Shown piece by piece: positions 1 to 64,000 of a stretch of DNA of 64,000 nucleotides; position 1 is the stretch's first letter; every line of letters starts with the position of its first letter. A model generated the notes under the pieces. That model ran no database searches. It was not told where the DNA came from and worked only from the letters and a program-made list of their open reading frames with translations. Where the stretch lies: positions 639,854 to 703,853 of the forward strand of contig NZ_LMVB01000001.1 in assembly GCF_001510645.1 (NCBI RefSeq), read 5' to 3'. The DNA comes from Paenibacillus sp. FJAT-29882 (lineage in GTDB: Bacteria > Bacillota > Bacilli > Bacillales > DSM-1321). Position numbers and translations under genes: made by a program.

Positions 1-76
1 TGTAAATACGTTAGAATTGTTACACTGGTCAATCTAAAAAACTAGACGATACGATAAATTATTGGAGGTGTCAGGC

Positions 77-2398
77 ATGGCTGATAGAGAAATCATCGTC
101 CCCCTCCTGCCGCTAAGAGGCTTACTTGTATATCCTACAATGGTGCTACATTTAGATGTTGGACGAGACAAATCGGTACAAGCTTTGGAAAAAGCAATGG
201 TGGAAGATCATCTTATCTTTTTAACGACACAAAAGGATGTTTCCTTAGAAGAACCAGGTGAAGAAGATATTTACCAGATGGGAACTTTAACAAAGGTGAA
301 GCAAATGCTTAAACTCCCGAACGGTACAATCCGCGTATTGGTAGAGGGACTGAACAGGGCTCAGATTATTGAGTTCTATGATGATGAGACACAATTCTCT
401 GCCAAAGTCGAAGTGTATGAAGACAGTGATGAAAAAGGAATTGAGCATCAGGCATTGATGCGTACGCTGTTGGAATACTTTGAACAGTACATAAAAATGT
501 CGAAGAAAATTACTCCTGAAACATTTGCCGCAACGGCAGATATTGAGGAACCCGGCAGGCTTGCGGATGTGATAGCATCCCATTTGCCATTAAAGCCGAA
601 AGAAAAACAGGAAATTTTAGAAACCATTGATGTGAAAGAACGATTAAGCAAAATAATCGAAATCATCAATAATGAAAAAGAAGTATTAAACCTCGAGAAG
701 AAAATTGGCCAGCGTGTGAAACGTTCAATGGAAAGAACACAAAAAGAGTATTATTTACGCGAACAAATGAAGGCGATCCAAAAAGAACTTGGCGACAAAG
801 AGGGGAAAACTGGGGAAATAGCTGCCCTAACTGAGAAAATAAATGAAGTTGGCATGCCAGAGCACATCAAGGAAACGGCCATGAAAGAATTGGATCGATA
901 TGAGAAAGTCCCTTCTTCCTCTGCGGAAAGCTCTGTCATCCGTAATTATATCGAATGGCTCATCACACTTCCGTGGTCTAAGGCAACAAAGGATGATCTC
1001 AATATTCAAAAGGCTGAAAAAGTGCTGAATCGTGATCATCATGGACTTGAAAAAGTGAAAGAACGTGTACTTGAGTATTTGGCTGTCCAACAATTAACAC
1101 AGTCGCTTAAAGGACCAATTCTTTGTCTTGTCGGGCCGCCTGGAGTAGGGAAAACTTCTCTTGCACGTTCGATTGCAACGTCGATGAATCGCAATTTCGT
1201 TCGGATTTCGCTTGGCGGAGTGCGTGACGAATCAGAAATACGCGGACACAGAAGAACGTATGTTGGTGCGATGCCAGGACGCATCATTCAAGGCATGAAA
1301 AAAGCAGGAACGATTAATCCAGTGTTTTTACTAGATGAAATCGATAAAATGTCCAATGATTTTAGAGGCGATCCTTCAGCTGCGATGCTTGAAGTGTTGG
1401 ACCCGGAACAAAATAATCATTTCAGTGATCATTATATTGAAGAAACCTATGATCTCTCAAAAGTGATGTTCATTGCTACAGCTAATAACTTGGCGACGAT
1501 ACCAGGACCGTTACGGGATCGGATGGAGATCATCTCTATTGCCGGTTATACGGAGATCGAGAAACTTCATATCGCAAAAGATCATTTGCTACTTCGGCAA
1601 ATGAAGAATCATGGTTTGCAAAAGACACAGCTTCAAGTTCGTGAAGACGCACTAATCAATATCATCCGCTATTACACGAGAGAAGCGGGTGTCAGAAGTC
1701 TGGAACGTCAATTAGCTAGCATTTGCCGTAAAACCGCGAAAATCATCGTATCTGGTGAGAAAAAGCGCGTGGTGATTAGTGAGAAAAACGTAGAAGATTT
1801 CCTAGGAAAAACGATGTTCCATTACGGTCAAGCAGAAACTGTGGATCAAGTCGGTGTTGCAACCGGTCTTGCTTATACAACAGTAGGCGGAGATACGCTC
1901 CAAATCGAAGTGTCTCTTTCACCAGGAAAAGGGAAACTCATTCTGACAGGGCAACTAGGCGATGTCATGAAGGAATCTGCCCAAGCAGCATTTAGTTTTG
2001 TTCGTACGAAAACGGAACAACTCGGAATTGATGCGAATTTCCATGAAAAGCAAGATATTCATATCCATGTACCAGAAGGAGCCGTTCCAAAAGATGGACC
2101 TTCAGCAGGGATTACTCTTGCAACAGCGTTAATATCTGCTTTAACAGGTCGACCGATTCATCGAGAAGTAGGGATGACAGGCGAAATTACTTTGCGTGGA
2201 CGGGTGCTTCCGATAGGCGGTTTAAAAGAAAAATCACTAGCCGCACACCGGGCAGGATTGACGAAAATTATTATCCCGAAAAATAATGAAAAAGACATTG
2301 ACGATATACCGGAAAGTGTCCGAAAAGAATTAGAATTTGTTCTCGTTTCTCATGTTGATGAAGTGTTGGAACATGCATTGGTAGGTGAAACAGAATGA
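77..2398 (+). CDS. lon: ATP-dependent Lon protease (LonA)
   Basis: Cytosolic ATP-dependent serine protease that degrades misfolded and regulatory proteins. The 773-aa product has the LonA order: N-terminal substrate domain ([20 protein letters not shown] near the start), coiled coil, AAA+ module with Walker [10 protein letters not shown] near residue 353 and Walker [10 protein letters not shown], then the protease domain with catalytic Ser in [10 protein letters not shown] near residue 676 and Lys in [12 protein letters not shown]. The frame opens at a TTG at 62, but the ATG at 77 follows GGAGGTG at 64-70 with normal spacing and matches the LonA N-terminus, so I start there. Its last 4 bp overlap engB (ATGA), implying coupled translation. 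The order lon-engB-ysxD-hemA is that of B. subtilis. Confidence 0.97.
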
Positions 2399-2976
2399 AA
2401 GTAACAAGTGCCGATATCGTCATTAGTGCGGTGAAACCGGAACAGTACCCAAATGAATCGATTCCGGAATTCGCCCTTGCAGGTAGATCAAACGTCGGCA
2501 AGTCCAGCTTTATTAATAAGATGATCAATCGTAAGAATCTTGCACGGACATCTTCAAAGCCAGGAAAGACGCAAACGTTAAATTTTTATATCATAAACGA
2601 CATGCTGCACTTCGTTGACGTACCTGGATACGGCTACGCAAAAGTATCTAAAACGGAGCGGGCAGCGTGGGGGAAAATGATTGAAACGTATTTTACAAAT
2701 CGCGACCAGCTTAAGGCAGCTTTATTAATCGTTGACCTGCGCCATCCACCGACGAAAGATGATATCATGATGTATGGCTTCTTTAAGCATTATGATTTGC
2801 CCGTCATTGTCGTTGCAACGAAAGCTGACAAAATCCCAAAAGGGAAATGGCAAAAGCATTTGAAAGTGACACGTGAGACATTAGATATGGAAAAAGAAGA
2901 CGAAACCATCGTTTTCTCTGGTGAAACGGGCCAAGGGAAAGACGAAGCATGGGGATTGTTGAAGAAGTTTATGTAA
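2395..2976 (+). CDS. engB: Ribosome biogenesis GTPase EngB/YsxC
   Basis: Essential Era-type GTPase needed for late 50S subunit assembly. The 193-aa product shows G1 GRSNVGKSS at residues 30-38, G3 inside DVPGYGYAK and G4 TKADK, the full EngB signature, at normal family length. The ATG overlaps the lon stop (ATGA), so the two are almost certainly co-transcribed. It is followed within about 10 bp by a GGGTCAGACC-type hairpin ending in a T run, which probably terminates the lon-engB transcript. Confidence 0.96.
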
Positions 2977-2981
2977 AAACA

Positions 2982-3069
2982 GGGTCAGACCTCACACTCT
3001 ACACATTGTTTACTGACATGTACACGTCATATAAACGATATAAAAGATGTGGGGTCAGACCCTTTTTTT
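2982..3069. repeat. REP-like hairpin, GGGTCAGACC family (copy A1)
   Basis: The ends GGGTCAGACCTCACA and TGTGGGGTCAGACCC form an imperfect inverted repeat around about 55 bp, followed by a run of seven T. Close relatives lie at 44049-44137, 48161-48250 and 58065-58158. The copy at 58065 also shares the interior (TACACGTCATATAAACGATA). It lies between convergent engB and ysxD and can act as a bidirectional terminator. The architecture resembles REP elements mobilised by RAYT transposases; that link is inference. Confidence 0.75.
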
Positions 3070-3553
3070 ATTTCTTTTTAATGAAAAGAATATAGATGCC
3101 AATACCCATTACAAGAAATGGCCAATAAGACGCTGAGTTTGCGAGTGCAGTTTCGCTCAGTCCGAATTTGCTGATGAGCTGGTCATAATAGACCGTTATA
3201 ATAGCAATAATAAGTAACAAGATTCCTTTGGTTAAGCTTGATTTCGTCTTACTTGCCTGCATCAGAAAGCCGATGGCAACAATGAGTTGAAGAACACCGA
3301 TGTGATTAGGCCAAAAAGCAAGATGATCAACTAGATGATAGTGCAGCCCGGTTCCAAAAAGGATCACACCTGGAAGGATGGCTTGAAACTGTTTCCCACC
3401 ATATGCTTCTCCTAAAAAAGCGGCTCCGATAATACAAAGAACGGTTGGCCAATTGAAAAAGCCTTCAAATAAGACGAGATTATACTGTTGAAGCAAGAAA
3501 TAGAGGCCGAAGCCGAGTAAGATAATTCCGGGAAAGATTCTCTGAGTTTTCAT
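3068..3553 (-). CDS. ysxD: Small integral membrane protein, YsxD-like (LiaI/LiaF-type TM region)
   Basis: 161-aa polytopic membrane protein with no enzymatic motif. It has five or six hydrophobic segments, with repeated patterns FPGIILLGFGLYFLLQQY and LPGVILFGTGLHYHLVDH resembling the paired helices of LiaI/LiaF-type TM domains, and ends in KKK. Its position between engB and hemA is that of B. subtilis ysxD, which supports the name. Two adjacent ATGs follow AGGAGG; the second (3553) has the better spacing. It is convergent with engB, with REP copy A1 overlapping its stop. Function is unknown; a role in envelope stress is only suggested by the fold. Confidence 0.75.
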   Translation of the reverse strand: MKTQRIFPGIILLGFGLYFLLQQYNLVLFEGFFNWPTVLCIIGAAFLGEAYGGKQFQAILPGVILFGTGLHYHLVDHLAFWPNHIGVLQLIVAIGFLMQASKTKSSLTKGILLLIIAIITVYYDQLISKFGLSETALANSASYWPFLVMGIGIYILFIKKK

Positions 3554-3728
3554 CATGACCTCCTAGTTTGATTACTTGAAGTTCGTTTCAATTTTTGTTA
3601 TGGTACTTTCATATAGAGTAATTGTCGAATCCACTTATGTAAAATGAAGATTAGGTAACAATTCCATGTTAGCATATCGTTTTCATGAACTGTTCATAAT
3701 TTTGCCGTTTTAAGTAAAATATAAATGA

Positions 3729-3734
3729 TATAAT
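3729..3734 (+). promoter_or_regulatory. Candidate -10 box of the hemA operon
   Basis: TATAAT 44 bp upstream of the hemA ATG in an AT-rich stretch. No good -35 hexamer sits at 16-18 bp, so this is only a plausible sigma-A site for hemAXCD. Confidence 0.4.
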
Positions 3735-3777
3735 GTAGGTTGTTGAGTATTGAATTTACTGGGGGTGCAAACGAAAG

Positions 3778-5121
3778 ATGCATATAGTAGCGGTAGGCTT
3801 GAATTATAAATCTGCCCCTGTCGAAATCCGAGAGAAATTATCATTCAATGAAGCTGAACTTGCTTTAGCAATGAAAGCATTAAAAAACAAAAAAAGTATT
3901 CTCGAAAACGTCATTATTTCGACATGTAACCGTACCGAAATCTATGCGGTGGCAGATCAATTGCACACAAGCAGATATTATATAAAAGAATTTCTTTCCG
4001 AGTGGTTCAATATCGAGAGAGAAGAGTTTTCTTCGTATCTTACAATCTATGAAGGCGAGGGAGCGATTGAGCATTTATTTAAAGTAGCATGTGGTTTAGA
4101 TTCGATGGTTCTTGGTGAAACCCAAATACTTGGACAAGTACGGTCAAGCTATATGGAGGCTCAAAAAGAATCAACAATCGGAACCGTTTTCAATCATCTT
4201 TTTAAGCAATCATTAACGTTAGCAAAAAGGGCTCAATCCGAAACAGAAATTAATACAAATGCAGTATCTGTTAGCTATGCAGCCGTTGAATTAGCGAAGA
4301 AAATATTTGGCGAATTAACGGGAAAGAATACATTGATTCTAGGTGCAGGTAAAATGGGTGAACTCGCCATTCAAAATCTCCACGGTAATGGAGCTGACGA
4401 TATCACGGTTATCAACCGCACGCATGAGAAAGCCGTTACTTTAGCTGAGCGTTTTTCTGGGAAAGCAAAGCAATTACAAGAATTGCAATGCGCGCTAGTG
4501 GAAGCAGATATTCTTATTAGTTCAACTGGTGCAAAGGATTTCGTTATTAATAAAGAAATGATGACCTTTGTGAATAAGATGCGTAAAGGCCGCCCCATCC
4601 TGATGGTTGATATTGCTGTTCCGCGTGACCTAGATCCTGCAATCGCTGAACATGATAATGTTTTCTTATATGATATTGATGATCTTGAAGGAATTGTAGA
4701 AGCGAATATGCAGGAACGTAAAAAAGCAGCTGAAAGTATTTACATGATGATTGAATCCGAGATTGTTGAGTTTAATCAATGGGTAAATGTCTTAGGTGTT
4801 GTGCCGGTTATTTCAGCACTTAGGGAGAAGGCGCTATCGATTCAATCTGAGACAATGGTAAGTCTTGAACGGAAGCTTCCTCACTTAAGTGAACGCGATC
4901 AGAAGCTAATCAGTAAGCATACGAAGAGCATCATTAACCAAATGCTGAAAGATCCGATTCTATATGCAAAAGAAATAGCGGTCGAGCCAAATGCGAAAGA
5001 AGCTTTGGATCGTTTTGTGAAGATTTTTCACTTGGCCGATTTAGTTGAAGAATCTACCATGCCCGTACAACAGGAAAAAAGAAAAGTGGCGCAGGTCAAA
5101 CCAGTCCCTGTTCAAGTGTAG
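3778..5121 (+). CDS. hemA: Glutamyl-tRNA reductase
   Basis: Catalyses NADPH-dependent reduction of Glu-tRNA(Glu) to glutamate-1-semialdehyde, the first committed step of C5-pathway tetrapyrrole synthesis. The 447-aa product has the nucleophilic Cys50 in [11 protein letters not shown], the Rossmann motif GAGKMGELA near residue 190 and the C-terminal helical dimerisation domain. The ATG at 3778 is preceded by GGGGGTG. The last residues (after about 428: [17 protein letters not shown]) form a basic, low-complexity tail. It heads hemA-hemX-hemC-hemD; hemX follows closely. Confidence 0.97.
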
Positions 5122-5133
5122 TTGGAGTATAAT

Positions 5134-5964
5134 ATGGAATTAATTATGACAAGATTACATGAAGTGACTGTACTAATTTATGCAGCAAGTGTGCTCTTAT
5201 ATTTTATTGATTTTCTTCATAATAACCAGAAGGCAAACAAAGGAGCTTTCTGGTTACTTGCTATTGTTTGGGTCTTACAAACCGTATTTTTATTTTTATA
5301 CATGCTACAAACGGGCCGAATCCCCGTGCTGACGATTTTTGAAGGCCTTTATTTTTATGCATGGGTGCTTATTACGTTATCGTTGTTGATCAATAAATTT
5401 CTACCTGTTGATTTTACTGTATTTTTTACAAATGTATTAGGGTTCATCGTGATGGCGATTCATACATTTGCACCGGTTCAAATTCAGTCGAAGGTACTGG
5501 CAGAGCAGCTCGTTTCAGAACTTTTGCTGATACATATCACCCTTGCAATCCTATCCTATGGGGCGTTTTCACTTTCCTTTGTATTCTCGTTATTGTATTT
5601 AATTCAATACGATTTATTAAAAAGAAAGAAATGGGGTAAGCGTCTATTACGGCTTGGTGATTTAGCTAAGCTTGAGCATATGTCTTATGTGCTCGCGGTC
5701 ATTGGTGTGCCGATGTTGATTCTATCGCTTATTCTAGGGTTGCAGTGGGCCTATATCAAAGTGCCAAATGTCATTTGGTTTGATCCAAAAATTCTTGGTT
5801 CATTTTTAGTGCTCATTGTGTACAGTATCTATTTATATTTTAAAGTCCGAAAGCAAATGTATGGAAAAACGTTAGCCTATCTGAACCTTATTTCATTTTT
5901 AATCGTTCTTATTAACTTTTTCTTTTTCGGAAGTCTTTCCACATTTCATTTATGGACTACATAG
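5134..5964 (+). CDS. hemX: Integral membrane protein HemX (CcsA/ResC-like)
   Basis: 276-aa membrane protein with about eight hydrophobic segments and the CcsA/HemX look (LTIFEGLYFYAWVLITLSLL and SYGAFSLSFVFSLLYLIQY). In B. subtilis HemX lowers cellular HemA abundance and so tunes the pathway; that role is family knowledge. An in-frame TTG at 5122 extends the frame, but ATG 5134 follows TTGGAGT at a suitable distance. The hemA-hemX gap is 12 bp and hemC starts 9 bp after its stop, consistent with one operon. Confidence 0.9.
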   Translation: MELIMTRLHEVTVLIYAASVLLYFIDFLHNNQKANKGAFWLLAIVWVLQTVFLFLYMLQTGRIPVLTIFEGLYFYAWVLITLSLLINKFLPVDFTVFFTNVLGFIVMAIHTFAPVQIQSKVLAEQLVSELLLIHITLAILSYGAFSLSFVFSLLYLIQYDLLKRKKWGKRLLRLGDLAKLEHMSYVLAVIGVPMLILSLILGLQWAYIKVPNVIWFDPKILGSFLVLIVYSIYLYFKVRKQMYGKTLAYLNLISFLIVLINFFFFGSLSTFHLWTT

Positions 5965-5973
5965 GAGGATATC

Positions 5974-6906
5974 ATGAGAAAAATAATTGTCGGTTCAAGA
6001 CGAAGTAGGCTTGCTATTACGCAGACTAACTGGGTAATTAATCAATTAAAGGAGCTTGGTGCACCTTATGAGTTTGAAGTAAAAGAGATTGTGACAAAAG
6101 GAGATCAAATCCTTGATGTAACGTTATCTAAAGTGGGCGGTAAAGGCTTGTTTGTGAAAGAAATTGAGCAAGCGCTTTTAAATAAGGACATTGATATGGC
6201 TGTTCATAGTATGAAAGATATGCCTGCTGTGTTGCCGGACGGTTTGACGATTGGCTGCATTCCGCCGAGAGAAGATCACCGCGATGCCTTGATTTCTAAA
6301 GACCATGTAAAACTTGCTGATTTAAAGCCTGGTGCAATCGTTGGAACAAGCAGTTTGCGTCGCAGTGCACAATTGCTGGCGGAACGTCCTGACCTTGAAA
6401 TTAAATGGATTCGAGGCAATATCGATACTCGTCTTGAAAAACTAAAAAACGAAGATTATGATGCCATCATCCTTGCAGCAGCAGGCCTTGCGAGAATGGG
6501 TTGGAAATCAGATGTTGTAACAGAATTCCTGGAACCAGAGCTTTGCCTACCTGCAGTTGGACAAGGTGCACTTGCTATCGAATGCAGGGAATCAGATGCT
6601 GACCTGTTAGAACAATTGGAAAAACTGACGTGTAACGAAGCGAAGGTAACAGTAGAAGCAGAGCGGGCTTTCCTTGATAAAATGGAGGGTGGTTGCCAAG
6701 TTCCAATTGCGGGATTCGCTACTGCAAATGATGCGGGGAGTATTGAATTAACAGCGCTCGTGGCATCACCTGATGGAAAAACAATTTTCAAAGAAGTCGT
6801 TGCAGGAGAAAATCCCAAAGAAATCGGCATTGAAGCAGCTCGGATCTTAACGGAAAAAGGTGCGAAAACATTAATTGATTCTGTGAAAGAGGAGCTCAGT
6901 CAGTAA
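5974..6906 (+). CDS. hemC: Hydroxymethylbilane synthase (porphobilinogen deaminase)
   Basis: Polymerises four porphobilinogen units into hydroxymethylbilane on a covalently bound dipyrromethane cofactor. The 310-aa product has the N-terminal [11 protein letters not shown] motif, the VHSMKDMP active-site segment, [11 protein letters not shown], and the cofactor-bearing Cys in GGCQVPIAG near residue 241. AGGAGG lies just upstream of the ATG. Its TAA shares a base with the hemD ATG. Confidence 0.97.
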
Positions 6907-7691
6907 TGAATGAGTCTGGCCCTCTAAAAGGTTATCATGTTCTCATTACTAGAGGGAAAAGTCAGGCAACAGGCTTAGTAGAAAAAGTGGAGAGCTATGG
7001 CGGCAACGCTGTGGTCGTTCCACTCCTTGATTTTGTCCTGCCTGAAAACGTCAATCAGCTTAAAAATTACGTTCGTCATATTCATGAGTATGACTGGTTA
7101 ATTCTTACGAGCCAAAACGGAGTTGACTACTTTTTCCGTCTTCTAGAAGAGCAGGCACCGGTAAAATTGCCGCGGATTGCAGTAATCGGTAGTAAAACTG
7201 AGGAAATCCTTAAGAGTCACGGATTTAAGTCGGATTTCGTGCCCTCAAATTTTGTCGCCGAATCTTTTGCAGAGGAATTTATTCCAATGATAAAGCGGGG
7301 CTCGCGTGTCCTTATTGCGAAAGGAAATTTGGCTCGTACGGTTATTGCCAAAAAAATTCGTGAAGCAGGGGCACAATGCCAGGAAATGATTACGTATCAA
7401 ACGGTATTGCCTAAAGAAAGTGAGCCGAAGCTTTCAGACTTGCTTACTAAAGGGCGATTGAATATTGTTACGTTCACGAGTTCGTCAACGGTCCATCACT
7501 TTATGAAAATCGTAAACAAGCAAGATTTGCAAGCGAGTTTAGATCAACTTGTTTTTGCCTGTATCGGTCCAATCGCTTTTGAGACAGCCGAATCATATGG
7601 TTTGTCTGTAGCTGTTTGTCCAAAAGTATACACAGCAGAAGCTATGATTGATTGTTTGGCGGAATATATGTCAAGACAATATACAAAATGA
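6906..7691 (+). CDS. hemD: Uroporphyrinogen-III synthase
   Basis: Closes and inverts hydroxymethylbilane to uroporphyrinogen III. The 261-aa protein is divergent, as the family normally is, but shows the typical start LKGYHVLITR, the segment YDWLILTSQNGVDYFF, FTSSSTVHHF in the second half, and CIGPIAFETAESYGL. The start overlaps the hemC stop by one base. In B. subtilis hemB follows directly; here 329 bp intervene, holding a structured repeat. Confidence 0.92.
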   Translation: MNESGPLKGYHVLITRGKSQATGLVEKVESYGGNAVVVPLLDFVLPENVNQLKNYVRHIHEYDWLILTSQNGVDYFFRLLEEQAPVKLPRIAVIGSKTEEILKSHGFKSDFVPSNFVAESFAEEFIPMIKRGSRVLIAKGNLARTVIAKKIREAGAQCQEMITYQTVLPKESEPKLSDLLTKGRLNIVTFTSSSTVHHFMKIVNKQDLQASLDQLVFACIGPIAFETAESYGLSVAVCPKVYTAEAMIDCLAEYMSRQYTK

Positions 7692-7695
7692 ATAT

Positions 7696-7876
7696 GGCGT
7701 TAAAACACCACCACTTACGATGAAGGATAAATCAGGTAGTACGCTACACTCACCTAATCGCAATGGTGGCGGTGCGGAGCCGGAATTCGGGGTGCTTTTT
7801 TCAATAAAATAAGTGTACTTGCTAAGTAGATAGGCTATATAGTAAGTACTGAAGCCCCGTCCCCATGCCCTTCATC
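7696..7876 (+). repeat. Intergenic structured repeat of about 180 bp (copy B1)
   Basis: Starts with GGCGTTAAAACACC (hairpin), then ATGAAGGAT, the core CACTCACCTAATCG and GGTGGCGGTGCGGAGCCGG, an AT-rich centre, then GAAGCCCCGTCCCC, and closes with CCCTTCAT, the inverse of ATGAAGG. A near-full-length copy lies inverted at 27832-28018 and a third at 44222-44379; shorter relatives with the same GC-rich core lie at 16752-16834 and 53716-53795. The rest of the hemD-hemB gap (7877-8020) shows no gene, only the hemB RBS GGGAGG. Confidence 0.8.
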
Positions 7877-8020
7877 AAAATGAGACTGACGTTTCTAATG
7901 CCACGATTTACGATAAAGGACCTACCTAGTGTACGTAAGTTTAGTATGGGCTATATTTTTAAAACGCGGAGACTGAATCCCTTTGGCCTTCGTGTAAATC
8001 ATTTTTAGGGAGGAATTCAT

Positions 8021-9010
8021 ATGAAAGACATTCAATTTACGAGACACCGTCGTCTGCGTTCAAGTGCTGGCATTCGTTCCCTCGTTCGCGAAACGCATTT
8101 ACATAAAGAGGACTTTATTTACCCAATTTTCGTCATTGATGGTGAGAATATCAAAAGTGAAATCACTTCTATGCCAGGAATTTATCAGCTTTCTATGGAT
8201 CGTTTATTGGCTGAAGTGGAGGAAGTCGTAAGCCTAGGAATTAAATCAGTCATCTTATTCGGTGTACCATATGAACATGATAAAGATGAAGTAGGTACAG
8301 GCGCATTTAGCCATAATGGGCTTGTACAAGTCGCTACACGTTTGATTAAGGAATCATATCCAGAACTGATTGTTGTCGCTGATACTTGTCTTTGTGAGTA
8401 TACAAGCCATGGTCATTGTGGCGTTGTAGAAGGCGACAAAATCTTAAATGACGCGTCCCTGGACTTACTTGCCAAAACCGCAATTAGTCAAGCAGAAGCA
8501 GGAGCGGATATCATTGCCCCTTCCAATATGATGGACGGTTTCGTTACAGCGATCCGTGCCGGACTTGATGAAGCAGGCTTTTTAGATGTGCCAATCATGT
8601 CATATGCGGTTAAATATGCATCAGCTTATTATGGTCCTTTCCGCGAAGCAGCCAATGGCGCACCACAGTTTGGCGACAGAAAAACGTATCAAATGGACCC
8701 AGCTAACCGGATGGAAGCGTTCCGTGAAGCGGAATCGGATATAGATGAAGGAGCAGATTTCCTCATCGTCAAGCCGGCGCTTTCTTATCAAGATATTATC
8801 CGTGATGTGAAAAATTATACAACTCTGCCAGTTGTTGCTTATAATGTGAGTGGAGAATATTCGATGGTCAAAGCAGCTGCAATAAACGGCTGGGTAGATG
8901 AAAAGTCGATTGTCTTAGAAATGTTAACAGGCATGAAACGTGCAGGAGCGGATTTAATCATTACATACTTTGCGAAAGACGCTGCACGCTATCTAGATGA
9001 AATGAAGTGA
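8021..9010 (+). CDS. hemB: Delta-aminolevulinic acid dehydratase (porphobilinogen synthase)
   Basis: Condenses two 5-aminolevulinate molecules to porphobilinogen. The 329-aa product carries the zinc-type cysteine cluster [14 protein letters not shown], a lysine region [15 protein letters not shown] and the Schiff-base lysine motif [12 protein letters not shown]. The ATG follows AGGGAGGAATTC. It is separated from hemD by repeat B1, so it may have its own promoter or be read through. Confidence 0.97.
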
Positions 9011-9035
9011 GAACCTTTTTCTAAAAAAGGGTGTG

Positions 9036-9092
9036 TCCAAAAAGGCCAGTGAAGTACGTATGCACAAATACGTGAAGACTGGACTTTTTGAA
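9036..9092 (+). terminator. Long hairpin between hemB and hemL
   Basis: AAAAAGGCCAGT (9039) pairs with ACTGGACTTTTT (9078) with one mismatch, with an inner ACGTATnnnnnATACGT stem; T residues follow. It may terminate or attenuate between hemB and hemL. The right edge CTTTTTGAACA resembles the ends of the repeats at 57183 and 63762. Confidence 0.55.
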
Positions 9093-9127
9093 CAACTTTT
9101 AAAATAAACGATGAAATGGGGAATACC

Positions 9128-10417
9128 ATGCGTTCATATGAAAAGTCAAAACAAGCCTTTGCACAGGCACAGAACCTAATGCCAGGCGGTGTAAATAGCC
9201 CGGTTCGTGCATTCAAGTCAGTTGACATGGATCCGATTTTTATGGAACGGGGAAAAGGCTCAAAGATTTATGATATTGATGGCAATGAATACATCGATTA
9301 TGTATTGTCATGGGGGCCGCTTATTTTAGGCCATTCGAATGACCGTGTCGTGGAGGCTATAAAAAAAGTCGCAGAAACTGGCACAAGCTTTGGAGCATCT
9401 ACTCTCATTGAAAATGAATTAGCGAAGTTGGTCATTGAAAGAGTTCCTTCGATTGAAATGGTCCGTATGGTTTCATCTGGTACAGAAGCGACATTGAGTG
9501 CTTTGAGACTTGCGCGCGGATATACAAGTCGCGATAAAATTTTGAAATTTGAAGGATGCTACCACGGCCATAGCGATTCATTATTAATTAAGGCAGGATC
9601 CGGTGTCGCAACCCTTGGTTTGCCAGACAGCCCAGGTGTTCCAGAAGGCATCGCGAGAAATACGATTACAGTTCCATACAATGATTTAGCAAGTGTTAAA
9701 TACGCATTTGAACAATTTGGTGAAGACATTGCGGCCATCATCGTTGAACCAGTTGCCGGCAATATGGGAGTTGTCCCACCCGAGCCAGGATTCCTAGAAG
9801 GCTTACGAGCTGTAACAGAAGAATATGGTTCTCTATTAATTTTTGATGAAGTGATGACAGGATTCCGTGTCGGTTATAATTGTGCCCAAGGATATTATGG
9901 CGTAACACCTGATATTACTTGTCTCGGAAAAGTAATCGGCGGCGGTTTGCCAGTCGGTGCATTCGGTGGGAAACGGGAGATTCTAGAACGCGTTGCACCA
10001 AGCGGAACGATTTATCAAGCAGGTACGCTCTCAGGTAATCCGCTTGCAATGACAGCTGGACTTGAAACACTGAGTCAATTAACGCCTGAAGTGTATCAAG
10101 AATTTATACGTATTGGGGACATGTTGGAAGCAGGCATCGGTCAAGTTGCCAAGAAATATGACATCCCACATACGTTCAATCGTGCCGGTTCTATGATTGG
10201 CTTATTCTTTACAAACGAAGATGTCATCAATTACGAAACAGCGAAACAATCCGACTTGAATTTCTTCGGCACCTATTACCGTGAAATGGCCGAACAAGGC
10301 GTATACTTGCCACCATCTCAATTCGAAGGGCTATTCCTGTCAACCGCCCATAGTGACGAAGACATTGAAAAAACAATCGCAGCTGCTGAACAAGCATTTG
10401 CTAAATTGAGAAAATAA
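9128..10417 (+). CDS. hemL: Glutamate-1-semialdehyde 2,1-aminomutase
   Basis: PLP enzyme converting glutamate-1-semialdehyde to 5-aminolevulinate. The 429-aa product has [10 protein letters not shown], the PLP-phosphate contact [24 protein letters not shown] and the PLP lysine in [14 protein letters not shown]. The frame is open from 9116, but ATG 9128 follows GGGGAAT and gives the canonical MRSYEKSK start. It ends the heme gene group and is followed by a strong terminator. Confidence 0.97.
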
Positions 10418-10421
10418 AAGT

Positions 10422-10461
10422 AAAAAGCAGATTTACCTTTTGAGGTGAATCTGCTTTTTTT
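10422..10461 (+). terminator. Rho-independent terminator after hemL
   Basis: Stem AAAAAGCAGATTTACC / GGTGAATCTGCTTTTT with a 6-nt loop and trailing T run, immediately after the hemL stop. Confidence 0.9.
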
Positions 10462-10527
10462 ACGTAATGAAGATATGCGTCAACATGAAAAACTGCACAC
10501 TTCAATTCTTCCCAGTCATTTTTCGCG

Positions 10528-10556
10528 TCATATTATCGTAGGAATTTTCATAGATT
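10528..10556 (+). promoter_or_regulatory. Sigma-E-type promoter for spoVID
   Basis: TCATATT (10528-10534), 14-bp spacer, CATAGATT (10549-10556). This fits the mother-cell sigma-E pattern (about KMATATT, 14 bp, CATACAnT) very closely and lies about 50 bp before the spoVID start, as expected for this sigma-E gene. Confidence 0.75.
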
Positions 10557-10604
10557 GTTAATGGCATCGTTATTTGTTTTCTTAGTTTGGAAGGAGGAGT
10601 TTGT

Positions 10605-12077
10605 TTGTCAACCGAAAATCAATCGTTTTTACGATTTTCCTTAGAGGAATCAGTCTGGTTTCAGAAAGGGCAGGAGATAGAAGAGCTTTATTCACTATCG
10701 CTTGAACCGAATGTGACCATTCAAGAGAGTGACCAGTATGTGGTCATTAGGGGTTCGTTGGATTTGATTGGGGAGTATAAGGAAACTGAAGAAGAAGCTG
10801 GGGCGTCAGATCTTGGATATTCACAGCCCTATTATCCGAAGACGATTCATAGTGTGGATCAAAGAGAAGACGGATTGAGTGAATTTATTCATCGTATCCC
10901 TGTTGATATTACGATTCCAAACAATCGCATACAGTCCCTAGATCATATTGATGTAAATATCCATGCTTTTGATTATTTTATGCCTGAAAAAAATTGCTTG
11001 AAGCTTGAGGCGGAGCTTTTAATTAGTGGGATTGAAGAGTCACGACCGGAAAGTAAATCTGAAGAACCAAGAGATTATTTACATTCAGATGAATATGAAG
11101 AGGAAGAAAATGAGCGAGATGAATCAAATTCAACATGGGAAGAAACGGTTGAAGTGGAATTTGAGGATGAGAGTTATTCTTCTTCTGGGAATGTGGAGAT
11201 CCCACCCGAGCCAGTCTCATTTTACCGGGAACCAGAAGAAATGGCAAATAAGCCAGAAGAAATCGAATATTCGTCAGAGGAAAATGAACCAAAGCCAGCC
11301 TTTTTTTACCGGGAACTAGAAGAAGCGGCAAATGAGGCAGAAGCAATCGATGATTCGTTAGAGGAAAACGAACCAGAGCCAGTCTCATTTTACCGGGAAT
11401 TAGAAGAGGAGGCAAATACGGCGGCAGAAATGGAGTCTTCAGTAGAGGGAATCGAAACAGAGTTAGTCCCTTTATCTCGAGAAATAAAAGTGGAAAAAGA
11501 AGATGAGGACGAGTTATTTACTCCGTTTGTTGTAGAGGCTAGAAAATTACCAGACATTGAAGAAGCTGAAGCATCACGGCCGATTTATGCAAATAAAACA
11601 GAAGAGATACAAGCTGTTGACCTTCCTATATTGGAGCAGAAATCAGAAGTGCCACTGAACCGCAAAGTTGAGAATCGTGTACCTAATTCAGAAATCGTCA
11701 CAGAGAATGTTTCTGAGAATTCTCTGTTGGAAAAGGAATATGCTCCATTACTTGATTTTGTCCGTCGAAAAGAAGAAAAAACAATGAAGGAAGAACCATC
11801 TGAACGTGAAAAAGCCGCAAGTGTTGATTCGGCACAAAAAGAGGCAACTAGCGACGATCATCTCTCGTTAACCTCCTTTTTAGGTCGAAAGCAAGAGGAA
11901 GAGTTAATTGGCATCAAAGTATGTATTGTTCAGCAAGGAGAAACCCTAGATAGCTTGGCTGAACGCTATGAAGTCAGTGTACAGTCACTCCTAAATAGCA
12001 ATGAACTAGAACCAAGCCAAGATATCTATGAAGGTCAAGTATTATACGTTCCTAAGGTGAGAGTTACTAAAAATTAA
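10605..12077 (+). CDS. spoVID: Spore coat/encasement morphogenetic protein SpoVID
   Basis: Mother-cell protein that drives encasement of the forespore by coat proteins and binds SafA. The 490-aa product has a conserved N-terminal beta-rich domain (RFSLEESVWFQKGQEIEEL, close to the B. subtilis start), a very acidic low-complexity middle, and a C-terminal LysM domain in about the last 50 residues (QQGETLDSLAERYEVS). TTG 10605 follows GGAGGAG; the frame is open from a TTG at 10587 that overlaps the RBS. Positions about 11219-11400 hold three copies of an 84-bp unit (28 residues, each with a FYRE core). ysxE follows after a hairpin. Confidence 0.92.
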   Translation: MSTENQSFLRFSLEESVWFQKGQEIEELYSLSLEPNVTIQESDQYVVIRGSLDLIGEYKETEEEAGASDLGYSQPYYPKTIHSVDQREDGLSEFIHRIPVDITIPNNRIQSLDHIDVNIHAFDYFMPEKNCLKLEAELLISGIEESRPESKSEEPRDYLHSDEYEEEENERDESNSTWEETVEVEFEDESYSSSGNVEIPPEPVSFYREPEEMANKPEEIEYSSEENEPKPAFFYRELEEAANEAEAIDDSLEENEPEPVSFYRELEEEANTAAEMESSVEGIETELVPLSREIKVEKEDEDELFTPFVVEARKLPDIEEAEASRPIYANKTEEIQAVDLPILEQKSEVPLNRKVENRVPNSEIVTENVSENSLLEKEYAPLLDFVRRKEEKTMKEEPSEREKAASVDSAQKEATSDDHLSLTSFLGRKQEEELIGIKVCIVQQGETLDSLAERYEVSVQSLLNSNELEPSQDIYEGQVLYVPKVRVTKN

Positions 12078-12082
12078 TCAAG

Positions 12083-12111
12083 GGCAGAGCGGGTCATCCC
12101 CTCGCTCTGCC
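12083..12111 (+). terminator. Hairpin between spoVID and ysxE
   Basis: Perfect 9-bp stem GGCAGAGCG / CGCTCTGCC with an 11-nt loop right after the spoVID stop. No T run follows, so it is more likely an mRNA-stabilising or attenuating hairpin than a full terminator. Confidence 0.5.
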
Positions 12112-12147
12112 TCCTTATCAAGAAATTAATTGATGGAAGTGAATTCC

Positions 12148-13224
12148 ATGGCGGATCATGAAACAAGAAACAAGGATGCTGAAGCGGTTCTCCGTAACTA
12201 TGCGGTAAAAACGTACCATATTGAATATATGGGCAATATTACAAAGCTATACAGTGATAAAGGAGTCTTTGCTCTTAAATCGATTGATCCTCATATTGGG
12301 ATTGATTTTATCCGAAATATTCAACGCTTATATCAGCGTGGATATAATCGAATTGTCCCCATCTATCAAACGATGGACGGCCGTTATGCGGTGCTTCACA
12401 ACAGTCGATTGTATTATTTGATGCCTTGGCTTTCTGATCAGGAAGATGGAGAGCGCTCCGAACGGAATAAGCAAATGTTTCGCGAGCTTGCCCGGATGCA
12501 CGCATTGTCAGTAAGAGAGATTTCCGTTGATCAGGAAGAGCGTGAAGAACATTATCAAACGACCCTTGAAGAATGGAAAAAACAGTTGGAATTTCTCCGT
12601 GAGTTTGTTGAAAGCTGTGAAAAGAAATGGTATATGTCGCCATTCGAGCTGATGTATTGTACGTACTATACTGACCTTTCACAGGCGCTAGAATATTCAA
12701 CGAAAAAACTAGAAGAATGGTACGAGAAAACAAAGGATCATGAAAAGATCCGGACGGTTGTGACACATGGAAAGGTTTCATTGAAACACTATGTATACGA
12801 TGATCGCGGCTACGGCTACTTTATTAACTTCGAAAATTCAAAAACAGCACCACCACATTTTGATTTGCTTCCATACCTAGTGGAGGCTGCGAGAACCTAT
12901 CCATTTCCGTGTGATGACTGTGTCGATCTTCTCTACAACTATATGCGCTATTTCCCCCTGAAGTCAGAGGAAGTATTGTTATTTCAAAGCTATCTCGCTT
13001 ATCCAGGCTCATCCATTTCGGTGGTTAAAGGTTATTTTGAAAAAAAGGGACATCGAAGTGAGTTACAATATGTCAGTCATTTTCAACGGCAATATTGGTT
13101 ATTGAAAAATATTGAATATATGGTGATGAAAATCGAGGAAAACGAAAGGGCAAAGAAAGCAGCTGCAGAGGCACAACAACAGCAAGAACAAGAACAGCAA
13201 GAACAAGAACAGAATGCAGAATAA
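12148..13224 (+). CDS. ysxE: Kinase-fold spore coat protein YsxE (CotS family)
   Basis: 358-aa protein with the aminoglycoside-phosphotransferase/CotS-like fold: a degenerate N-lobe (TKLYSDKGVFALKSID) and a C-lobe with VTHGKVSLKHYVYDD where active enzymes have HGD..xxN. The catalytic loop looks degenerate, as in CotS-type coat proteins. In B. subtilis YsxE is mother-cell expressed and works with SpoVID in encasement. ATG 12148 follows TGGAAGTG; an ATG at 12133 is less well placed. The C-terminus (last about 30 residues) is Gln/Glu low complexity, from CAA/GAA slippage-prone repeats. A shared terminator follows. Confidence 0.85.
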   Translation: MADHETRNKDAEAVLRNYAVKTYHIEYMGNITKLYSDKGVFALKSIDPHIGIDFIRNIQRLYQRGYNRIVPIYQTMDGRYAVLHNSRLYYLMPWLSDQEDGERSERNKQMFRELARMHALSVREISVDQEEREEHYQTTLEEWKKQLEFLREFVESCEKKWYMSPFELMYCTYYTDLSQALEYSTKKLEEWYEKTKDHEKIRTVVTHGKVSLKHYVYDDRGYGYFINFENSKTAPPHFDLLPYLVEAARTYPFPCDDCVDLLYNYMRYFPLKSEEVLLFQSYLAYPGSSISVVKGYFEKKGHRSELQYVSHFQRQYWLLKNIEYMVMKIEENERAKKAAAEAQQQQEQEQQEQEQNAE

Positions 13225-13277
13225 TCCGATGCGTATGCTAAAAGGAACGGTAGCATATCGCTTCGGATTATTTTTTG
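13220..13277. terminator. Terminator between ysxE and a convergent small ORF
   Basis: AATAATCCGATGCGTATGCT (13220) pairs with AGCATATCGCTTCGGATTATT (13252) followed by TTTTTT. It overlaps the ysxE stop and abuts the stop of the minus-strand ORF, so it can serve both. Confidence 0.85.
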
Positions 13278-13282
13278 ATTCC

Positions 13283-13474
13283 TCATATCCAATTTTGCCG
13301 AAAAGAAATCAACAGTACGACAACGATCGAAAGCAGCAAAATATCTAAAAATGTCGGAAACAAAAGAGTGCGAAATCCCTGAAAAATACAGATCGGTAAC
13401 ATAAACTGACTACAAACATTACGGATACCTTTCAGCCAGGGCGGCAGCGTATAGGGAGTATAACGTTGTCTCAA
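13283..13474 (-). CDS. Small hydrophobic protein of unknown function
   Basis: 63 aa from TTG 13474, which has AGGAG 10 bases upstream; an ATG 39 bases further up (13513) has no ribosome site. The basic N-terminus (LRQRYTPYTLPPWLKGIR) is followed by a mixed segment and a strong C-terminal TM helix (FLDILLLSIVVVLLISF). The composition and the shared terminator with ysxE argue for a real gene. I do not recognise the family; a small inner-membrane protein is all that can be said. Confidence 0.5.
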   Translation of the reverse strand: MRQRYTPYTLPPWLKGIRNVCSQFMLPICIFQGFRTLLFPTFLDILLLSIVVVLLISFRQNWI

Positions 13475-13539
13475 AATTGCCCAACTCCTCACTTTTAAGT
13501 GGTACGATATCATATGGTTAAAAGTGGAGTTGCGTGAAT

Positions 13540-13597
13540 AAAGTGAAACTTCCATCAGTGGGTTTTCTATCCCCGCTGATGGTTAGTTAAACCGGAA
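13540..13597 (+). repeat. GTGAAAC-type hairpin repeat (copy D1)
   Basis: AAAGTGAAACTTCCATCAGT, then a stem CCATCAGTGGG / CCCCGCTGATGG, then TTAAACCGG. Related sequence lies at 61653-61701 (AAAGTGAAACGACCATCAGT ... TTAAACCGG) and inverted at 36149-36173. The remainder of 13475-13720 shows nothing else recognisable. Confidence 0.65.
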
Positions 13598-13722
13598 TAG
13601 ATGATCACATTTCCGGAAATACTGAATATTATAAGAAAAACCGTCACAGATGTAAGGGTAGACACCAAAACTCATTTAAAAACTTATAAATTCATATTTA
13701 ATTAAAAAACTAAAGAAGATGA

Positions 13723-13752
13723 TTGACGTTAGGTGTATTTCTTTTGTAAAAT
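13723..13752 (+). promoter_or_regulatory. Sigma-A promoter of the valS T-box leader
   Basis: TTGACG (13723-13728), 18-bp spacer, TAAAAT (13747-13752) preceded by TTG. It lies about 10-20 bp before the structured leader. Confidence 0.7.
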
Positions 13753-13764
13753 GAATCTTAATGA

Positions 13765-14030
13765 ATAATTACATATCAACCGCTATGATTGGAAGTAGTA
13801 TGATGAAAGACTGCTAAAAGAGAGGAAGCCATTTGCTGAAAGGTTTCTAAGTGTGTCCCATCAGAAGTCGTCCATGAGCAGTTTCCGTGAACAAAAGTAG
13901 TAGCGGAAGCCGGCGAAAAGCCGTTATCTAATCTTTAAGAGCCGAGAAAAGGATTGAACTCTTTTTTCGGAAAAAAGGTGGCACCGCGAACAACTTTCTT
14001 CGTCCTTTTGTGATGAAGGAAGTTTTTTTG
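13765..14030 (+). promoter_or_regulatory. T-box riboswitch controlling valS
   Basis: The diagnostic T-box AGGTGGCACCGCG is at 13976-13988, followed by the terminator stem AACTTTCTTC / GAAGGAAGTT plus T run (13992-14029). Upstream is the structured stem I region with AGAGAGGAAG. GTC codons at 13867-13869 and 13870-13872 fall where a valine specifier is expected. Uncharged tRNA(Val) would stabilise the antiterminator and turn on valS. The exact 5' boundary is approximate. Confidence 0.93.
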
Positions 14031-14063
14031 TGTCTTTAACACATTTTTAAGGAGGAAATTCAG

Positions 14064-16709
14064 ATGGAAGAATTAACGATGCCGACAAAGTATGATCCGC
14101 AGTCCATTGAAAAGGGCCGCTATAAATGGTGGTTAGATGGGCAGTATTTCAAAGCGGAAAGCGATGAAAAGAAAGAGCCATACACGATTGTGATTCCACC
14201 ACCGAATGTTACGGGTAAATTGCATTTAGGTCATGCATGGGATACGACGCTTCAAGATATTATTACGCGAATGAAACGGATGCAGGGCTATGATGTGTTA
14301 TGGCTTCCAGGAATGGACCACGCTGGAATTGCAACACAGGCAAAGGTTGAGCAAAAGCTTCGTGCTGACGGAATTAGCCGTTATGACCTTGGTCGTGAGA
14401 AGTTTGTCGCAGAGACATGGAGCTGGAAAGAAGAGTATGCAGGCCATATCCGTGATCAATGGGCAAAGCTTGGCTTAGGTCTTGATTATAGCCGAGAACG
14501 ATTTACATTAGACGAAGGACTTTCTAAAGCAGTGCGAGAAGTATTCGTAAAGCTATATAATAAAGGGTTGATTTATCGCGGCGAATATATTATTAACTGG
14601 GACCCTTCAACAAAAACGGCGTTATCTGATATTGAAGTCATTCATCAGGATGTTCAAGGTGCGTTTTATCATATGAACTATCCGTTATCTGATGGATCGG
14701 GTTCCATTGAAGTGGCGACAACTCGTCCTGAAACGATGCTAGGGGATACAGCAGTTGCTGTCCATCCAGAAGATGACCGTTACAAGCACCTAATTGGTAA
14801 GCATGTTATTTTGCCAATTGTCGGCCGAGAAATTCCAATTGTTGCGGATGATTATGTCGATAAGGATTTCGGTTCAGGTGCAGTGAAGATTACGCCAGCT
14901 CATGATCCAAACGATTTTGAACTTGGCAACCGCCACAATCTTGAGCGCATTCTTGTCATGAACGAAGATGGCTCAATGAATGACAAGGCCGGTATTTACA
15001 AAGGAATGGACCGTTTCGAATGCCGTAAACAAATTGTCAAAGACTTACAAGAACAAGGCGTTCTGTTTAAAATTGAAGAACATATGCATTCTGTCGGTCA
15101 CTCTGAGCGAAGTGGCGCTGTCGTTGAACCGTATTTGTCTACGCAATGGTTCGTCAAAATGCAGCCATTAGCAGATGAAGCGATTAAACTTCAACAAGGA
15201 TCAGACGAAGAAAAAGTTCACTTCGTACCGGATCGTTTTGAGAAAACCTATTTACGCTGGATGGAGAATATCCGTGATTGGTGTATTTCTCGTCAGCTTT
15301 GGTGGGGCCACCGTATTCCGGCTTGGTATCATAAAGAAACAGGCGAAGTATATGTCGGTCAAGAAGCACCTGCTGACAGTGAAAATTGGGAACAGGATAC
15401 GGATGTTCTTGACACATGGTTCAGTTCAGCACTATGGCCGTTTTCAACAATGGGCTGGCCGGATCGTGAAAGCGCCGATTTCAAACGCTACTACCCAACT
15501 GGTTCACTTGTTACAGGCTATGACATTATCTTCTTCTGGGTGTCTCGAATGATTTTCCAAGCAATTGAATTCACTGGCGAGCGTCCATTTAAAGATGTAC
15601 TCATTCATGGGCTCGTACGTGATGAACAAGGTCGCAAAATGAGCAAATCCCTTGGTAATGGAGTTGATCCAATGGACGTCATCGATCAATATGGTGCCGA
15701 TTCATTACGTTACTTCTTATCAACAGGAAGCTCACCAGGCCAAGATCTTCGCTACAGCACAGAAAAAGTGGAAGCGGTATGGAATTTTGCTAATAAAATT
15801 TGGAATGCATCCCGTTTCGCATTGATGAATATGGATGGAATGAAATATGAAGAAATTGACTTAACTGGTGAAAAATCCGTTGCGGACAAATGGATCTTAA
15901 CTCGTCTGAACGAAACGATTGAAACCGTTACTCGTCTAGCTGATAAATATGAATTCGGTGAAGTAGGCCGCGCTCTTTATAACTTTATCTGGGATGACTT
16001 CTGTGACTGGTATATTGAAATGGCGAAGCTACCATTATACGGTGAAAATGAAGCAGCGAAGAAAACGACTCGTTCAATTCTAGCTTATGTACTTGATAAC
16101 ACAATGCGTTTATTGCATCCATTCATGCCGTTTATCACCGAGGAAATATGGCAAAACTTGCCGCATAATGGCGAATCCATCACCGTTGCAGCATGGCCGG
16201 AGGTGCGTTCTGAACTTACGGACAGTGCAGCAGCTGAGGAAATGAAGTTGCTTGTTGAAATCATTCGTTCTGTACGTAATATTCGCAGTGAAGTAAATAC
16301 ACCACTTAGCAAGAAAATCAAGCTCATTCTGAAAGCGAAAGACGAAAGCATTGTAACAACACTTCAAAATAACCGTGCCTACATTGAACGATTCTGTAAT
16401 CCAGAGGAATTGACAATCGGTACAGTAGTAGATGAGCCAGGCCAAGCAATGACAGCTGTCGTTACAGGTGTGGAACTTATTCTACCGCTTCAAGGCTTAA
16501 TCAATATCGAAGACGAAATTAAACGTTTGGATAAAGAGCTGGAGAAACTGAATAAAGAAGTAGAACGTGTGCAAAAGAAACTAGGCAATGAAGGCTTCGT
16601 GAAAAAGGCCCCTGCACAAGTAATTGAAGAAGAAAAAGCAAAAGAAAAAGACTATGTTGAAAAACGTGACGCTGTTATTCATCGTATGAATGAATTGAAA
16701 CAGCTGTAA
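14064..16709 (+). CDS. valS: Valyl-tRNA synthetase
   Basis: Class Ia synthetase attaching valine to tRNA(Val), with editing of threonine. The 881-aa product has the HIGH motif in [14 protein letters not shown], a CP1 editing domain ([18 protein letters not shown]), KMSKS in [14 protein letters not shown], an anticodon-binding domain and the C-terminal coiled coil (about residues 810-881). The ATG follows AGGAGG. It is controlled by the T-box leader immediately upstream. folC follows after a terminator. Confidence 0.98.
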
Positions 16710-16751
16710 GCAAAAAAATAATCTTGAGCGTTACTCTTAACCCTACGAGGA

Positions 16752-16834
16752 AAAAGGTTCAGGATCTTAAACTGTATCACCTAATGAAGGTGTGGTGCGG
16801 AGCTGATTTTGCGAAGCCCCGCCCCTTTTCCATG
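16752..16834 (+). repeat. Short structured repeat with GGTGCGGAGC core (copy b1)
   Basis: Contains TATCACCTAATGAAGGTG (hairpin), then GGTGCGGAGCTGATTTTGCG, then AAGCCCCGCCCCTTTTCCA. Almost the same sequence lies inverted at 53716-53795. The GGTGCGGAGC and GAAGCCCCG halves also frame the centre of the longer repeats at 7696, 27832 and 44222, so this looks like a short form of that family. Confidence 0.75.
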
Positions 16835-16890
16835 AAAAAAGGATGACTCAAAAAGGTAACAGATGACTCTATGGGTCATCCTTTTTTATT
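16835..16890 (+). terminator. Terminator after valS
   Basis: AAAAAAGGATGAC (16835) pairs with GTCATCCTTTTTT (16875); T run follows. It directly abuts repeat b1. The remaining gap to folC (16891-17060) holds no visible gene. Confidence 0.85.
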
Positions 16891-17060
16891 AGTTGCATAC
16901 AGATGGATAATTGAATTGAAAAAAGCCACTTTGAAGATCAAGAAAATTCCAGCCGTCCATAAAAAAATCATTTTGCCTATTTTTTAGGAGTTTGTTATGT
17001 TTAAATGTGATCCTTTATTAAAAGTTTGAGAAAAAGATCGATTTTTAGGGAGTGGTATGT

Positions 17061-18350
17061 TTGTTTCAATCAATGGAAGAGGTAATGGACTATTTATATA
17101 GTAGAGAATCGAAGCTTGGGATGGACTTCGGGCTTGCACGGATGGAGAATCTTTTAAAAGAGCTCAGGAATCCAGAAAAGAGCTTTCAATCCATACATAT
17201 TGCTGGATCAAATGGCAAAGGCTCGACATTGAATGCCTTAAAAGAAATCTTAATGGCTCAAGGTCTTAAAGTTGGCAGTTTTACTTCACCACATCTAGAA
17301 AAAGTGAACGAAAGAATGATGATAAATGAAACGATGATCTCAGATGAAGAAATCATTGAACATATGAATACCCTTTATCCTTTATTGGAAGAAGGACAAG
17401 TAGGATATCGAGCTACTTTTTTTGAGATTATTACGATCCTATCCTTTCTTTATTTTCAAAAAAAAGAGATGGACATTGCGCTCATTGAAACTGGATTAGG
17501 TGGTAGGCTTGATTGTACGAATGTCATCACTCCTTTACTATCTATTATCACGTCGATTTCTTTAGAGCATACGAATATTCTTGGAAATACTTTGGCTGAA
17601 ATCGCATCTGAAAAGGCGGGCATTATTAAACATGGTGTTCCGGTTATTAGTGGTGTAACGGAAGAGGAACCAGCTACGGCTATAATGGAGTATGCCACAG
17701 TACAGGATGCAAACCTTTATTGTATAAATAAAGAAATCTTCGTGAATGAGCCTAGCCAAGTTCAGGATGGCCAATATTTTTCGTTTAAAATGGGGCATAC
17801 AACGCTTGAACAAATCGACCTTAAAATGCTCGGACGTCATCAGGTGAATAATGCGGCGCTAGCTATTGCAGCAGTAAGGCTATTAATTGAAAAATACCAT
17901 CTAGAAATCTCTGAAAATAGCATTCGGCAAGGGTTGGCAAAAGCACATTGGGCTGGGCGATTTGAAGTGTTACCAGGTCATATCATTTTAGATGGTGCTC
18001 ATAACCCTGCTGGAATGAAAGTTTTGTTGGAAACATTACAAACTAGATATCCTGATTTGAATTATCATTTTGTTTTTACTGCTTTACAAGATAAAGACTA
18101 CAATCAAGTGTTAAGCATGGTAGATGAACAAGCAGCATCGATTATCTTTACCGAAATTGATTTTAAGCGAGCAGCATCCGCACAGGAACTTTTTGAAAAA
18201 AGTAAGATGGATAAGAAAAAGGCCATCATAAACTGGCAGGAAGCGATCGATTATGCACTGAATCATCGAACCATCAATGATTTAGTCATCGTCACAGGTT
18301 CCCTCTATTTTCTCGCACTTGCCCGACCGTATATCATGAAAAATAGTTGA
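17061..18350 (+). CDS. folC: Folylpolyglutamate synthase / dihydrofolate synthase
   Basis: Adds glutamate to dihydropteroate and folates. The 429-aa Mur-ligase-type protein has the P-loop GSNGKGST, the SFTSPHLEKVNERM motif, ETGLGGRLDCTN and the C-terminal VLPGHIILDGAHNPAGM. TTG 17061 follows TTAGGGAGTGG; the frame opens at a GTG (17052) overlapping that RBS, and ATG 17073 is an alternative. As in B. subtilis, it precedes the prepilin-processing locus. Confidence 0.93.
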   Translation: MFQSMEEVMDYLYSRESKLGMDFGLARMENLLKELRNPEKSFQSIHIAGSNGKGSTLNALKEILMAQGLKVGSFTSPHLEKVNERMMINETMISDEEIIEHMNTLYPLLEEGQVGYRATFFEIITILSFLYFQKKEMDIALIETGLGGRLDCTNVITPLLSIITSISLEHTNILGNTLAEIASEKAGIIKHGVPVISGVTEEEPATAIMEYATVQDANLYCINKEIFVNEPSQVQDGQYFSFKMGHTTLEQIDLKMLGRHQVNNAALAIAAVRLLIEKYHLEISENSIRQGLAKAHWAGRFEVLPGHIILDGAHNPAGMKVLLETLQTRYPDLNYHFVFTALQDKDYNQVLSMVDEQAASIIFTEIDFKRAASAQELFEKSKMDKKKAIINWQEAIDYALNHRTINDLVIVTGSLYFLALARPYIMKNS

Positions 18351-18649
18351 ACAGACGACCGTATTCGATTGAGAAATGAATTTTGCGCGCCGGAGCCCAA
18401 TTTGACGCAAAAATTTATGAAGCCAACTGCCATATTCATACGAGATCAACCCTTTATGACAGTTTTTATAAAAAACCTGTAGCTTAATGATGCGATGGGG
18501 CAATGTTCAGTGGAAACACCAGACTTAGCACGGATATTAACTTCCTGTTTCAAGCATTACGAGCCAGAATTATTAATAGGAATCGATAGTGGTGCTAAGC
18601 GAGGAGGGAGAAACCGGGTATCTCAATATGACGGGTGAAACACATATTT
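18351..18649 (+). other. Gene-free region with strong predicted secondary structure
   Basis: No convincing ORF. CTTAGCAC near 18525 pairs with GTGCTAAG near 18592, enclosing TTCCT/AGGAA. Upstream lie GGGGCAATGTTCAGTGG and downstream GAGGAGGGAGAAACCGGG and GACGGGTGAAACAC. TTTTGCGCGC and TTGACGCAAA (18381-18410) resemble the about 20-bp degenerate arrays seen at 39500 and 47105. It may be a structured leader RNA ahead of 18800, but it matches no riboswitch class I can name. Confidence 0.4.
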
Positions 18650-18726
18650 AAAGATCGGACCTTTCGCAAACTATAGACACTTCATTTGAACTGTGTACAG
18701 TAGGCATTAGGTCGGATCTTTTTTTA
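18650..18726 (+). terminator. Terminator-like hairpin upstream of the envelope gene pair
   Basis: AAAGATCGGACCT (18650) pairs with AGGTCGGATCTTT (18709) apart from one central mismatch, followed by seven T. It could end folC transcription or be the expression platform of the structured region just upstream. Confidence 0.7.
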
Positions 18727-18799
18727 GTTTTGGATTACTTTTTCTAATTCATTGGTTTATGATAGGGATGATAAGTTAAATGCGGGGTGAAGCACTTTG

Positions 18800-19525
18800 A
18801 TGATTATATATACAACAATGATTGCTGTCGTTCTGCTAGCTATCCTCCTGTATACACTTCCTTTGCGAATATCGCGGTCTGGGAGAATAGCTATTTTGAT
18901 ATGTAGTGTTTGTCTCGCAGCAATTCCGCTTGTTGCGAATGATTTTTTTCCGCGTTGGTTTCTGTATATCGCGCAGTTTCTATTGGCTATTCTTATGACT
19001 TATATCATGGTGAATAGACTCGAGTTTTCTCATGGAAAGGAAACAGAAGAAGCCAATTTATCGGAAATGGATCCGTTGTTTTCTTTTGCTGAGTTACAAG
19101 AACGAGCAAAAATGAGTGAAACGGTAGATGAATACTATGCTTCTTCAAAAGAGCAGCCAGAACCATTTATGATTCAAGAAGTTGAAGGGGAATCAGACAC
19201 ATCATTTGTTAAAATTGAAACGATCATGAATAAGCCGCTGGAATTGAAAGAGGATGCTTCTGAATTTATTGATTTTACGAATCGAGAAATTTTGGCGACT
19301 GAGGATACAGATGACCTAGAACCTTTCAGTTCAAGTGAGGAAGAACAGGTTTTTGCAGCAAGAAAGAAAATCTTTGAAAATCTTGAAGCGCAGGTAGCAA
19401 CTTCTATAGAGGACGAGCAGCTGAGCAAGAAAGAAGTAAACCTTGCACCGGCTGAACGTCTCAGTCTGGAGTTTGATGATTTGGAAGAAATGTATTTGAA
19501 AAAAAAGCAAGCGGGGGGACAGTAA
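18800..19525 (+). CDS. Membrane protein with acidic cytoplasmic-type tail, unknown function
   Basis: 241 aa; three hydrophobic segments in the first about 75 residues (IIYTTMIAVVLLAILLYTLP, IAILICSVCLAAIPL, FLYIAQFLLAILMTYIMV), then about 165 residues rich in Glu/Asp/Ser with probable coiled coil and no cysteine pair or catalytic motif. ATG 18800 follows GGGGTGA; TTG 18797 is possible. Its stop abuts the next ATG, so the pair is an operon. The position at the head of the pilus gene cluster suggests a role in pilus or envelope assembly, but this is only context. I do not recognise a family. Confidence 0.6.
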   Translation: MIIYTTMIAVVLLAILLYTLPLRISRSGRIAILICSVCLAAIPLVANDFFPRWFLYIAQFLLAILMTYIMVNRLEFSHGKETEEANLSEMDPLFSFAELQERAKMSETVDEYYASSKEQPEPFMIQEVEGESDTSFVKIETIMNKPLELKEDASEFIDFTNREILATEDTDDLEPFSSSEEEQVFAARKKIFENLEAQVATSIEDEQLSKKEVNLAPAERLSLEFDDLEEMYLKKKQAGGQ

Positions 19526-20851
19526 ATGGAGAAACGCTTCCCTACCTACTTACGGGTTTTAGCAATTGTAGTCCTTTCAACGATTTTTATCATGTCGTTT
19601 TCACAATTAGGAGTCAAAGCCTACGAGAAATTCCTGCAACAAGATCAAAAGTTTGCCGCAAATACATTCATTGGAACTGTTCAGGTTAGTGGCGAGTCTA
19701 CTAAACAAGCAAATGAAAATCTCATCCACACGATTGCTGAATGGCAAAGCAAAAGTCGCCTTTCATTAACCTTTGCAGATCGTAAAATGACGATTCCTAT
19801 GGATTTCATTCATTTTTCGCTAGAAGAATCTGTTCAAGACGCAGAAAACGGTATGGACAATCCATTATTCGCTACTATAACGGAAACAAATATCAGACAG
19901 TTGTTAAAAGAAATTGTGGATGAACAGGTAATTGAAAGGGTAAAAGTAGATCAATTACAAGCGGAAATTCAGAGACAAGCTGGTTTGCTTGATGCGAATG
20001 AGCGAGTGATAAGTTTGACAAAATTCTTTGAGGAATCGGTGTCTGTAAGTGTGATTTCTCATGCAAAAAAGCAACATATCGACGTCAAATCATTATCATC
20101 ATGGGTTGAGAGCACGCATCCAATAACGATTCCAGCTTTCGGCGAGTTTTCTTTCATCAACGATTTGAGTGTGAATGCCGGTAATTGGACGGATGAATTT
20201 TTAACACAAGTAGCCTCTCTAGTATATGAAGCAAGCTTATCAACTAATCTACAAATTCTTGAAAGAAATACAAGTCAGGAAGTGCCTGTTGGGGTTACAG
20301 CAGGCTATGAAGCCAAAGTCAATCGAAACGGAATGGACTTGAAATTAGCCAATCCTAATGACTTCGAAATGACAGTTACAATCAAAGCTACTCAACCAGG
20401 TGTGCTCATCGTTGAAATTAGTGGATACGAGACAGAACAACAATATAAAGTCGTATTAAAAGATTCGAAGACCATCCCTTACCGGAAGATCATTCAATAC
20501 ACAGCATTATTGCCAAGCGGTTCAGAAACGATTAAGAAGTCAGGTAAACTGGGATATTCAGTATCCGTTTATCGGGAAACGTATAATTCATTGAATGAAA
20601 AACTGGATTCCGTGCAAATTTCGAATGACTTTTATTTACCTGTGAATGAGGTTGTTTTGAAGGAAATACCTGTGGAGTCTGAGGTAATAGGGAGAGATGA
20701 TATGGAATTAGAACTGATTGAAGAAGGTGAAGATGATCATTCGGACGAAGAACTAGATGCGCAACTGAGAGTTGATGAAGAACTTGGTGAAGACTCAATA
20801 GAAGAGAAACTACCATTGGATACAAAGGAAAAAGATAAATCTATAGACTAG
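19526..20851 (+). CDS. Extracytoplasmic protein with degenerate VanW-like C-terminus
   Basis: 441 aa with a single N-terminal membrane anchor (LRVLAIVVLSTIFIMSF). Residues about 45-200 resemble the PG_binding_4 region that precedes VanW domains (FIGTVQVSGESTKQANENL). Then LVYEASLSTNLQILERNTSQ and NGMDLKLANPNDFEMTVTIK align by eye with the VanW pattern around ...ERHxHS and GxDxKFxNxxxxPI. The usual GGGxCQVSSTLYNA motif is not recognisable, so the domain looks degenerate. The tail after about 385 is highly acidic. Likely acts at the cell wall; a role in pilus passage is inference. Confidence 0.55.
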   Translation: MEKRFPTYLRVLAIVVLSTIFIMSFSQLGVKAYEKFLQQDQKFAANTFIGTVQVSGESTKQANENLIHTIAEWQSKSRLSLTFADRKMTIPMDFIHFSLEESVQDAENGMDNPLFATITETNIRQLLKEIVDEQVIERVKVDQLQAEIQRQAGLLDANERVISLTKFFEESVSVSVISHAKKQHIDVKSLSSWVESTHPITIPAFGEFSFINDLSVNAGNWTDEFLTQVASLVYEASLSTNLQILERNTSQEVPVGVTAGYEAKVNRNGMDLKLANPNDFEMTVTIKATQPGVLIVEISGYETEQQYKVVLKDSKTIPYRKIIQYTALLPSGSETIKKSGKLGYSVSVYRETYNSLNEKLDSVQISNDFYLPVNEVVLKEIPVESEVIGRDDMELELIEEGEDDHSDEELDAQLRVDEELGEDSIEEKLPLDTKEKDKSID

Positions 20852-20859
20852 ACTTGAGA

Positions 20860-20901
20860 AATGGCTGCCAAATATTTTTGGCAGCCATTCTGGTTATTTT
20901 T
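20860..20901 (+). terminator. Terminator after the VanW-like gene
   Basis: Perfect stem ATGGCTGCCAAA / TTTGGCAGCCAT with a short AT loop, followed by a T-rich tract. It separates the 18800-20851 pair from the opposite-strand prepilin gene. Confidence 0.8.
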
Positions 20902-20970
20902 CTAATCATCTGTTACTTCATTTTTAGTGAGTTATAAACCCGACCTTTTTTGTAAAATCATTTGTATTTG

Positions 20971-22350
20971 TTAATCAATCTTACTTAGTGTCTGAAGTGG
21001 AAAATCTTTAGGATCCCTTATATACTGTTCTATACCCTTGAATGTAATAGTAGTTCCCCCACTTGTCACATTAAAACCATTTCTAGCAATTACTACACCT
21101 TCAAATGATTCACCACTAAAAGTTACCTTGCCATTTGGGGCAAATAAGATCCCTGTCATTTTTAAGCCCCCGCTATTTATATTAATATCTCTCTGACTAA
21201 CAATGATTGCGTTAGTAAAAGTATTTACATATTTTCCTAAACCACTATCATAATAGCTTTGAACATTTATGCTATTCCCATATAATCTCATATTATCAGG
21301 TTTTATCGTTTGGGTATATCCGTGATCCTTATACCACTGAGAATCTTTTAATGGTGGAATATCCGTATAACTCTTAGTTAACTTTGGAACATCAGCTTTA
21401 AGAATCACTTTGTCCAGAATAGATTGATGATAATTATTAGGATATTTTAAAGTCCCTTTATAATAAATACTTGCATTTCCTTCTATCGTAGGTGTCCAAT
21501 CCAATTCAACATTCCCTTGAACGTAAACATTTCCATGAATGATAGCATCTTTGAGCTTAAGATTTCCATTAACATATACATCTCCATATATATGACGTGT
21601 TCCACCCCACAAGGTTACATCACCATTCACATATATCGTTCCTGGAGATGTAGGTGAACCCAAACCTGCACTACCTCCATCTATATTTACGGACCCATTT
21701 ATATTAATATTAGAAACATTACTAAATGAACCACCGTTTAATTGACTGCTAAGCAAATTTCCTCCAACAATAATCGTGGCATTAGGTCCGTTCACTTGAT
21801 TACCTTGAAATTCAAACTGTGAACCATACACAAAAATATCATTCTTCACTAGAAAAGTGTAAAAATCTTCCACTGTACTAGGGCTAGGAGGCTTTACAAT
21901 CTCACCCGCAATAGGCTGATTCGTTGTCCCTAGTAACACCGTTTCCAAGTTGTATTCGTTTTGATAGTGATCTTTTATAGTAAAAGCTACTTTGAAAGTT
22001 GATGTAGACAACAGCTGTATACTTTGCTCTGAAACGACTTTAGTCCCATTGATTAGTACTTCTGTAAAAAGATAATTTGTTTCTGTTGCTAATGGATTTT
22101 TCTTTTCTTTCTCTGTGTATAACATGCCAGAACTATACCAAATACTATCTCCATTCTCATGCATCGATCGCAACTGGGTCATGACAATATTTGCTTCTTG
22201 TCTCAATTCGTTATGCGATTGTGTCTTCTCCTTAACGTGCAGCGTTTGAAAAAACACACCATACACAACACTCCCAATAAATCCTGTAATGGCTAAAGCG
22301 GCTAGCACTTCTATTAAAGTAATGCCAGATTCCTTGTTTACCTGTTTCAT
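20971..22350 (-). CDS. Prepilin-like protein with large beta-solenoid-type passenger
   Basis: 459 aa from ATG 22350 (GTGGGGAA 6-7 bases upstream); the frame continues to ATG 22383, which has no separate RBS. The N-terminus has a type IV prepilin signal, NKESG/ITLIEVLAALAITGF, with Gly at -1 and Glu at +5, then a pilin-like stretch to about residue 130. From about 165 to 310 it is made of short Gly/Asn/Val-rich strands (NINGSVNIDG, IYVNGDVTLWG, DVYVNGNLKL, NVYVQGNVEL) spaced like rungs of a right-handed beta-solenoid. A C-terminal domain ends in KGIEQYIRD. It is the only pilus gene on the minus strand. Best guess: a minor pilin that puts an adhesin-like passenger at the pilus tip. Confidence 0.75.
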   Translation of the reverse strand: MKQVNKESGITLIEVLAALAITGFIGSVVYGVFFQTLHVKEKTQSHNELRQEANIVMTQLRSMHENGDSIWYSSGMLYTEKEKKNPLATETNYLFTEVLINGTKVVSEQSIQLLSTSTFKVAFTIKDHYQNEYNLETVLLGTTNQPIAGEIVKPPSPSTVEDFYTFLVKNDIFVYGSQFEFQGNQVNGPNATIIVGGNLLSSQLNGGSFSNVSNININGSVNIDGGSAGLGSPTSPGTIYVNGDVTLWGGTRHIYGDVYVNGNLKLKDAIIHGNVYVQGNVELDWTPTIEGNASIYYKGTLKYPNNYHQSILDKVILKADVPKLTKSYTDIPPLKDSQWYKDHGYTQTIKPDNMRLYGNSINVQSYYDSGLGKYVNTFTNAIIVSQRDININSGGLKMTGILFAPNGKVTFSGESFEGVVIARNGFNVTSGGTTITFKGIEQYIRDPKDFPLQTLSKID

Positions 22351-22388
22351 GAAATTCCCCACTTTTTGATAAAATTGATCCATTCCCT

Positions 22389-22408
22389 ATTATAGTTTGT
22401 TATATAAT
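22389..22408. promoter_or_regulatory. Back-to-back -10 boxes of divergent prepilin genes
   Basis: ATTATA at 22389-22394 reads TATAAT on the minus strand (towards 22350), and TATAAT at 22403-22408 reads towards 22439. Only 8 bp separate them, so polymerase could not occupy both. The -35 elements are not clear. Confidence 0.45.
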
Positions 22409-22438
22409 GAATAAAAAGACATTAGGTGGTAGCAATTC

Positions 22439-22858
22439 GTGAATAATCTAAAAAATAATCAAGCCTTCACTCTTATTGAAGTTCTAGCTTCCATCACAAT
22501 CCTTGGTATTGTGTTAACGATATTTTTATCCTTCTTCTCAAATGCAATGACATTTTCTACAAAAACAGAAGATAAATTAACAGCAATTAATCTAGCTGAA
22601 CAAGAACTTTATGAGGTAACAAATAGCTTGGAAACATATTGTAAAACAAACGATTGCCAAACTATCCCAGTAGATAAGTATATTCGTCCATCTATTCCAT
22701 TAAATCAAAAAAACTATCTTTCAACCGTGACACCTTTAACACAAAGTAGACAAGAAAGCTCACTAGGCTTACTTCCTATCTCTATAAGAATAGAATCAGA
22801 AGACCATAAAGAACTAACGATTGCATATGGATATGTAGATGTAAGCCTCAACAATTAG
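22439..22858 (+). CDS. Minor prepilin, PilV-like
   Basis: 139 aa. The prepilin signal is NNQA/FTLIEVLASITILGIVL: Glu at +5 is present, but Ala replaces the usual Gly at -1, still accepted by some prepilin peptidases. After the helix are two close cysteines (YCKTNDCQT) that could form a disulfide. The GTG start follows AGGTGG. The length and the TLIEVL pattern fit PilV/GspI-type minor pilins. The gene is visibly AT-rich relative to its neighbours and is paired with the next prepilin, 11 bp away. Confidence 0.75.
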   Translation: MNNLKNNQAFTLIEVLASITILGIVLTIFLSFFSNAMTFSTKTEDKLTAINLAEQELYEVTNSLETYCKTNDCQTIPVDKYIRPSIPLNQKNYLSTVTPLTQSRQESSLGLLPISIRIESEDHKELTIAYGYVDVSLNN

Positions 22859-22869
22859 GAGAATAATTG

Positions 22870-23373
22870 ATGAAACAAAAAAATGAAGCAGGTTATACAT
22901 TAGTGCTTGTATTATTAACGATTACATTAATCCTTATTTTTTCAGTAACTTTAATTAGCAATGTTTTAAACAGTTCTTTGCAGAATCAAAAATCAGAGGG
23001 AAATATACAGTTACATCAATCATCACGAATGGGCTTAAAGTATGTTGAGAAGGAGATAAACACAGCAAATAACGAAGCAAAAAAAGCGGTCATAAAATGG
23101 CTAAATGAGTTCCCTACCACTAACGCTATTCCTACAGACGCTGAAATTGCTGTTAAATACGAAAAAGAATTTAGAACTAAATTAGTAGATAAAGAAATCA
23201 TATCATCTGATAAAATGTATCAATTTAAAATAGATTATATTAGTATAACAAGAGTAGATAACACTCTTACGGTCACATATACTATTACTCCCTCATTGAA
23301 TAATGTGTATGCTCAAGCAGATTCGGAACGAGAAAAAACCATTAATATAAAGATCCAAGAACAAAATCGCTAA
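22870..23373 (+). CDS. Minor prepilin, PilX/GspK-like
   Basis: 167 aa with signal NEAG/YTLVLVLLTITLILIF: Gly at -1, but no Glu at +5. This is characteristic of PilX/GspK-type components that start the pilus tip. Mature domain is largely soluble, Lys/Glu/Asn-rich. ATG 22870 follows AGGAGA; a TTG precedes it. It is coupled to the PilV-like gene and AT-rich like it. With the two other minor prepilins it would form the tip complex primed by the assembly machinery encoded downstream. Confidence 0.65.
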   Translation: MKQKNEAGYTLVLVLLTITLILIFSVTLISNVLNSSLQNQKSEGNIQLHQSSRMGLKYVEKEINTANNEAKKAVIKWLNEFPTTNAIPTDAEIAVKYEKEFRTKLVDKEIISSDKMYQFKIDYISITRVDNTLTVTYTITPSLNNVYAQADSEREKTINIKIQEQNR

Positions 23374-23421
23374 GCAACCTCTCTCCCATCTCAAGTGTAG
23401 ATGTACTCACTTGGGATCCTT

Positions 23422-23574
23422 TCACGCTTGCCGCATCGTTCCATGGCAAAAAGGGCAGACTGCTTCAACTTCATCTCCCTTTTTCAAATTATAACTAAAT
23501 TCTTATACAACAAAGTTAGGTACCTCGTCTAATTTCCTACAATCCATGCAAACAAAAGGGACGAGTTCTTCTTT
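23422..23574 (-). pseudogene. Remnant of a small double-CxxC (zinc-ribbon-like) protein
   Basis: Reading the minus strand from 23574 gives KEELVPFVCMDCRKLDEVP, a TAA (23505-23503), then EFSYNLKKGDEVEAVCPFC, HGTMRQA and TGA (23424-23422). Both halves are in one frame and together make a compact about 50-residue protein with CMDC and CPFC pairs, typical of a zinc knuckle. The internal TAA can come from GAA by one change (VVEEF to VV*EF). The upstream codon is also TAA and no start is visible, so the gene looks dead. I do not recognise the family. Confidence 0.55.
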
Positions 23575-23723
23575 TTATCTAAATTGAATGGAAAAACATC
23601 CCAATATCATTATTCGTATAGTACTACAAAGATTGGGTAATTCGCTCTATAATTTAAGTAGATTTCATGTTATTTTGAATGATAGCAGACAATGATCAAA
23701 GGATTCCAGATAGGGGTGATAGA

Positions 23724-25367
23724 ATGAAAAGTGAAAGAAAACGTTTAGGCGATTTACTTGTTGAAGCAGGGATCATTACGGAAGAAAAATTGCAGGATAC
23801 ATTAACATACAAAAAAGAAGGGCAAAAAATGGGTGATGCCTTATTGGAACGCGGATTAATCAATGAGCAGCAACTCATTGAGGTGCTTGAGTTCCAACTA
23901 GGTGTACCTCAGATCAGCTTATTTCGTTATCCCGTAGATACAGCCGTCTTAAGCTTGATTGCAAAAGAGTTTGCCTTCAGAAACTTAGTCATGCCCATAA
24001 AAAAAGAAGGGAATCAACTCATTGTAGCGATGCATGATCCGATGGATTATATCGCATTAGATGATATGGGACTATCGACTGGTTTGGTGATCTCACCTGT
24101 CATAGCGAAAAAGGAAGAAATCATTGCGTCACTCTATAAATATTATAGCAAGACAGAGACATTTGAAGAATTAGATATGAACAGGATCGCGACTGAGAAT
24201 CTAGATGGTGAAGATGCACCAGCTGTTAAGCTTGTCAATCAACTTCTTGAAGCGGGCGTACAGATGAAAGCGAGCGATATTCATATCGATCCACAGGAAT
24301 CAAACATCCTTATTCGCTATCGGGTCGATGGGATTTTACGTACAGAACGTGTCCTTTCGAAGAATATTTATAGTTTGTTAATTGCTAGAATTAAAATTTT
24401 GGCTAATTTGAACATTACCGAAACGAGACTGCCACAGGATGGCAGAATTAAATTGGATGTGAATGCTACGCCTATTGATTTACGAATTTCATTATTGCCA
24501 ACCGTATTTGGTGAAAAAATCGTCATTCGTATTTTAGATTTATCCAATGTGATGATTCATCTTTCACAGCTTGGTTTTAATCAAGTGAATGTCAAAGCCT
24601 TTGTTGCGATGATTGAACGGCCGTCTGGGATGATTCTGATTACGGGGCCAACCGGTTCTGGAAAAACATCGACTCTATATGCGGCATTGAATCATTTGAA
24701 TACTGAACAGGTTAATATTATTACTGTGGAAGATCCTGTGGAATATCAAATGAAGGGCATCAATCAAGTGCAGGTCAATCCAAGCGTAGGTCTAACGTTT
24801 GCTAGTGGCTTGCGCTCGATTTTACGACAAGATCCAAACATTGTCATGATTGGTGAAATTCGTGATCGCGAGACAGCGGAAATAGCTGTTCGGGCATCTT
24901 TGACAGGGCATCTTGTATTAAGTACTTTGCATACCAATAGTGCGCTTTCGACGATTCCGAGACTATTAGATATGGATGTTGAACCGTATTTGGTTGTTTC
25001 CTCCTTAACTGGCGTCATCGCTCAGAGACTGATTCGCAAAGTCTGTCCGGATTGTAAACTAGCATACACACCATCTGCCATGGAAAGAAATTTGTTTCAA
25101 AAACGTGGCATCCCTGTGCAATTCTTATATCGTGGCAAAGGATGTCCAAGCTGTCAAAACAGTGGCTATCATGGCAGGATTGCGATTCATGAAGTATTGA
25201 ATATCGATGATACAATTCAAACGATGATGATGAATAATAAGCCACTTAGTGAAATCCAGCAATATACGGTTCGCAATGGGATGATTTTCCTCATTGACGA
25301 TGGCTTGCTTAAAGCCAAACAAGGATTGACAACGGTAGAGGAAGTACTGCGGGTAGCGGGGACATGA
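23724..25367 (+). CDS. pilB: Type IV pilus assembly ATPase PilB
   Basis: Cytoplasmic hexameric ATPase that powers pilus extension. 547 aa: N-terminal MshEN/T2SSE_N domain (LGDLLVEAGIITEEKLQDTL, GDALLERGLINEQQLIEVLE), a central ATPase with Walker A GPTGSGKTST near residue 307, Asp box EDPVEYQ, Walker B region ILRQDPNIVMIGEIRD, His box TGHLVLSTLHT, and the zinc tetracysteine motif (CPDC near 440, CPSC near 473). ATG 23724 follows GGGGTGAT; the frame extends to 23679 without a better start. Full PilB/GspE length, clearly not ComGA-sized (about 350 aa). It heads pilB-pilT-pilC. Confidence 0.93.
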   Translation: MKSERKRLGDLLVEAGIITEEKLQDTLTYKKEGQKMGDALLERGLINEQQLIEVLEFQLGVPQISLFRYPVDTAVLSLIAKEFAFRNLVMPIKKEGNQLIVAMHDPMDYIALDDMGLSTGLVISPVIAKKEEIIASLYKYYSKTETFEELDMNRIATENLDGEDAPAVKLVNQLLEAGVQMKASDIHIDPQESNILIRYRVDGILRTERVLSKNIYSLLIARIKILANLNITETRLPQDGRIKLDVNATPIDLRISLLPTVFGEKIVIRILDLSNVMIHLSQLGFNQVNVKAFVAMIERPSGMILITGPTGSGKTSTLYAALNHLNTEQVNIITVEDPVEYQMKGINQVQVNPSVGLTFASGLRSILRQDPNIVMIGEIRDRETAEIAVRASLTGHLVLSTLHTNSALSTIPRLLDMDVEPYLVVSSLTGVIAQRLIRKVCPDCKLAYTPSAMERNLFQKRGIPVQFLYRGKGCPSCQNSGYHGRIAIHEVLNIDDTIQTMMMNNKPLSEIQQYTVRNGMIFLIDDGLLKAKQGLTTVEEVLRVAGT

Positions 25368-25383
25368 TTAGGGGGCTAGATGT

Positions 25384-26424
25384 GTGAAGGAGAAATTGGA
25401 TTATATTTTAAAAGCTGCTTTTGATTTAGGGACGTCTGATATTCATTTAACGGTAGGTGTACCGCCGATTATGAGACTTCACGGTGACTTGAAACAGTAT
25501 GGAAAAGACAACCTTACGCCAGCAGACACAGAATTAATGGCGAAAGTAATGATTCCTGAATCGATGTGGCAGGCGTTTAAGGACAAAGGAGAGTTGGATC
25601 TGTCATATGGAATCCCTGGCGTTTCGCGCTTCCGGGTCAATGCTTATCATCAGCGTTCTTGTATCAGCCTTGCGATTCGAGTCGTACCAACCGAAGTTCC
25701 GACTTTAGAACAATTGAAGCTACCATCTGTTTTACAAGCGATATCTGAAAAAAGGCAAGGGCTCGTTTTAGTGACAGGACCGACTGGAAGCGGGAAATCA
25801 ACGACGCTTGCAGCGATGATTGATTATATTAATAAAAATATGAAGAAACATATTATTACGCTTGAAGATCCAATCGAGTATTTACATAAACATCAATTGA
25901 GTATTATTGATCAACGGGAAGTTGGTTTTGATACACAAAATTTCTCAAATGGCCTGCGCGCTTGTTTGCGACAAGATCCTGATATTATTTTAGTCGGGGA
26001 AATGCGCGATTTAGAAACGATTTCCACAGCGATTACCGCAGCGGAAACGGGTCACTTAGTACTTGGCACCTTGCATACAACAGATGCACCGGCAACAATT
26101 GACCGGATCATTGATGTGTTCCCGCCCAATCAGCAACCGCAAGTCCGTGTTCAGCTTGCCTCCGTCTTATCTGCGATTATCTCACAGCGTTTATTGCCGT
26201 CAAAAGACCGGGCAGGAAGGGTGGCAGCGATCGAGATTCTGGTGAATAATGCTGCTGTCAAAAATTTAATTCGTAATGAAAAAATCCATCAAATTGCAAG
26301 TGTGATGCAGACGAGTAAATCGGCTGGCATGCAAACGATGGAAATGTCGATTAAACAATTAGTGGAAGAAGGGAAGATTGATTCTTATTCTGCCCTCCCT
26401 TATTTAGAAGAAGGAATCATCTAA
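25384..26424 (+). CDS. pilT: Type IV pilus retraction ATPase PilT
   Basis: Hexameric ATPase that depolymerises the pilus for twitching motility and DNA uptake. 346 aa with the PilT start (AAFDLGTSDIHLTVGVPPIMRLHG), Walker A GPTGSGKST near residue 131, Asp box EDPIEYLH, LRQDPDIILVGEMRD, and a C-terminal AVKNLIRNEKIHQI in place of the AIRNLIRE motif. No tetracysteine motif, unlike PilB. GTG start after GGGGGCT, 16 bp from the pilB stop. A dedicated PilT distinguishes this from the B. subtilis com pseudopilus, which lacks one. Confidence 0.93.
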   Translation: MKEKLDYILKAAFDLGTSDIHLTVGVPPIMRLHGDLKQYGKDNLTPADTELMAKVMIPESMWQAFKDKGELDLSYGIPGVSRFRVNAYHQRSCISLAIRVVPTEVPTLEQLKLPSVLQAISEKRQGLVLVTGPTGSGKSTTLAAMIDYINKNMKKHIITLEDPIEYLHKHQLSIIDQREVGFDTQNFSNGLRACLRQDPDIILVGEMRDLETISTAITAAETGHLVLGTLHTTDAPATIDRIIDVFPPNQQPQVRVQLASVLSAIISQRLLPSKDRAGRVAAIEILVNNAAVKNLIRNEKIHQIASVMQTSKSAGMQTMEMSIKQLVEEGKIDSYSALPYLEEGII

Positions 26425-27632
26425 TGCCAGTTTTTCACTATCAGGGTAGAGATCGGATGGGAAGAAAAAAACAAGGGAAGATGACGGCGGACACACGAAA
26501 AGAGGCGGTCACAAGGCTAAGAGAAACAGGGATAGCTGTGACGAGTATTGATGAACTAAAGGGCATTTTATATAAAGAAATCTCCTTGGGTAGAAAAAGC
26601 ATAAAAAATCGTGATTTTATTATATATCTGCGCCAGTTTTCAACATTAATTCAAGCAGGGATCAGTGTTGTAGAAGCGACAAAGATTTTGGCGGAACAAA
26701 CATCAAGTAAACTGCTGCGAAAAACATTAGAACATATTGTTCAAAGTTTAGAAGATGGAAACCCTTATTCTGAAGGAGCAGAAAAGCAACGAAATGTGTT
26801 CCCACCTCTCTTCATAAATATGATGCGAGCGGGTGAAGCTGGCGGGAATCTAGAAGAGGTTCTGGAACGAATGGCAGTTTATTTTGAGAAACAGTATCAG
26901 ACAAGGCAAAAAGTACAATCGGCGTTGATGTACCCAGCAACGGTTGGTTGCTTGAGTATTATTATTATCATTTTTATGTTAGCTAAAGTCGTACCAACTT
27001 TCGCCAATATGTTTACTTCATTTGGTAGTGAGCTTCCTTTCTTTACGAAGTTGATTCTCAATCTTGGTGGATTTTTTGAAAGGTTTTGGTGGGTATTTCT
27101 CTTATTAGCGGTTGGATTATATATCTTCATTCGCTATATACGATCCAATAGCGAGATGAAATACTATCTTGATTATTGGCTTTTAAGAATGCCTATCTTC
27201 GGGCAACTGATTCAAAAGGCGGAGATTGCAAGAATGACGAGAACATTAAGCTCGCTTTTCAAGAGTTCTGTGCCAATTTTGCAATCTTTAACAATGGTGG
27301 AAAAGATTTTAGGAAATGAAGTGTTAACCAAGGTGATGAAACAATCGCGACTTTCGATTGAAAAAGGCGAGTCCATGGCCATTCCGATGGAAAGACACTG
27401 GGCATTTCCACCGATGGTCACGCAAATGATCATCGTCGGTGAAAAATCTGGTACTTTGGATGTCATGCTAGATCGCGTCGCTGATTTTTACGAAATGGAA
27501 GTAGACAATGCAACAAATCAAATGAAATCTCTTATTGAACCCTTTCTCATTATCTTTCTAGCTGTAGTTGTTGGAGGCATTGTGGCAGCTATTGCCGTTC
27601 CGATGTTCACTATATTTAACAAAATCCAATAA
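26424..27632 (+). CDS. pilC: Type IV pilus inner-membrane platform protein PilC
   Basis: Polytopic platform protein on which PilB and PilT act. 402 aa with two GspF/T2SSF repeats: FIIYLRQFSTLIQAGISVVEATKIL and ARMTRTLSSLFKSSVPILQSLT. There are three main TM helices (VGCLSIIIIIFMLAKVVPTF, FWWVFLLLAVGLYIFIRYI, FLIIFLAVVVGGIVAAIAVPMF). The ATG shares a base with the pilT stop. A large terminator follows, so pilB-pilT-pilC forms a transcription unit separate from the pilin. Confidence 0.93.
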   Translation: MPVFHYQGRDRMGRKKQGKMTADTRKEAVTRLRETGIAVTSIDELKGILYKEISLGRKSIKNRDFIIYLRQFSTLIQAGISVVEATKILAEQTSSKLLRKTLEHIVQSLEDGNPYSEGAEKQRNVFPPLFINMMRAGEAGGNLEEVLERMAVYFEKQYQTRQKVQSALMYPATVGCLSIIIIIFMLAKVVPTFANMFTSFGSELPFFTKLILNLGGFFERFWWVFLLLAVGLYIFIRYIRSNSEMKYYLDYWLLRMPIFGQLIQKAEIARMTRTLSSLFKSSVPILQSLTMVEKILGNEVLTKVMKQSRLSIEKGESMAIPMERHWAFPPMVTQMIIVGEKSGTLDVMLDRVADFYEMEVDNATNQMKSLIEPFLIIFLAVVVGGIVAAIAVPMFTIFNKIQ

Positions 27633-27766
27633 AAATGTTCAATATAGTAGAAAAAGTAGTTGTCAACTAGTGAATGAGTCTTATATACTAGCAATATATA
27701 AATAGATTGGAAACTGTGATTGATCATTTTTATTTGGGCACTTAAATGATCAGGAGTGAGTAGTGC

Positions 27767-27830
27767 AACCCGCCAATTTATGTTTAAATCCAAATTTTTG
27801 GAATTTAAATATAAACGTGGCGGTTTTTTT
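27767..27830 (+). terminator. Terminator after pilC
   Basis: AACCCGCCA / TGGCGGTT outer stem and TTTAAATCC / GGAATTTAAA inner stem, followed by seven T. Just upstream, TGATCATTT / AAATGATCA (27721-27752) forms another perfect 9-bp inverted repeat. Confidence 0.85.
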
Positions 27831-27831
27831 G

Positions 27832-28018
27832 TATGAAGGACATGGGGACGGGGCTTCGCGACTTATTCATCTAGCTAATCTATTTAGCGGGTTTACTTAT
27901 CTGTTCGAGAAGGCTTCCGAAAATCCGGCTCCGCACTGCCACCATTGTGATTAGGCGAGTGTAGCGTGCTTCATGACCGATCCTTCATAGTAACTGGTGG
28001 CGTTTTAACGCCCTTTTA
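27832..28018 (-). repeat. Intergenic structured repeat of about 180 bp (copy B2, inverted)
   Basis: On the minus strand it runs GGCGTTAAAACGCCACC, ATGAAGGATCGG, GCTACACTCGCC, AATGGTGGCAGTGCGGAGCC, a variable centre, GCGAAGCCCCGTCCCCAT, GTCCTTCAT, matching copy B1 (7696) along its whole length except the centre. A short ORF crossing it (27763-27954, plus strand) is an artefact of the repeat. The pilin RBS and start follow 80 bp later. Confidence 0.8.
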
Positions 28019-28096
28019 GGTTTTGTATGAAGTTACAAGCTGTTTTATTACACCGTGTCATACTACATAAAAAAATGAACTGAGGAGTGAACGTAC

Positions 28097-28585
28097 ATGA
28101 TTAAACGAGTAAAAGCATTGATTCATGATCAAAAAGGGTTAACCCTAGTTGAACTTTTGGCTGTCATTGTGATTTTAGGAATCATCGCAGCGATTGCTGT
28201 GCCGAGTATTGGAAAGATTATTGATAATAGTAAGAAGGATGCTCATCTTGCGAATGCACAGCAAGTGATTGCAGCAGCTAAATTGTCCGATGCAGCCAAT
28301 GAGAAATTTGGAGCAGACGGGGAAATTACTTTAGCGGAACTTATTAATGGTGGGTATATTGACGCGGACATTAAGCCTAGTGCTAGTGCCTCTGATGTGT
28401 CTGGTCTTAAAGATCCAGATGGAGGAGTATACTCCGTTGGCGGTGTTATAGTCGAGGAAACAGCCGGTAAAAAATCATATAAAGTATATTTAGTAGGAAG
28501 TAAGCGGTCTGTTGGAGCTAAAGAGTCTCCTGTTCCATCTTCGGCTTTAGATGATCGAACGAAAGTTATACCTAATGTGAATTGA
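28097..28585 (+). CDS. pilA: Type IV pilin, probable major subunit
   Basis: 162 aa with a classical prepilin signal HDQKG/LTLVELLAVIVILGIIAAIAVPSIG: Gly -1, Glu +5, Pro22-like proline. This is followed by an alpha1-C helix (NSKKDAHLANAQQVIAAAKL) and a small globular domain with no cysteines. The ATG follows GAGGAGTG. It stands alone between a terminator and its own strong terminator, the arrangement expected for a highly expressed major pilin. The name pilA is by role, not by recognised orthology. Next comes the peptidase gene. Confidence 0.85.
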   Translation: MIKRVKALIHDQKGLTLVELLAVIVILGIIAAIAVPSIGKIIDNSKKDAHLANAQQVIAAAKLSDAANEKFGADGEITLAELINGGYIDADIKPSASASDVSGLKDPDGGVYSVGGVIVEETAGKKSYKVYLVGSKRSVGAKESPVPSSALDDRTKVIPNVN

Positions 28586-28605
28586 TACATGTATTATGAT
28601 ACTCC

Positions 28606-28636
28606 CACTCCTTCCCGCAAGGAGTGATTTTTTTTA
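28606..28636 (+). terminator. Terminator after the pilin gene
   Basis: Perfect stem CACTCCTT / AAGGAGTG with a 5-nt loop and eight T. Confidence 0.92.
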
Positions 28637-28816
28637 TCTAATAATAATCAATCTGCTTTATCAATCAATTGAACCTTCACGGCATTATCTTATTTAAATC
28701 TATATAACTTCCTGTATAATAAAAGGAACAACATGACGTCAAAACTCCACAACCAGTATGAAGGAAGGCTTATTGAAAACGGGGAGACCAAAACTCCAAT
28801 AAAAAGGGAGAAATCC

Positions 28817-29572
28817 ATGACACTATTTATTTACAGCTACATAGGTATTTTAGGCTTAGTTCTCGGATCATTTTACAATGTCGTTGGCTTGCGGGTACCG
28901 GAGAAACAGTCAATCGTACGGCCGCGGTCACAGTGTCCAACTTGCAAAAGAACGTTGACAGCTACGGATTTGGTACCTGTGTTGTCATATGTCTTTTTAA
29001 GAGGAAAATGCCGGAACTGTCATTCGAAAATATCGCTGCTCTATCCACTTGTTGAGCTTTTAACGGGTTTATTGTTTATGCTTGCATTCTATGAATTTGG
29101 ATGGACAGGTGAACTAGTAATCGCACTTACCTTCATCTCGTTGTTAGTCATTATTTTTGTATCTGATATTGTCTATATGATTATTCCTAATAAAGTGCTG
29201 TTGTTTTTTGTTCCTCTTGTTTTAGTTGGCCGTTTAGTCGTGCCATTAGATCCATGGTGGGATATGTTTGTCGGCGCGGTCGTTGGCTTTGGTCTGCTTT
29301 TTCTCATTGCTGTCATTAGTAAAGGCGGCATGGGTGGGGGAGACATTAAACTGTTTTTCGTGTTGGGCTTGGTTCTCGGTCTCAAGCTGACTCTCCTTAC
29401 GTTTGCCTTGGCAAGCTTCTTTGGAGCATTGTATGGAGTGGCTGGCATGATACGGGGGAATTATAAGAAACGGCAGCCGATTCCATTTGGCCCATTTATT
29501 GCAATGGGTGCGTTGCTTTCCTATTTTTATGGAAATGAAATCTTAAACTATTACTTTACTATGTTTTATTGA
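28817..29572 (+). CDS. pilD: Prepilin peptidase (PilD/ComC)
   Basis: Membrane aspartic protease that cleaves and N-methylates prepilins. 251 aa: N-terminal cytoplasmic domain with the tetracysteine zinc site CPTC...CRNC, catalytic Asp in SDIVYMIIPN and in KGGMGGGDIKL (GGGDIK), and seven or eight TM segments. The frame is open from 28733, but ATG 28817 follows AAAGGGAG and begins the conserved TM segment. This is the counterpart of comC, which sits between folC and spoIIB in B. subtilis; here it is embedded in the pilus cluster and would process all four prepilins seen. Confidence 0.93.
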   Translation: MTLFIYSYIGILGLVLGSFYNVVGLRVPEKQSIVRPRSQCPTCKRTLTATDLVPVLSYVFLRGKCRNCHSKISLLYPLVELLTGLLFMLAFYEFGWTGELVIALTFISLLVIIFVSDIVYMIIPNKVLLFFVPLVLVGRLVVPLDPWWDMFVGAVVGFGLLFLIAVISKGGMGGGDIKLFFVLGLVLGLKLTLLTFALASFFGALYGVAGMIRGNYKKRQPIPFGPFIAMGALLSYFYGNEILNYYFTMFY

Positions 29573-29580
29573 AGCGGGTG

Positions 29581-30561
29581 ATGAAGAGAGTGAGTGCATT
29601 TAATAGACAACATCGAGTTCATCTAGCCATTAAAGATCGGTATATTCGGTTTGTGGAATCTGGAAAAAAGCGAAAACTGCTAGCCTATGGGCAAAAGAGC
29701 CTTCCAGATGGTGTGATCGTTGAGGGGCAAATCAAAGATCGTGAAACGCTCGAACTGATTGTCGATGAAATGATCGATCAATGGAAGCTTAAAGGGAAAA
29801 AAGTTTCATTCTGTGTACCTGATTCAACGGTAATCGTTAGGAAAATTCATGTTTCGAATGAGATTCCAGATCATGAACTGAATGGCTATTTATATATGGA
29901 ATTGGGCCAGAGCATCCATCTGCCTTTTGCAGACCCTTTAATCGAAGCTGTGCCTTTAGAAAAAACGGCTGAAAACCGAGACGTGTTGTTATTTGCTTCA
30001 AGAGAAACCGTGTTACATGAATTTACAGCATTATTAAAGGGGACATCTCTTAAACCTGATATAGCAGATCTATCAGTGCTATCGCTATATAGAATGTATT
30101 ATCATCTAGGTCTTGCTAAGCAGGATGAGCATGTATTAATGGTGCAAATTGGGTTAGATGCATTTGTTTTATCTGTTTTTAACGAACATAAACCCGTTTT
30201 TTCGCGTCATTATCCTTTGAAATTTCATGATGAGCACTTTGAACTTTCTAGAAGCCGCAGTGGATCGGAATTTTATTCTTGGGTGGGTGCACCGAACGAA
30301 TTAAACAGTCAATCTCAAGATATTACCATGGAAATCGAACGTTTCCTATCCTATTACCATTTCAATCTTACAAAAGGAAATCATCGTATCTCAAAGCTCG
30401 TTTTGTCAGGAGACCATCCTTGTATGGAAACTTTTTATTCGGATATACATACTGCGATTGAAGTAGCCGTTCAGCCATTACTTGAACCACTATTTCAAAC
30501 GAAAAAAGGAAGGAACATCCCTCCTGTATATGCTGAATGTATTGGACTAGCGTTAAAGTAG
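29581..30561 (+). CDS. pilM: Type IV pilus alignment protein PilM
   Basis: Cytoplasmic actin-like protein that binds the PilN N-terminus. About 326 aa with the PilM pattern: VHLAIKDRYIRFVESG (phosphate-1-like), LPDGVIVEGQIKDRETL, KVSFCVPDSTVIVRKIHV, and a C-terminal EIERFLSYYHFN with SKLVLSGDHP. Start is unclear: ATG 29581 lies right beside GGGTGATG, whereas GTG 29590 has that site at a usual distance. It overlaps pilD by 4 bases if the TTG at 29569 is used. pilN follows 8 bp after the stop. Confidence 0.85.
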   Translation: MKRVSAFNRQHRVHLAIKDRYIRFVESGKKRKLLAYGQKSLPDGVIVEGQIKDRETLELIVDEMIDQWKLKGKKVSFCVPDSTVIVRKIHVSNEIPDHELNGYLYMELGQSIHLPFADPLIEAVPLEKTAENRDVLLFASRETVLHEFTALLKGTSLKPDIADLSVLSLYRMYYHLGLAKQDEHVLMVQIGLDAFVLSVFNEHKPVFSRHYPLKFHDEHFELSRSRSGSEFYSWVGAPNELNSQSQDITMEIERFLSYYHFNLTKGNHRISKLVLSGDHPCMETFYSDIHTAIEVAVQPLLEPLFQTKKGRNIPPVYAECIGLALK

Positions 30562-30569
30562 GTGTCAAC

Positions 30570-31160
30570 ATGCTTGTAGATATTAACTTATTACCTAAAA
30601 AAGAAAAAAAACGACGTACCGTTGTCCTCTTGATTTTGTTGACGGGGATTGTGCTATTGGTCAGTGGATTCTTCTTCATGACTACCTATCAAGCACAGAA
30701 GGCCCGATTGGTAGAACTGGAGCAAGAGTTAACGTTGACTAAAGAATTAAAAGTCGCGAAGGAAAAAGAGCGAACTCAGAGTGTTGAGTCCAAATCTGTG
30801 CGTGAATTGACAACGGCGATTCAATGGGTTGAAGAACATCAAAGTTCAACCTTTTTCATCATGAGAACTGTATCTTCATTATTACCTGAACGAGGGTTTA
30901 TCGTAGATTTTTCCTATCAAGAAGATGGGACTGTGCAGCTTACTGTTCAGTTCGATTCTTCCCGGGAGGCAGCTTATTACTTGAAAAGTATTTCAAATTC
31001 AGCCATTATTTCAGGAGCTAAGTTACAAACCCTTTCAACGGAGAAGCTTGGGGATGGTGTGACAGCGGAGCCTATCCTTCCACGTTACAATGCACAATAT
31101 GAATTAACGGTGGACAAGGCAGCCATTCAAGCATCAATACATGGGGAGGTAGGGTCATAA
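30570..31160 (+). CDS. pilN: Type IV pilus alignment protein PilN
   Basis: Bitopic membrane protein bridging PilM and PilO. 196 aa starting MLVDINLLPKKEKKRR, where INLLP is the PilM-binding motif at its usual place. This is followed by one TM helix (TVVLLILLTGIVLLVSGFFF), a coiled coil and a ferredoxin-like domain. ATG 30570 follows TAGGTG; the frame is open further upstream inside pilM. Its TAA shares a base with the pilO ATG. Confidence 0.88.
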   Translation: MLVDINLLPKKEKKRRTVVLLILLTGIVLLVSGFFFMTTYQAQKARLVELEQELTLTKELKVAKEKERTQSVESKSVRELTTAIQWVEEHQSSTFFIMRTVSSLLPERGFIVDFSYQEDGTVQLTVQFDSSREAAYYLKSISNSAIISGAKLQTLSTEKLGDGVTAEPILPRYNAQYELTVDKAAIQASIHGEVGS

Positions 31161-32122
31161 TGCTTTCCCGAAAAGTAGTGTCGTTGATTCTCACACTTTT
31201 GTTGCTTTTTTTTATCATAGGTGTGAGTGGCGTGTATTATTTTGAATATAAACCATTACAGGACAAAATGGCTAGTCTTAACCGTTCGATTACGAAGGAA
31301 CAAGATGAGCTAGAAAAGTTAGATCAAAAAGAGCAGAAAAGTGCTGCCATTAATACGATGGCTCTACAACGGAAGCTTCCAGTGAGTGAACTTGTTGATC
31401 AATTTGTATTATTGCTTGAAGAAGTGGAAGTAGCATCTGGTAGTCTTATTACGAATCTAGCATTTACAGATGCCGAACAAGCAGGTGATTCGGTAGATGA
31501 ATTAGAAGCTGGAAAACTTGAGACAGCAGTAGAAACATCAAATACAAATCCACTACCTGAAGGAGTAAAGAAATTAACAGCGGTCATTACGGTTGAATCA
31601 CCAACATATCTTGAACTGGAATCATTTGTGAATGGACTCGAGAAATTGGAGCGCCTTACAAAAGTAGAAAGCCTTCAATACACCGGACTCAAAGAAAGTA
31701 GTCGTTTAATGAACGCAGAAGATAGACTTACATTTAGTTTAACAGTAGCTACTTATTATTATCCTAAATTAGAAGAACTTAAAAATCAGCTTCCAAAATA
31801 TCAGGAACCGAAACCAGCCAATAAGATAAACCCATTATTTGAAGCGAATCTTCCTCAGCTATCGGAGAAAAAAGCAGAGGAAAAATCGAACAAACCAGCT
31901 GAGCAAGATAAGGATACTGACGGGGAAATTGTTAAACGGAATCAAATAACATACAAAGTGTACACCCATAAAGTGCAACCAGGGGATACCCTTTTTCAAC
32001 TTGCCATTTTATATTATAATAGCCGAAACGGTGAAAAGATGATTAAAGATTGGAATCATCTGAAACAACTTGAAGCGAACACGACAATTGAAATTCCTGT
32101 TCCTACTGATGGCAAAAATTGA
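31160..32122 (+). CDS. pilO: PilO-like alignment protein with C-terminal LysM-like domain
   Basis: 320 aa: N-terminal TM helix (VVSLILTLLLLFFIIGVSGVY), coiled coil (residues about 35-70), PilO-type ferredoxin-like domain, a Pro/Lys/Glu linker (about 210-262), then about 50 residues YKVYTHKVQPGDTLFQLAIL...WNHLKQLEANTTIEIPVP with the LysM pattern (PGDTLFxLA, N, IxIP). The LysM-like module would lie outside the membrane and could bind peptidoglycan, taking the place of PilP/PilQ links absent from Gram-positives. That role is inference. Overlaps the pilN stop by one base. Confidence 0.82.
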   Translation: MLSRKVVSLILTLLLLFFIIGVSGVYYFEYKPLQDKMASLNRSITKEQDELEKLDQKEQKSAAINTMALQRKLPVSELVDQFVLLLEEVEVASGSLITNLAFTDAEQAGDSVDELEAGKLETAVETSNTNPLPEGVKKLTAVITVESPTYLELESFVNGLEKLERLTKVESLQYTGLKESSRLMNAEDRLTFSLTVATYYYPKLEELKNQLPKYQEPKPANKINPLFEANLPQLSEKKAEEKSNKPAEQDKDTDGEIVKRNQITYKVYTHKVQPGDTLFQLAILYYNSRNGEKMIKDWNHLKQLEANTTIEIPVPTDGKN

Positions 32123-32133
32123 CGAAAGCTATT

Positions 32134-32171
32134 GATAACGAGACGACAAAAGTCTTGTTATTTTTTTTTAT
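32134..32171 (+). terminator. Terminator closing pilMNO
   Basis: ATAACGAGAC / GTCTTGTTAT stem (one G-U pair) followed by about ten T, 12 bp after pilO. Confidence 0.88.
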
Positions 32172-32215
32172 TCCTATGATAGGATGGAAAAAAATGTGCG
32201 TAGGGGGCGAAAAAA

Positions 32216-33202
32216 ATGGACAACCCAGAAAATAAAAAAGGAATCACCATAAAAATTAATGGCGAGGAAAAGCCCTTGGTTGAAGATGATCGTAGCGATA
32301 GCGTTAAAGTAGCTGAAAATCAAACTTCTGCAGCAATCGAGCCAGAGGATGAAAGCTTTGATTGGGTATTTCCTAAGGACGAGGGTATATTCTATCAACC
32401 CGCCACTTCTACGAAAAAGAAAAATCCAACGATCCTTGCATTTGGCGGTAAACGGAAAAACCCAGGTAATAAATCGGGATACTCTCTTAAACTTCCATTT
32501 TTAGCTATTTTATTTGCGGTGATTATAGGTTCAAGTCTAGGTTTAATCGTGTTGAAAGCAATTACGGCTGATAAAGAGGTAGCAGCTGTCCCTGTTGAAT
32601 CTAAGATCCCTAATGAGCCTGTGAAAGCTGAAAAGAAAGGAGCGGCTGTACCCACCATCCAACCGCTCACGGCTTTCCTTGTTCAAGGTGGTTTGTTCAG
32701 TAATGAAGAGGCAGCCAAGCAAATTCAGGAACGAGTTATGGCTAAAGGTGTACCTGCCGAGATATTGAAACAAGATGAGAAGTATTATTTGTTTTTAGGT
32801 TCAGCTACAAATCTTGATGAGAGTAAGCAACTTGCTGTTTTCTTTAAAAGCTATGATGTGGAGGTGTTTTGGAAAGAGCTTACCCTTAAGCCTGGAAGTG
32901 CGGCAAGCAGTAACGCAGCCATTATGAATAAAATGATTACAGTCTATCAGAACTTAACAAAGGCATCTAGTGCACAACTATTAAATCCGACAGCAACCAC
33001 CGATATGAAATCTTTACAAACAGAACTTGAAGAACTTAAAACCAAGGTGAAAGACGATGCACCAGCAGGTCTAAAAGCCGCCTATTCTGACTTGAGCTCT
33101 GCCACCGATTTAATCAAGCAATACCAAAGTACTAAAGAACCCTCTCAGTTACTAAAAGCCCAACAAAAACTGCTGCAGTTCTTGAATTCCTATCAAATCT
33201 GA
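32216..33202 (+). CDS. spoIIB: Stage II sporulation protein B (SPOR-domain protein)
   Basis: Septal peptidoglycan-binding protein that speeds septal thinning and engulfment and helps localise SpoIIDMP. 328 aa: N-terminal cytoplasmic region (ITIKINGEEKPL, then FDWVFPKDE), one TM helix (LPFLAILFAVIIGSSLGLIVL), and a SPOR domain (AFLVQGGLFSNEEAAKQIQERV to about residue 225), followed by a helical tail. The layout, length and position before maf match B. subtilis SpoIIB. ATG after GTAGGGGG. The preceding terminator separates it from the pilus operon. Confidence 0.88.
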   Translation: MDNPENKKGITIKINGEEKPLVEDDRSDSVKVAENQTSAAIEPEDESFDWVFPKDEGIFYQPATSTKKKNPTILAFGGKRKNPGNKSGYSLKLPFLAILFAVIIGSSLGLIVLKAITADKEVAAVPVESKIPNEPVKAEKKGAAVPTIQPLTAFLVQGGLFSNEEAAKQIQERVMAKGVPAEILKQDEKYYLFLGSATNLDESKQLAVFFKSYDVEVFWKELTLKPGSAASSNAAIMNKMITVYQNLTKASSAQLLNPTATTDMKSLQTELEELKTKVKDDAPAGLKAAYSDLSSATDLIKQYQSTKEPSQLLKAQQKLLQFLNSYQI

Positions 33203-33233
33203 CATAAAACGACTATTTCTCGGGAAATAATGA

Positions 33234-33285
33234 AGAACCAGACCTACTTTCGCGCTTTACTGCATGAAATGGGGTCTGGTCTCCA
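33234..33285. repeat. REP-like hairpin, divergent member (copy A5)
   Basis: AACCAGACC ... GGGGTCTGGTCT around about 30 bp. Similar in plan to the GGGTCTGACC family but with altered ends; membership is tentative. Confidence 0.5.
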
Positions 33286-33402
33286 TAATAAAGTGTAGAC
33301 TTTTCCATGAAAGTGGATTGTTAGTTGAGTGATTATTTGGTACGATTAGAATGGACTCCCGGCCTGCAATGATATTTTTTATAGTAAGGAATGTGATGTA
33401 GT

Positions 33403-33972
33403 ATGCACCCATTGATTTTAGCCTCATCTTCACCTCGTCGTAAGGAATTGCTGCAAGTACTTCAAATCCCTTTTCAATCTGTAGACGCGAATGTTGACGA
33501 AAGCATCGAACCGAATACGGCGCCATCTGATGCCGTAAAAGAGCTGGCTCACAGAAAAGCAAAAGCAGTTGCTGCGAATCATCCCGACTCTTGTGTGATT
33601 GGCTCTGATACGGTTGTAGCTTTAGACGGCTTGATATTAGGCAAACCGACTGACCGTGCAGACGCTAGAAGAATGCTACAACTGCTAGCTGGAAACACGC
33701 ACTTCGTTTATACAGGTGTTGCGCTCGTTCAAGGAAAGAAGAGCCAAGTATTTTTTGAAGAAACAGAAGTGACGTTTTGGGATCTGTCAGATGCAGAGAT
33801 TGAAGGGTATCTTGATAGTGGAGAACCGTTTGACAAAGCAGGAAGCTATGGAATCCAAGGTTATGGTTCACTATTTGTCAAAAAAATTCATGGCGATTAT
33901 TTTTCTGTTGTGGGACTTCCCGTTTCAAGATTGTCTCGTGAACTTCTGGCGTTTCAAGCGGAAAACGAGTAA
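33403..33972 (+). CDS. maf: Maf nucleotide pyrophosphatase (dTTP/UTP type)
   Basis: Hydrolyses non-canonical or excess nucleotides to monophosphates; its loss relieves, and excess blocks, septation in Bacillus. 189 aa with the signature LASSSPRRKELL at the N-terminus, CVIGSDTVVALDG, LGKPTDR and GEPFDKAGSYGIQGYG, of normal length. The RBS is weak (AAGGAATGTG). It sits in the conserved spoIIB-maf-radC-mreB order. Confidence 0.94.
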   Translation: MHPLILASSSPRRKELLQVLQIPFQSVDANVDESIEPNTAPSDAVKELAHRKAKAVAANHPDSCVIGSDTVVALDGLILGKPTDRADARRMLQLLAGNTHFVYTGVALVQGKKSQVFFEETEVTFWDLSDAEIEGYLDSGEPFDKAGSYGIQGYGSLFVKKIHGDYFSVVGLPVSRLSRELLAFQAENE

Positions 33973-34030
33973 TCCGTTCAAGCTCTCTGACAGGAATCCA
34001 TCTAAATGTAATAATGAAAGGATGGTTATT

Positions 34031-34717
34031 TTGTCAGAAAAAATGTTAATTCGAGATGTTCCGAAAGATGAGAGGCCGCGCGAACGATTTATCCAAAACG
34101 GCCCTCAAAGTCTCTCCAATCAGGAATTGCTCGCAATCTTACTCAGAACAGGAACGAAAGACGAATCCGTTCTTCAGCTGGCCAATCGTTTAATCAATAC
34201 GTTTGAAGGCCTGCGTATGTTAAAAGATGCGTCCATCGATGAAATCACGGCCATTAAAGGAATTGGTGAAGCAAAGGCCATTCAAATTCTAACTGCAGTT
34301 GAACTCGGCAAAAGAATTACTCAATTGAACTATCAAGATCGCTACGTAATCCGTTCCCCTGAAGATGGCGCGAACTACTGCATGGAAGAAATGCGCTTTC
34401 TCTCACAAGAACATTTCATCACCCTTTACCTCAATACGAAAAATCAAGTGCTCCACAAACAAACGATTTTTATTGGCAGTTTAAATGCCTCGATCGTGCA
34501 TCCGCGCGAGGTCTTTAAGGAAGCGTTTAGAAGATCTGCAGCCTCTATTATTTGTCTACATAATCATCCCTCAGGTGACCCCTCGCCAAGTAGAGAAGAT
34601 ATAGAAGTTACCAAGAGATTAGTCGAATGTGGTAAAATAATAGGAATAGAACTTTTGGATCATATTATTATTGGCGAACATAAATTTGTGAGTTTGAAGG
34701 AAAAAGGCTATTTGTAA
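34031..34717 (+). CDS. radC: RadC-family JAB/MPN domain protein
   Basis: 228 aa: N-terminal helix-hairpin-helix region (LRMLKDASIDEITAIKGIGEAKA) and a C-terminal metalloprotease-like domain with the JAMM motif HNHPSGDPSPS and downstream Asp (ELLDHIIIG). The biochemical role is unsettled despite the DNA-repair name. The frame runs back into maf (to 33791), but homology starts at MLIRDVPKDERPRERF. TTG 34031 has AAAGGATGG at good spacing; ATG 34022 overlaps that site. Confidence 0.92.
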   Translation: MSEKMLIRDVPKDERPRERFIQNGPQSLSNQELLAILLRTGTKDESVLQLANRLINTFEGLRMLKDASIDEITAIKGIGEAKAIQILTAVELGKRITQLNYQDRYVIRSPEDGANYCMEEMRFLSQEHFITLYLNTKNQVLHKQTIFIGSLNASIVHPREVFKEAFRRSAASIICLHNHPSGDPSPSREDIEVTKRLVECGKIIGIELLDHIIIGEHKFVSLKEKGYL

Positions 34718-34743
34718 CACTATCAAAATTCCTGATGATGCGG

Positions 34744-34749
34744 TATAAT
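34744..34749 (+). promoter_or_regulatory. Candidate -10 box for mreB
   Basis: TATAAT 111 bp upstream of the mreB ATG; no good -35 at 17 bp. The 34718-34859 gap is AT-rich and otherwise empty. Confidence 0.4.
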
Positions 34750-34859
34750 AATGTTTATGATTTTTTAAGGGGAACATTATAAATTTTTGCATTTTTGAAT
34801 ATTGACCATTTAAAATCTTACTATAAAAAGTATTTTGTGTATGAAAGGGAGAAACTAGT

Positions 34860-35879
34860 ATGTTTGGAATAGGCACAAAAGATTTGGGAATCGATTTAGG
34901 AACGGCGAACACGCTTGTTTATGTTAAAGGGAAAGGTATTGTCGTCCGAGAGCCGTCTGTCGTTGCATTGCAAACAGATACGAAGCAAATTGTCGCAGTC
35001 GGAAATGATGCGAAGAATATGATTGGGCGTACGCCAGGTAATGTAGTGGCATTAAGACCTATGAAAGATGGCGTAATTGCTGATTATGAAACGACAGCAA
35101 CGATGATGAAATATTACATGAAGGAAGCACAGAAAAAAGGTGTTTTCGGAAGCAAACCATATGTAATGATTTGCGTACCATCTGGAATTACAGCGGTTGA
35201 GCAACGTGCAGTTATTGACGCGACTAGACAAGCAGGTGCTCGCGATGCGTATCCAATTGAAGAACCTTTTGCGGCGGCAATCGGTGCGAATCTTCCAGTT
35301 TGGGAACCAACAGGAAGCATGATTGTGGATATCGGTGGTGGTACGACAGAAGTTGCCATCATTTCACTTGGCGGAATTGTAACAAGTAAGTCGATTCGAA
35401 TTGCTGGCGACGAAATGGACGATGCAATTGTTAGTTATATCCGTAAAAATTACAACTTAATGATTGGGGAACGTACTTCTGAGAGCATTAAGATGGAAAT
35501 CGGTTCAGCGGGGGATACAGAAGGCATTGAAAATATGGATATTCGTGGTCGTGATCTATTGACAGGCTTGCCGAAAACGATTGAAATCTCTGCTAAGGAA
35601 ATTTCAGTTGCACTTAAAGATACAGTTGACGCAATTGTCGATTCTGTGAAAAATACGCTAGAGAAAACTCCTCCAGAGCTTGCTGCTGATATTATGGATC
35701 GCGGAATTGTTCTAACAGGAGGCGGAGCTTTACTGCGTAATCTTGACAAAGTAATTAGTGAAGAAACGAAAATGCCCGTTCTTATTGCCGAAAATCCGCT
35801 TGATTGTGTAGCAATCGGAACAGGTAAAGCGTTGGATCATATCGATAATTTTAAAAATAAAACAAAAGATTTACGATAA
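34860..35879 (+). CDS. mreB: Rod-shape determining actin homologue MreB
   Basis: Forms membrane-bound filaments that steer lateral wall synthesis. 339 aa, near-canonical: [20 protein letters not shown] (phosphate 1), [17 protein letters not shown] (phosphate 2), [13 protein letters not shown] (adenosine) and the conserved [13 protein letters not shown] after AAAGGGAG. It is followed by a 444-bp repeat-rich gap before mreC, unusual for an operon that is normally tight. Confidence 0.98.
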
Positions 35880-35947
35880 AAGCTTGAAGTGAGCATATTC
35901 AAAAGCTCCTTGACCCACATCGGATGAAATAAATTTGGAGTGCATTC

Positions 35948-36173
35948 AATTTCCGGGATAAACTTCTTTCATCTCGGTTAAAAACTGCCTATAATGGGGA
36001 TTGAACACATTGGGCCACGTGCGAAATTCAGCCCAAGTGGACAATCCCTGTTTGTTTGAAAAATATCTAAATTGTAGTTTTCTCCCGCATAACGGAAAGT
36101 CAAGACCCCGTATAAAGGCTTAGAGGAATCGAAGAAGGGGTGAAAAACTCCCACAGATGGAAGTTTCACTTTA
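35948..36173 (-). pseudogene. Possible coding remnant in the mreB-mreC gap, overlapping repeat D2
   Basis: On the minus strand, one frame reads FDSSKPLYGVLTFRYAGENY then NLDIFQTNR. The next frame continues QGLSTWAEFRTWPN, VFNPHYRQFLTEMKEVYPGN and stops at a TGA near 35948. The two fit together if a frameshift is allowed near 36045. The composition looks like real protein, but I do not recognise the family. The 5' end coincides with the GTGAAACTTCCATC repeat (36149-36173), so the reading may be fortuitous. Confidence 0.3.
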
Positions 36174-36207
36174 TGTAGTCGTACATTTTTAATGAATTTT
36201 AGTGTTC

Positions 36208-36303
36208 AGCGCCAGGTGCCATTGGAATGATAAGCGAAAGTAGTGTTTCCTAGGCCGCGCCACTTATGCTTGTAGTTGATAAGCGGGTGCCTGGCGCTTT
36301 TCC
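36208..36303. repeat. GCGCCAGG hairpin before mreC
   Basis: AGCGCCAGGTGCC at 36208 is mirrored by GGGTGCCTGGCGCTTTT at 36286, around about 65 bp with an inner ATAAGC/GCTTAT-type pairing. It resembles REP elements seen in many Bacillales, and the T run lets it act as a terminator. Confidence 0.6.
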
Positions 36304-36323
36304 AGACAGAGGTGTAGATTGTC

Positions 36324-37190
36324 ATGCCACAGTTTTTTAACAAAAAATTAATCTTGTTATTAGCAGGAATTATTGTTCTTGTGGCATTAATCGGGTTTTC
36401 AATGAGAGAACGCGAAACATTGTCATGGCCGGAACAATTTTTTAAAGATACAACAGGATGGTTTGCAAATGCTTTTGATAAACCAGTTTCAGCTGTTACC
36501 GGACTTTTTGAAAATCTGAGCGATCTGCAAAATACATATGATGAAAATGCAAAGCTTAAAGCCCGTTTAGGTGAATATGTGCAGATAAAAACAGAAGTCC
36601 AAGCATTGAAAAAGGAAAATGCAGATTTACGGAAAATTCTTGATAAGGAAGATGATTTGAGTAAGTATTCGCCCATTCAAGCGACAGTCATTGGCCGAAA
36701 TCCAGATCGTTGGAATGAGTTAATTACGATTAATAAAGGCGAGATGAATGGGATAGAAACGAATATGGCAGTCATTACAGCGGATGGATTAATCGGTAAG
36801 ATAAAGAGTACGACTCCTACTACCGCAACTGTACAGCTGGTTAGTTCCGGAGATCCGAATAATAAAATTTCAGCCTCTATTGTACAACAAGATGCAGCGA
36901 ACGGAATCATCGAAGGGTATGATGACAAGCAAGGCTATTTGTTAATGAAGCGGATTCCATTTGATAAAGAAATAAAGATTGGCTCGATTGTAGAGACATC
37001 AGGACTTGGCGGCGTTTTTCCATCACGATTAATTGTGGGGAAAGTTGTCGAAGTGAAAGTGGATCAAAACGGCTTGAATCAGACGGCATATCTCGAACCT
37101 GCCACAGATTTTTATGATATAAAAAATGTCATAGTCGTCAAACGTGAAGTTGTAGGTGACGAAGAAGCGAAGGGTGAGGGTAAAGAATGA
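36324..37190 (+). CDS. mreC: Rod-shape determining protein MreC
   Basis: Bitopic scaffold linking MreB to wall synthases. 288 aa: TM helix at residues about 8-25 (LILLLAGIIVLVALIGFSM), coiled coil (residues about 65-115) and the extracellular beta-barrel domain (VIGRNPDRWNELITINKGEMNGI, VVETSGLGGVFPSRLIVGKV). ATG 36324 follows AGAGGTG at about 36309. Overlaps mreD by 4 bases. The last residues are Glu/Lys rich. Confidence 0.95.
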   Translation: MPQFFNKKLILLLAGIIVLVALIGFSMRERETLSWPEQFFKDTTGWFANAFDKPVSAVTGLFENLSDLQNTYDENAKLKARLGEYVQIKTEVQALKKENADLRKILDKEDDLSKYSPIQATVIGRNPDRWNELITINKGEMNGIETNMAVITADGLIGKIKSTTPTTATVQLVSSGDPNNKISASIVQQDAANGIIEGYDDKQGYLLMKRIPFDKEIKIGSIVETSGLGGVFPSRLIVGKVVEVKVDQNGLNQTAYLEPATDFYDIKNVIVVKREVVGDEEAKGEGKE

Positions 37191-37705
37191 AGAGACTAAT
37201 CCTTCCTCTCACTGCCTTTCTTTTCTTTATCATGGAAGGTTCATTCGCAAACCTACTTGCTGGCGATATATTCGGCGGTGACAAAATTATTGTGCCGAGG
37301 TTCATTATGATTCTTGTCGCATTCATTACCATTTATGGTTCGCGAAGAACGGGTATGGTATACGGCTTCATACTAGGTATAATGTATGATGTCGTATATA
37401 CAGAAATATTGGGCATTTACATGTTCATGCTTCCATTTTTTGCTTACCTTATTGCGAAAATCATGAGGATTTTTCAGTCCAATCTGCTAGTGACCATTCT
37501 TACTTCGCTCGTATTTATTACGCTTTTAGAAGTGATTGTCTATCAAATTAATCTTCTGATTGGGTTTGCGCATATGGAGTTTAATACTTTTCTGGAAATT
37601 AGGCTTGTGCCAACTCTCCTGTTAAATCTTGCTTTTCTCATTGTTTTTTCTTATCCGTTAAAGCGTATGATTGAGAAACAGGAACTTGAATCAGCTGGCG
37701 AGTAA
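37187..37705 (+). CDS. mreD: Rod-shape determining membrane protein MreD
   Basis: 172-aa protein with five or six TM helices and little else: LPLTAFLFFIMEGSFANLLA, GFILGIMYDVVYTEILGIYM (a conserved G..YD element) and a C-terminal basic end. Works with MreC in the elongasome. The ATG overlaps mreC (ATGA). The 257-bp gap to minC has only a CCTTGGCTTttaagtgAAAAGCCAAGG hairpin near 37840. Confidence 0.92.
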   Translation: MKRLILPLTAFLFFIMEGSFANLLAGDIFGGDKIIVPRFIMILVAFITIYGSRRTGMVYGFILGIMYDVVYTEILGIYMFMLPFFAYLIAKIMRIFQSNLLVTILTSLVFITLLEVIVYQINLLIGFAHMEFNTFLEIRLVPTLLLNLAFLIVFSYPLKRMIEKQELESAGE

Positions 37706-37962
37706 AAGTTGGCTTACTCATTCCTAAAGTACATAGTCTCTTCCTATAGAAGATAGGTAAGGCTATCCACTCTTCATAGAGCTTGTTCGGCTTCAATTTA
37801 GGCTTGACTTTGTCTAACCTTACACTAGCCATGCGGTGACTTACCTTGGCTTTAAGTGAAAAGCCAAGGAGTGGTGACGGTTTTTCTACTTTCATGCGCG
37901 TAGAAAAAGGAAATATCTCTAGTCATGTCGAATTATACTTTCATTGAGGTGAAACATGCGTC

Positions 37963-38646
37963 ATGAATAAAAGAATTCAGCAAAATGTTATGATAAAAGG
38001 CACGAAAGATGGACTTACTCTTCATCTGGATGATTCATGTGCTTTTTCTGAGCTATTGAAAGAATTAGAATCAAAGCTTTCTGCGAATTATCAATTTCAA
38101 GAAAATGATTCGGGCATTGCCGTTAAGGTACATACAGGAAATCGTTATCTGCTTGAAGATCAGAAAAACAGTATCCGAGAATTGATCAGCCAGAAAAAAA
38201 AACTGGTTGTTGATGAAATCATCTCCAATGTGATGACGAAGGAAGAAGCAAAGCGATGGAAGGATGAACATCAAATGACGACCATTGCTAAAGTCGTTAG
38301 ATCGGGTCAAATTTTAGAAGTTGTTGGAGATTTACTGTTGATTGGAGATGTGAATCCTGGCGGGACAATTATAGCCGGTGGAAATATTTTCGTGATGGGT
38401 GCTCTTAGAGGGATAGCGCAAGCAGGGCATAACGGCAACCGCCAAAGCTTTATTAGTGCTTCCGTCATGAAACCATCACATATAAGAATCGCGGATAAGA
38501 TCATGAAAGCACCTGACAAATATATAGCAGATGGCCATGTGATGGAGTGTGCTTTCGTCGATGAAACGGGCCATATTATTGTGGAAAAAATTCAAGCTAT
38601 TAAGAACCATAGACCGAATTTTATTAGATTAGAAGGGGGACTCTAA
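37963..38646 (+). CDS. minC: Septum-site determining protein MinC
   Basis: FtsZ inhibitor that, with MinD, blocks polar division. 227 aa: N-terminal domain (MIKGTKDGLTLHLDDSCAFS) and a C-terminal beta-helix (GDLLLIGDVNPGGTIIAGGN, IFVMGALRGIAQAGHNGN) that binds MinD. ATG after GAGGTGA at 10 bases. minD starts 2 bp after its stop. Confidence 0.95.
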   Translation: MNKRIQQNVMIKGTKDGLTLHLDDSCAFSELLKELESKLSANYQFQENDSGIAVKVHTGNRYLLEDQKNSIRELISQKKKLVVDEIISNVMTKEEAKRWKDEHQMTTIAKVVRSGQILEVVGDLLLIGDVNPGGTIIAGGNIFVMGALRGIAQAGHNGNRQSFISASVMKPSHIRIADKIMKAPDKYIADGHVMECAFVDETGHIIVEKIQAIKNHRPNFIRLEGGL

Positions 38647-38648
38647 TC

Positions 38649-39452
38649 GTGGGAGAGGCAATAGTTATTACATCTGGAAAGGGTGGGGTGGGAAAGACCA
38701 CAACATCCGCAAATTTAGGTACATCGTTAGCTCTTCTTGGCAAAAAAGTATGTTTGATTGATACAGACATTGGTCTTAGAAATTTAGATGTAGTCATGGG
38801 ACTAGAAAATCGGATTATTTATGATTTAGTTGATGTTGTAGAAGGACGCTGTAAGATACACCAAGCGTTAGTGAAAGATAAGCGCTTTGAAGACAGACTT
38901 TATCTTCTTCCAGCTGCTCAAACGACGGACAAAACATCCATTGTTCCTGAACAAATGCATAAACTTGTTCACGAATTAAAACAAGAGTATGATTATATCA
39001 TTATTGACTGTCCGGCTGGAATTGAGCAAGGATTTAAAAATGCGATAGCTGGTGCAGATAAAGCGATTGTCGTAACCACTCCAGAAAAATCAGCTGTCCG
39101 TGATGCGGATCGGATCATTGGGTTGCTTGAAAAAGAAGAAAATATTGAATCGCCAAAACTCATCATTAATCGAATTCGCAGTCATATGCTGAAGAATGGG
39201 GAAATGATGGATATTGATGAAGTCACGACTCATCTCTCCATTGATTTGATTGGTATTGTTCTTGATGATGAACAAGTGATTAAAGCATCCAACCTAGGTG
39301 AACCAATTGCCATGGATCCTCATAACCGTGCATCCATTGCTTACCGCAATATTGCGAGAAGAATTCTAGGTGAATCGGTTCCGCTTTCATCCATAGAAGA
39401 TGAACCAAAAGGCTTAATGGCAAAAATAAAAAAAATATTCGCAGGTTCTTAA
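38649..39452 (+). CDS. minD: Septum-site determining ATPase MinD
   Basis: ParA-type membrane ATPase that recruits MinC. 267 aa with the deviant Walker A SGKGGVGKTTTSAN near residues 9-22, DTDIGLRNLDVVMGLENR, IIDCPAGIEQGF, and a C-terminal amphipathic membrane helix (GLMAKIKKIFAGS). Start is GTG 38649. As in B. subtilis there is no minE here. A strong terminator follows. Confidence 0.97.
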   Translation: MGEAIVITSGKGGVGKTTTSANLGTSLALLGKKVCLIDTDIGLRNLDVVMGLENRIIYDLVDVVEGRCKIHQALVKDKRFEDRLYLLPAAQTTDKTSIVPEQMHKLVHELKQEYDYIIIDCPAGIEQGFKNAIAGADKAIVVTTPEKSAVRDADRIIGLLEKEENIESPKLIINRIRSHMLKNGEMMDIDEVTTHLSIDLIGIVLDDEQVIKASNLGEPIAMDPHNRASIAYRNIARRILGESVPLSSIEDEPKGLMAKIKKIFAGS

Positions 39453-39458
39453 ACGAAA

Positions 39459-39483
39459 GCTCCAGCATATGCTGGAGTTTTTG
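39459..39483 (+). terminator. Terminator after minCD
   Basis: Perfect palindromic stem CTCCAGCATATGCTGGAG followed by TTTTTG. Confidence 0.9.
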
Positions 39484-39499
39484 TTTTGAAGCAAGAGAA

Positions 39500-39635
39500 C
39501 TTATACGTCGAAATCAGGAAGTATGCGTAAAATTGGGCTTCGGCTAGCGAATCTCGAATTTCGCTCGCAAAGTACAAATTCCGGCACGCAAACCTTCCAA
39601 TCTGGCGCGCAAATTTGGTTTCTAGCTCGTAATGC
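39500..39635. repeat. Degenerate array of about 20-21-bp units
   Basis: CGC-type cores recur at regular steps: ATACGTCG, ATGCGTAA, TAGCGAA, CTCGCAAA (39565), CACGCAAA (39585), CGCGCAAA (39606), CTCGTAAT (39626), spaced 19-21 bp. Similar shorter stretches lie at 47105-47160 and 18381-18410. No ORF or promoter is apparent inside. Confidence 0.55.
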
Positions 39636-39698
39636 TTGAAAAGGAAAGTTGCTGCTCGTGTCAAGCCTGATTTTACCTTCGACCCCTCCTTGTATCTG

Positions 39699-39727
39699 TC
39701 ATAGTTCGGACAAGTAAATCATACACT
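39699..39727 (+). promoter_or_regulatory. Sigma-E-type promoter for spoIVFA-spoIVFB
   Basis: TCATAGT (39699-39705), 14-bp spacer, CATACACT (39720-39727), 35 bp before the spoIVFA ATG. A close fit to the sigma-E pattern, as expected for this mother-cell operon. Confidence 0.75.
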
Positions 39728-39761
39728 TGTACAAAGTAATTAGACGGGGGAGGACCAAAGT

Positions 39762-40532
39762 ATGGATGATCGAAGAAAGAGAATTCAGGATCGGATTGCG
39801 AAGCGGAGAAAGCAGGCTGAACAAAACCAGCAAGGAGCATGGGCGAATTTGATTCAAGACGAATCGGATGGATATCGTCCCAATTTGTCGTATGAAAGCC
39901 CATCGCCTGGAAATGATTATCCTCTTTTTAAAAAAGAATGGTTTTTATTTAAAATTCTTGCAGCGGCTTGTTTGTTTTTACTAGTGGCCATTGCCTATAA
40001 ACATCCGTCCACACAGCTTGATAAAGTGCGAGTTGTTGTGAAAGACACGATGAATCAAGAATTCCAGTTTGCGACAGTAGCATCATGGTATGAAGATACA
40101 TTCGGGAAGCCAATTGCTTTTTATCCTGATAAAAAGAAAACCGAAACGGGGACCGTTGCAGACAATTCAAATCAGCAATCCGATCTTCCGGTTATTGGTA
40201 AAATCACGGAAAGCTTTGAGGTGAACGGGGAAGGTGTGTTGGTCGAGACATCCCAAATTAAAAACGTAGAAGCATTGAATGAAGGGATTGTCATGTTTGC
40301 TGGTGTGAAGGAAGGTTTAGGGAAAACAGTGATGGTTAAGCATGCCGATAAAAGTGAATCATGGTACGGTCAACTCGAGTCAGTGGAAGTAAAGCTCTAT
40401 GACCCTGTTGTAAAAGGCACTGAAATCGGGAAGGTGACAGCAAGTGAAGACGGTTCAAAAGGGACATTCTATTTGGCAATTAAAAAAAATGATCAATTTA
40501 TTGATCCTAAACAGGTGATTTCCTTTGAATGA
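39762..40532 (+). CDS. spoIVFA: Stage IV sporulation protein FA (M23-like, SpoIVFB regulator)
   Basis: Holds SpoIVFB and BofA in the outer forespore membrane and is cleaved by SpoIVB and CtpB when the forespore signals. 256 aa: basic N-terminus (DDRRKRIQDRIAKRRKQ), one TM helix (LFKILAAACLFLLVAIAY), then an intermembrane region with an inactive M23/LytM-like domain (VLVETSQIKNVEALNEGIVM ... KTVMVKHADKSESWYGQLES). ATG follows GGGGGAGG. It overlaps spoIVFB by 8 bases. Confidence 0.92.
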   Translation: MDDRRKRIQDRIAKRRKQAEQNQQGAWANLIQDESDGYRPNLSYESPSPGNDYPLFKKEWFLFKILAAACLFLLVAIAYKHPSTQLDKVRVVVKDTMNQEFQFATVASWYEDTFGKPIAFYPDKKKTETGTVADNSNQQSDLPVIGKITESFEVNGEGVLVETSQIKNVEALNEGIVMFAGVKEGLGKTVMVKHADKSESWYGQLESVEVKLYDPVVKGTEIGKVTASEDGSKGTFYLAIKKNDQFIDPKQVISFE

Positions 40533-41391
40533 ATTAGTAAATCTGTTATGGAAAGTCAAAATTCATCCTACATTATGGCTCGTGATTGCGATTTCCGTAC
40601 TGACTTCACATTTCACGCAAATGCTCATGTTTTTTGTCGTTATTTTCGTTCATGAAATGGGCCATGCTGCCGCTGCCCACTTCTTTAAATGGCGGATTAA
40701 ATCGATTCAGTTGCTTCCATTTGGCGGCGCACTGGAAACGGATGAGTATGGAAACAAATCACTAAAGGAAGATTTGATTGTCATTTTGGCAGGACCTGTA
40801 CAGCATGTATGGCTTGTCGGACTTGCCTATTTGTTCTACTCGTTTTCCATTATACCGTATGAGATGTATCAGCAATTCTTTTACAGCAATGCAGCCGTGA
40901 TGATATTCAACTTGCTTCCTGTTTGGCCTTTGGATGGTGGCAAATTATTGTTTCTAGGTTTATCAAAGCGAAAATCCTTTCTTGATGCACATTCGTTTAC
41001 TCTTCTTTTCTCAGCCATTTTGGCAACCGCCGGTCTGATTCTATCGGTTCTATTGATTTCTTTCAATTTGAACGTATGGATTATTGCCTGCTTTATCGGA
41101 ATCACGCTTGCGATGGAATGGCGTCAGCGTTATTATGCGTTCATTCGTTTTCTACTTGATCGCCATTACGGCAGAAGTGTGGATTTAACAAGGCTTGAAC
41201 CGATTCAAGTCGATGAGAATGAGATGATTTACAAAGTACTGGAAAAATTTCAGCGCGGATGTAAACACCCAGTCATTGTGATGAAAAATGGTCAGGAAAG
41301 CGGTTCGTTAGATGAAAATGAGCTTCTTCACGCCTATTTTACCAATAAAATGACCAACGGGAAAATCGGTGAATTGTTATATGCGTATTAA
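40525..41391 (+). CDS. spoIVFB: Intramembrane metalloprotease SpoIVFB
   Basis: Site-2-type protease that cleaves pro-sigma-K in the mother cell. 288 aa: about six TM helices, HEMGHAAAAH zinc motif at residues 43-47, NLLPVWPLDGG with the third ligand Asp near 137, and a C-terminal CBS-like domain (IQVDENEMIYKVLEKF) that senses ATP. It shares translation with spoIVFA. Full length and intact catalytic residues. Confidence 0.95.
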   Translation: MNELVNLLWKVKIHPTLWLVIAISVLTSHFTQMLMFFVVIFVHEMGHAAAAHFFKWRIKSIQLLPFGGALETDEYGNKSLKEDLIVILAGPVQHVWLVGLAYLFYSFSIIPYEMYQQFFYSNAAVMIFNLLPVWPLDGGKLLFLGLSKRKSFLDAHSFTLLFSAILATAGLILSVLLISFNLNVWIIACFIGITLAMEWRQRYYAFIRFLLDRHYGRSVDLTRLEPIQVDENEMIYKVLEKFQRGCKHPVIVMKNGQESGSLDENELLHAYFTNKMTNGKIGELLYAY

Positions 41392-41434
41392 ATGTGATAT
41401 TCTTGCAACACACATTGTTTGAAGGGATTTTATC

Positions 41435-42922
41435 ATGAAAAAGCTAATTGCCAATTTATCTACACGAGAAAAAAGATACGCCTGTATAGAAAATGGACGT
41501 ATCACTAAATTAGAAGTTGTGCCGCCCGATCATGCTAGTAGCGTCGGTAACGTTTACCTTGGTAAAGTGACGAAAGTTCTGCCAGGCATGGAGGCGGCGT
41601 TTATTGATTATGGAGAAAAAAAGAGTGGATTTTTGTATCGTGATGAGCTTCCATCTTATCAAGAAGCGAAACGAAACGGCACACAGAAAAGCTCGGTCAA
41701 CCAGTACATACGTGAAGGGGAAAAACTGCTTGTTCAGGTGACCCGTGATGAAACGGGGACAAAAGGAGCCAAGTTGACAGGATTGATTGAATTTTCCAGC
41801 AATCATGTTGTTTATATTCACGGAATTGATTATGTCGGCGTGTCGAAGAAATTCAAAAGCCTGGAAAGTCAAAATCAATGGCGAAGTATGGCCTTTACAC
41901 ATAAGAAAGCAGATGAAGGGCTCATTATTCGAACAGCGATGGAAGGCAAAAGCGAGGCTGTATTTCTAAAGCAGCTACATACACAGCGAGAGAAATATGC
42001 CCAATTGCTCAAAAAAGCTACCTCGTTAAAAAAGCCTACTCTTGTGTGGCGCAGAGATTCATTTCTTGAAAGTATTTTGACAGAAATGACCGACGTTCCA
42101 GGTGGGGAGCTTCATGTTGATGATTTCACTTGTTTTCAGGAATTGAAAAAGTGGCAGGAAGATCATGAAAGTGACTGGGCGATTTTTTATGAAACAGGAC
42201 CGGTAAATATTTTTTCTCAAGCAGGCATTGAAAGTGATGCAGAGCAAGCGTTGAAGCAGGTTGTTCGGTTAAATAATGGCAGCTATCTTATTTTTGAAGA
42301 AACGGAAGCCTTCACAGTTGTTGATGTGAATACGGGGAAATTTACCGGAAAAGCCCAGAAGGAACAGACGCTATTTGAAACGAATATGCAAGCGGCAAAA
42401 GAGATTGCTTATCAACTACGACTTCGGAATATTAGTGGGATTATCTTGATTGATTTCATCAATATGGAACAAGCCGAGCACCGCCGCGCGATTTTCGATA
42501 TGCTGAAAACAATAACGAAACAGGATGAAATGCGTGTTCAATTGATTGGTTTTACAGAGCTTGGGATTTTTCAATTGACGAGAAAACGGACATCCACTTC
42601 ACTAAGCGAAAAATTAATGATAGCTTGCCCTACATGTCTCGGTACTGGCAAGGTGGATAGCGCAGAAACGGTTGCCTTCAGACTCGAGCGTGAACTGATG
42701 GAACATCGCAAGCTTGAAGAGGAAGCCGTTTTGATTGAAGCGAACGATGCTGTAATAGCCATCTTGTTTGGCGAAAATGACTCTTACAAGCCGGTTCTTG
42801 AAGAGATGCTTCGCAAAGAAATTCTTGTCACGATTCTGCAAGGGAATGATCATCGATATGAAATTAAACGATTTGGAACAAAGAACGAACTGATGAAAGT
42901 ACGGGAAAATCTATTGACATAA
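41435..42922 (+). CDS. rng: Ribonuclease E/G family endoribonuclease
   Basis: Single-strand endoribonuclease acting in RNA processing. 495 aa: S1 domain (residues about 35-125: GNVYLGKVTKVLPGMEAAFI), RNase E/G catalytic core (FTVVDVNTGKFTGKA with the Mg2+-binding Asp, IDFINMEQAEHR), and the zinc-link CPTCLGTG near 403. Length fits RNase G rather than RNase E. B. subtilis lacks it, but other Bacillales have it at this place before rplU. The rplU promoter overlaps its 3' end. Confidence 0.93.
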   Translation: MKKLIANLSTREKRYACIENGRITKLEVVPPDHASSVGNVYLGKVTKVLPGMEAAFIDYGEKKSGFLYRDELPSYQEAKRNGTQKSSVNQYIREGEKLLVQVTRDETGTKGAKLTGLIEFSSNHVVYIHGIDYVGVSKKFKSLESQNQWRSMAFTHKKADEGLIIRTAMEGKSEAVFLKQLHTQREKYAQLLKKATSLKKPTLVWRRDSFLESILTEMTDVPGGELHVDDFTCFQELKKWQEDHESDWAIFYETGPVNIFSQAGIESDAEQALKQVVRLNNGSYLIFEETEAFTVVDVNTGKFTGKAQKEQTLFETNMQAAKEIAYQLRLRNISGIILIDFINMEQAEHRRAIFDMLKTITKQDEMRVQLIGFTELGIFQLTRKRTSTSLSEKLMIACPTCLGTGKVDSAETVAFRLERELMEHRKLEEEAVLIEANDAVIAILFGENDSYKPVLEEMLRKEILVTILQGNDHRYEIKRFGTKNELMKVRENLLT

Positions 42923-42943
42923 TTCATGAATATATGATAATAT
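42914..42943 (+). promoter_or_regulatory. Sigma-A promoter of rplU-prp-rpmA
   Basis: TTGACA (42914-42919) with TATGATAATAT downstream: GATAAT after 16 bp or TAATAT after 18 bp. It overlaps the rng stop codon. Confidence 0.82.
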
Positions 42944-42944
42944 C

Positions 42945-43055
42945 GTACTGTTATGTTTGTAGCACCCGTGCTACAACCGCTCATAGTAGGTTCACAAGCT
43001 TTTGCTTTTTGCAAAACGCCTATGATTGGCGAGTCTGAGACATTCAAGGAGGTGC
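42945..43055 (+). promoter_or_regulatory. Ribosomal protein L21 leader
   Basis: Structured 5' UTR before rplU: perfect hairpin TGTAGCAC-CC-GTGCTACA (42958-42975), then GCTCATAGTAGG and CGCCTATGATTGGCGAG with further pairing, and the RBS AAGGAGG. The position and plan fit the L21 leader described in Firmicutes, thought to mediate autogenous control. Confidence 0.75.
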
Positions 43056-43059
43056 AGGT

Positions 43060-43368
43060 ATGTACGCAATTATTGAAACTGGCGGTAAACAAATTAAAGT
43101 AGCAGCAGGCGAAGCAGTTTACATTGAAAAATTAAATGTAGAAGCAGGCGACACTGTTACATTTGACAAAGTTTTATTCGTAGGTGGCGAAAACGTGAAA
43201 GTTGGTGCTCCACTAGTTGACGGCGCTACTGTAACAGGTAAAGTCGAAAAACAAGGGAAACAAAAGAAAATCACGGTTTTCAAATACAAATCGAAGAAGA
43301 ACTACCACAAAAAACAAGGTCATCGTCAACCATACACTAAAGTTGTTATCGAAGCGATCAACGCGTAA
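43060..43368 (+). CDS. rplU: 50S ribosomal protein L21
   Basis: Large-subunit protein binding 23S rRNA. 102 aa with [14 protein letters not shown] at the start and [17 protein letters not shown] at the C-terminus, the L21 signature. ATG after AAGGAGGTG. It is first gene of rplU-prp-rpmA, expressed from the promoter overlapping rng and preceded by the L21 leader. Confidence 0.98.
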
Positions 43369-43379
43369 GGCTGATTATT

Positions 43380-43712
43380 ATGATCACAGTAACATTTAAT
43401 GCTCCACAAAATGTAATCAAATCGTTTACGATGAGTGGACATGCTAATTTCGCTAAAAAAGGTTCAGATCTTGTTTGTGCAGGTGCATCAGCGGTTTCCT
43501 TTGGAGCTGTCAATGCGATTATGTCTTTAACGGATATAAAGCCTGAGATTGAGCAAGGGCAAGACGGCGGATATCTTCGCTGTGTCATTCCGGATTCGAT
43601 TTCGGATGATGCACAGGAGAAGGTACAGCTACTCTTGAACAGTATGCTTATATCACTTCAGACGATCGAACGTGATTACGGAAAATACATGAAAATTATC
43701 CTAAAACATTAG
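43380..43712 (+). CDS. prp: Ribosomal-processing cysteine protease Prp (YsxB)
   Basis: Removes the N-terminal extension of L27 in Firmicutes. 110 aa with the catalytic pair His21 (SGHANFAKKGSD) and Cys33 (LVCAGASAVSFGAVNAI) at the spacing known for the Staphylococcus enzyme. RBS is weak, so it may rely on rplU translation 11 bp upstream. It lies between its ribosomal-protein neighbours, and the next gene encodes its substrate. Confidence 0.93.
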   Translation: MITVTFNAPQNVIKSFTMSGHANFAKKGSDLVCAGASAVSFGAVNAIMSLTDIKPEIEQGQDGGYLRCVIPDSISDDAQEKVQLLLNSMLISLQTIERDYGKYMKIILKH

Positions 43713-44015
<303 letters not shown>

Positions 44016-44048
44016 TCCTTACATCTTGAATAAGAAGGCTTTGCTTTA

Positions 44049-44137
44049 AAGGGTCTGATTCCTTCTATAAACACAATATATCGCGACATTTGCATGAATG
44101 GTTTGCTGTATATCGTGAAGAAGGGGTCTGACCCTTT
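44049..44137. repeat. REP-like hairpin, GGGTCTGACC family (copy A2)
   Basis: AAGGGTCTGATTCCTTC ... GAAGAAGGGGTCTGACCCTT with an inner ATATATCGCG / TGTATATCGTG pairing, followed by TTTTTT. It lies 34 bp after rpmA and probably ends the operon transcript. Confidence 0.75.
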
Positions 44138-44221
44138 TTTATGATTGAAAAATGGTTGAACATGCTCTGCCATCGTCCAAAGAACTTATATGTATGTGTT
44201 CAATAAGAACCGAGACTTTCC

Positions 44222-44379
44222 ATGAAGGATCAATCATGTAGCACGCTACACTCACCATATTATAATGGTGGCGGTGCGGTGCCGGAATTTGGGATACTTC
44301 CTTTAATAAAAATAGTATACCTGCTAAGTAGATGAGCTATATTAGTAAGTAGCGAAGCCCCGTCCTATGTCCTTCATAC
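44222..44379 (+). repeat. Intergenic structured repeat (copy B3)
   Basis: ATGAAGGATCAATCATG, CGCTACACTCACC, AATGGTGGCGGTGCGG, a variable centre with CTGCTAAGTAGATGAGCTAT, then AGCGAAGCCCCGTCC and GTCCTTCAT. It matches copy B1, including the central CTAAGTAGAT. It lacks the GGCGTTAAAAC head. Confidence 0.78.
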
Positions 44380-44385
44380 AAAAAG

Positions 44386-44627
44386 AGTTTTTTGGAAGCT
44401 GGTTCATGTAAGGATAATAATTAATCTCCTACTATCCGCACTTCACGAATATTTGATATAATCATAAGAAAAGTGGAAGGCGCCGTTTATTGGCGACAAG
44501 CGGAAGCACATAAATCAGGTGAAATGCTTTACGCTGGCTACTTATCAAAATACGTAAGAAGTGAAGTTATTATCCATTTAGAAATACATGACAGAGCCTA
44601 ATACGAAATAGTAGGAGTAAATCATTT
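44386..44627 (+). other. Upstream region of spo0B with candidate -10 and GGCGCC repeat
   Basis: TATAAT at 44457-44462 is a possible -10 without a clear -35. It is followed by AAGGCGCCGTTTATTGGCGA and CAAGCGGAAGCAC, a motif of the GGCGCC...GGCGACAAGCG type that I recall from other Bacillales intergenic regions. The stretch 44500-44600 has no convincing start or RBS until AGGAGTA before spo0B. Confidence 0.4.
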
Positions 44628-45185
44628 ATGGAAAAAGAATGGACAACCGTTGAAATTCTACGCCATTCACGACATGACTGGCTGAATAAAATTCAATTAA
44701 TAAAGGGCAACTTGGAACTAAGCAAACCCGACCGTGTGAAGGCAATTATTGATGATATCATTATAGTGGCTCAGCATGAGGCAAAGATATCCAGTATAGA
44801 TATGCCTAAATTTAGCGAACTTTTGCTGACAGCTAATTGGACATATAGTGTGTTTCAAAGTGAATTCGAAGTGATTGATCTAGTGCAAGGTACGAGCGTG
44901 TTGGATCAAATGATGTACGATTGGACAAAGAATTTTTTTCAGATTCTTGAAGAACAGCTGGATACTTATTGTGAAAATAGATTATCAATCAATATTGATA
45001 AAAATGTAAGTACCGATTTAATCCGATTTTCCTTTGATGTACAGGGAAAGATAAAAGATGTATCATCAATTGTTGAGTTTTTGCAGAATTCATTAGTGGA
45101 TAATCAGAAGATAGATCTCGAGGAAGCGACAGAGCAACTTGTCTATTTTACGATGGATATTAAAATGAAACAGAAGACATCTTAG
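44628..45185 (+). CDS. spo0B: Sporulation initiation phosphotransferase Spo0B
   Basis: Passes phosphate from Spo0F to Spo0A in the sporulation phosphorelay. 185 aa: helical hairpin with the phosphorylated His16 in RHDWLNKIQLIKGNLEL, followed by a divergent histidine-kinase-like C-terminal domain. The position before obg is conserved across Bacillus. ATG after AGGAGTAAATC; obg begins 30 bp downstream. Confidence 0.92.
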   Translation: MEKEWTTVEILRHSRHDWLNKIQLIKGNLELSKPDRVKAIIDDIIIVAQHEAKISSIDMPKFSELLLTANWTYSVFQSEFEVIDLVQGTSVLDQMMYDWTKNFFQILEEQLDTYCENRLSINIDKNVSTDLIRFSFDVQGKIKDVSSIVEFLQNSLVDNQKIDLEEATEQLVYFTMDIKMKQKTS

Positions 45186-45215
45186 GATTACATACAGAGA
45201 TAAGGAAGTGATAGC

Positions 45216-46505
45216 ATGTTTATCGATCAAACCAAAGTATTTGTAAAAGGTGGCGACGGTGGGAACGGAATCGTTGCTTACCGAAGAGAAAAATATGTAC
45301 CAATGGGCGGACCAGCTGGAGGAGATGGCGGGCACGGCGCGAATGTTGTATTTGAGGTAGAAGAAGGATTACGGACACTGATGGATTTCCGTTATCAGCG
45401 CCATTTCAAAGCACCACGCGGCGAGCACGGCATGTCAAAAAATATGCACGGCAAAAACGCTAGCGACATGATTGTTAAAGTTCCACCTGGTACAGTTGTT
45501 ATGGACGAAGATACGAAAGAGGTCATTGCCGATTTAGTCGAACATGGTCAGCGTGCGATCATCGCAAAAGGCGGACGTGGCGGGCGTGGTAACTCTCGCT
45601 TTGCAACTTCAGCGAATCCAGCTCCGGAAATTGCTGAAAACGGTGAGCCAGGGCAAGAACGGAATATTGTACTTGAGCTTAAATTACTTGCTGATGCAGG
45701 GTTAGTTGGATTCCCAAGTGTTGGTAAATCAACCTTGCTTTCGGTTGTTTCTGCTGCACGTCCGAAGATTGCTGAATATCATTTTACTACGATTGTTCCG
45801 AATCTTGGCATGGTTGAAACGGAAGATGGCCGTAGCTTTGTTATGGCTGACTTGCCTGGTTTGATTGAAGGAGCTTCAGAGGGTGTTGGACTCGGACATC
45901 AATTTTTACGTCATATCGAAAGAACGCGCGTAATCGTTCATGTTATTGATATGTCAGGACTTGAAGGAAGAGATCCATACGAAGATTATCTGACAATCAA
46001 TAAAGAACTTCAGGAATACAATCTCAGACTTACTGAGCGTCCACAAGTCATTGTGGCAAGCAAGATGGATATGCCTGATTCAGAAGAAAATCTGCAGAAT
46101 TTCAAAGAACAATTGACAGATGACTATCCAATATTCCCAATTTCAGCTGTTACACGTGAAGGAATTCGTGAACTTTTATATGCTGTTGTAGATAAAATCG
46201 AAGAAACACCAGAGTTCCTGCTTGAGCATGAAGAAGAAGAGACAGGCGTTCACCGTGTCATGTACAAGCATGAATCAGCGCAAGATGAATTTGAAATTAC
46301 ACGTGATTCAGATGGAAGCTTCAATGTTTCTGGATTCAAAATTGAACGCTTATTCAAAATGACTGATTTCACTCGCGATGAATCGATTCGTCGTTTTGCA
46401 AGACAGCTACGTACTTTCGGTGTAGATGAAGCATTACGTAAGCGTGGAGCGACAAATGGTGTGACCGTACGAATTCTGGAATATGAATTTGAGTTTGTGG
46501 AATAA
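45216..46505 (+). CDS. obg: GTPase Obg (CgtA)
   Basis: Essential ribosome-associated GTPase linked to 50S assembly, stress response and sporulation initiation. 429 aa: glycine-rich Obg fold ([20 protein letters not shown]), G domain with GFPSVGKST near residue 165 and [10 protein letters not shown], NKxD variant SKMD, and the Firmicute C-terminal OCT domain. ATG follows GGAAGTG. Linked to spo0B as in B. subtilis. Confidence 0.98.
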
Positions 46506-46592
46506 GAAATAGTTTAGACAGTTTGTGATAACAGAAAGCTATAAGAAAATGACTTTTATAAAATTCGGAGTCATAGAGTTGGGGGTGCGAGC

Positions 46593-47045
46593 ATGGCGAA
46601 TAAAATTGATAAACGATTCTTCTTGGTCAGAGAAGATGTGCTGCCGGAAGCGATGAAGAAAACGCTGGATGCAAAGGAAATGATTGAAAGAGGCAAAGCT
46701 GAATCAGTCTGGGAAGCCGTCCAACGGGTAGATTTGAGTAGAAGTGCTTATTATAAATACCGCGATACCGTTTTTCCGTTTCATACGATTGTCAAGGAAA
46801 AGTTGATTACGTTATTCTTTTATTTGGAAGATCGCTCCGGAACTTTATCAGAGTTGCTGCGTGTCGTCGCATCATCCGGCTGTAATGTGTTAACCATTCA
46901 CCAAACAATCCCGCTTCAAGGTCGAGCCAATGTGACGTTATCACTCGACGCAAGCGCGATGAAGGTTGGAGTGGATGAAATGATGACGAATTTCAGGAAA
47001 ATGGAGTTTGTCGAAAAGGTAGAAGTACTAGGGTCTGGTACGTGA
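46593..47045 (+). CDS. pheB: ACT-domain protein PheB
   Basis: 150 aa: N-terminal helical part ([20 protein letters not shown]) and a C-terminal ACT domain ([20 protein letters not shown]). It is a putative amino-acid-binding regulator; B. subtilis PheB is annotated as chorismate-mutase-like but lacks the AroH or AroQ active site. ATG after GGGGGTG. Between obg and pheA as in B. subtilis, but a strong terminator follows it, so pheA may be transcribed separately. Confidence 0.88.
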
Positions 47046-47050
47046 TTGGT

Positions 47051-47085
47051 AGCCCCCATGCATTTTGTGTGCGTGGGGGCTTTTC
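47051..47085 (+). terminator. Terminator after pheB
   Basis: AGCCCCCATGC / GCGTGGGGGCT stem with a T run. The gap to pheA also contains GACGCATA twice (47105 and 47125), a short form of the about 20-bp array. Confidence 0.88.
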
Positions 47086-47249
47086 TATAGAAAAACCCAT
47101 AGTTGACGCATAACTCCCAAATCCGACGCATATTTTCATTTTCATGCAATCATTCTTGCGTTTTTTCACCTTTTGTTGCAAAACTATTGTAAAATATCAG
47201 AATATAGCATAATATAGACATTATTTTCGTGAAAAAGGAGTTTGTTTAC

Positions 47250-48125
47250 ATGACATATGAAATTGCTTTCTTGGGCCCAAAGGCAACATTCACGGATTTA
47301 GCGGTTTCTCAGCTTTTTCCTGATGCAAAGAAGATCCCGATGCCGACGATTCTTGACTGTCTAGATGCAGTGGAAAAAGGAGAGGTGAAACTTGCTCTCG
47401 TTCCGATTGAGAATGCGTTGGAAGGTTCGGTCAACATCACGATTGATTATTTAACCCATGAAGCACAGTTGCCGATACGGGGAGAAATTATTATCCCGAT
47501 TCAGCAACATTATATGGTTCATCCTACTCATAATGATCTGGCATTTAAACCGGATATCGTCTATTCCCATTCCCATGCGATCGCGCAATGCCATAAATTT
47601 TTGCATCGCGAGTTGAAAGGGATTCCTTATGAATATACAACGTCAACGGCAGCAGCGGCAAAAATGGTCAAAGAGAATCCAGAGCGGAAAATTGCGGCGA
47701 TTGCCAATGAGATGGCAGCGGAGGAATATGGACTAGTCATCACGAATCGTAATGTTCATGATTATTCCCATAATCACACGAAGTTCGTTGTCGTTTCTCG
47801 TGAAGAGGTAGCATATCATGGTCATTTGGCGGCGGAAGGTGGAAGGAAAACGACGCTTATGGTTATGCTGCCAGCGGATTATACCGGAGCGCTGCATCAA
47901 GTGTTATCTGCATTTGCTTGGAGGAAGCTGAATCTTTCTAAAATCGAGTCTCGGCCAATGAAAACGGGTCTTGGTGATTACCTCTTTATTATTGACGTGG
48001 AAATGGCGATGGACGAAGTGTTGATTCCAGGAACGATTGCTGAGCTAGAGGCTTTGGGATGCAAAGTTTCAATTCTTGGTTCCTATCCTAGCTTCTCCGT
48101 TAAAAGTGGCGTCATGCAGAAGTGA
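47250..48125 (+). CDS. pheA: Prephenate dehydratase
   Basis: Converts prephenate to phenylpyruvate for phenylalanine synthesis. 291 aa: catalytic domain with IAFLGPKATFTDLAV, VPIENALEGSVN and the TTSTAAAAKMV motif (catalytic Thr), then an ACT domain with ESRPMKTGLGDYLFIID for phenylalanine feedback. The frame opens at a GTG at 47229, but ATG 47250 follows AAAAAGGAG and gives the family start. Confidence 0.95.
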   Translation: MTYEIAFLGPKATFTDLAVSQLFPDAKKIPMPTILDCLDAVEKGEVKLALVPIENALEGSVNITIDYLTHEAQLPIRGEIIIPIQQHYMVHPTHNDLAFKPDIVYSHSHAIAQCHKFLHRELKGIPYEYTTSTAAAAKMVKENPERKIAAIANEMAAEEYGLVITNRNVHDYSHNHTKFVVVSREEVAYHGHLAAEGGRKTTLMVMLPADYTGALHQVLSAFAWRKLNLSKIESRPMKTGLGDYLFIIDVEMAMDEVLIPGTIAELEALGCKVSILGSYPSFSVKSGVMQK

Positions 48126-48160
48126 ATGTTAAAAGAAAGAAAAATGAACGAGAAAACTAA

Positions 48161-48250
48161 AAGGGTCTGACCTCGCACTTTATATCAGTATGTAGTGTCT
48201 CATGAACGTATCTTATACTGTATTTAATTGTTGCGGGGTCTGACCCTTTG
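48161..48250. repeat. REP-like hairpin, GGGTCTGACC family (copy A3)
   Basis: AAGGGTCTGACCTCGCA ... TTGCGGGGTCTGACCCTT. The termini pair well while the interior differs from other copies. It sits between convergent pheA and niaR. Confidence 0.75.
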
Positions 48251-48267
48251 CTATCTAAGAGACATCT

Positions 48268-48801
48268 CTAATCAATAAGGATGTCTACTTTCTTGAGTGC
48301 TGCCTCTGCTTCATTGAGGAGTTCCTCAGACGATGCGGCAATCGTATGTAAATGAATACCGTTCGTCAATTCAGACAAATAGGCGGCTTTCGTTTGCGAA
48401 ACTTTCTCCAAGAATTGCTGAACTTCCTTGCGATTGGCCACCATAATCGAAGCTGTTAAATCGCCGTACACAGGATGTTCAACTTTTACATCCTTTACCA
48501 TAATACCGAGGTCAACAAGTAGATTTAATTCGATTTCAGTGAGTGACGGATCATGATTGCATGCGACAGTGCGTTCATGCATGGTTGGCTTTTTTGATTG
48601 CAAATATATATAGCCTTGACTTGTGGCGACGATTGGCTCATTTCTAGCTTTGAGCAAGGTAATATCGCTCACAATCACTTGCCGGCTTACATTGGTCATT
48701 TTCGAGAGTGTGCTTCCTGTAATCGGCTGCTCGGATGTTTGTAGTAAACTTAGTAGTTTTCCCCGTCTTTCTTCCCCTAACAATTTCTTTCTTTCTGTCA
48801 T
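48268..48801 (-). CDS. niaR: NAD biosynthesis repressor NiaR (YrxA/NadR)
   Basis: Niacin-responsive repressor of nadBCA. 177 aa: N-terminal winged HTH (GEERRGKLLSLLQTSEQPIT, NVSRQVIVSDITLLKARNEP) and a 3H domain with its conserved histidines (ACNHD, EHPVYGDLTA, LTNGIHLHT). RBS AAGGAGCGG before the ATG. It lies 69 bp after nifS on the same strand, facing the nad operon across a palindrome that fits its operator. Confidence 0.92.
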   Translation of the reverse strand: MTERKKLLGEERRGKLLSLLQTSEQPITGSTLSKMTNVSRQVIVSDITLLKARNEPIVATSQGYIYLQSKKPTMHERTVACNHDPSLTEIELNLLVDLGIMVKDVKVEHPVYGDLTASIMVANRKEVQQFLEKVSQTKAAYLSELTNGIHLHTIAASSEELLNEAEAALKKVDILID

Positions 48802-48870
48802 TGTACCGCTCCTTAACGTAATTATCGATATCCCCAGTTTACCATAAGAGACTCCTAAACCGTAATCTTG

Positions 48871-49995
48871 TTATGAAACCGTGATAATGTCAATGATACC
48901 TTGACTTAGATTTTGAACATCATCTTCCGTTGTACTTTTGCCAAATGAAATCCGAATGAGCTGATGTGCGTCTTCTTCTGATTTTCCGAGTGCCATCATC
49001 GTTCTTGAAGGATCTTGTTTTCCGATTTGACAAGCACTTCCTGTTGATACACTAAACCCCATTCGATTTAATTCCAGCAACATATATTGGCCTTGTAAAC
49101 CTCTACACGTAAGCGCAAGAATGTATGGCGATTGGGAGGAAGATTCAATAACTTGAACATCCATAGTATGGTCGGAAAGCTGATTCAAGCAAAGATCGCG
49201 TAATGCTTGAATTCGAATGAACTCTTGATTTTGCTGGTCTACAAGAGCGTTCGCTGCCGTAATAAAGGCGGCAATGCCAGGAACATTGACTGTCCCAGCA
49301 CGAAAGCCCGCTTCATGTGTCATATTGGGAATCGGTGGGGTAAGCTCGCTAATTTTTGGGAAAATTACGGCACCAACGCCCTTTGGTCCATACACTTTAT
49401 GACTAGATATACTAAGGCTATCGCAAAGTGCACATATGGATTGAAGCGGAAACTTCCCAAACGATTGTACACAATCGACATGTAGGAAAATTCCTCGTTC
49501 TTGTGTGATCTGACCAATTTCTATAATCGGTTGAATGACGCCAGTTTCAGAGTTGATATGCTGAACAATGACCATGCATGTCCGTTCATTCATACATTCA
49601 CATAGGTGATCTACATCAACTCTTCCATCTTCCAAATGCCGTAAATACGTGACTTCATAGCCGGTTTCTGCAAGTTTTTTCACGTGATTTGCTAAAGAAG
49701 CGTGTTCCGTTTGACTGATTATGATATGGTTTTGCGTTCGGTTTTGTGAAGCTAAAAAAGTCTCTAAGGCAAGGATGTTACTTTCAGTCCCACCACTTGT
49801 AAAGACAACACTCTCTTTTTTTACCCCGAGAATTTGGGCAAGTTGTTGCCGTGATACATCAAGCAGTCCAGAAGCATCAGTCCCGATATCATGAAGGCTT
49901 GCGCTATTGCCGAAGTAACGTTGTGAAGCTTCGATCCAGATCTTCATTGCATCAGGATCCATGGGTGTTGTTGCTGCATAGTCAAAATATTTCAA
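48871..49995 (-). CDS. nifS: Cysteine desulfurase NifS (for NadA Fe-S cluster)
   Basis: PLP enzyme that releases sulfur from cysteine, in Bacillus dedicated to the Fe-S cluster of quinolinate synthase. 374 aa from TTG 49995 (KYFDYAATTPMDPDAM): TSGGTESN, TEHASLAN, PLP lysine in SISSHKVYGPKGVGAV, and the active-site Cys loop STGSACQIG. The frame runs to ATG 50055, but homology starts at the TTG and neither start has a strong RBS. Divergent from nadBCA, upstream of niaR. Confidence 0.92.
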   Translation of the reverse strand: MKYFDYAATTPMDPDAMKIWIEASQRYFGNSASLHDIGTDASGLLDVSRQQLAQILGVKKESVVFTSGGTESNILALETFLASQNRTQNHIIISQTEHASLANHVKKLAETGYEVTYLRHLEDGRVDVDHLCECMNERTCMVIVQHINSETGVIQPIIEIGQITQERGIFLHVDCVQSFGKFPLQSICALCDSLSISSHKVYGPKGVGAVIFPKISELTPPIPNMTHEAGFRAGTVNVPGIAAFITAANALVDQQNQEFIRIQALRDLCLNQLSDHTMDVQVIESSSQSPYILALTCRGLQGQYMLLELNRMGFSVSTGSACQIGKQDPSRTMMALGKSEEDAHQLIRISFGKSTTEDDVQNLSQGIIDIITVS

Positions 49996-50071
49996 TATGT
50001 CCACATCCACATTCTTAGTTAAATAGACTGCTAGAAAAAAACTCTTGTAAATCATTTAATAGTATGTAAAG

Positions 50072-50091
50072 ATATGTGTCAAGACATCTGT
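50072..50091. promoter_or_regulatory. NiaR-type operator between nifS and nadB
   Basis: On the minus strand ACAGATGTCTTGACACATAT, an imperfect palindrome fitting the ACAnnTGTCtnGACAnnTGT-type site recalled for Bacillus NiaR. It lies within the 55-115 bp divergent region and can block both promoters when niacin is plentiful. Confidence 0.8.
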
Positions 50092-50110
50092 TTGTACAGG
50101 AGGCGGAAAT

Positions 50111-51694
50111 ATGGACCCGGTGGATGTACTGATAGTCGGTAGTGGTGTTGCGGCTATGCAGACGGCGCTTAGAGCTAGCAAGACTAAACATGTGATACTC
50201 ATCACAAAATCAGAGCTTAGACAAAGTAATTCCTATTTAGCTCAAGGTGGCATTGCTTGTGCGATCGCAAATGAGGATAAACCTGAGCTACATAAAATAG
50301 ATACAGTTTGTGCTGGTCGCCATTACAATAATCGGCTTGCTGTTGAAAAGCTTGTGACAGAAGGTCCTGGCGTGATTCAAGAACTTATGCATTCAGGGAT
50401 GGAGTTTGATTGTAACAAACAGGGCGTGCCATTGCTTGGATTGGAAGGAGCGCATAGTCAAAGAAGGATTCTCCATCGTCATGGTGATGCAACAGGCCAG
50501 CATCTGATGGAACATTTTTTGCAGCAATTAGCCAAATCTTCCATACAAGTGATGGAGTATACAGCGGCGATTGAATTAATTCTCGGACAAGACGACTCAT
50601 GTATCGGCGTCAAAACGATGAGCAAAGAGGGGAAAGTTGAATCCCTTTATGCGAAAGCAGTGGTGTTGGCAACCGGGGGCTGTGGATCACTGTTTCGTTT
50701 CACTTCCAATTCACCTACTGTGAGCGGTGATGGCATTGCGTTAGCTTTTAAAGCAGGAGCGAGAATTCGAGATATGGAATTTATTCAATTTCATCCGACC
50801 TTGCTTTACATAAATGGCAAAACCGTAGGGTTAGTGTCCGAAGCTGTTCGGGGAGAAGGGGCAGCGCTGATTACAGAAAGAGGGCAGCGAATTATGAGCG
50901 ATGTGCATCCGCAAAAAGAGCTTGCTCCCCGTCATATTGTCGCGCAAACGATTTATGCTTATTTGAAAAATGGCGAACAAGTATATCTAGATATTTCGAT
51001 GATTGCTGATTTCAACAAACGGTTTCCGACCATTGCTGCGCTTTGTGAAAATAATGGGCTGGATCTAGGAAGGCTGAGAATTCCGGTTGCTCCAGGAAAT
51101 CATTTTTTAATGGGTGGCATTGAAGTAGATGAATGGGGAAAAACGTCTGTTCAAGGGCTATATGCAGTAGGAGAAGTGGCTTGTACGGGTGTTCATGGTG
51201 CGAACCGCCTTGCGAGCAATTCTCTGCTTGAAGGACTCGTTTATGGCAAGTTGTTAGGCAAGTATCTTGCAGAAGCACCTGAACGAGTTTGGCCTGTTGA
51301 AAAAAAGGAAACAAAACGAGCGGAATCGCAACTCGTTTTACCTAATCTAACAGAGATACAAGCAAATATAATGAATGATGCAGGAATCGTTCGTAATCAA
51401 GCGAATCTTTCCAGGCTACTATTGTGGCTGGAATCATTTGATCTGAAAGCATTATTGCATGTTGATGTGACAAGGCTTTCTTTAGGTGAACTAGATAAAA
51501 TCAACGCGATAATCGTGTCGTGGTTGATTGCCTATTCTGCATTAGAGAGAACCGAAAGTAGAGGTGGTCATTTTCGAACAGACTATCCGCTTGAAAATAA
51601 TGAGGAGTGGCGTGAGGAATCTGTTGTACTTGACCGAAATCGAGCCATCCATCCATTGAAAGGTCGGGAACTTTATGAACAAATTAAAGCTTAA
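50111..51694 (+). CDS. nadB: L-aspartate oxidase
   Basis: FAD enzyme oxidising aspartate to iminoaspartate, first step of de novo NAD synthesis. 527 aa: N-terminal FAD motif VDVLIVGSGVAAMQTAL, SNSYLAQGGIACA, EGAHSQRRILHRHGDATGQH, and GVHGANRLASNSLLEGLVYG near the FAD C-terminal contact, then a helical domain. ATG after AGGAGGCGG. It overlaps nadC by 20 bases. Confidence 0.96.
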   Translation: MDPVDVLIVGSGVAAMQTALRASKTKHVILITKSELRQSNSYLAQGGIACAIANEDKPELHKIDTVCAGRHYNNRLAVEKLVTEGPGVIQELMHSGMEFDCNKQGVPLLGLEGAHSQRRILHRHGDATGQHLMEHFLQQLAKSSIQVMEYTAAIELILGQDDSCIGVKTMSKEGKVESLYAKAVVLATGGCGSLFRFTSNSPTVSGDGIALAFKAGARIRDMEFIQFHPTLLYINGKTVGLVSEAVRGEGAALITERGQRIMSDVHPQKELAPRHIVAQTIYAYLKNGEQVYLDISMIADFNKRFPTIAALCENNGLDLGRLRIPVAPGNHFLMGGIEVDEWGKTSVQGLYAVGEVACTGVHGANRLASNSLLEGLVYGKLLGKYLAEAPERVWPVEKKETKRAESQLVLPNLTEIQANIMNDAGIVRNQANLSRLLLWLESFDLKALLHVDVTRLSLGELDKINAIIVSWLIAYSALERTESRGGHFRTDYPLENNEEWREESVVLDRNRAIHPLKGRELYEQIKA

Positions 51695-52523
51695 GCAAGT
51701 ATTGGAAGCATTTTTCATAGAAGACATCGGTGAACGTGATGTAACGAGTGATACATTGTTTGCTAAAGATGAGCGTGGCACATTAACGTTTTTAGCGAAG
51801 GAAAAAGGTTTTTTTTCAGGAAGTGATGTGATTAAGACCGGCTTTTCCTTACTGGATGAGGATGTGTTGATCGAGCTTTTCGTACAAGATGGCGAAGCAT
51901 TTGAAGCAGGCTGTACACTCGTTTCCATCACGGGCAACATGGCAGCACTGCTGAAGGGAGAGCGGGTCGTTCTTAATTTAGTGCAAAGAATGTCTAGTAT
52001 TGCTACGGCTTCTAGGCAAGCTTGTACCTTATTAGAAGGAACGAAGACGAAAGCTTGTGATACACGAAAAACAACGCCAGGCCTGCGGATGCTTGAAAAA
52101 TATGCGGTCCGTTCTGGTGGGGCTTATAATCATCGCTACGGATTATATGATGCTGTCATGATTAAGGATAACCATATTTCTTTCGCCGGATCAATCACAA
52201 AAGCAGTTGAAATCGCGAAATCGAAGCTTGGTCATACCGTGAAAATTGAAGTAGAAACAGAATCAGCAGAACAAGTAAGAGAAGCAGTGGCAGCGGGTGC
52301 TGATATTATTATGTTTGATAATAGAACGCCAGAAGAAATTGCAGACCTTGTCAAACTCGTGCCACCCCATATTATAACGGAAGCATCTGGGGGCATCACA
52401 TTGCACACTTTAGCCTTGTACCGCGAGACAAATGTTGATTTTATTTCGCTGGGCTGTCTGACACATAGTGTTCGGGCATTGGATATTAGCGCAAAAGTAA
52501 TGGAATGCGAGGAGGTTCTGTAA
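51675..52523 (+). CDS. nadC: Nicotinate-nucleotide pyrophosphorylase (carboxylating)
   Basis: Converts quinolinate and PRPP to nicotinate mononucleotide. 282 aa: [46 protein letters not shown] (PRPP/quinolinate site), [10 protein letters not shown] and [14 protein letters not shown] lies inside the end of nadB, so translation is probably coupled. Its TAA shares a base with the nadA ATG. Confidence 0.96.
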
Positions 52524-53629
52524 TGAGTATTTTGGATATGGTACAAGCGTCAACCAATGTTTTACCTGAAACGTATAAAACGATGTCAAACGAACAAATG
52601 GAAGCCCGTGTTTGGGAAATTAAGAAAGAACTTGGTGGACGATTGTTTATTCCAGGTCATCATTATCAACGTGAGGAAGTCATTCAGTTCGCTGATGTAA
52701 CAGGGGATTCCCTGCAATTGGCACAGCTTGCTGCCCAAAATCGTGAGGCGGAATCGATCGTGTTTTGCGGTGTTCACTTTATGGCGGAAACGGCTGATAT
52801 ATTGACTTCTCCTGAACAAACAGTCATTTTACCAGATATGCGAGCAGGGTGTTCGATGGCGGATATGGCCGATATTGAGCAAACGGAACGAGCCTGGTCA
52901 AAACTTTCGGCGATGTACGGTGACACGATTTTGCCACTTACCTATGTGAATTCAACAGCAGCCATTAAAGCTTTTGTCGGCAAAAATGGCGGAGCGACCG
53001 TCACCTCATCAAACGCCAAAGAAATGGTGTCGTGGGCGTTTTCCGAAAAGCAACGAATTTTATTTTTACCTGATCAGCATTTAGGGAGAAATACCGCTTA
53101 TGATCTTGGCATCCCTCTCGATAAAATGGCAGTCTGGGATCCATATAAGGATGAACTGATTTATGATGGAAACGTTGAGGATGTACTCGTGCTATTGTGG
53201 AAGGGACATTGTTCCGTTCATGAAAATTTCACAACAAAGAATATTGAAGCATTACGAAAAGAGCGTCCTGGGATGAATATCATTGTTCACCCAGAATGTC
53301 GCAGAGAAGTTGTCGAGAAGTCCGACTATGCCGGTTCGACATCTTATATTATCGATAAAATTGAAAAAGCAAGTCCCGGTAGTGAGTGGGCGATTGGCAC
53401 AGAAATGAATCTTGTCAAACGGTTAATCAGCAAGTATCCAGATAAAAAAATCATTTCTTTAAATCCCAATATGTGTCCCTGTTTGACGATGAACCGTATT
53501 GATTTACCTCATTTACTATGGTCTTTGGAATCGATTGTAAATGGCGTTCGGTTTAATCCAATTGAAGTGCCACAAAAAATCGCCAAGGATGCCATTCTTG
53601 CCTTAAATCGCATGCTTGAACGTGCGTAA
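52523..53629 (+). CDS. nadA: Quinolinate synthase
   Basis: [4Fe-4S] enzyme condensing iminoaspartate and dihydroxyacetone phosphate to quinolinate. 368 aa of the long Bacillus type: [32 protein letters not shown] with one cluster Cys, [12 protein letters not shown] with another, and [11 protein letters not shown] with the third. ATG 52523 after GAGGAGG, overlapping the nadC stop; an upstream frame start at 52505 lies within nadC. NifS, encoded divergently, likely supplies cluster sulfur. Confidence 0.96.
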
Positions 53630-53685
53630 GCTTTGACAAATAACTTGTACTGCTTCGTAAATTAGCGTAGCTCTGTCCCTTTTCG

Positions 53686-53716
53686 AAAGAATGTCTACAT
53701 GGCATTCTTTTTTTTG
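53686..53716 (+). terminator. Terminator after nadBCA
   Basis: AAAGAATG / CATTCTTT stem, 9-nt loop and nine T. It abuts the short repeat b2. Confidence 0.85.
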
Positions 53717-53795
53717 TGGAAAAGGTGCGGGGCTTCGCAAAATCAGCTCCGCACCGCCACCTCCATAAGGTGATACAATTTGAGAACTTGAACCT
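53716..53795 (-). repeat. Short structured repeat (copy b2, inverted)
   Basis: On the minus strand TATCACCTTATGGAGGTGG, CGGTGCGGAGCTGATTTTGC and GAAGCCCCGCACCTTTTCCA, nearly identical to 16752-16834. Both copies touch a terminator hairpin at the CTTTTCCA end. The rest of the gap to safA has a hairpin of AGCCCA/TGGGCT type around 53810-53830. Confidence 0.75.
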
Positions 53796-53918
53796 TATTC
53801 ATCGTTGGGCTTTAGAGCAGAAGCCCATGGATGTTTTTAATCAAGTGCTTTTTCTTAAGCGGTGAACGGGGTTACGCTCATAAAAACGTCACCTCCTGCA
53901 TAAGTTTTGATGATAATG

Positions 53919-53947
53919 ATAGCAATTTGCCTAATGCGTCATAGTAT
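53919..53947 (+). promoter_or_regulatory. Possible sigma-E promoter for safA
   Basis: CATAGTAT at 53940-53947 fits a sigma-E -10; ATAGCAA 14 bp upstream is a weaker -35. safA is sigma-E dependent in B. subtilis. Confidence 0.45.
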
Positions 53948-53979
53948 ATATGGACTTATGCATAGGAGGGGTTTGCAGC

Positions 53980-56136
53980 GTGAAAATTCATATAGTCCAA
54001 AAAGGTGATACCCTTTGGAAACTATCAAAGAAATATGGGGTAAGTTTTGAAGAGCTTAAAAAGGTCAATACACAGCTGAGCAATCCGGATATGATGATGC
54101 CTGGTATGAAAATAAAAATCCCCGGAGCAAGTGGGCATGCCGCGAAAGATGGGCACCATCATGCGAAAATCAATTACGGTACAAAGGCCGGGGCTGTGGA
54201 GCAACATCCTATCATGAAAGAACAACATGTTGTGAAGGAATACCCGATCGTGAAAGAGCAACCAATCATGCAACAACCAATTATGAAAGAACAACCAATC
54301 GTGCAACAACCAATCATGAAAGAACAACCGATCATGCAACAACCAATCATGAAAGAACAACCGATCATGCAACAACCAATCATGAAAGAACAACCGATCA
54401 TGCAACAACCAATCGTGAAAGAAAAACCAATTGTAAAAGAAAAGCCAATCGTGAAAGAGAAGCCGATTGTGAAAGAGAAAGTAATCGTGAAGGAAAAACC
54501 GATTGTCAAAGAAGTGCCAATTCCTCAACCGGTTATTCCAGAAATTGATATTAATAACTATTATATGGTGAATATGGCGAATATGAATGTGCAAAAGCCT
54601 GTTGTTCAGCCACAAATGCCGGTAATACCTAAACAGCCAAAACAGGTGCTTCCTAGTTATGAAGTAGAAGAAATTGTTGAATCCATGGAAGTTGAGTGTG
54701 TGCAGGAGGAAATTCCCGAAGAGGAGTGTAAGCCTATTACACCTATAATGCCAGGTACTGGTTTTTGTTATCCACCACCACCTAATCCTTGGGTCTATGC
54801 ACAAATGCCTGGTATGGTAGCAGGCGCGCATAGCATGCCGAGTCCAAACGGGTATGGCTATCCACAGCAGCCGGTTTACGGTATGGGCCATCAAATGCCA
54901 CAGGTTGGATCTCATCATCATCACCATATGGACGAATCATCATCTGATGACGTGTATCATCACCATCATTACTATGGAAACGAGAATATACATGGAGTCA
55001 TGCACCAACAGCCTTATCAGCAAAATCAGGGTGGCTATCAGGTTCCGTATGCAAAACATGATTCCCCTGATGAGTCACATGGTGGAGTGATGGGATCTTC
55101 ATACAATCCATATACACAGTCACAATACGCACCAGCTAGTCAACCGTTAGCAAATAAAGAATCAGATTGTGGGTGTGGTCCGAAGCTTGTGGCGCAACCA
55201 TATAATCCGAATCAGCCGGGCTATGCAATGGACTCTGGGCATCATCAAGCTATGAATCCACAAGTACATCCCAATATGGGAGGCTACGACCATATAGAAT
55301 CGGATGTGGAATCCGATTCTCAAGGTCCCCATATTCCGGTAGCACAACCAGGATACGGTGGTCAAGGGGGACATAGCGGAACACCAGGCTATGCAATGAG
55401 CCCTGGACATCAACAACACGCCACATATCCACAAGTAAACCCTAATATGTCCGGCTACCACCATATAGAATCGGGTGTAGAATCCGATTATCAAGATAGC
55501 CACATTCCGGTAGCACAACCAGGATATGGAGGCCAACCAGTTGGAGGTATGCCAGGGTATGGAGGTCAACCAGTTGGAGGCAATCCAGGATACGGAGGCC
55601 AACCAGTTGGAGGTATGCCAGGATACGGAGGCCAACCAGTTGGAGGCAATCCAGGATACGGAGGCCAACCAGTTGGAGGTATGCCAGGATATGGAGGTCA
55701 ACCAGTTGGAGGCAATCCAGGATACGGAGGCCAACCAGTTGGAGGTATGCCAGGATATGGAGGCCAACCAGTTGGAGGTATGCCAGGGTACGGAGGTCAA
55801 CCAGTTGGCGGCATGCCAGGATATGGAGGTCAACCAGTTGGAGGTATGCCAGGGTACGGAGGCCAACCAGTTGGCGGCATGCCAGGGTACGGAGGTCAAC
55901 CAGTTGGCGGCATGCCAGGATATGGAGGTCAACCAGTTGGAGGTATGCCAGGGTACGGAGGTCAACCAAGTTTCAGTGGCCAACCCGGACCAAGTGGCCA
56001 ACCCGGACCAAGTGGCCAATTAGGATTTGGTGGTTATCCGGGATATGGAGGTCAACCAGATATTATGCCAGGACGTGTAAATGCACCACAAACATTTGGA
56101 CGACCGACATTCGCTGACGAAAGTGATGGATATTAA
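53980..56136 (+). CDS. safA: Spore coat morphogenetic protein SafA, repeat-expanded
   Basis: Inner-coat organiser that localises to the cortex-coat boundary through its LysM domain and binds SpoVID. 718 aa from GTG 53980 (AGGAGGG just upstream); an ATG at 53950 lies before the RBS. The N-terminal LysM (KIHIVQKGDTLWKLSKKYGV ... NPDMMMPGMKIKIP) is clear. After it: five 11-residue units of EQPIMQQPIMK type (about 54255-54420), KEKPIV repeats, a cysteine/glutamate patch (ECVQEEIPEEECKP), His-rich stretches, two copies of a Y.HIES.VESD..xxHIPVAQPG block, thirteen copies of YGGQPVGG(M/N)PG (about 55522-55968) and a Gly/Pro end. B. subtilis SafA is much shorter (387 aa). Confidence 0.9.
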   Translation: MKIHIVQKGDTLWKLSKKYGVSFEELKKVNTQLSNPDMMMPGMKIKIPGASGHAAKDGHHHAKINYGTKAGAVEQHPIMKEQHVVKEYPIVKEQPIMQQPIMKEQPIVQQPIMKEQPIMQQPIMKEQPIMQQPIMKEQPIMQQPIVKEKPIVKEKPIVKEKPIVKEKVIVKEKPIVKEVPIPQPVIPEIDINNYYMVNMANMNVQKPVVQPQMPVIPKQPKQVLPSYEVEEIVESMEVECVQEEIPEEECKPITPIMPGTGFCYPPPPNPWVYAQMPGMVAGAHSMPSPNGYGYPQQPVYGMGHQMPQVGSHHHHHMDESSSDDVYHHHHYYGNENIHGVMHQQPYQQNQGGYQVPYAKHDSPDESHGGVMGSSYNPYTQSQYAPASQPLANKESDCGCGPKLVAQPYNPNQPGYAMDSGHHQAMNPQVHPNMGGYDHIESDVESDSQGPHIPVAQPGYGGQGGHSGTPGYAMSPGHQQHATYPQVNPNMSGYHHIESGVESDYQDSHIPVAQPGYGGQPVGGMPGYGGQPVGGNPGYGGQPVGGMPGYGGQPVGGNPGYGGQPVGGMPGYGGQPVGGNPGYGGQPVGGMPGYGGQPVGGMPGYGGQPVGGMPGYGGQPVGGMPGYGGQPVGGMPGYGGQPVGGMPGYGGQPVGGMPGYGGQPSFSGQPGPSGQPGPSGQLGFGGYPGYGGQPDIMPGRVNAPQTFGRPTFADESDGY
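54255..54510 (+). repeat. Tandem 33-bp repeats in safA (MQQPIMKEQPI), then 18-bp repeats
   Basis: Five 33-bp units encode 11-residue EQPI(M/V)QQPI(M/V)K; they pass into 18-bp KEKPIV units. Near-identical at DNA level (for example ATCATGCAACAACC), so likely to vary in number between strains. Confidence 0.9.
55522..55968 (+). repeat. Thirteen 33-bp repeats in safA (YGGQPVGGMPG)
   Basis: Units of 33 bp differ mainly in the ATG/AAT codon (Met/Asn) and silent GGA/GGC and TAT/TAC changes. M and N versions alternate in units 1-7, then eight M units in a row if unit 7 is included. This shows recent multi-unit duplication. Both antisense and frame-shifted long ORFs here are repeat artefacts. Confidence 0.92.
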
Positions 56137-57088
56137 AGCAAAGGGAGACAGTGTATTTTACACTTGTCTCCTCTCTCATTTGCAGAACCATATGATTCAT
56201 CCATTGAAAATTGAACATTTGCGAAGCTCTGTTTACCTCATTCATTGTAACAACCGATTATTTATCATAAAAGGGTTTGATTCGATTCAAACATTGAACA
56301 ATCAAAAAGAATTGACTCAACAATTAAAAAAGAATGGGTTTATCCATACGTATTCATTTTTGGAAGATCTAGCCGTATTGGAATATGACGGTCAAGTATT
56401 CGGAGCAATCGAGTATATTCAGCCATCATCGGACCGTTTTCATTTTGGTAGTGAAAAAAATCGCCTTGAAGGATTAAGTGTACTTCATACATTTCATACT
56501 AGTACCGGCTCAAACTTAACGAATAAACTCAGTTCTTTTAATCAAATTGCTAAATGGGAAGAACGATTGGGGATATTTTGTAACTATCAGCCGATTATCC
56601 GTGAGTTTGTTGCTGAACCAATATTATCTAGTTGGATAAATTGGGCCAAGTGGGCATTGACAGGCATGAAACAGCATGAAATAGAGCTGATGGCTGAGAA
56701 GGCAGTCATCATTCATGGCGATTGTGCCCATCATAATTTTTTAAGAAAGCAGGACGGAGAACTTGCCCTTCTTGATTTTGACCTAATTGCTTACGCGCCG
56801 CCGTCAATCGATTATTTGCAGTATTGCAGTCGAATCTTACCTTTTTTAGTGGACCCGGCAAAAGAGCTATGGTCCTATCCAGAAATAGAAACATACAAAG
56901 AGAATAAAGCGTTTTTATATGCACTTACGTATCCAACTGATATATTTCGTGAATGGAATCGTCTGTGCAAAAATCATGTTTCCCATCATTCAGCACAGCT
57001 GCATAGAATATGGAAGATGACGATCGAACAATTTGCGAAACGGATGAAATTCAATGAAGAGATTGCCAGTCTAATCGAATCGCTTTGA
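56129..57088 (+). CDS. Kinase-fold protein (APH/CotS-like) next to safA
   Basis: About 319 aa with an aminoglycoside-phosphotransferase-like fold: N-lobe VYLIHCNNRLFIIKGFDS, C-lobe catalytic-loop-like AVIIHGDCAHHNFLRK and LALLDFDLIAYAPP, i.e. HGD....N and DFD, so the catalytic residues look preserved, unlike YsxE. The start is uncertain: ATG 56129 overlaps the safA stop, but a GGAGACAgTGT / ACActTGTCTCC hairpin (56144-56172) lies just inside, and ATG 56192 is an alternative without an RBS. The context suggests a coat-associated protein like YsxE or CotS. Not present at this place in B. subtilis. Confidence 0.72.
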   Translation, partial: DIKAKGDSVFYTCLLSHLQNHMIHPLKIEHLRSSVYLIHCNNRLFIIKGFDSIQTLNNQKELTQQLKKNGFIHTYSFLEDLAVLEYDGQVFGAIEYIQPSSDRFHFGSEKNRLEGLSVLHTFHTSTGSNLTNKLSSFNQIAKWEERLGIFCNYQPIIREFVAEPILSSWINWAKWALTGMKQHEIELMAEKAVIIHGDCAHHNFLRKQDGELALLDFDLIAYAPPSIDYLQYCSRILPFLVDPAKELWSYPEIETYKENKAFLYALTYPTDIFREWNRLCKNHVSHHSAQLHRIWKMTIEQFAKRMKFNEEIASLIESL

Positions 57089-57182
57089 CAAGTTTCCTCT
57101 CGTCTGGGCGCAACTGACAGTGTAAAAACCTCAACTGAAATGGAAACTAATGTAGAGCATACGCTCATTCCATTTTAGAGGA

Positions 57183-57327
57183 TGTTCAAAAAGTCCGGTA
57201 AAAATAGCTGTCGAATTTCTTTGTCGCTCTGTCTCTCCGGTCCTCACGTATTACTGTATACGTGCAGGTCAAGAGACAATCGCTCCTCGAACTTCTCGGC
57301 TCTTTTTATCCTCCCTTTTTGAACACG
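57183..57327. repeat. Interspersed repeat with short terminal inverted repeats (copy C1)
   Basis: Begins TGTTCAAAAAGTCCGGTAAA and ends CTCCCTTTTTGAACA, giving inverted TGTTCAAAAAG termini. The interior CTGTCTCTCCG and CTTCTCGGCTCTTTTTAT also occur in the copy at 63762-63878. About 145 bp, no ORF. Confidence 0.75.
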
Positions 57328-57348
57328 CATTATTAGGAGGTTAACAAG

Positions 57349-58059
57349 TTGGTGCAGAAAAAAATACTCGTTCTCCCATGTGTCGTTTTGCTTGCCGGAC
57401 TCATTGGTTGCACGGCTAATAATCAGGCTGGGGATCAGAATCAAGAGGATGTTCTAAATACGGGCGGCTATGATTCGAATGAAAAGGATAATTTAGTCCG
57501 GCAAATCACGTATCAAGCACCAATTGGACAGGTGGTACACGATTATAACGAAGCCAATCAAATTCAAGAAAACCTAACGAGAAATGGCGAAAATCCCACC
57601 ATACCGAGATCGGATTATGGCAATGGGCTCTTATTTCAAGAGCGCAATTTCAGCCAGAAAGATCGTAATTACCACGGTCACATCACCCCACTAAGGACGA
57701 AATCGTCGTATTACAATGCGTATGAAGGAAGGCTTGTCGACGCCATCATGAAAAAAGCAAACAAAGTCGATCATGTGAAAGAATCATGCGCGATTGTCAG
57801 AGATCAAGAGCTTATTGTTACATTATTGCTTGACGATTATTCGAGGGATGCGGCAATTGCTGCTAAAGAAGAAGTAGAAAGTAGGGTCCAACCGATGGCT
57901 GGCAATCGTACCTTGTACGTCCTAACTGATCAAGGAGTTTATTATCGCACAACAGTGCTTGATAATAAACTTCGTGGTGGTGGACCAAAAGAACAGGTCA
58001 TCTTGAATGTGGAAAATATGATGGAAACTTTAGGGGTACATGAGAACCATTTGAAATAA
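57349..58059 (+). CDS. coxA: Sporulation lipoprotein of the YhcN/YlaJ family (CoxA-like)
   Basis: 236 aa with a lipoprotein signal (VLLAGLIGC, lipobox Cys21), then a YhcN/YlaJ-type domain (RLVDAIMKKANKVDHVKESC, ELIVTLLLDDYSRDAAIAAK, EEVESRV). This family includes spore-membrane and cortex proteins. In B. subtilis coxA follows safA, which supports the name. Start TTG 57349 lies 8 bp after AGGAGG; GTG 57352 is also possible. Preceded by repeat C1 and followed by REP copy A4. Confidence 0.8.
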   Translation: MVQKKILVLPCVVLLAGLIGCTANNQAGDQNQEDVLNTGGYDSNEKDNLVRQITYQAPIGQVVHDYNEANQIQENLTRNGENPTIPRSDYGNGLLFQERNFSQKDRNYHGHITPLRTKSSYYNAYEGRLVDAIMKKANKVDHVKESCAIVRDQELIVTLLLDDYSRDAAIAAKEEVESRVQPMAGNRTLYVLTDQGVYYRTTVLDNKLRGGGPKEQVILNVENMMETLGVHENHLK

Positions 58060-58064
58060 TTTCA

Positions 58065-58158
58065 GAAGGGTCTGATCTCACACTCTATATACCGTTTATT
58101 ATGTCTTATACACGTCATATAAACGATATATAGTAGCTGTGGGGCCTAACCTTTTTTT
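58065..58158. repeat. REP-like hairpin, GGGTCTGACC family (copy A4)
   Basis: GAAGGGTCTGATCTCACACT ... AGCTGTGGGGCCTAACC plus seven T. The interior CACACTCTA ... TACACGTCATATAAACGATA matches copy A1, so these two derive from a recent common copy. Confidence 0.75.
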
Positions 58159-58176
58159 ATGGAACCGTTTTTTTTA

Positions 58177-58230
58177 TGAGTAAAATCCCTTTTACTGGCC
58201 AAACTATGGACTAAAAGATTCCATAGTTTG
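58177..58230 (+). promoter_or_regulatory. Sigma-G-like promoter overlapping a perfect palindrome before bofC
   Basis: TGAGTA (58177-58182), 17-bp spacer, CAAACTA (58200-58206), one mismatch each from the forespore pattern TGAATA / CATACTA. GCCAAACTATGGA and TCCATAGTTTGGC (58198-58231) form a perfect 13-bp inverted repeat with a 9-nt loop, covering the -10 and start point. bofC is sigma-G dependent in B. subtilis. Confidence 0.5.
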
Positions 58231-58249
58231 GCTAAAAGAGGTGATAGTA

Positions 58250-58756
58250 GTGAAATTGAAATTTGTCTTTCTTTCTATTCTTTTAACAGGAATCGCTTGG
58301 ATCGGATCTGTTTCATCGGCAACTGAGCAAACATCCGTGATTACGCAAGCCTTGGAAAGAAAGGTCGTATTGCAGCGGGTGTATTTGGACGGTGAGATGA
58401 GTGAAGAGACGCGTACAGAGTCTATTTTAGCAATGGAGGATTTCTGGGCGGAATATGCAGGCTGGCAGCTCGTTGACCAAAATAATGAAGAAATCATCTT
58501 GAAGAAAAACGAGTCTGATATATCGCCGTTACTAAAGTCAAATGGTTTTTTTGGAATAAGTGAAGATGGAACATTTTCTATTTTCAACGGCAAGCCTGAG
58601 GAACAAAAAATCATTCAATCCTTTTTTCATATTGATATAGAGCGGTTAGAAGTGAAAATACAAGAAGAGCTCGTCCAAGGCATTCCCATTTTGAATAAGA
58701 ATCAGTACGAAAAGGTGCTTGAAGTGTACAAGTCATATTCTCTTCCAAGTGAGTGA
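58250..58756 (+). CDS. bofC: BofC, inhibitor of SpoIVB signalling
   Basis: Forespore-secreted protein that restrains SpoIVB and so delays pro-sigma-K activation through SpoIVFA/FB, encoded at 39762-41391. 168 aa with a signal peptide (FVFLSILLTGIAWIGSVSSA), then KVVLQRVYLDGEMSEE, AMEDFWAEYAGWQLV and IQSFFHIDIERLE, matching the B. subtilis BofC pattern. GTG 58250 follows AGAGGTGA; a GTG at 58241 sits in the RBS. Confidence 0.92.
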   Translation: MKLKFVFLSILLTGIAWIGSVSSATEQTSVITQALERKVVLQRVYLDGEMSEETRTESILAMEDFWAEYAGWQLVDQNNEEIILKKNESDISPLLKSNGFFGISEDGTFSIFNGKPEEQKIIQSFFHIDIERLEVKIQEELVQGIPILNKNQYEKVLEVYKSYSLPSE

Positions 58757-58783
58757 AAGTTTCTATTTATTCAATAAAGTAGG

Positions 58784-58835
58784 CATGTTTCGTTTAAGGA
58801 AAGGGAACAAACATGTCTGTTTGTGTTGTTTTTTT
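58784..58835 (+). terminator. Terminator after bofC
   Basis: ACAAACA-TGTC-TGTTTGT followed by GTTGTTTTTTT. CATGTTT at 58784 can pair instead with AAACATG at 58809, so two exclusive hairpins are possible. Confidence 0.7.
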
Positions 58836-58893
58836 AAAAAATACATATTGCGATCTTGATAGCGATCATTTCTCTGTCTTGTCCGTGTTTTTA

Positions 58894-58902
58894 TGGTAAA
58901 AT
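58894..58902 (+). promoter_or_regulatory. Extended -10 promoter of ruvAB
   Basis: TGGTAAAAT, an extended -10 (TGn-TAAAAT), 34 bp before the ruvA start; TTGTCC upstream is too close to act as -35. Confidence 0.5.
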
Positions 58903-58935
58903 AGGAGATAAAGCAAATTCAGGGAGCGAAGAGAT

Positions 58936-59550
58936 TTGTATGATTATATAAAAGGTACGATTGATTATATTGGACCGGAATACATAGTAGTGGAAAATGG
59001 AGAGATTGGCTATCAAATTATGACGCCCAATCCTTTTGTCTTTTCATCAAGGGAAAAAGAAAAGGTGCAGATTTTCCTCTACCACCACGTCCGTGAAGAT
59101 ATCGCCGCGTTTTACGGTTTTGAAACGCGTGAGCAAAAAGCATTGTTCACAAAATTGTTGAATGTAACGGGAATTGGACCAAAGGGGGCGCTTGCGATTT
59201 TGGCTTCTGGCCAAGTCGAACAAGTGGTACAGGCAATCGAGAATGAAGATGAAGCCTTCCTTGTGAAATTTCCGGGTGTCGGCAAGAAAACAGCACGCCA
59301 GATCGTTCTTGATTTGAAAGGGAAGCTTGAAAACATTATTCCTGATGCTTTTCCGAATCTTTTCAATGATGGCCATGCTAAAGCTGTAAGAGCAGCTGGT
59401 TTCAGTGAAGCGTTAGAAGAGGCGACACTTGCATTGAAAGCACTCGGGTATTCCGAGAAAGAAGTGCAGCGGGTAGCGAAGAAGCTTCTGGATGAGGAAA
59501 TGACGACAGAACAATATATTAAAAAAGCATTGCAAATGATGTTAAGATAA
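58936..59550 (+). CDS. ruvA: Holliday junction DNA helicase subunit RuvA
   Basis: Tetramer that binds Holliday junctions and loads RuvB. 204 aa: OB domain ([20 protein letters not shown]), HhH motifs ([33 protein letters not shown]) and C-terminal RuvB-binding domain ([20 protein letters not shown]). TTG start 9 bp after AGGGAG, matching the family N-terminus. ruvB follows 12 bp later. Confidence 0.96.
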
Positions 59551-59562
59551 GGGGGGGCGAAC

Positions 59563-60564
59563 ATGGAGGAGAGACTGCTCAACCAGGAAGCTGAATTGAA
59601 CGAACAATCCTTTGAACAAAGCCTCAGACCTCAATATTTAAAACAATATATTGGCCAAGAAAAAGTAAAGGCGAATTTAAGTGTTTATATAGAAGCGGCG
59701 AAAATGCGTGAAGAAACTTTGGATCATGTTCTTTTATATGGACCACCTGGACTTGGGAAAACAACCCTTGCTGTGATCATTGCCAATGAAATGGGTGTGA
59801 ATGTCCGGACAACATCAGGTCCGGCGATTGAAAGGCCTGGTGATTTGGCGGCGATTCTGAGTGCGCTTGAGCCAGGTGATGTCTTGTTTATCGATGAAAT
59901 CCACCGTTTGCCTCGTACTGTTGAAGAAGTGTTGTATCCAGCAATGGAAGATTTCTGTTTAGATATCGTCATTGGAAAAGGGCCGACTGCTCGTTCTGTA
60001 AGAATTGACTTGCCGCCCTTTACGCTTGTCGGAGCAACGACTCGGGCAGGCTCCTTGTCTGCACCATTGCGAGATCGTTTTGGTGTATTAAGTAGGCTTG
60101 AATATTACACGGAACCACAGCTTGCGGATATTATCGTGCGGACTGCTGTGATTATGGAAACAGAAATGGATCAACAAGCGGCAGGGGAGTTAGCACGACG
60201 CTCTCGTGGTACACCGCGGATTGCCAACCGATTGCTTAGACGAGTCCGGGATTTTGCCCAGGTTCGTGGAGATGGTACAATTACACGTGAAATGGCCGAT
60301 TATGCACTTGAATTAATGCAAGTTGACCGTTTAGGCTTGGATCATATTGACCATAAATTACTTAAAGCCATTATTGAAAAATTTCGCGGTGGCCCCGTTG
60401 GTTTAGAAACGATTGCAGCGACAATCGGCGAAGAATCCCATACGATTGAGGATGTTTACGAGCCGTATCTCCTGCAAATCGGGTTTATCCAACGAACGCC
60501 AAGAGGTCGGATTGTGACAGAGCTTGTCTACAGGCATTTTCAGATTGAGCCATTAGTTGAGTAG
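59563..60564 (+). CDS. ruvB: Holliday junction branch-migration ATPase RuvB
   Basis: Hexameric AAA+ motor that drives branch migration with RuvA. 333 aa: [16 protein letters not shown], Walker [15 protein letters not shown] near residue 55-68, Walker [11 protein letters not shown], sensor [17 protein letters not shown], and the winged-helix C-terminus ([15 protein letters not shown]). ATG after GGGGGG. Confidence 0.98.
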
Positions 60565-60625
60565 ATCCAGCCGATTTATATTTAGGCATCTAGAGAATGA
60601 TTTAATGATTTAGGAAGTGAAAAAG

Positions 60626-61654
60626 TTGAAAGTAGATTTATTTGATTTTCATTTACCAGAAGAATTGATTGCACAAGTTCCGCTTTTAGACCGTGAATCA
60701 AGCCGATTAATGGTGCTGAATAAAGAGACTGGTGAGATCGAGCATGAAACATTTAAGCAAATCACGAACTATCTGAACCCAGGAGACTGCCTCGTATTGA
60801 ACGATACGAAAGTTCTTCCAGCAAGATTATTTGGTAGTAAAGATGGTACAGGTGCGAAGATAGAAGTACTTCTGTTAAAACAGCAAGATAATGATTCATG
60901 GGAAACGCTTGTTAAGCCAGCAAAACGGATTAAAGAAGGGTCTGTCATTGTATTCGGAGATGGCAAGCTTAAAGCCGTTTGCACAGGTGTGCTTGAGCAT
61001 GGCGGAAGAATCCTTGATTTTAGCTATGAAGGGATTTTTTACGAAGTGTTGGATGAGCTTGGTACGATGCCATTGCCGCCTTATATTAAAGAACAACTGG
61101 ATGATCAGGACCGCTATCAAACCGTCTTTGCCAGGGAGCGGGGATCAGCAGCAGCTCCTACAGCTGGCCTGCATTTTACCGAGCAGCTTTTGGAAAAAAT
61201 CAAAGAGATGGGCGTTCATGTTGCGTTTATCACATTGCATGTCGGGTTAGGTACATTCCGTCCGGTGAGTGTCGACGATATCGACAACCATGATATGCAT
61301 TCGGAATTTTATCAAATGACGGCTGATACAGCACAGATTTTGAATCAAGTTCGTTCAGATGGTGGAAGGATTATTACAGTCGGCACTACGTCAACCAGAA
61401 CACTGGAAACGATCGCATCGCGTCATGATGGTGTTTTTCAAGAAGAAAGTGGTTGGACGAGTATCTTCATTCACCCGGGTTATGAGTTTAAGGGGATTGA
61501 TGGCATGATTACCAATTTCCATTTGCCAAAATCAACACTGATCATGTTAGTCAGTGCGCTGTCTAGTAGAGAACATGTGTTACACGCCTACGAAACAGCC
61601 GTTTTAGAAAAATACCGTTTTTTCAGTTTCGGCGATGCGATGTTGATTATCTAA
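60626..61654 (+). CDS. queA: S-adenosylmethionine:tRNA ribosyltransferase-isomerase QueA
   Basis: Transfers and isomerises the ribosyl group of SAM to make epoxyqueuosine in tRNA wobble position 34. 342 aa: [56 protein letters not shown] and a C-terminal [15 protein letters not shown]. The frame opens at GTG 60617, but TTG 60626 follows GGAAGTG and gives the family start. It directly precedes tgt, the other queuosine gene. Confidence 0.96.
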
Positions 61655-61701
61655 AGTGAAACGACCATCAGTCGAGGGATTACAGACTGTTAAACCGGGA
61701 T
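61653..61701 (+). repeat. GTGAAAC-type repeat (copy D3) between queA and tgt
   Basis: AAAGTGAAACGACCATCAGT and TTAAACCGG, as in 13540-13597, but with a weaker stem. Overlaps the queA stop. Confidence 0.55.
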
Positions 61702-61703
61702 AA

Positions 61704-62873
<1,170 letters not shown>

Positions 62874-62911
62874 CTCAACAAAATAGATATTATTCAGAAA
62901 GGAGAGATAGT

Positions 62912-63193
62912 ATGCAAGGTCTAGGTGGAATATTACCATTAGTATTAATGTTTGTTCTGTTTTACTTCTTATTGATTCGTCCAAACCAAAAGCGACAAAA
63001 AGCGGTTAATGTGATGCAATCAAGCTTAAAAAGAGGGGACAAAGTCGTAACAATCGGCGGCCTCCACGGGACAATTGATAGTATTGAAGATGCAACAGCT
63101 GTCATTAAAGCGACAGATGGAAGTAAACTGAAATTCGAACGTTCTGCAATCCGTGAAGTAAAGGAAAGCGCTCCGGAAAAAGAACTCGTATAA
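62912..63193 (+). CDS. yajC: Preprotein translocase accessory subunit YajC
   Basis: Small membrane protein associated with SecDF. 93 aa: one N-terminal TM helix (LPLVLMFVLFYFLLIRPNQK) with the YajC signature RPNQKRQKAV, then GDKVVTIGGLHGTID. ATG after AAAGGAGAG. Followed by a strong terminator. Confidence 0.95.
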   Translation: MQGLGGILPLVLMFVLFYFLLIRPNQKRQKAVNVMQSSLKRGDKVVTIGGLHGTIDSIEDATAVIKATDGSKLKFERSAIREVKESAPEKELV

Positions 63194-63201
63194 TCAGAAT
63201 G

Positions 63202-63233
63202 AAAAAACGGTTTCCAATGTGGAACCGTTTTTC
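63202..63233. terminator. Bidirectional terminator between yajC and yrzE
   Basis: AAAAACGGTTTCCA / TGGAACCGTTTTT (one bulge), A run before and T run after, serving both convergent genes. Confidence 0.9.
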
Positions 63234-63249
63234 TTTTGGTTATTATGTT

Positions 63250-63615
63250 TTACGTTTGTGATGAGCTCATGTTCACCCCAAGAACGCCGCCCATCATCGC
63301 GGTCACAACGAAGCAGCCTTGATGAATCCATTGCTTCAGGGAGAATAGTGAGTCATGACCAAGATATTGGAACATTAGAATAATCAATACATAAAGCATC
63401 CCTGTTCCACTACCTAACAGCAACCCTTGTTTTTTCCCTTTGCCACCTGAAACAAAGCCACCAATAAACAATGTGATAAAAGAAAGTGCCATAATAATAT
63501 AAGTGAGTGAACTTTCCGTAACACTCGTAAACCGCAGAATCATTGCAAAAATGAAGCTGAAAAGAATGACTAATATAAAAATGACGCCCACTCCATGCAA
63601 AATTGCAGTCCCCAT
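63250..63615 (-). CDS. yrzE: TIGR04086-type four-TM membrane protein YrzE
   Basis: 121 aa with four TM helices (GVIFILVILFSFIFAMIL, YIIMALSFITLFIGGFVSGG, LGSGTGMLYVLIILMFQYL, GCFVVTAMMGGVLGVNM) and a GGKGKKQ loop. The fold and place after yajC fit YrzE. Function unknown. The first ATG (63615) lies 19 bases from the only good ribosome site, GGGGGAGGAG. An in-frame ATC has normal spacing to it, so the true start may be non-standard and add six residues (IETRK before M). Confidence 0.8.
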   Translation of the reverse strand: MGTAILHGVGVIFILVILFSFIFAMILRFTSVTESSLTYIIMALSFITLFIGGFVSGGKGKKQGLLLGSGTGMLYVLIILMFQYLGHDSLFSLKQWIHQGCFVVTAMMGGVLGVNMSSSQT

Positions 63616-63761
63616 TTTTCTTGTTTCGATTGTACTCCTCCCCCTTCAAAATGACTCAAGTCTTAAATAGGCCTGGATGTCTTTGTACAAGCATATTCGA
63701 TAGACCTTAGTTTTAGACCAGAAGAAGGAAATGAAAATTGTAACAACCATTAGAGAGAGGC

Positions 63762-63878
63762 TGTTCAAAAAGTCCGGTAAAAATAGCTATCGAATTTCTT
63801 CGTCGGTCTGTCTCTCCGATCCTTAAGACGATCGCTCGCAGAACTGCTCGGCTCTTTTTATTCATCTTTTTAAACACG
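63762..63878. repeat. Interspersed repeat (copy C2)
   Basis: TGTTCAAAAAGTCCGGTAAA, AATAGCTATCGAATTTCTTC, CTGTCTCTCCGATCC, GAACTGCTCGGCTCTTTTTA, ending TTTTTAAACACG. Shares order and most of its sequence with 57183-57327, but lacks the central ACGTATTACTGTATACGT stem. Confidence 0.75.
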
Positions 63879-63961
63879 CACTATTATACTCAATGGTCAT
63901 AAATAATTTTAAGACCTTAGGGCTATCCTAAAAGAGATTGTAATGATTGGGGGTCTAGTTC

Positions 63962-64000
63962 ATGAACGTTTATTTAACGGTAAGTTTACGCACAATTATC
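63962..64000 (+). CDS. yrbG: YrbG, DUF421 membrane protein (partial, runs off the window)
   Basis: ATG 63962 after GGGGGTC, reading MNVYLTVSLRTII to the window end. This is the usual opening of DUF421/YetF-type proteins such as YrbG, which follows yrzE in B. subtilis. Only 13 codons are visible, so the call rests mainly on gene order. Confidence 0.6.
   Translation, partial: MNVYLTVSLRTII

Follow-up and report, generated by a model that had tools for sequence, protein, structure and literature searches.

Our analyses show that the pilW-type gene of a type IV pilus cluster, carried by a 64,000-nucleotide stretch of bacterial DNA (hereafter the window), codes for a prepilin whose stem is continued by a large head predicted to fold as a beta-solenoid (Table 1). 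This protein is probably a J-type modular pilin that would show its solenoid head at the tip of a retractable pilus and bind a ligand on surfaces, the head being an exchangeable part. One clear exchange of heads between near-identical stems is observed in two related loci. Three elements of this picture are new, namely a head family that looks dedicated to pili, the clear exchange and the occurrence of an extended tail on either the J or the K subunit. Four others were already known: modular pilins, the pilin-solenoid combination of ComZ, a pil operon in Bacillus and the exchange of pilin C-termini by shufflons.

Table 1. Features of the pilin cassette and of the adjoining pilus genes, with positions in the window.
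Feature	Position	Strand	Evidence
Terminator-like hairpin between the VanW/G5 gene and pilW	20860..20889	+	
pilW-type gene, 459-aa modular minor pilin (probable J subunit) with beta-solenoid head	20971..22350	-	ORF, Pfam, model
Beta-solenoid head, residues 161-459; tapirin/ComZ/ice-binding-protein-like fold (predicted)	20974..21870	-	
Stem-head linker, residues 148-160; pLDDT mostly <50	21871..21909	-	
Pilin stem, residues 1-147; signature [SE]HxxLRQEAN; long N-terminal helix 12-65, beta strands 93-139	21910..22350	-	
Leader peptide MKQVNKESG (residues 1-9), with predicted cleavage ahead of Ile10 and a Glu as fifth mature residue	22324..22350	-	
Intergenic region between the divergent pilW and pilV	22351..22438		
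pilV-type minor pilin (probable I subunit)	22439..22858	+	Best NCBIfam match ComGE 2.8e-8, below cut-off
pilX-type minor pilin (probable K subunit), without Glu5	22867..23373	+	
PilB-type extension ATPase	23679..25367	+	T2SSE 7.5e-134, MshEN 1.8e-16
PilT-type retraction ATPase	25384..26424	+	T2SSE 1.2e-50; PilT name by eye
PilC-type platform protein	26424..27632	+	T2SSF 1.2e-60
Likely major pilin	28097..28585	+	N_methyl 6e-8
PilD prepilin peptidase	28733..29572	+	A24_N_bact 4e-35, Peptidase_A24 4.8e-21
PilM, PilN, PilO	29569..32122	+	PilM_2 5.8e-20; PilN 17.9 bits and PilO 18 bits, both below cut-offs

The pilW reading frame has two possible starts. The first ATG (20971-22383 on the minus strand, 470 residues) was rejected because the nearest orthologue (G009, 93% identical) has a stop codon within the 11 extra codons; the second (20971-22350, 459 residues) is also preferred because it leaves a leader of nine residues, MKQVNKESG, a normal length for a prepilin, directly followed by ITLIE. 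The prepilin signal that a preliminary description had read from the sequence is recovered by Pfam (N_methyl at 4e-5; 23.4 bits, with the cut-off at 21.2). As in modular type IV pilins, a class III signal with Glu5, with ITLIE after Gly9 and with an N-terminal hydrophobic helix (modelled at residues 12-65), is combined with an additional folded module beyond the pilin fold, here the solenoid modelled at residues 161-459.

The neighbouring genes and several profile matches place this protein among the minor pilins of the tip. The ComGF profile matches 7 of the 13 proteins in our alignment (best 4.8e-6), the window PilW scoring 22.6 bits against an equivalog cut-off of 80. In the part of the literature accessible to us, ComGF, ComGE and ComGG are equated with the J, I and K subunits, of which K lacks Glu5 (PMC10790768). 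Among the loci collected, Glu5 is present in all 29 PilW proteins and absent from all 28 PilX proteins; for L096 PilX, where our script matched upstream of the true site, this absence was read by eye, and L048 had no detected PilX. The window follows this pattern, its Glu5-bearing PilW being encoded beside an I-type pilin and a K-type pilin devoid of Glu5, and no H subunit was identified in the pilin cassette. Window PilW, PilV and PilX are probably the J, I and K subunits of a J-I-K tip cassette, as judged from profile scores that lie below curated cut-offs.

An AlphaFold2 model of the window PilW, built from the 13-protein alignment (mean pLDDT 78), contains a solenoid of short strands over about residues 172-437. 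Its stem was modelled at low confidence, with 10-residue blocks of 40-77 over residues 11-140; the head blocks, counted from residue 161, have values of 81-97, except for 68 at residues 201-210 and 63 for the last nine residues. The rung-like repeats noticed in the preliminary description are real in this sense, since a motif picked after inspecting the sequence, G[ND][VLAI], is found seven times within residues 161-459, where shuffled sequences average 1.45 (3 of 10,000 shuffles reached seven), and the structure prediction proposed as their check did return solenoid rungs. The further C-terminal domain invoked at the same time had to be abandoned. Because the structural matches to tapirin 6n2b (model residues 165-455) and to ComZ (165-452) continue through that part, we rejected an arrangement in two domains and consider residues 161-459 as one solenoid.

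The solved folds nearest to the head are the C-terminal domains of Caldicellulosiruptor tapirins, 4wa0, 6n2c and 6n2b (Z 16.2, 15.7 and 15.0; alignments of 238-250 residues at rmsd 3.5-3.6, reaching 3.6 over 250 residues; VIA), and this likeness comes without a sequence match, as a profile of nine heads detected neither tapirins nor ComZ at E up to 1. ComZ (6qvi) comes fourth (Z 11.8, with 198 residues at rmsd 3.3), followed at lower scores by a Thermus bactofilin (Z 9.7) and by DUF3494 ice-binding proteins (up to 9.7), the latter being weaker matches than tapirin or ComZ. With Foldseek, 4wa0 was the sole match below 0.001 (E 3.2e-4) and 6n2c reached E 0.055-0.074, the superposition on tapirin being poor overall (TM-score 0.33-0.40, rmsd 11.2 over 398 columns). 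A viral structure library gave no match at E 0.001. Among Pfam families, only pAdhesive_15 (PF20597) exceeded its cut-off in the head (24.2 and 24.7 bits against 23.8; 3.8e-5), and the likeness is restricted to 37 residues of the 254-position profile, an ‘APNG’ core at the C-terminal end of the head. DUF7305 (PF23981; 17.9 bits against 27), choice-of-anchor A, Bactofilin and FapA all remained below their cut-offs in the window PilW; across the 13 aligned proteins, pAdhesive_15 was found in 8 and DUF7305 in 9 at E 0.01.

Tapirins are cellulose-binding adhesins. Papers other than the original tapirin studies describe them, in the accessible text, as specific binding proteins linked to pili that aid attachment to lignocellulose. 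It is because of the similarity to tapirins that an insoluble polysaccharide is our first guess for the ligand, one made by analogy and to which we give somewhat less than an even chance, the other candidates being DNA, the cell’s own wall or protein. A shared fold by itself shows no function, and the similar solenoid of ComZ belongs to a DNA receptor, a similarity that keeps DNA among the candidates. ComZ, which binds DNA, has been proposed as a tip pilin of Thermus thermophilus with a beta-solenoid, according to the part of that study available to us (PMC6561018). As in the window PilW, it joins a pilin to a large ice-binding-protein-like beta-solenoid of the same fold and has a GspI-like partner. 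However, the ComZ solenoid is described as an insertion separating the final two strands of a GspK-like pilin, whereas the window head is C-terminal, after the pilin strands of a Glu5-bearing ComGF-like pilin; no insertion of the ComZ type was seen in the window PilW, whose stem is modelled at low confidence. On the strength of ComZ, the head could be seen as a DNA receptor at the pilus tip serving DNA uptake or DNA-dependent biofilms. We find this unlikely. Tapirins are closer to the head by 3 to 4 Z units, and the genome contains elsewhere three other N_methyl genes (C1:1046246-1047382) that, from their location and motif, are probably the comG set. Moreover, monoderm Com pili are reported, in the accessible text, to bind DNA through a ComGD-ComGF interface and with no head (PMC12153270). 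Finally, the window head has a pI of 6.1 and no excess of basic residues (23 Lys/Arg versus 25 Asp/Glu), although ComZ is likewise described as having no clear positive patch (PMC6561018).

A scan with the stem signature recovered 44 stretches; relatives are encoded by 22 of them, for example in Peribacillus, Sutcliffiella, Neobacillus and Halalkalibacter. Profiles separate their heads into a window-like class A, a shorter class B sharing its C-terminal core with A, and a class C; further stems have no head or an acidic tail only. The PilW of L047 (L047:9992-10804), for instance, has a long Asp/Glu/Arg-rich tail, probably disordered, instead of a solenoid head. A C-type model built from six sequences (mean pLDDT 73, blocks of 83-94 over residues 251-390) is a regular solenoid whose nearest fold is again tapirin (Z 15.2-16.0, with a portion of the tapirin chain aligned, other beta-helices being at about 12). 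A and C heads are therefore both solenoids in the models, yet they hardly match by profile.

Searches with the head profile extended this survey to the order and the phylum. Of 397 genomes of the order, 19 match (1e-6), all of them carrying the head on a prepilin, and 18 have another pilin-like gene within the stretch fetched. The phylum search, covering 398 genomes, yielded 16 match rows in 15 of them, including seven strong full-length matches (the window’s and six others) that are all prepilins; the six foreign ones, from five genomes (L100-L104, L114), all have N_methyl (6 of 6) on stems that look quite different by eye. One match (L105) lies where there is no ORF and adjoins a PilT-like frame. 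The eight weak matches were sorted by eye into five TadG-like proteins, one PilX-like protein, one piece at a contig edge and one protein without a prepilin start (L107), so that by eye most of them belong to other filament-type proteins, L107 being the exception. Within these order and phylum searches, the family looks dedicated to pili, a module for display on filaments. The five TadG-like proteins (L108, L109, L111, L112 and L113, so named by eye) match the head profile weakly at their C-terminal end, at the ‘APNG’ core, and Tad-type systems may show a module like the head too. In two of the foreign proteins the stem and the head are set apart by additional sequence, an InlB-type repeat in L100:1495-3171 and a region with weak Ig-like hits in L103:421-2331.

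The exchange of heads is seen in the Peribacillus loci L093 and L092. Their DNA is 0.91 identical in pilV, 0.96 in the pilV-pilW intergenic region, 0.91 in the pilW stem and 0.93 over the first 600 bases of pilB; identity drops at about codon 141-150 of pilW, the heads being 0.56 identical with 314 gap columns. At the protein level, stems that are 88% identical carry heads of the B and C types, which do not match each other. The pilX genes have also diverged (0.65), so that the change is not confined to the head. No second copy of either swapped head was found in the two swap genomes or in the window genome. When the latter was searched with the window PilW, a single real match was obtained, besides two weak ones at E 0.10 and 0.38. 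A weak match in a 470-aa frame of the same genome (E 0.34) was examined as a silent head cassette and discarded, the 468-aa ORF there being sensor-kinase-like by eye. The three-pilin block varies among species in its orientation and its distance relative to pilB, but we do not claim an active, invertible switch, as 20500-23900, around the window cassette, holds no repeats other than short, imperfect ones. Since second head copies are lacking in these genomes and the repeats are of this kind, the exchange looks evolutionary. It would differ in this from the PilV shufflon of I-complex plasmids, which combines a constant N-terminal pilin stem with alternative C-terminal adhesins (PMC9045228) and in which, according to the portion of that source at hand, a recombinase switches the cassettes within a cell. 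Head state changes nine times on a tree of 25 stems, which was built without the distant L096-L099, the shortened head of L056 being left out of this count, and 6 of the 22 inner branches of this tree are starred, with four long end branches. Because its forks are mostly weak, the case for exchange rests on the L093/L092 pair.

The window gene may have moved as a whole. Compared with L046 (P. asahii) and L092, the identity of its PilW stem is no higher than 36-37%, whereas PilV is 71% and PilB 75-76% identical. Five A-type loci from other genera have heads that share 52-58% of residues with the window head, the values for L053 and L054 being 44% and 36%, and PilV, where found in the A-type loci of other genera, is 40-47% identical to that of the window. 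These values suggest that the window lineage received the entire pilW gene from elsewhere; a fast-changing stem could also explain them. At short distance, dN/dS between the window and two close orthologues, calculated with our own Nei-Gojobori script, is 0.31-0.39 for the head and 0.18-0.27 for the stem, selection being weaker on the head in 3 of 3 comparisons. The head is therefore maintained, less tightly than the stem at this distance. At longer distance it is mostly the head that is the more similar part, as in 16 of 21 pairs among seven A-type loci (a set without L054, which is divergent, and without L044 and L045, which nearly duplicate the window).

The size of PilX appears related to what PilW carries. 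All 12 loci with an A or B head on PilW have a PilX of less than 200 aa, and all eight loci with no solenoid on PilW (seven short proteins, one acidic tail) have a PilX of 314-541 aa; in the eight loci whose heads are of the C type or shortened, PilX size is mixed (149-281 aa). Fisher’s p for this relationship (8e-6) ignores relatedness and is descriptive only. None of the 28 loci having both genes combines a short PilW with a short PilX. An extended tail sits on J or on K. The large PilX tails are rung-like or solenoid by eye only, because no Pfam family exceeded its cut-off in any of the eight loci (none in L095-L099, L047 and L065; sub-cut-off hits only in L052). Four of these PilX-type proteins, of 535-541 aa (L096:13643-15259, L097:15185-16810, L098:13795-15411 and L099:13637-15244), belong to a second pilus lineage of Peribacillus in which PilW is devoid of a large head. 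By eye their tails had seemed DUF7305-like, which Pfam did not bear out, and this slightly lowers the weight we give to the cartridge hypothesis outlined below.

The same observations bear on the idea of a mainly structural head, one that as a bulky cap would nucleate or stabilise the tip, hold it at the wall or limit retraction without a specific ligand. Heads that are more similar than their stems in most A-type pairs are not what a fast-diversifying adhesin would be expected to show, and the absence of loci short in both PilW and PilX would also agree with a cap. Nevertheless, in one pair, stems that are 88% identical bear heads with hardly any profile match to each other, the L047 PilW has its acidic tail only, and the nearest solved folds are binding proteins. 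We consequently see a mainly structural role as improbable and retain a binding head as the better interpretation.

The surrounding cluster provides what a retractable pilus would need. As the preliminary description stated, it includes its own prepilin peptidase (28733-29572, Peptidase_A24 4.8e-21), pilW is its only pilus gene on the minus strand, and the pilin cassette is AT-rich (GC of 32.5-35.7% in 1-kb windows inside 20501-23500; 35.3% at 23001-24000 and 37.3-43.3% in the remaining windows of 17001-34000). That description had seen in this design a pilus-tip adhesin or a wall- or DNA-binding device. With a prepilin-solenoid fusion and a peptidase in the same cluster, a tip-displayed binding device would indeed be the simplest reading of the model, the amendment being that the passenger is a single solenoid. 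The divergence of pilW and pilV is common, being found in 16 of 27 other loci against 11 with both genes on the same strand (in one more, L048, orientation could not be told). Promoter-like sites showed no excess in 20840-23700 (12, against a shuffle mean of 13.7). In 36 genomes of Peribacillus, PilM is present in 12 and the PilW stem in 11, all 11 inside those 12; the twelfth (G003) has merely a 106-aa PilM frame. Searches for PilY1 gave no match in the window genome, nor in the control genomes. The cluster holds other candidates for a role in the pilus. A LysM-like domain at the C-terminus of PilO falls just below its cut-off (20.3 bits against 20.9; region 31160-33202) and the gene after PilO has a SPOR domain (21.6 bits against 21), two domains that may link the pilus alignment complex to peptidoglycan. 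A membrane protein and the VanW/G5 protein (18797-20851) adjoin the pilin cassette, and many relatives have them in their pil clusters as well; their genes may be accessory pilus genes.

The host genus, Peribacillus, to which named relatives assign the window genome, is Gram-positive, so an outer-membrane secretin system is not expected, and the cluster comprises a second T2SSE ATPase of the PilT type, PilM and a major-pilin-like gene. It is for these reasons very improbable that PilW serves as pseudopilin in a secretion-type filament or stays a surface protein that does not assemble, even if GspHIJK-like minor pilins are, in the accessible text, common to type II secretion systems (PMC10790768).

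The new class of tip protein that the preliminary description had envisaged is not supported as such, because modular pilins are well established, with 264 architectures counted in 2021 (PMC8179133), and ComZ was already described as a solenoid tip pilin (PMC6561018), as far as the accessible parts of both papers tell. A pil operon in a Bacillus was likewise reported in 2011, in the part of that study available (PMC3244431). PilB and PilC of Streptococcus sanguinis share with the window PilW a class III signal, a pilin module, a grafted C-terminal binding module, a proposed tip location and a monoderm host, as presented in the accessible text (PMC8179133, PMC9934059). Their heads are described there as a vWA domain and an Ig-like plus lectin module, whereas that of the window is a tapirin/ComZ-like beta-solenoid, and unlike in S. 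sanguinis we have here one pair of near-identical stems with different heads. In the literature on pilin modules, tapirins and solenoids, and Bacillus pili, a scope outside which most subscription papers lie, we found no description of this head family or of its exchange.

Taken together, these data allow us to propose how the system might work. PilD would cleave PilW after Gly9, and PilW (J) would then join PilV (I) and PilX (K) in a minor-pilin complex capping the filament. The solenoid head, of ~300 residues, would be displayed at the tip on a flexible linker and serve as the ligand-binding module, an insoluble polysaccharide, as in tapirins, being the most likely target. Extension by PilB and retraction by PilT would let the cell touch the surface bearing the ligand, hold to it and be pulled towards it. 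In evolution, the stem would act as a holder on which heads are exchanged by recombination, the extended tail being placed on J or K. Much more speculatively, and in our opinion rather doubtfully, the pilus tips of Bacillota could form a general cartridge system, in which pilus-dedicated tapirin-like heads recombine between stems and between J and K with one main head per filament, and in which tapirins, ComZ and the present heads constitute a single family of tip receptors for polysaccharides or DNA.

To our knowledge, the tip ligands of type IV pili in Gram-positive bacteria are known for few species. The family described here occurs on prepilins in several Bacillota lineages, and its nearest structural neighbours are an adhesin that binds cellulose and a tip pilin that binds DNA. 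With different heads on similar stems in related bacteria, the pilus tip resembles a holder for interchangeable tools, and the natural swap pair of Peribacillus makes the question of whether the head sets the ligand directly testable in soil bacteria.
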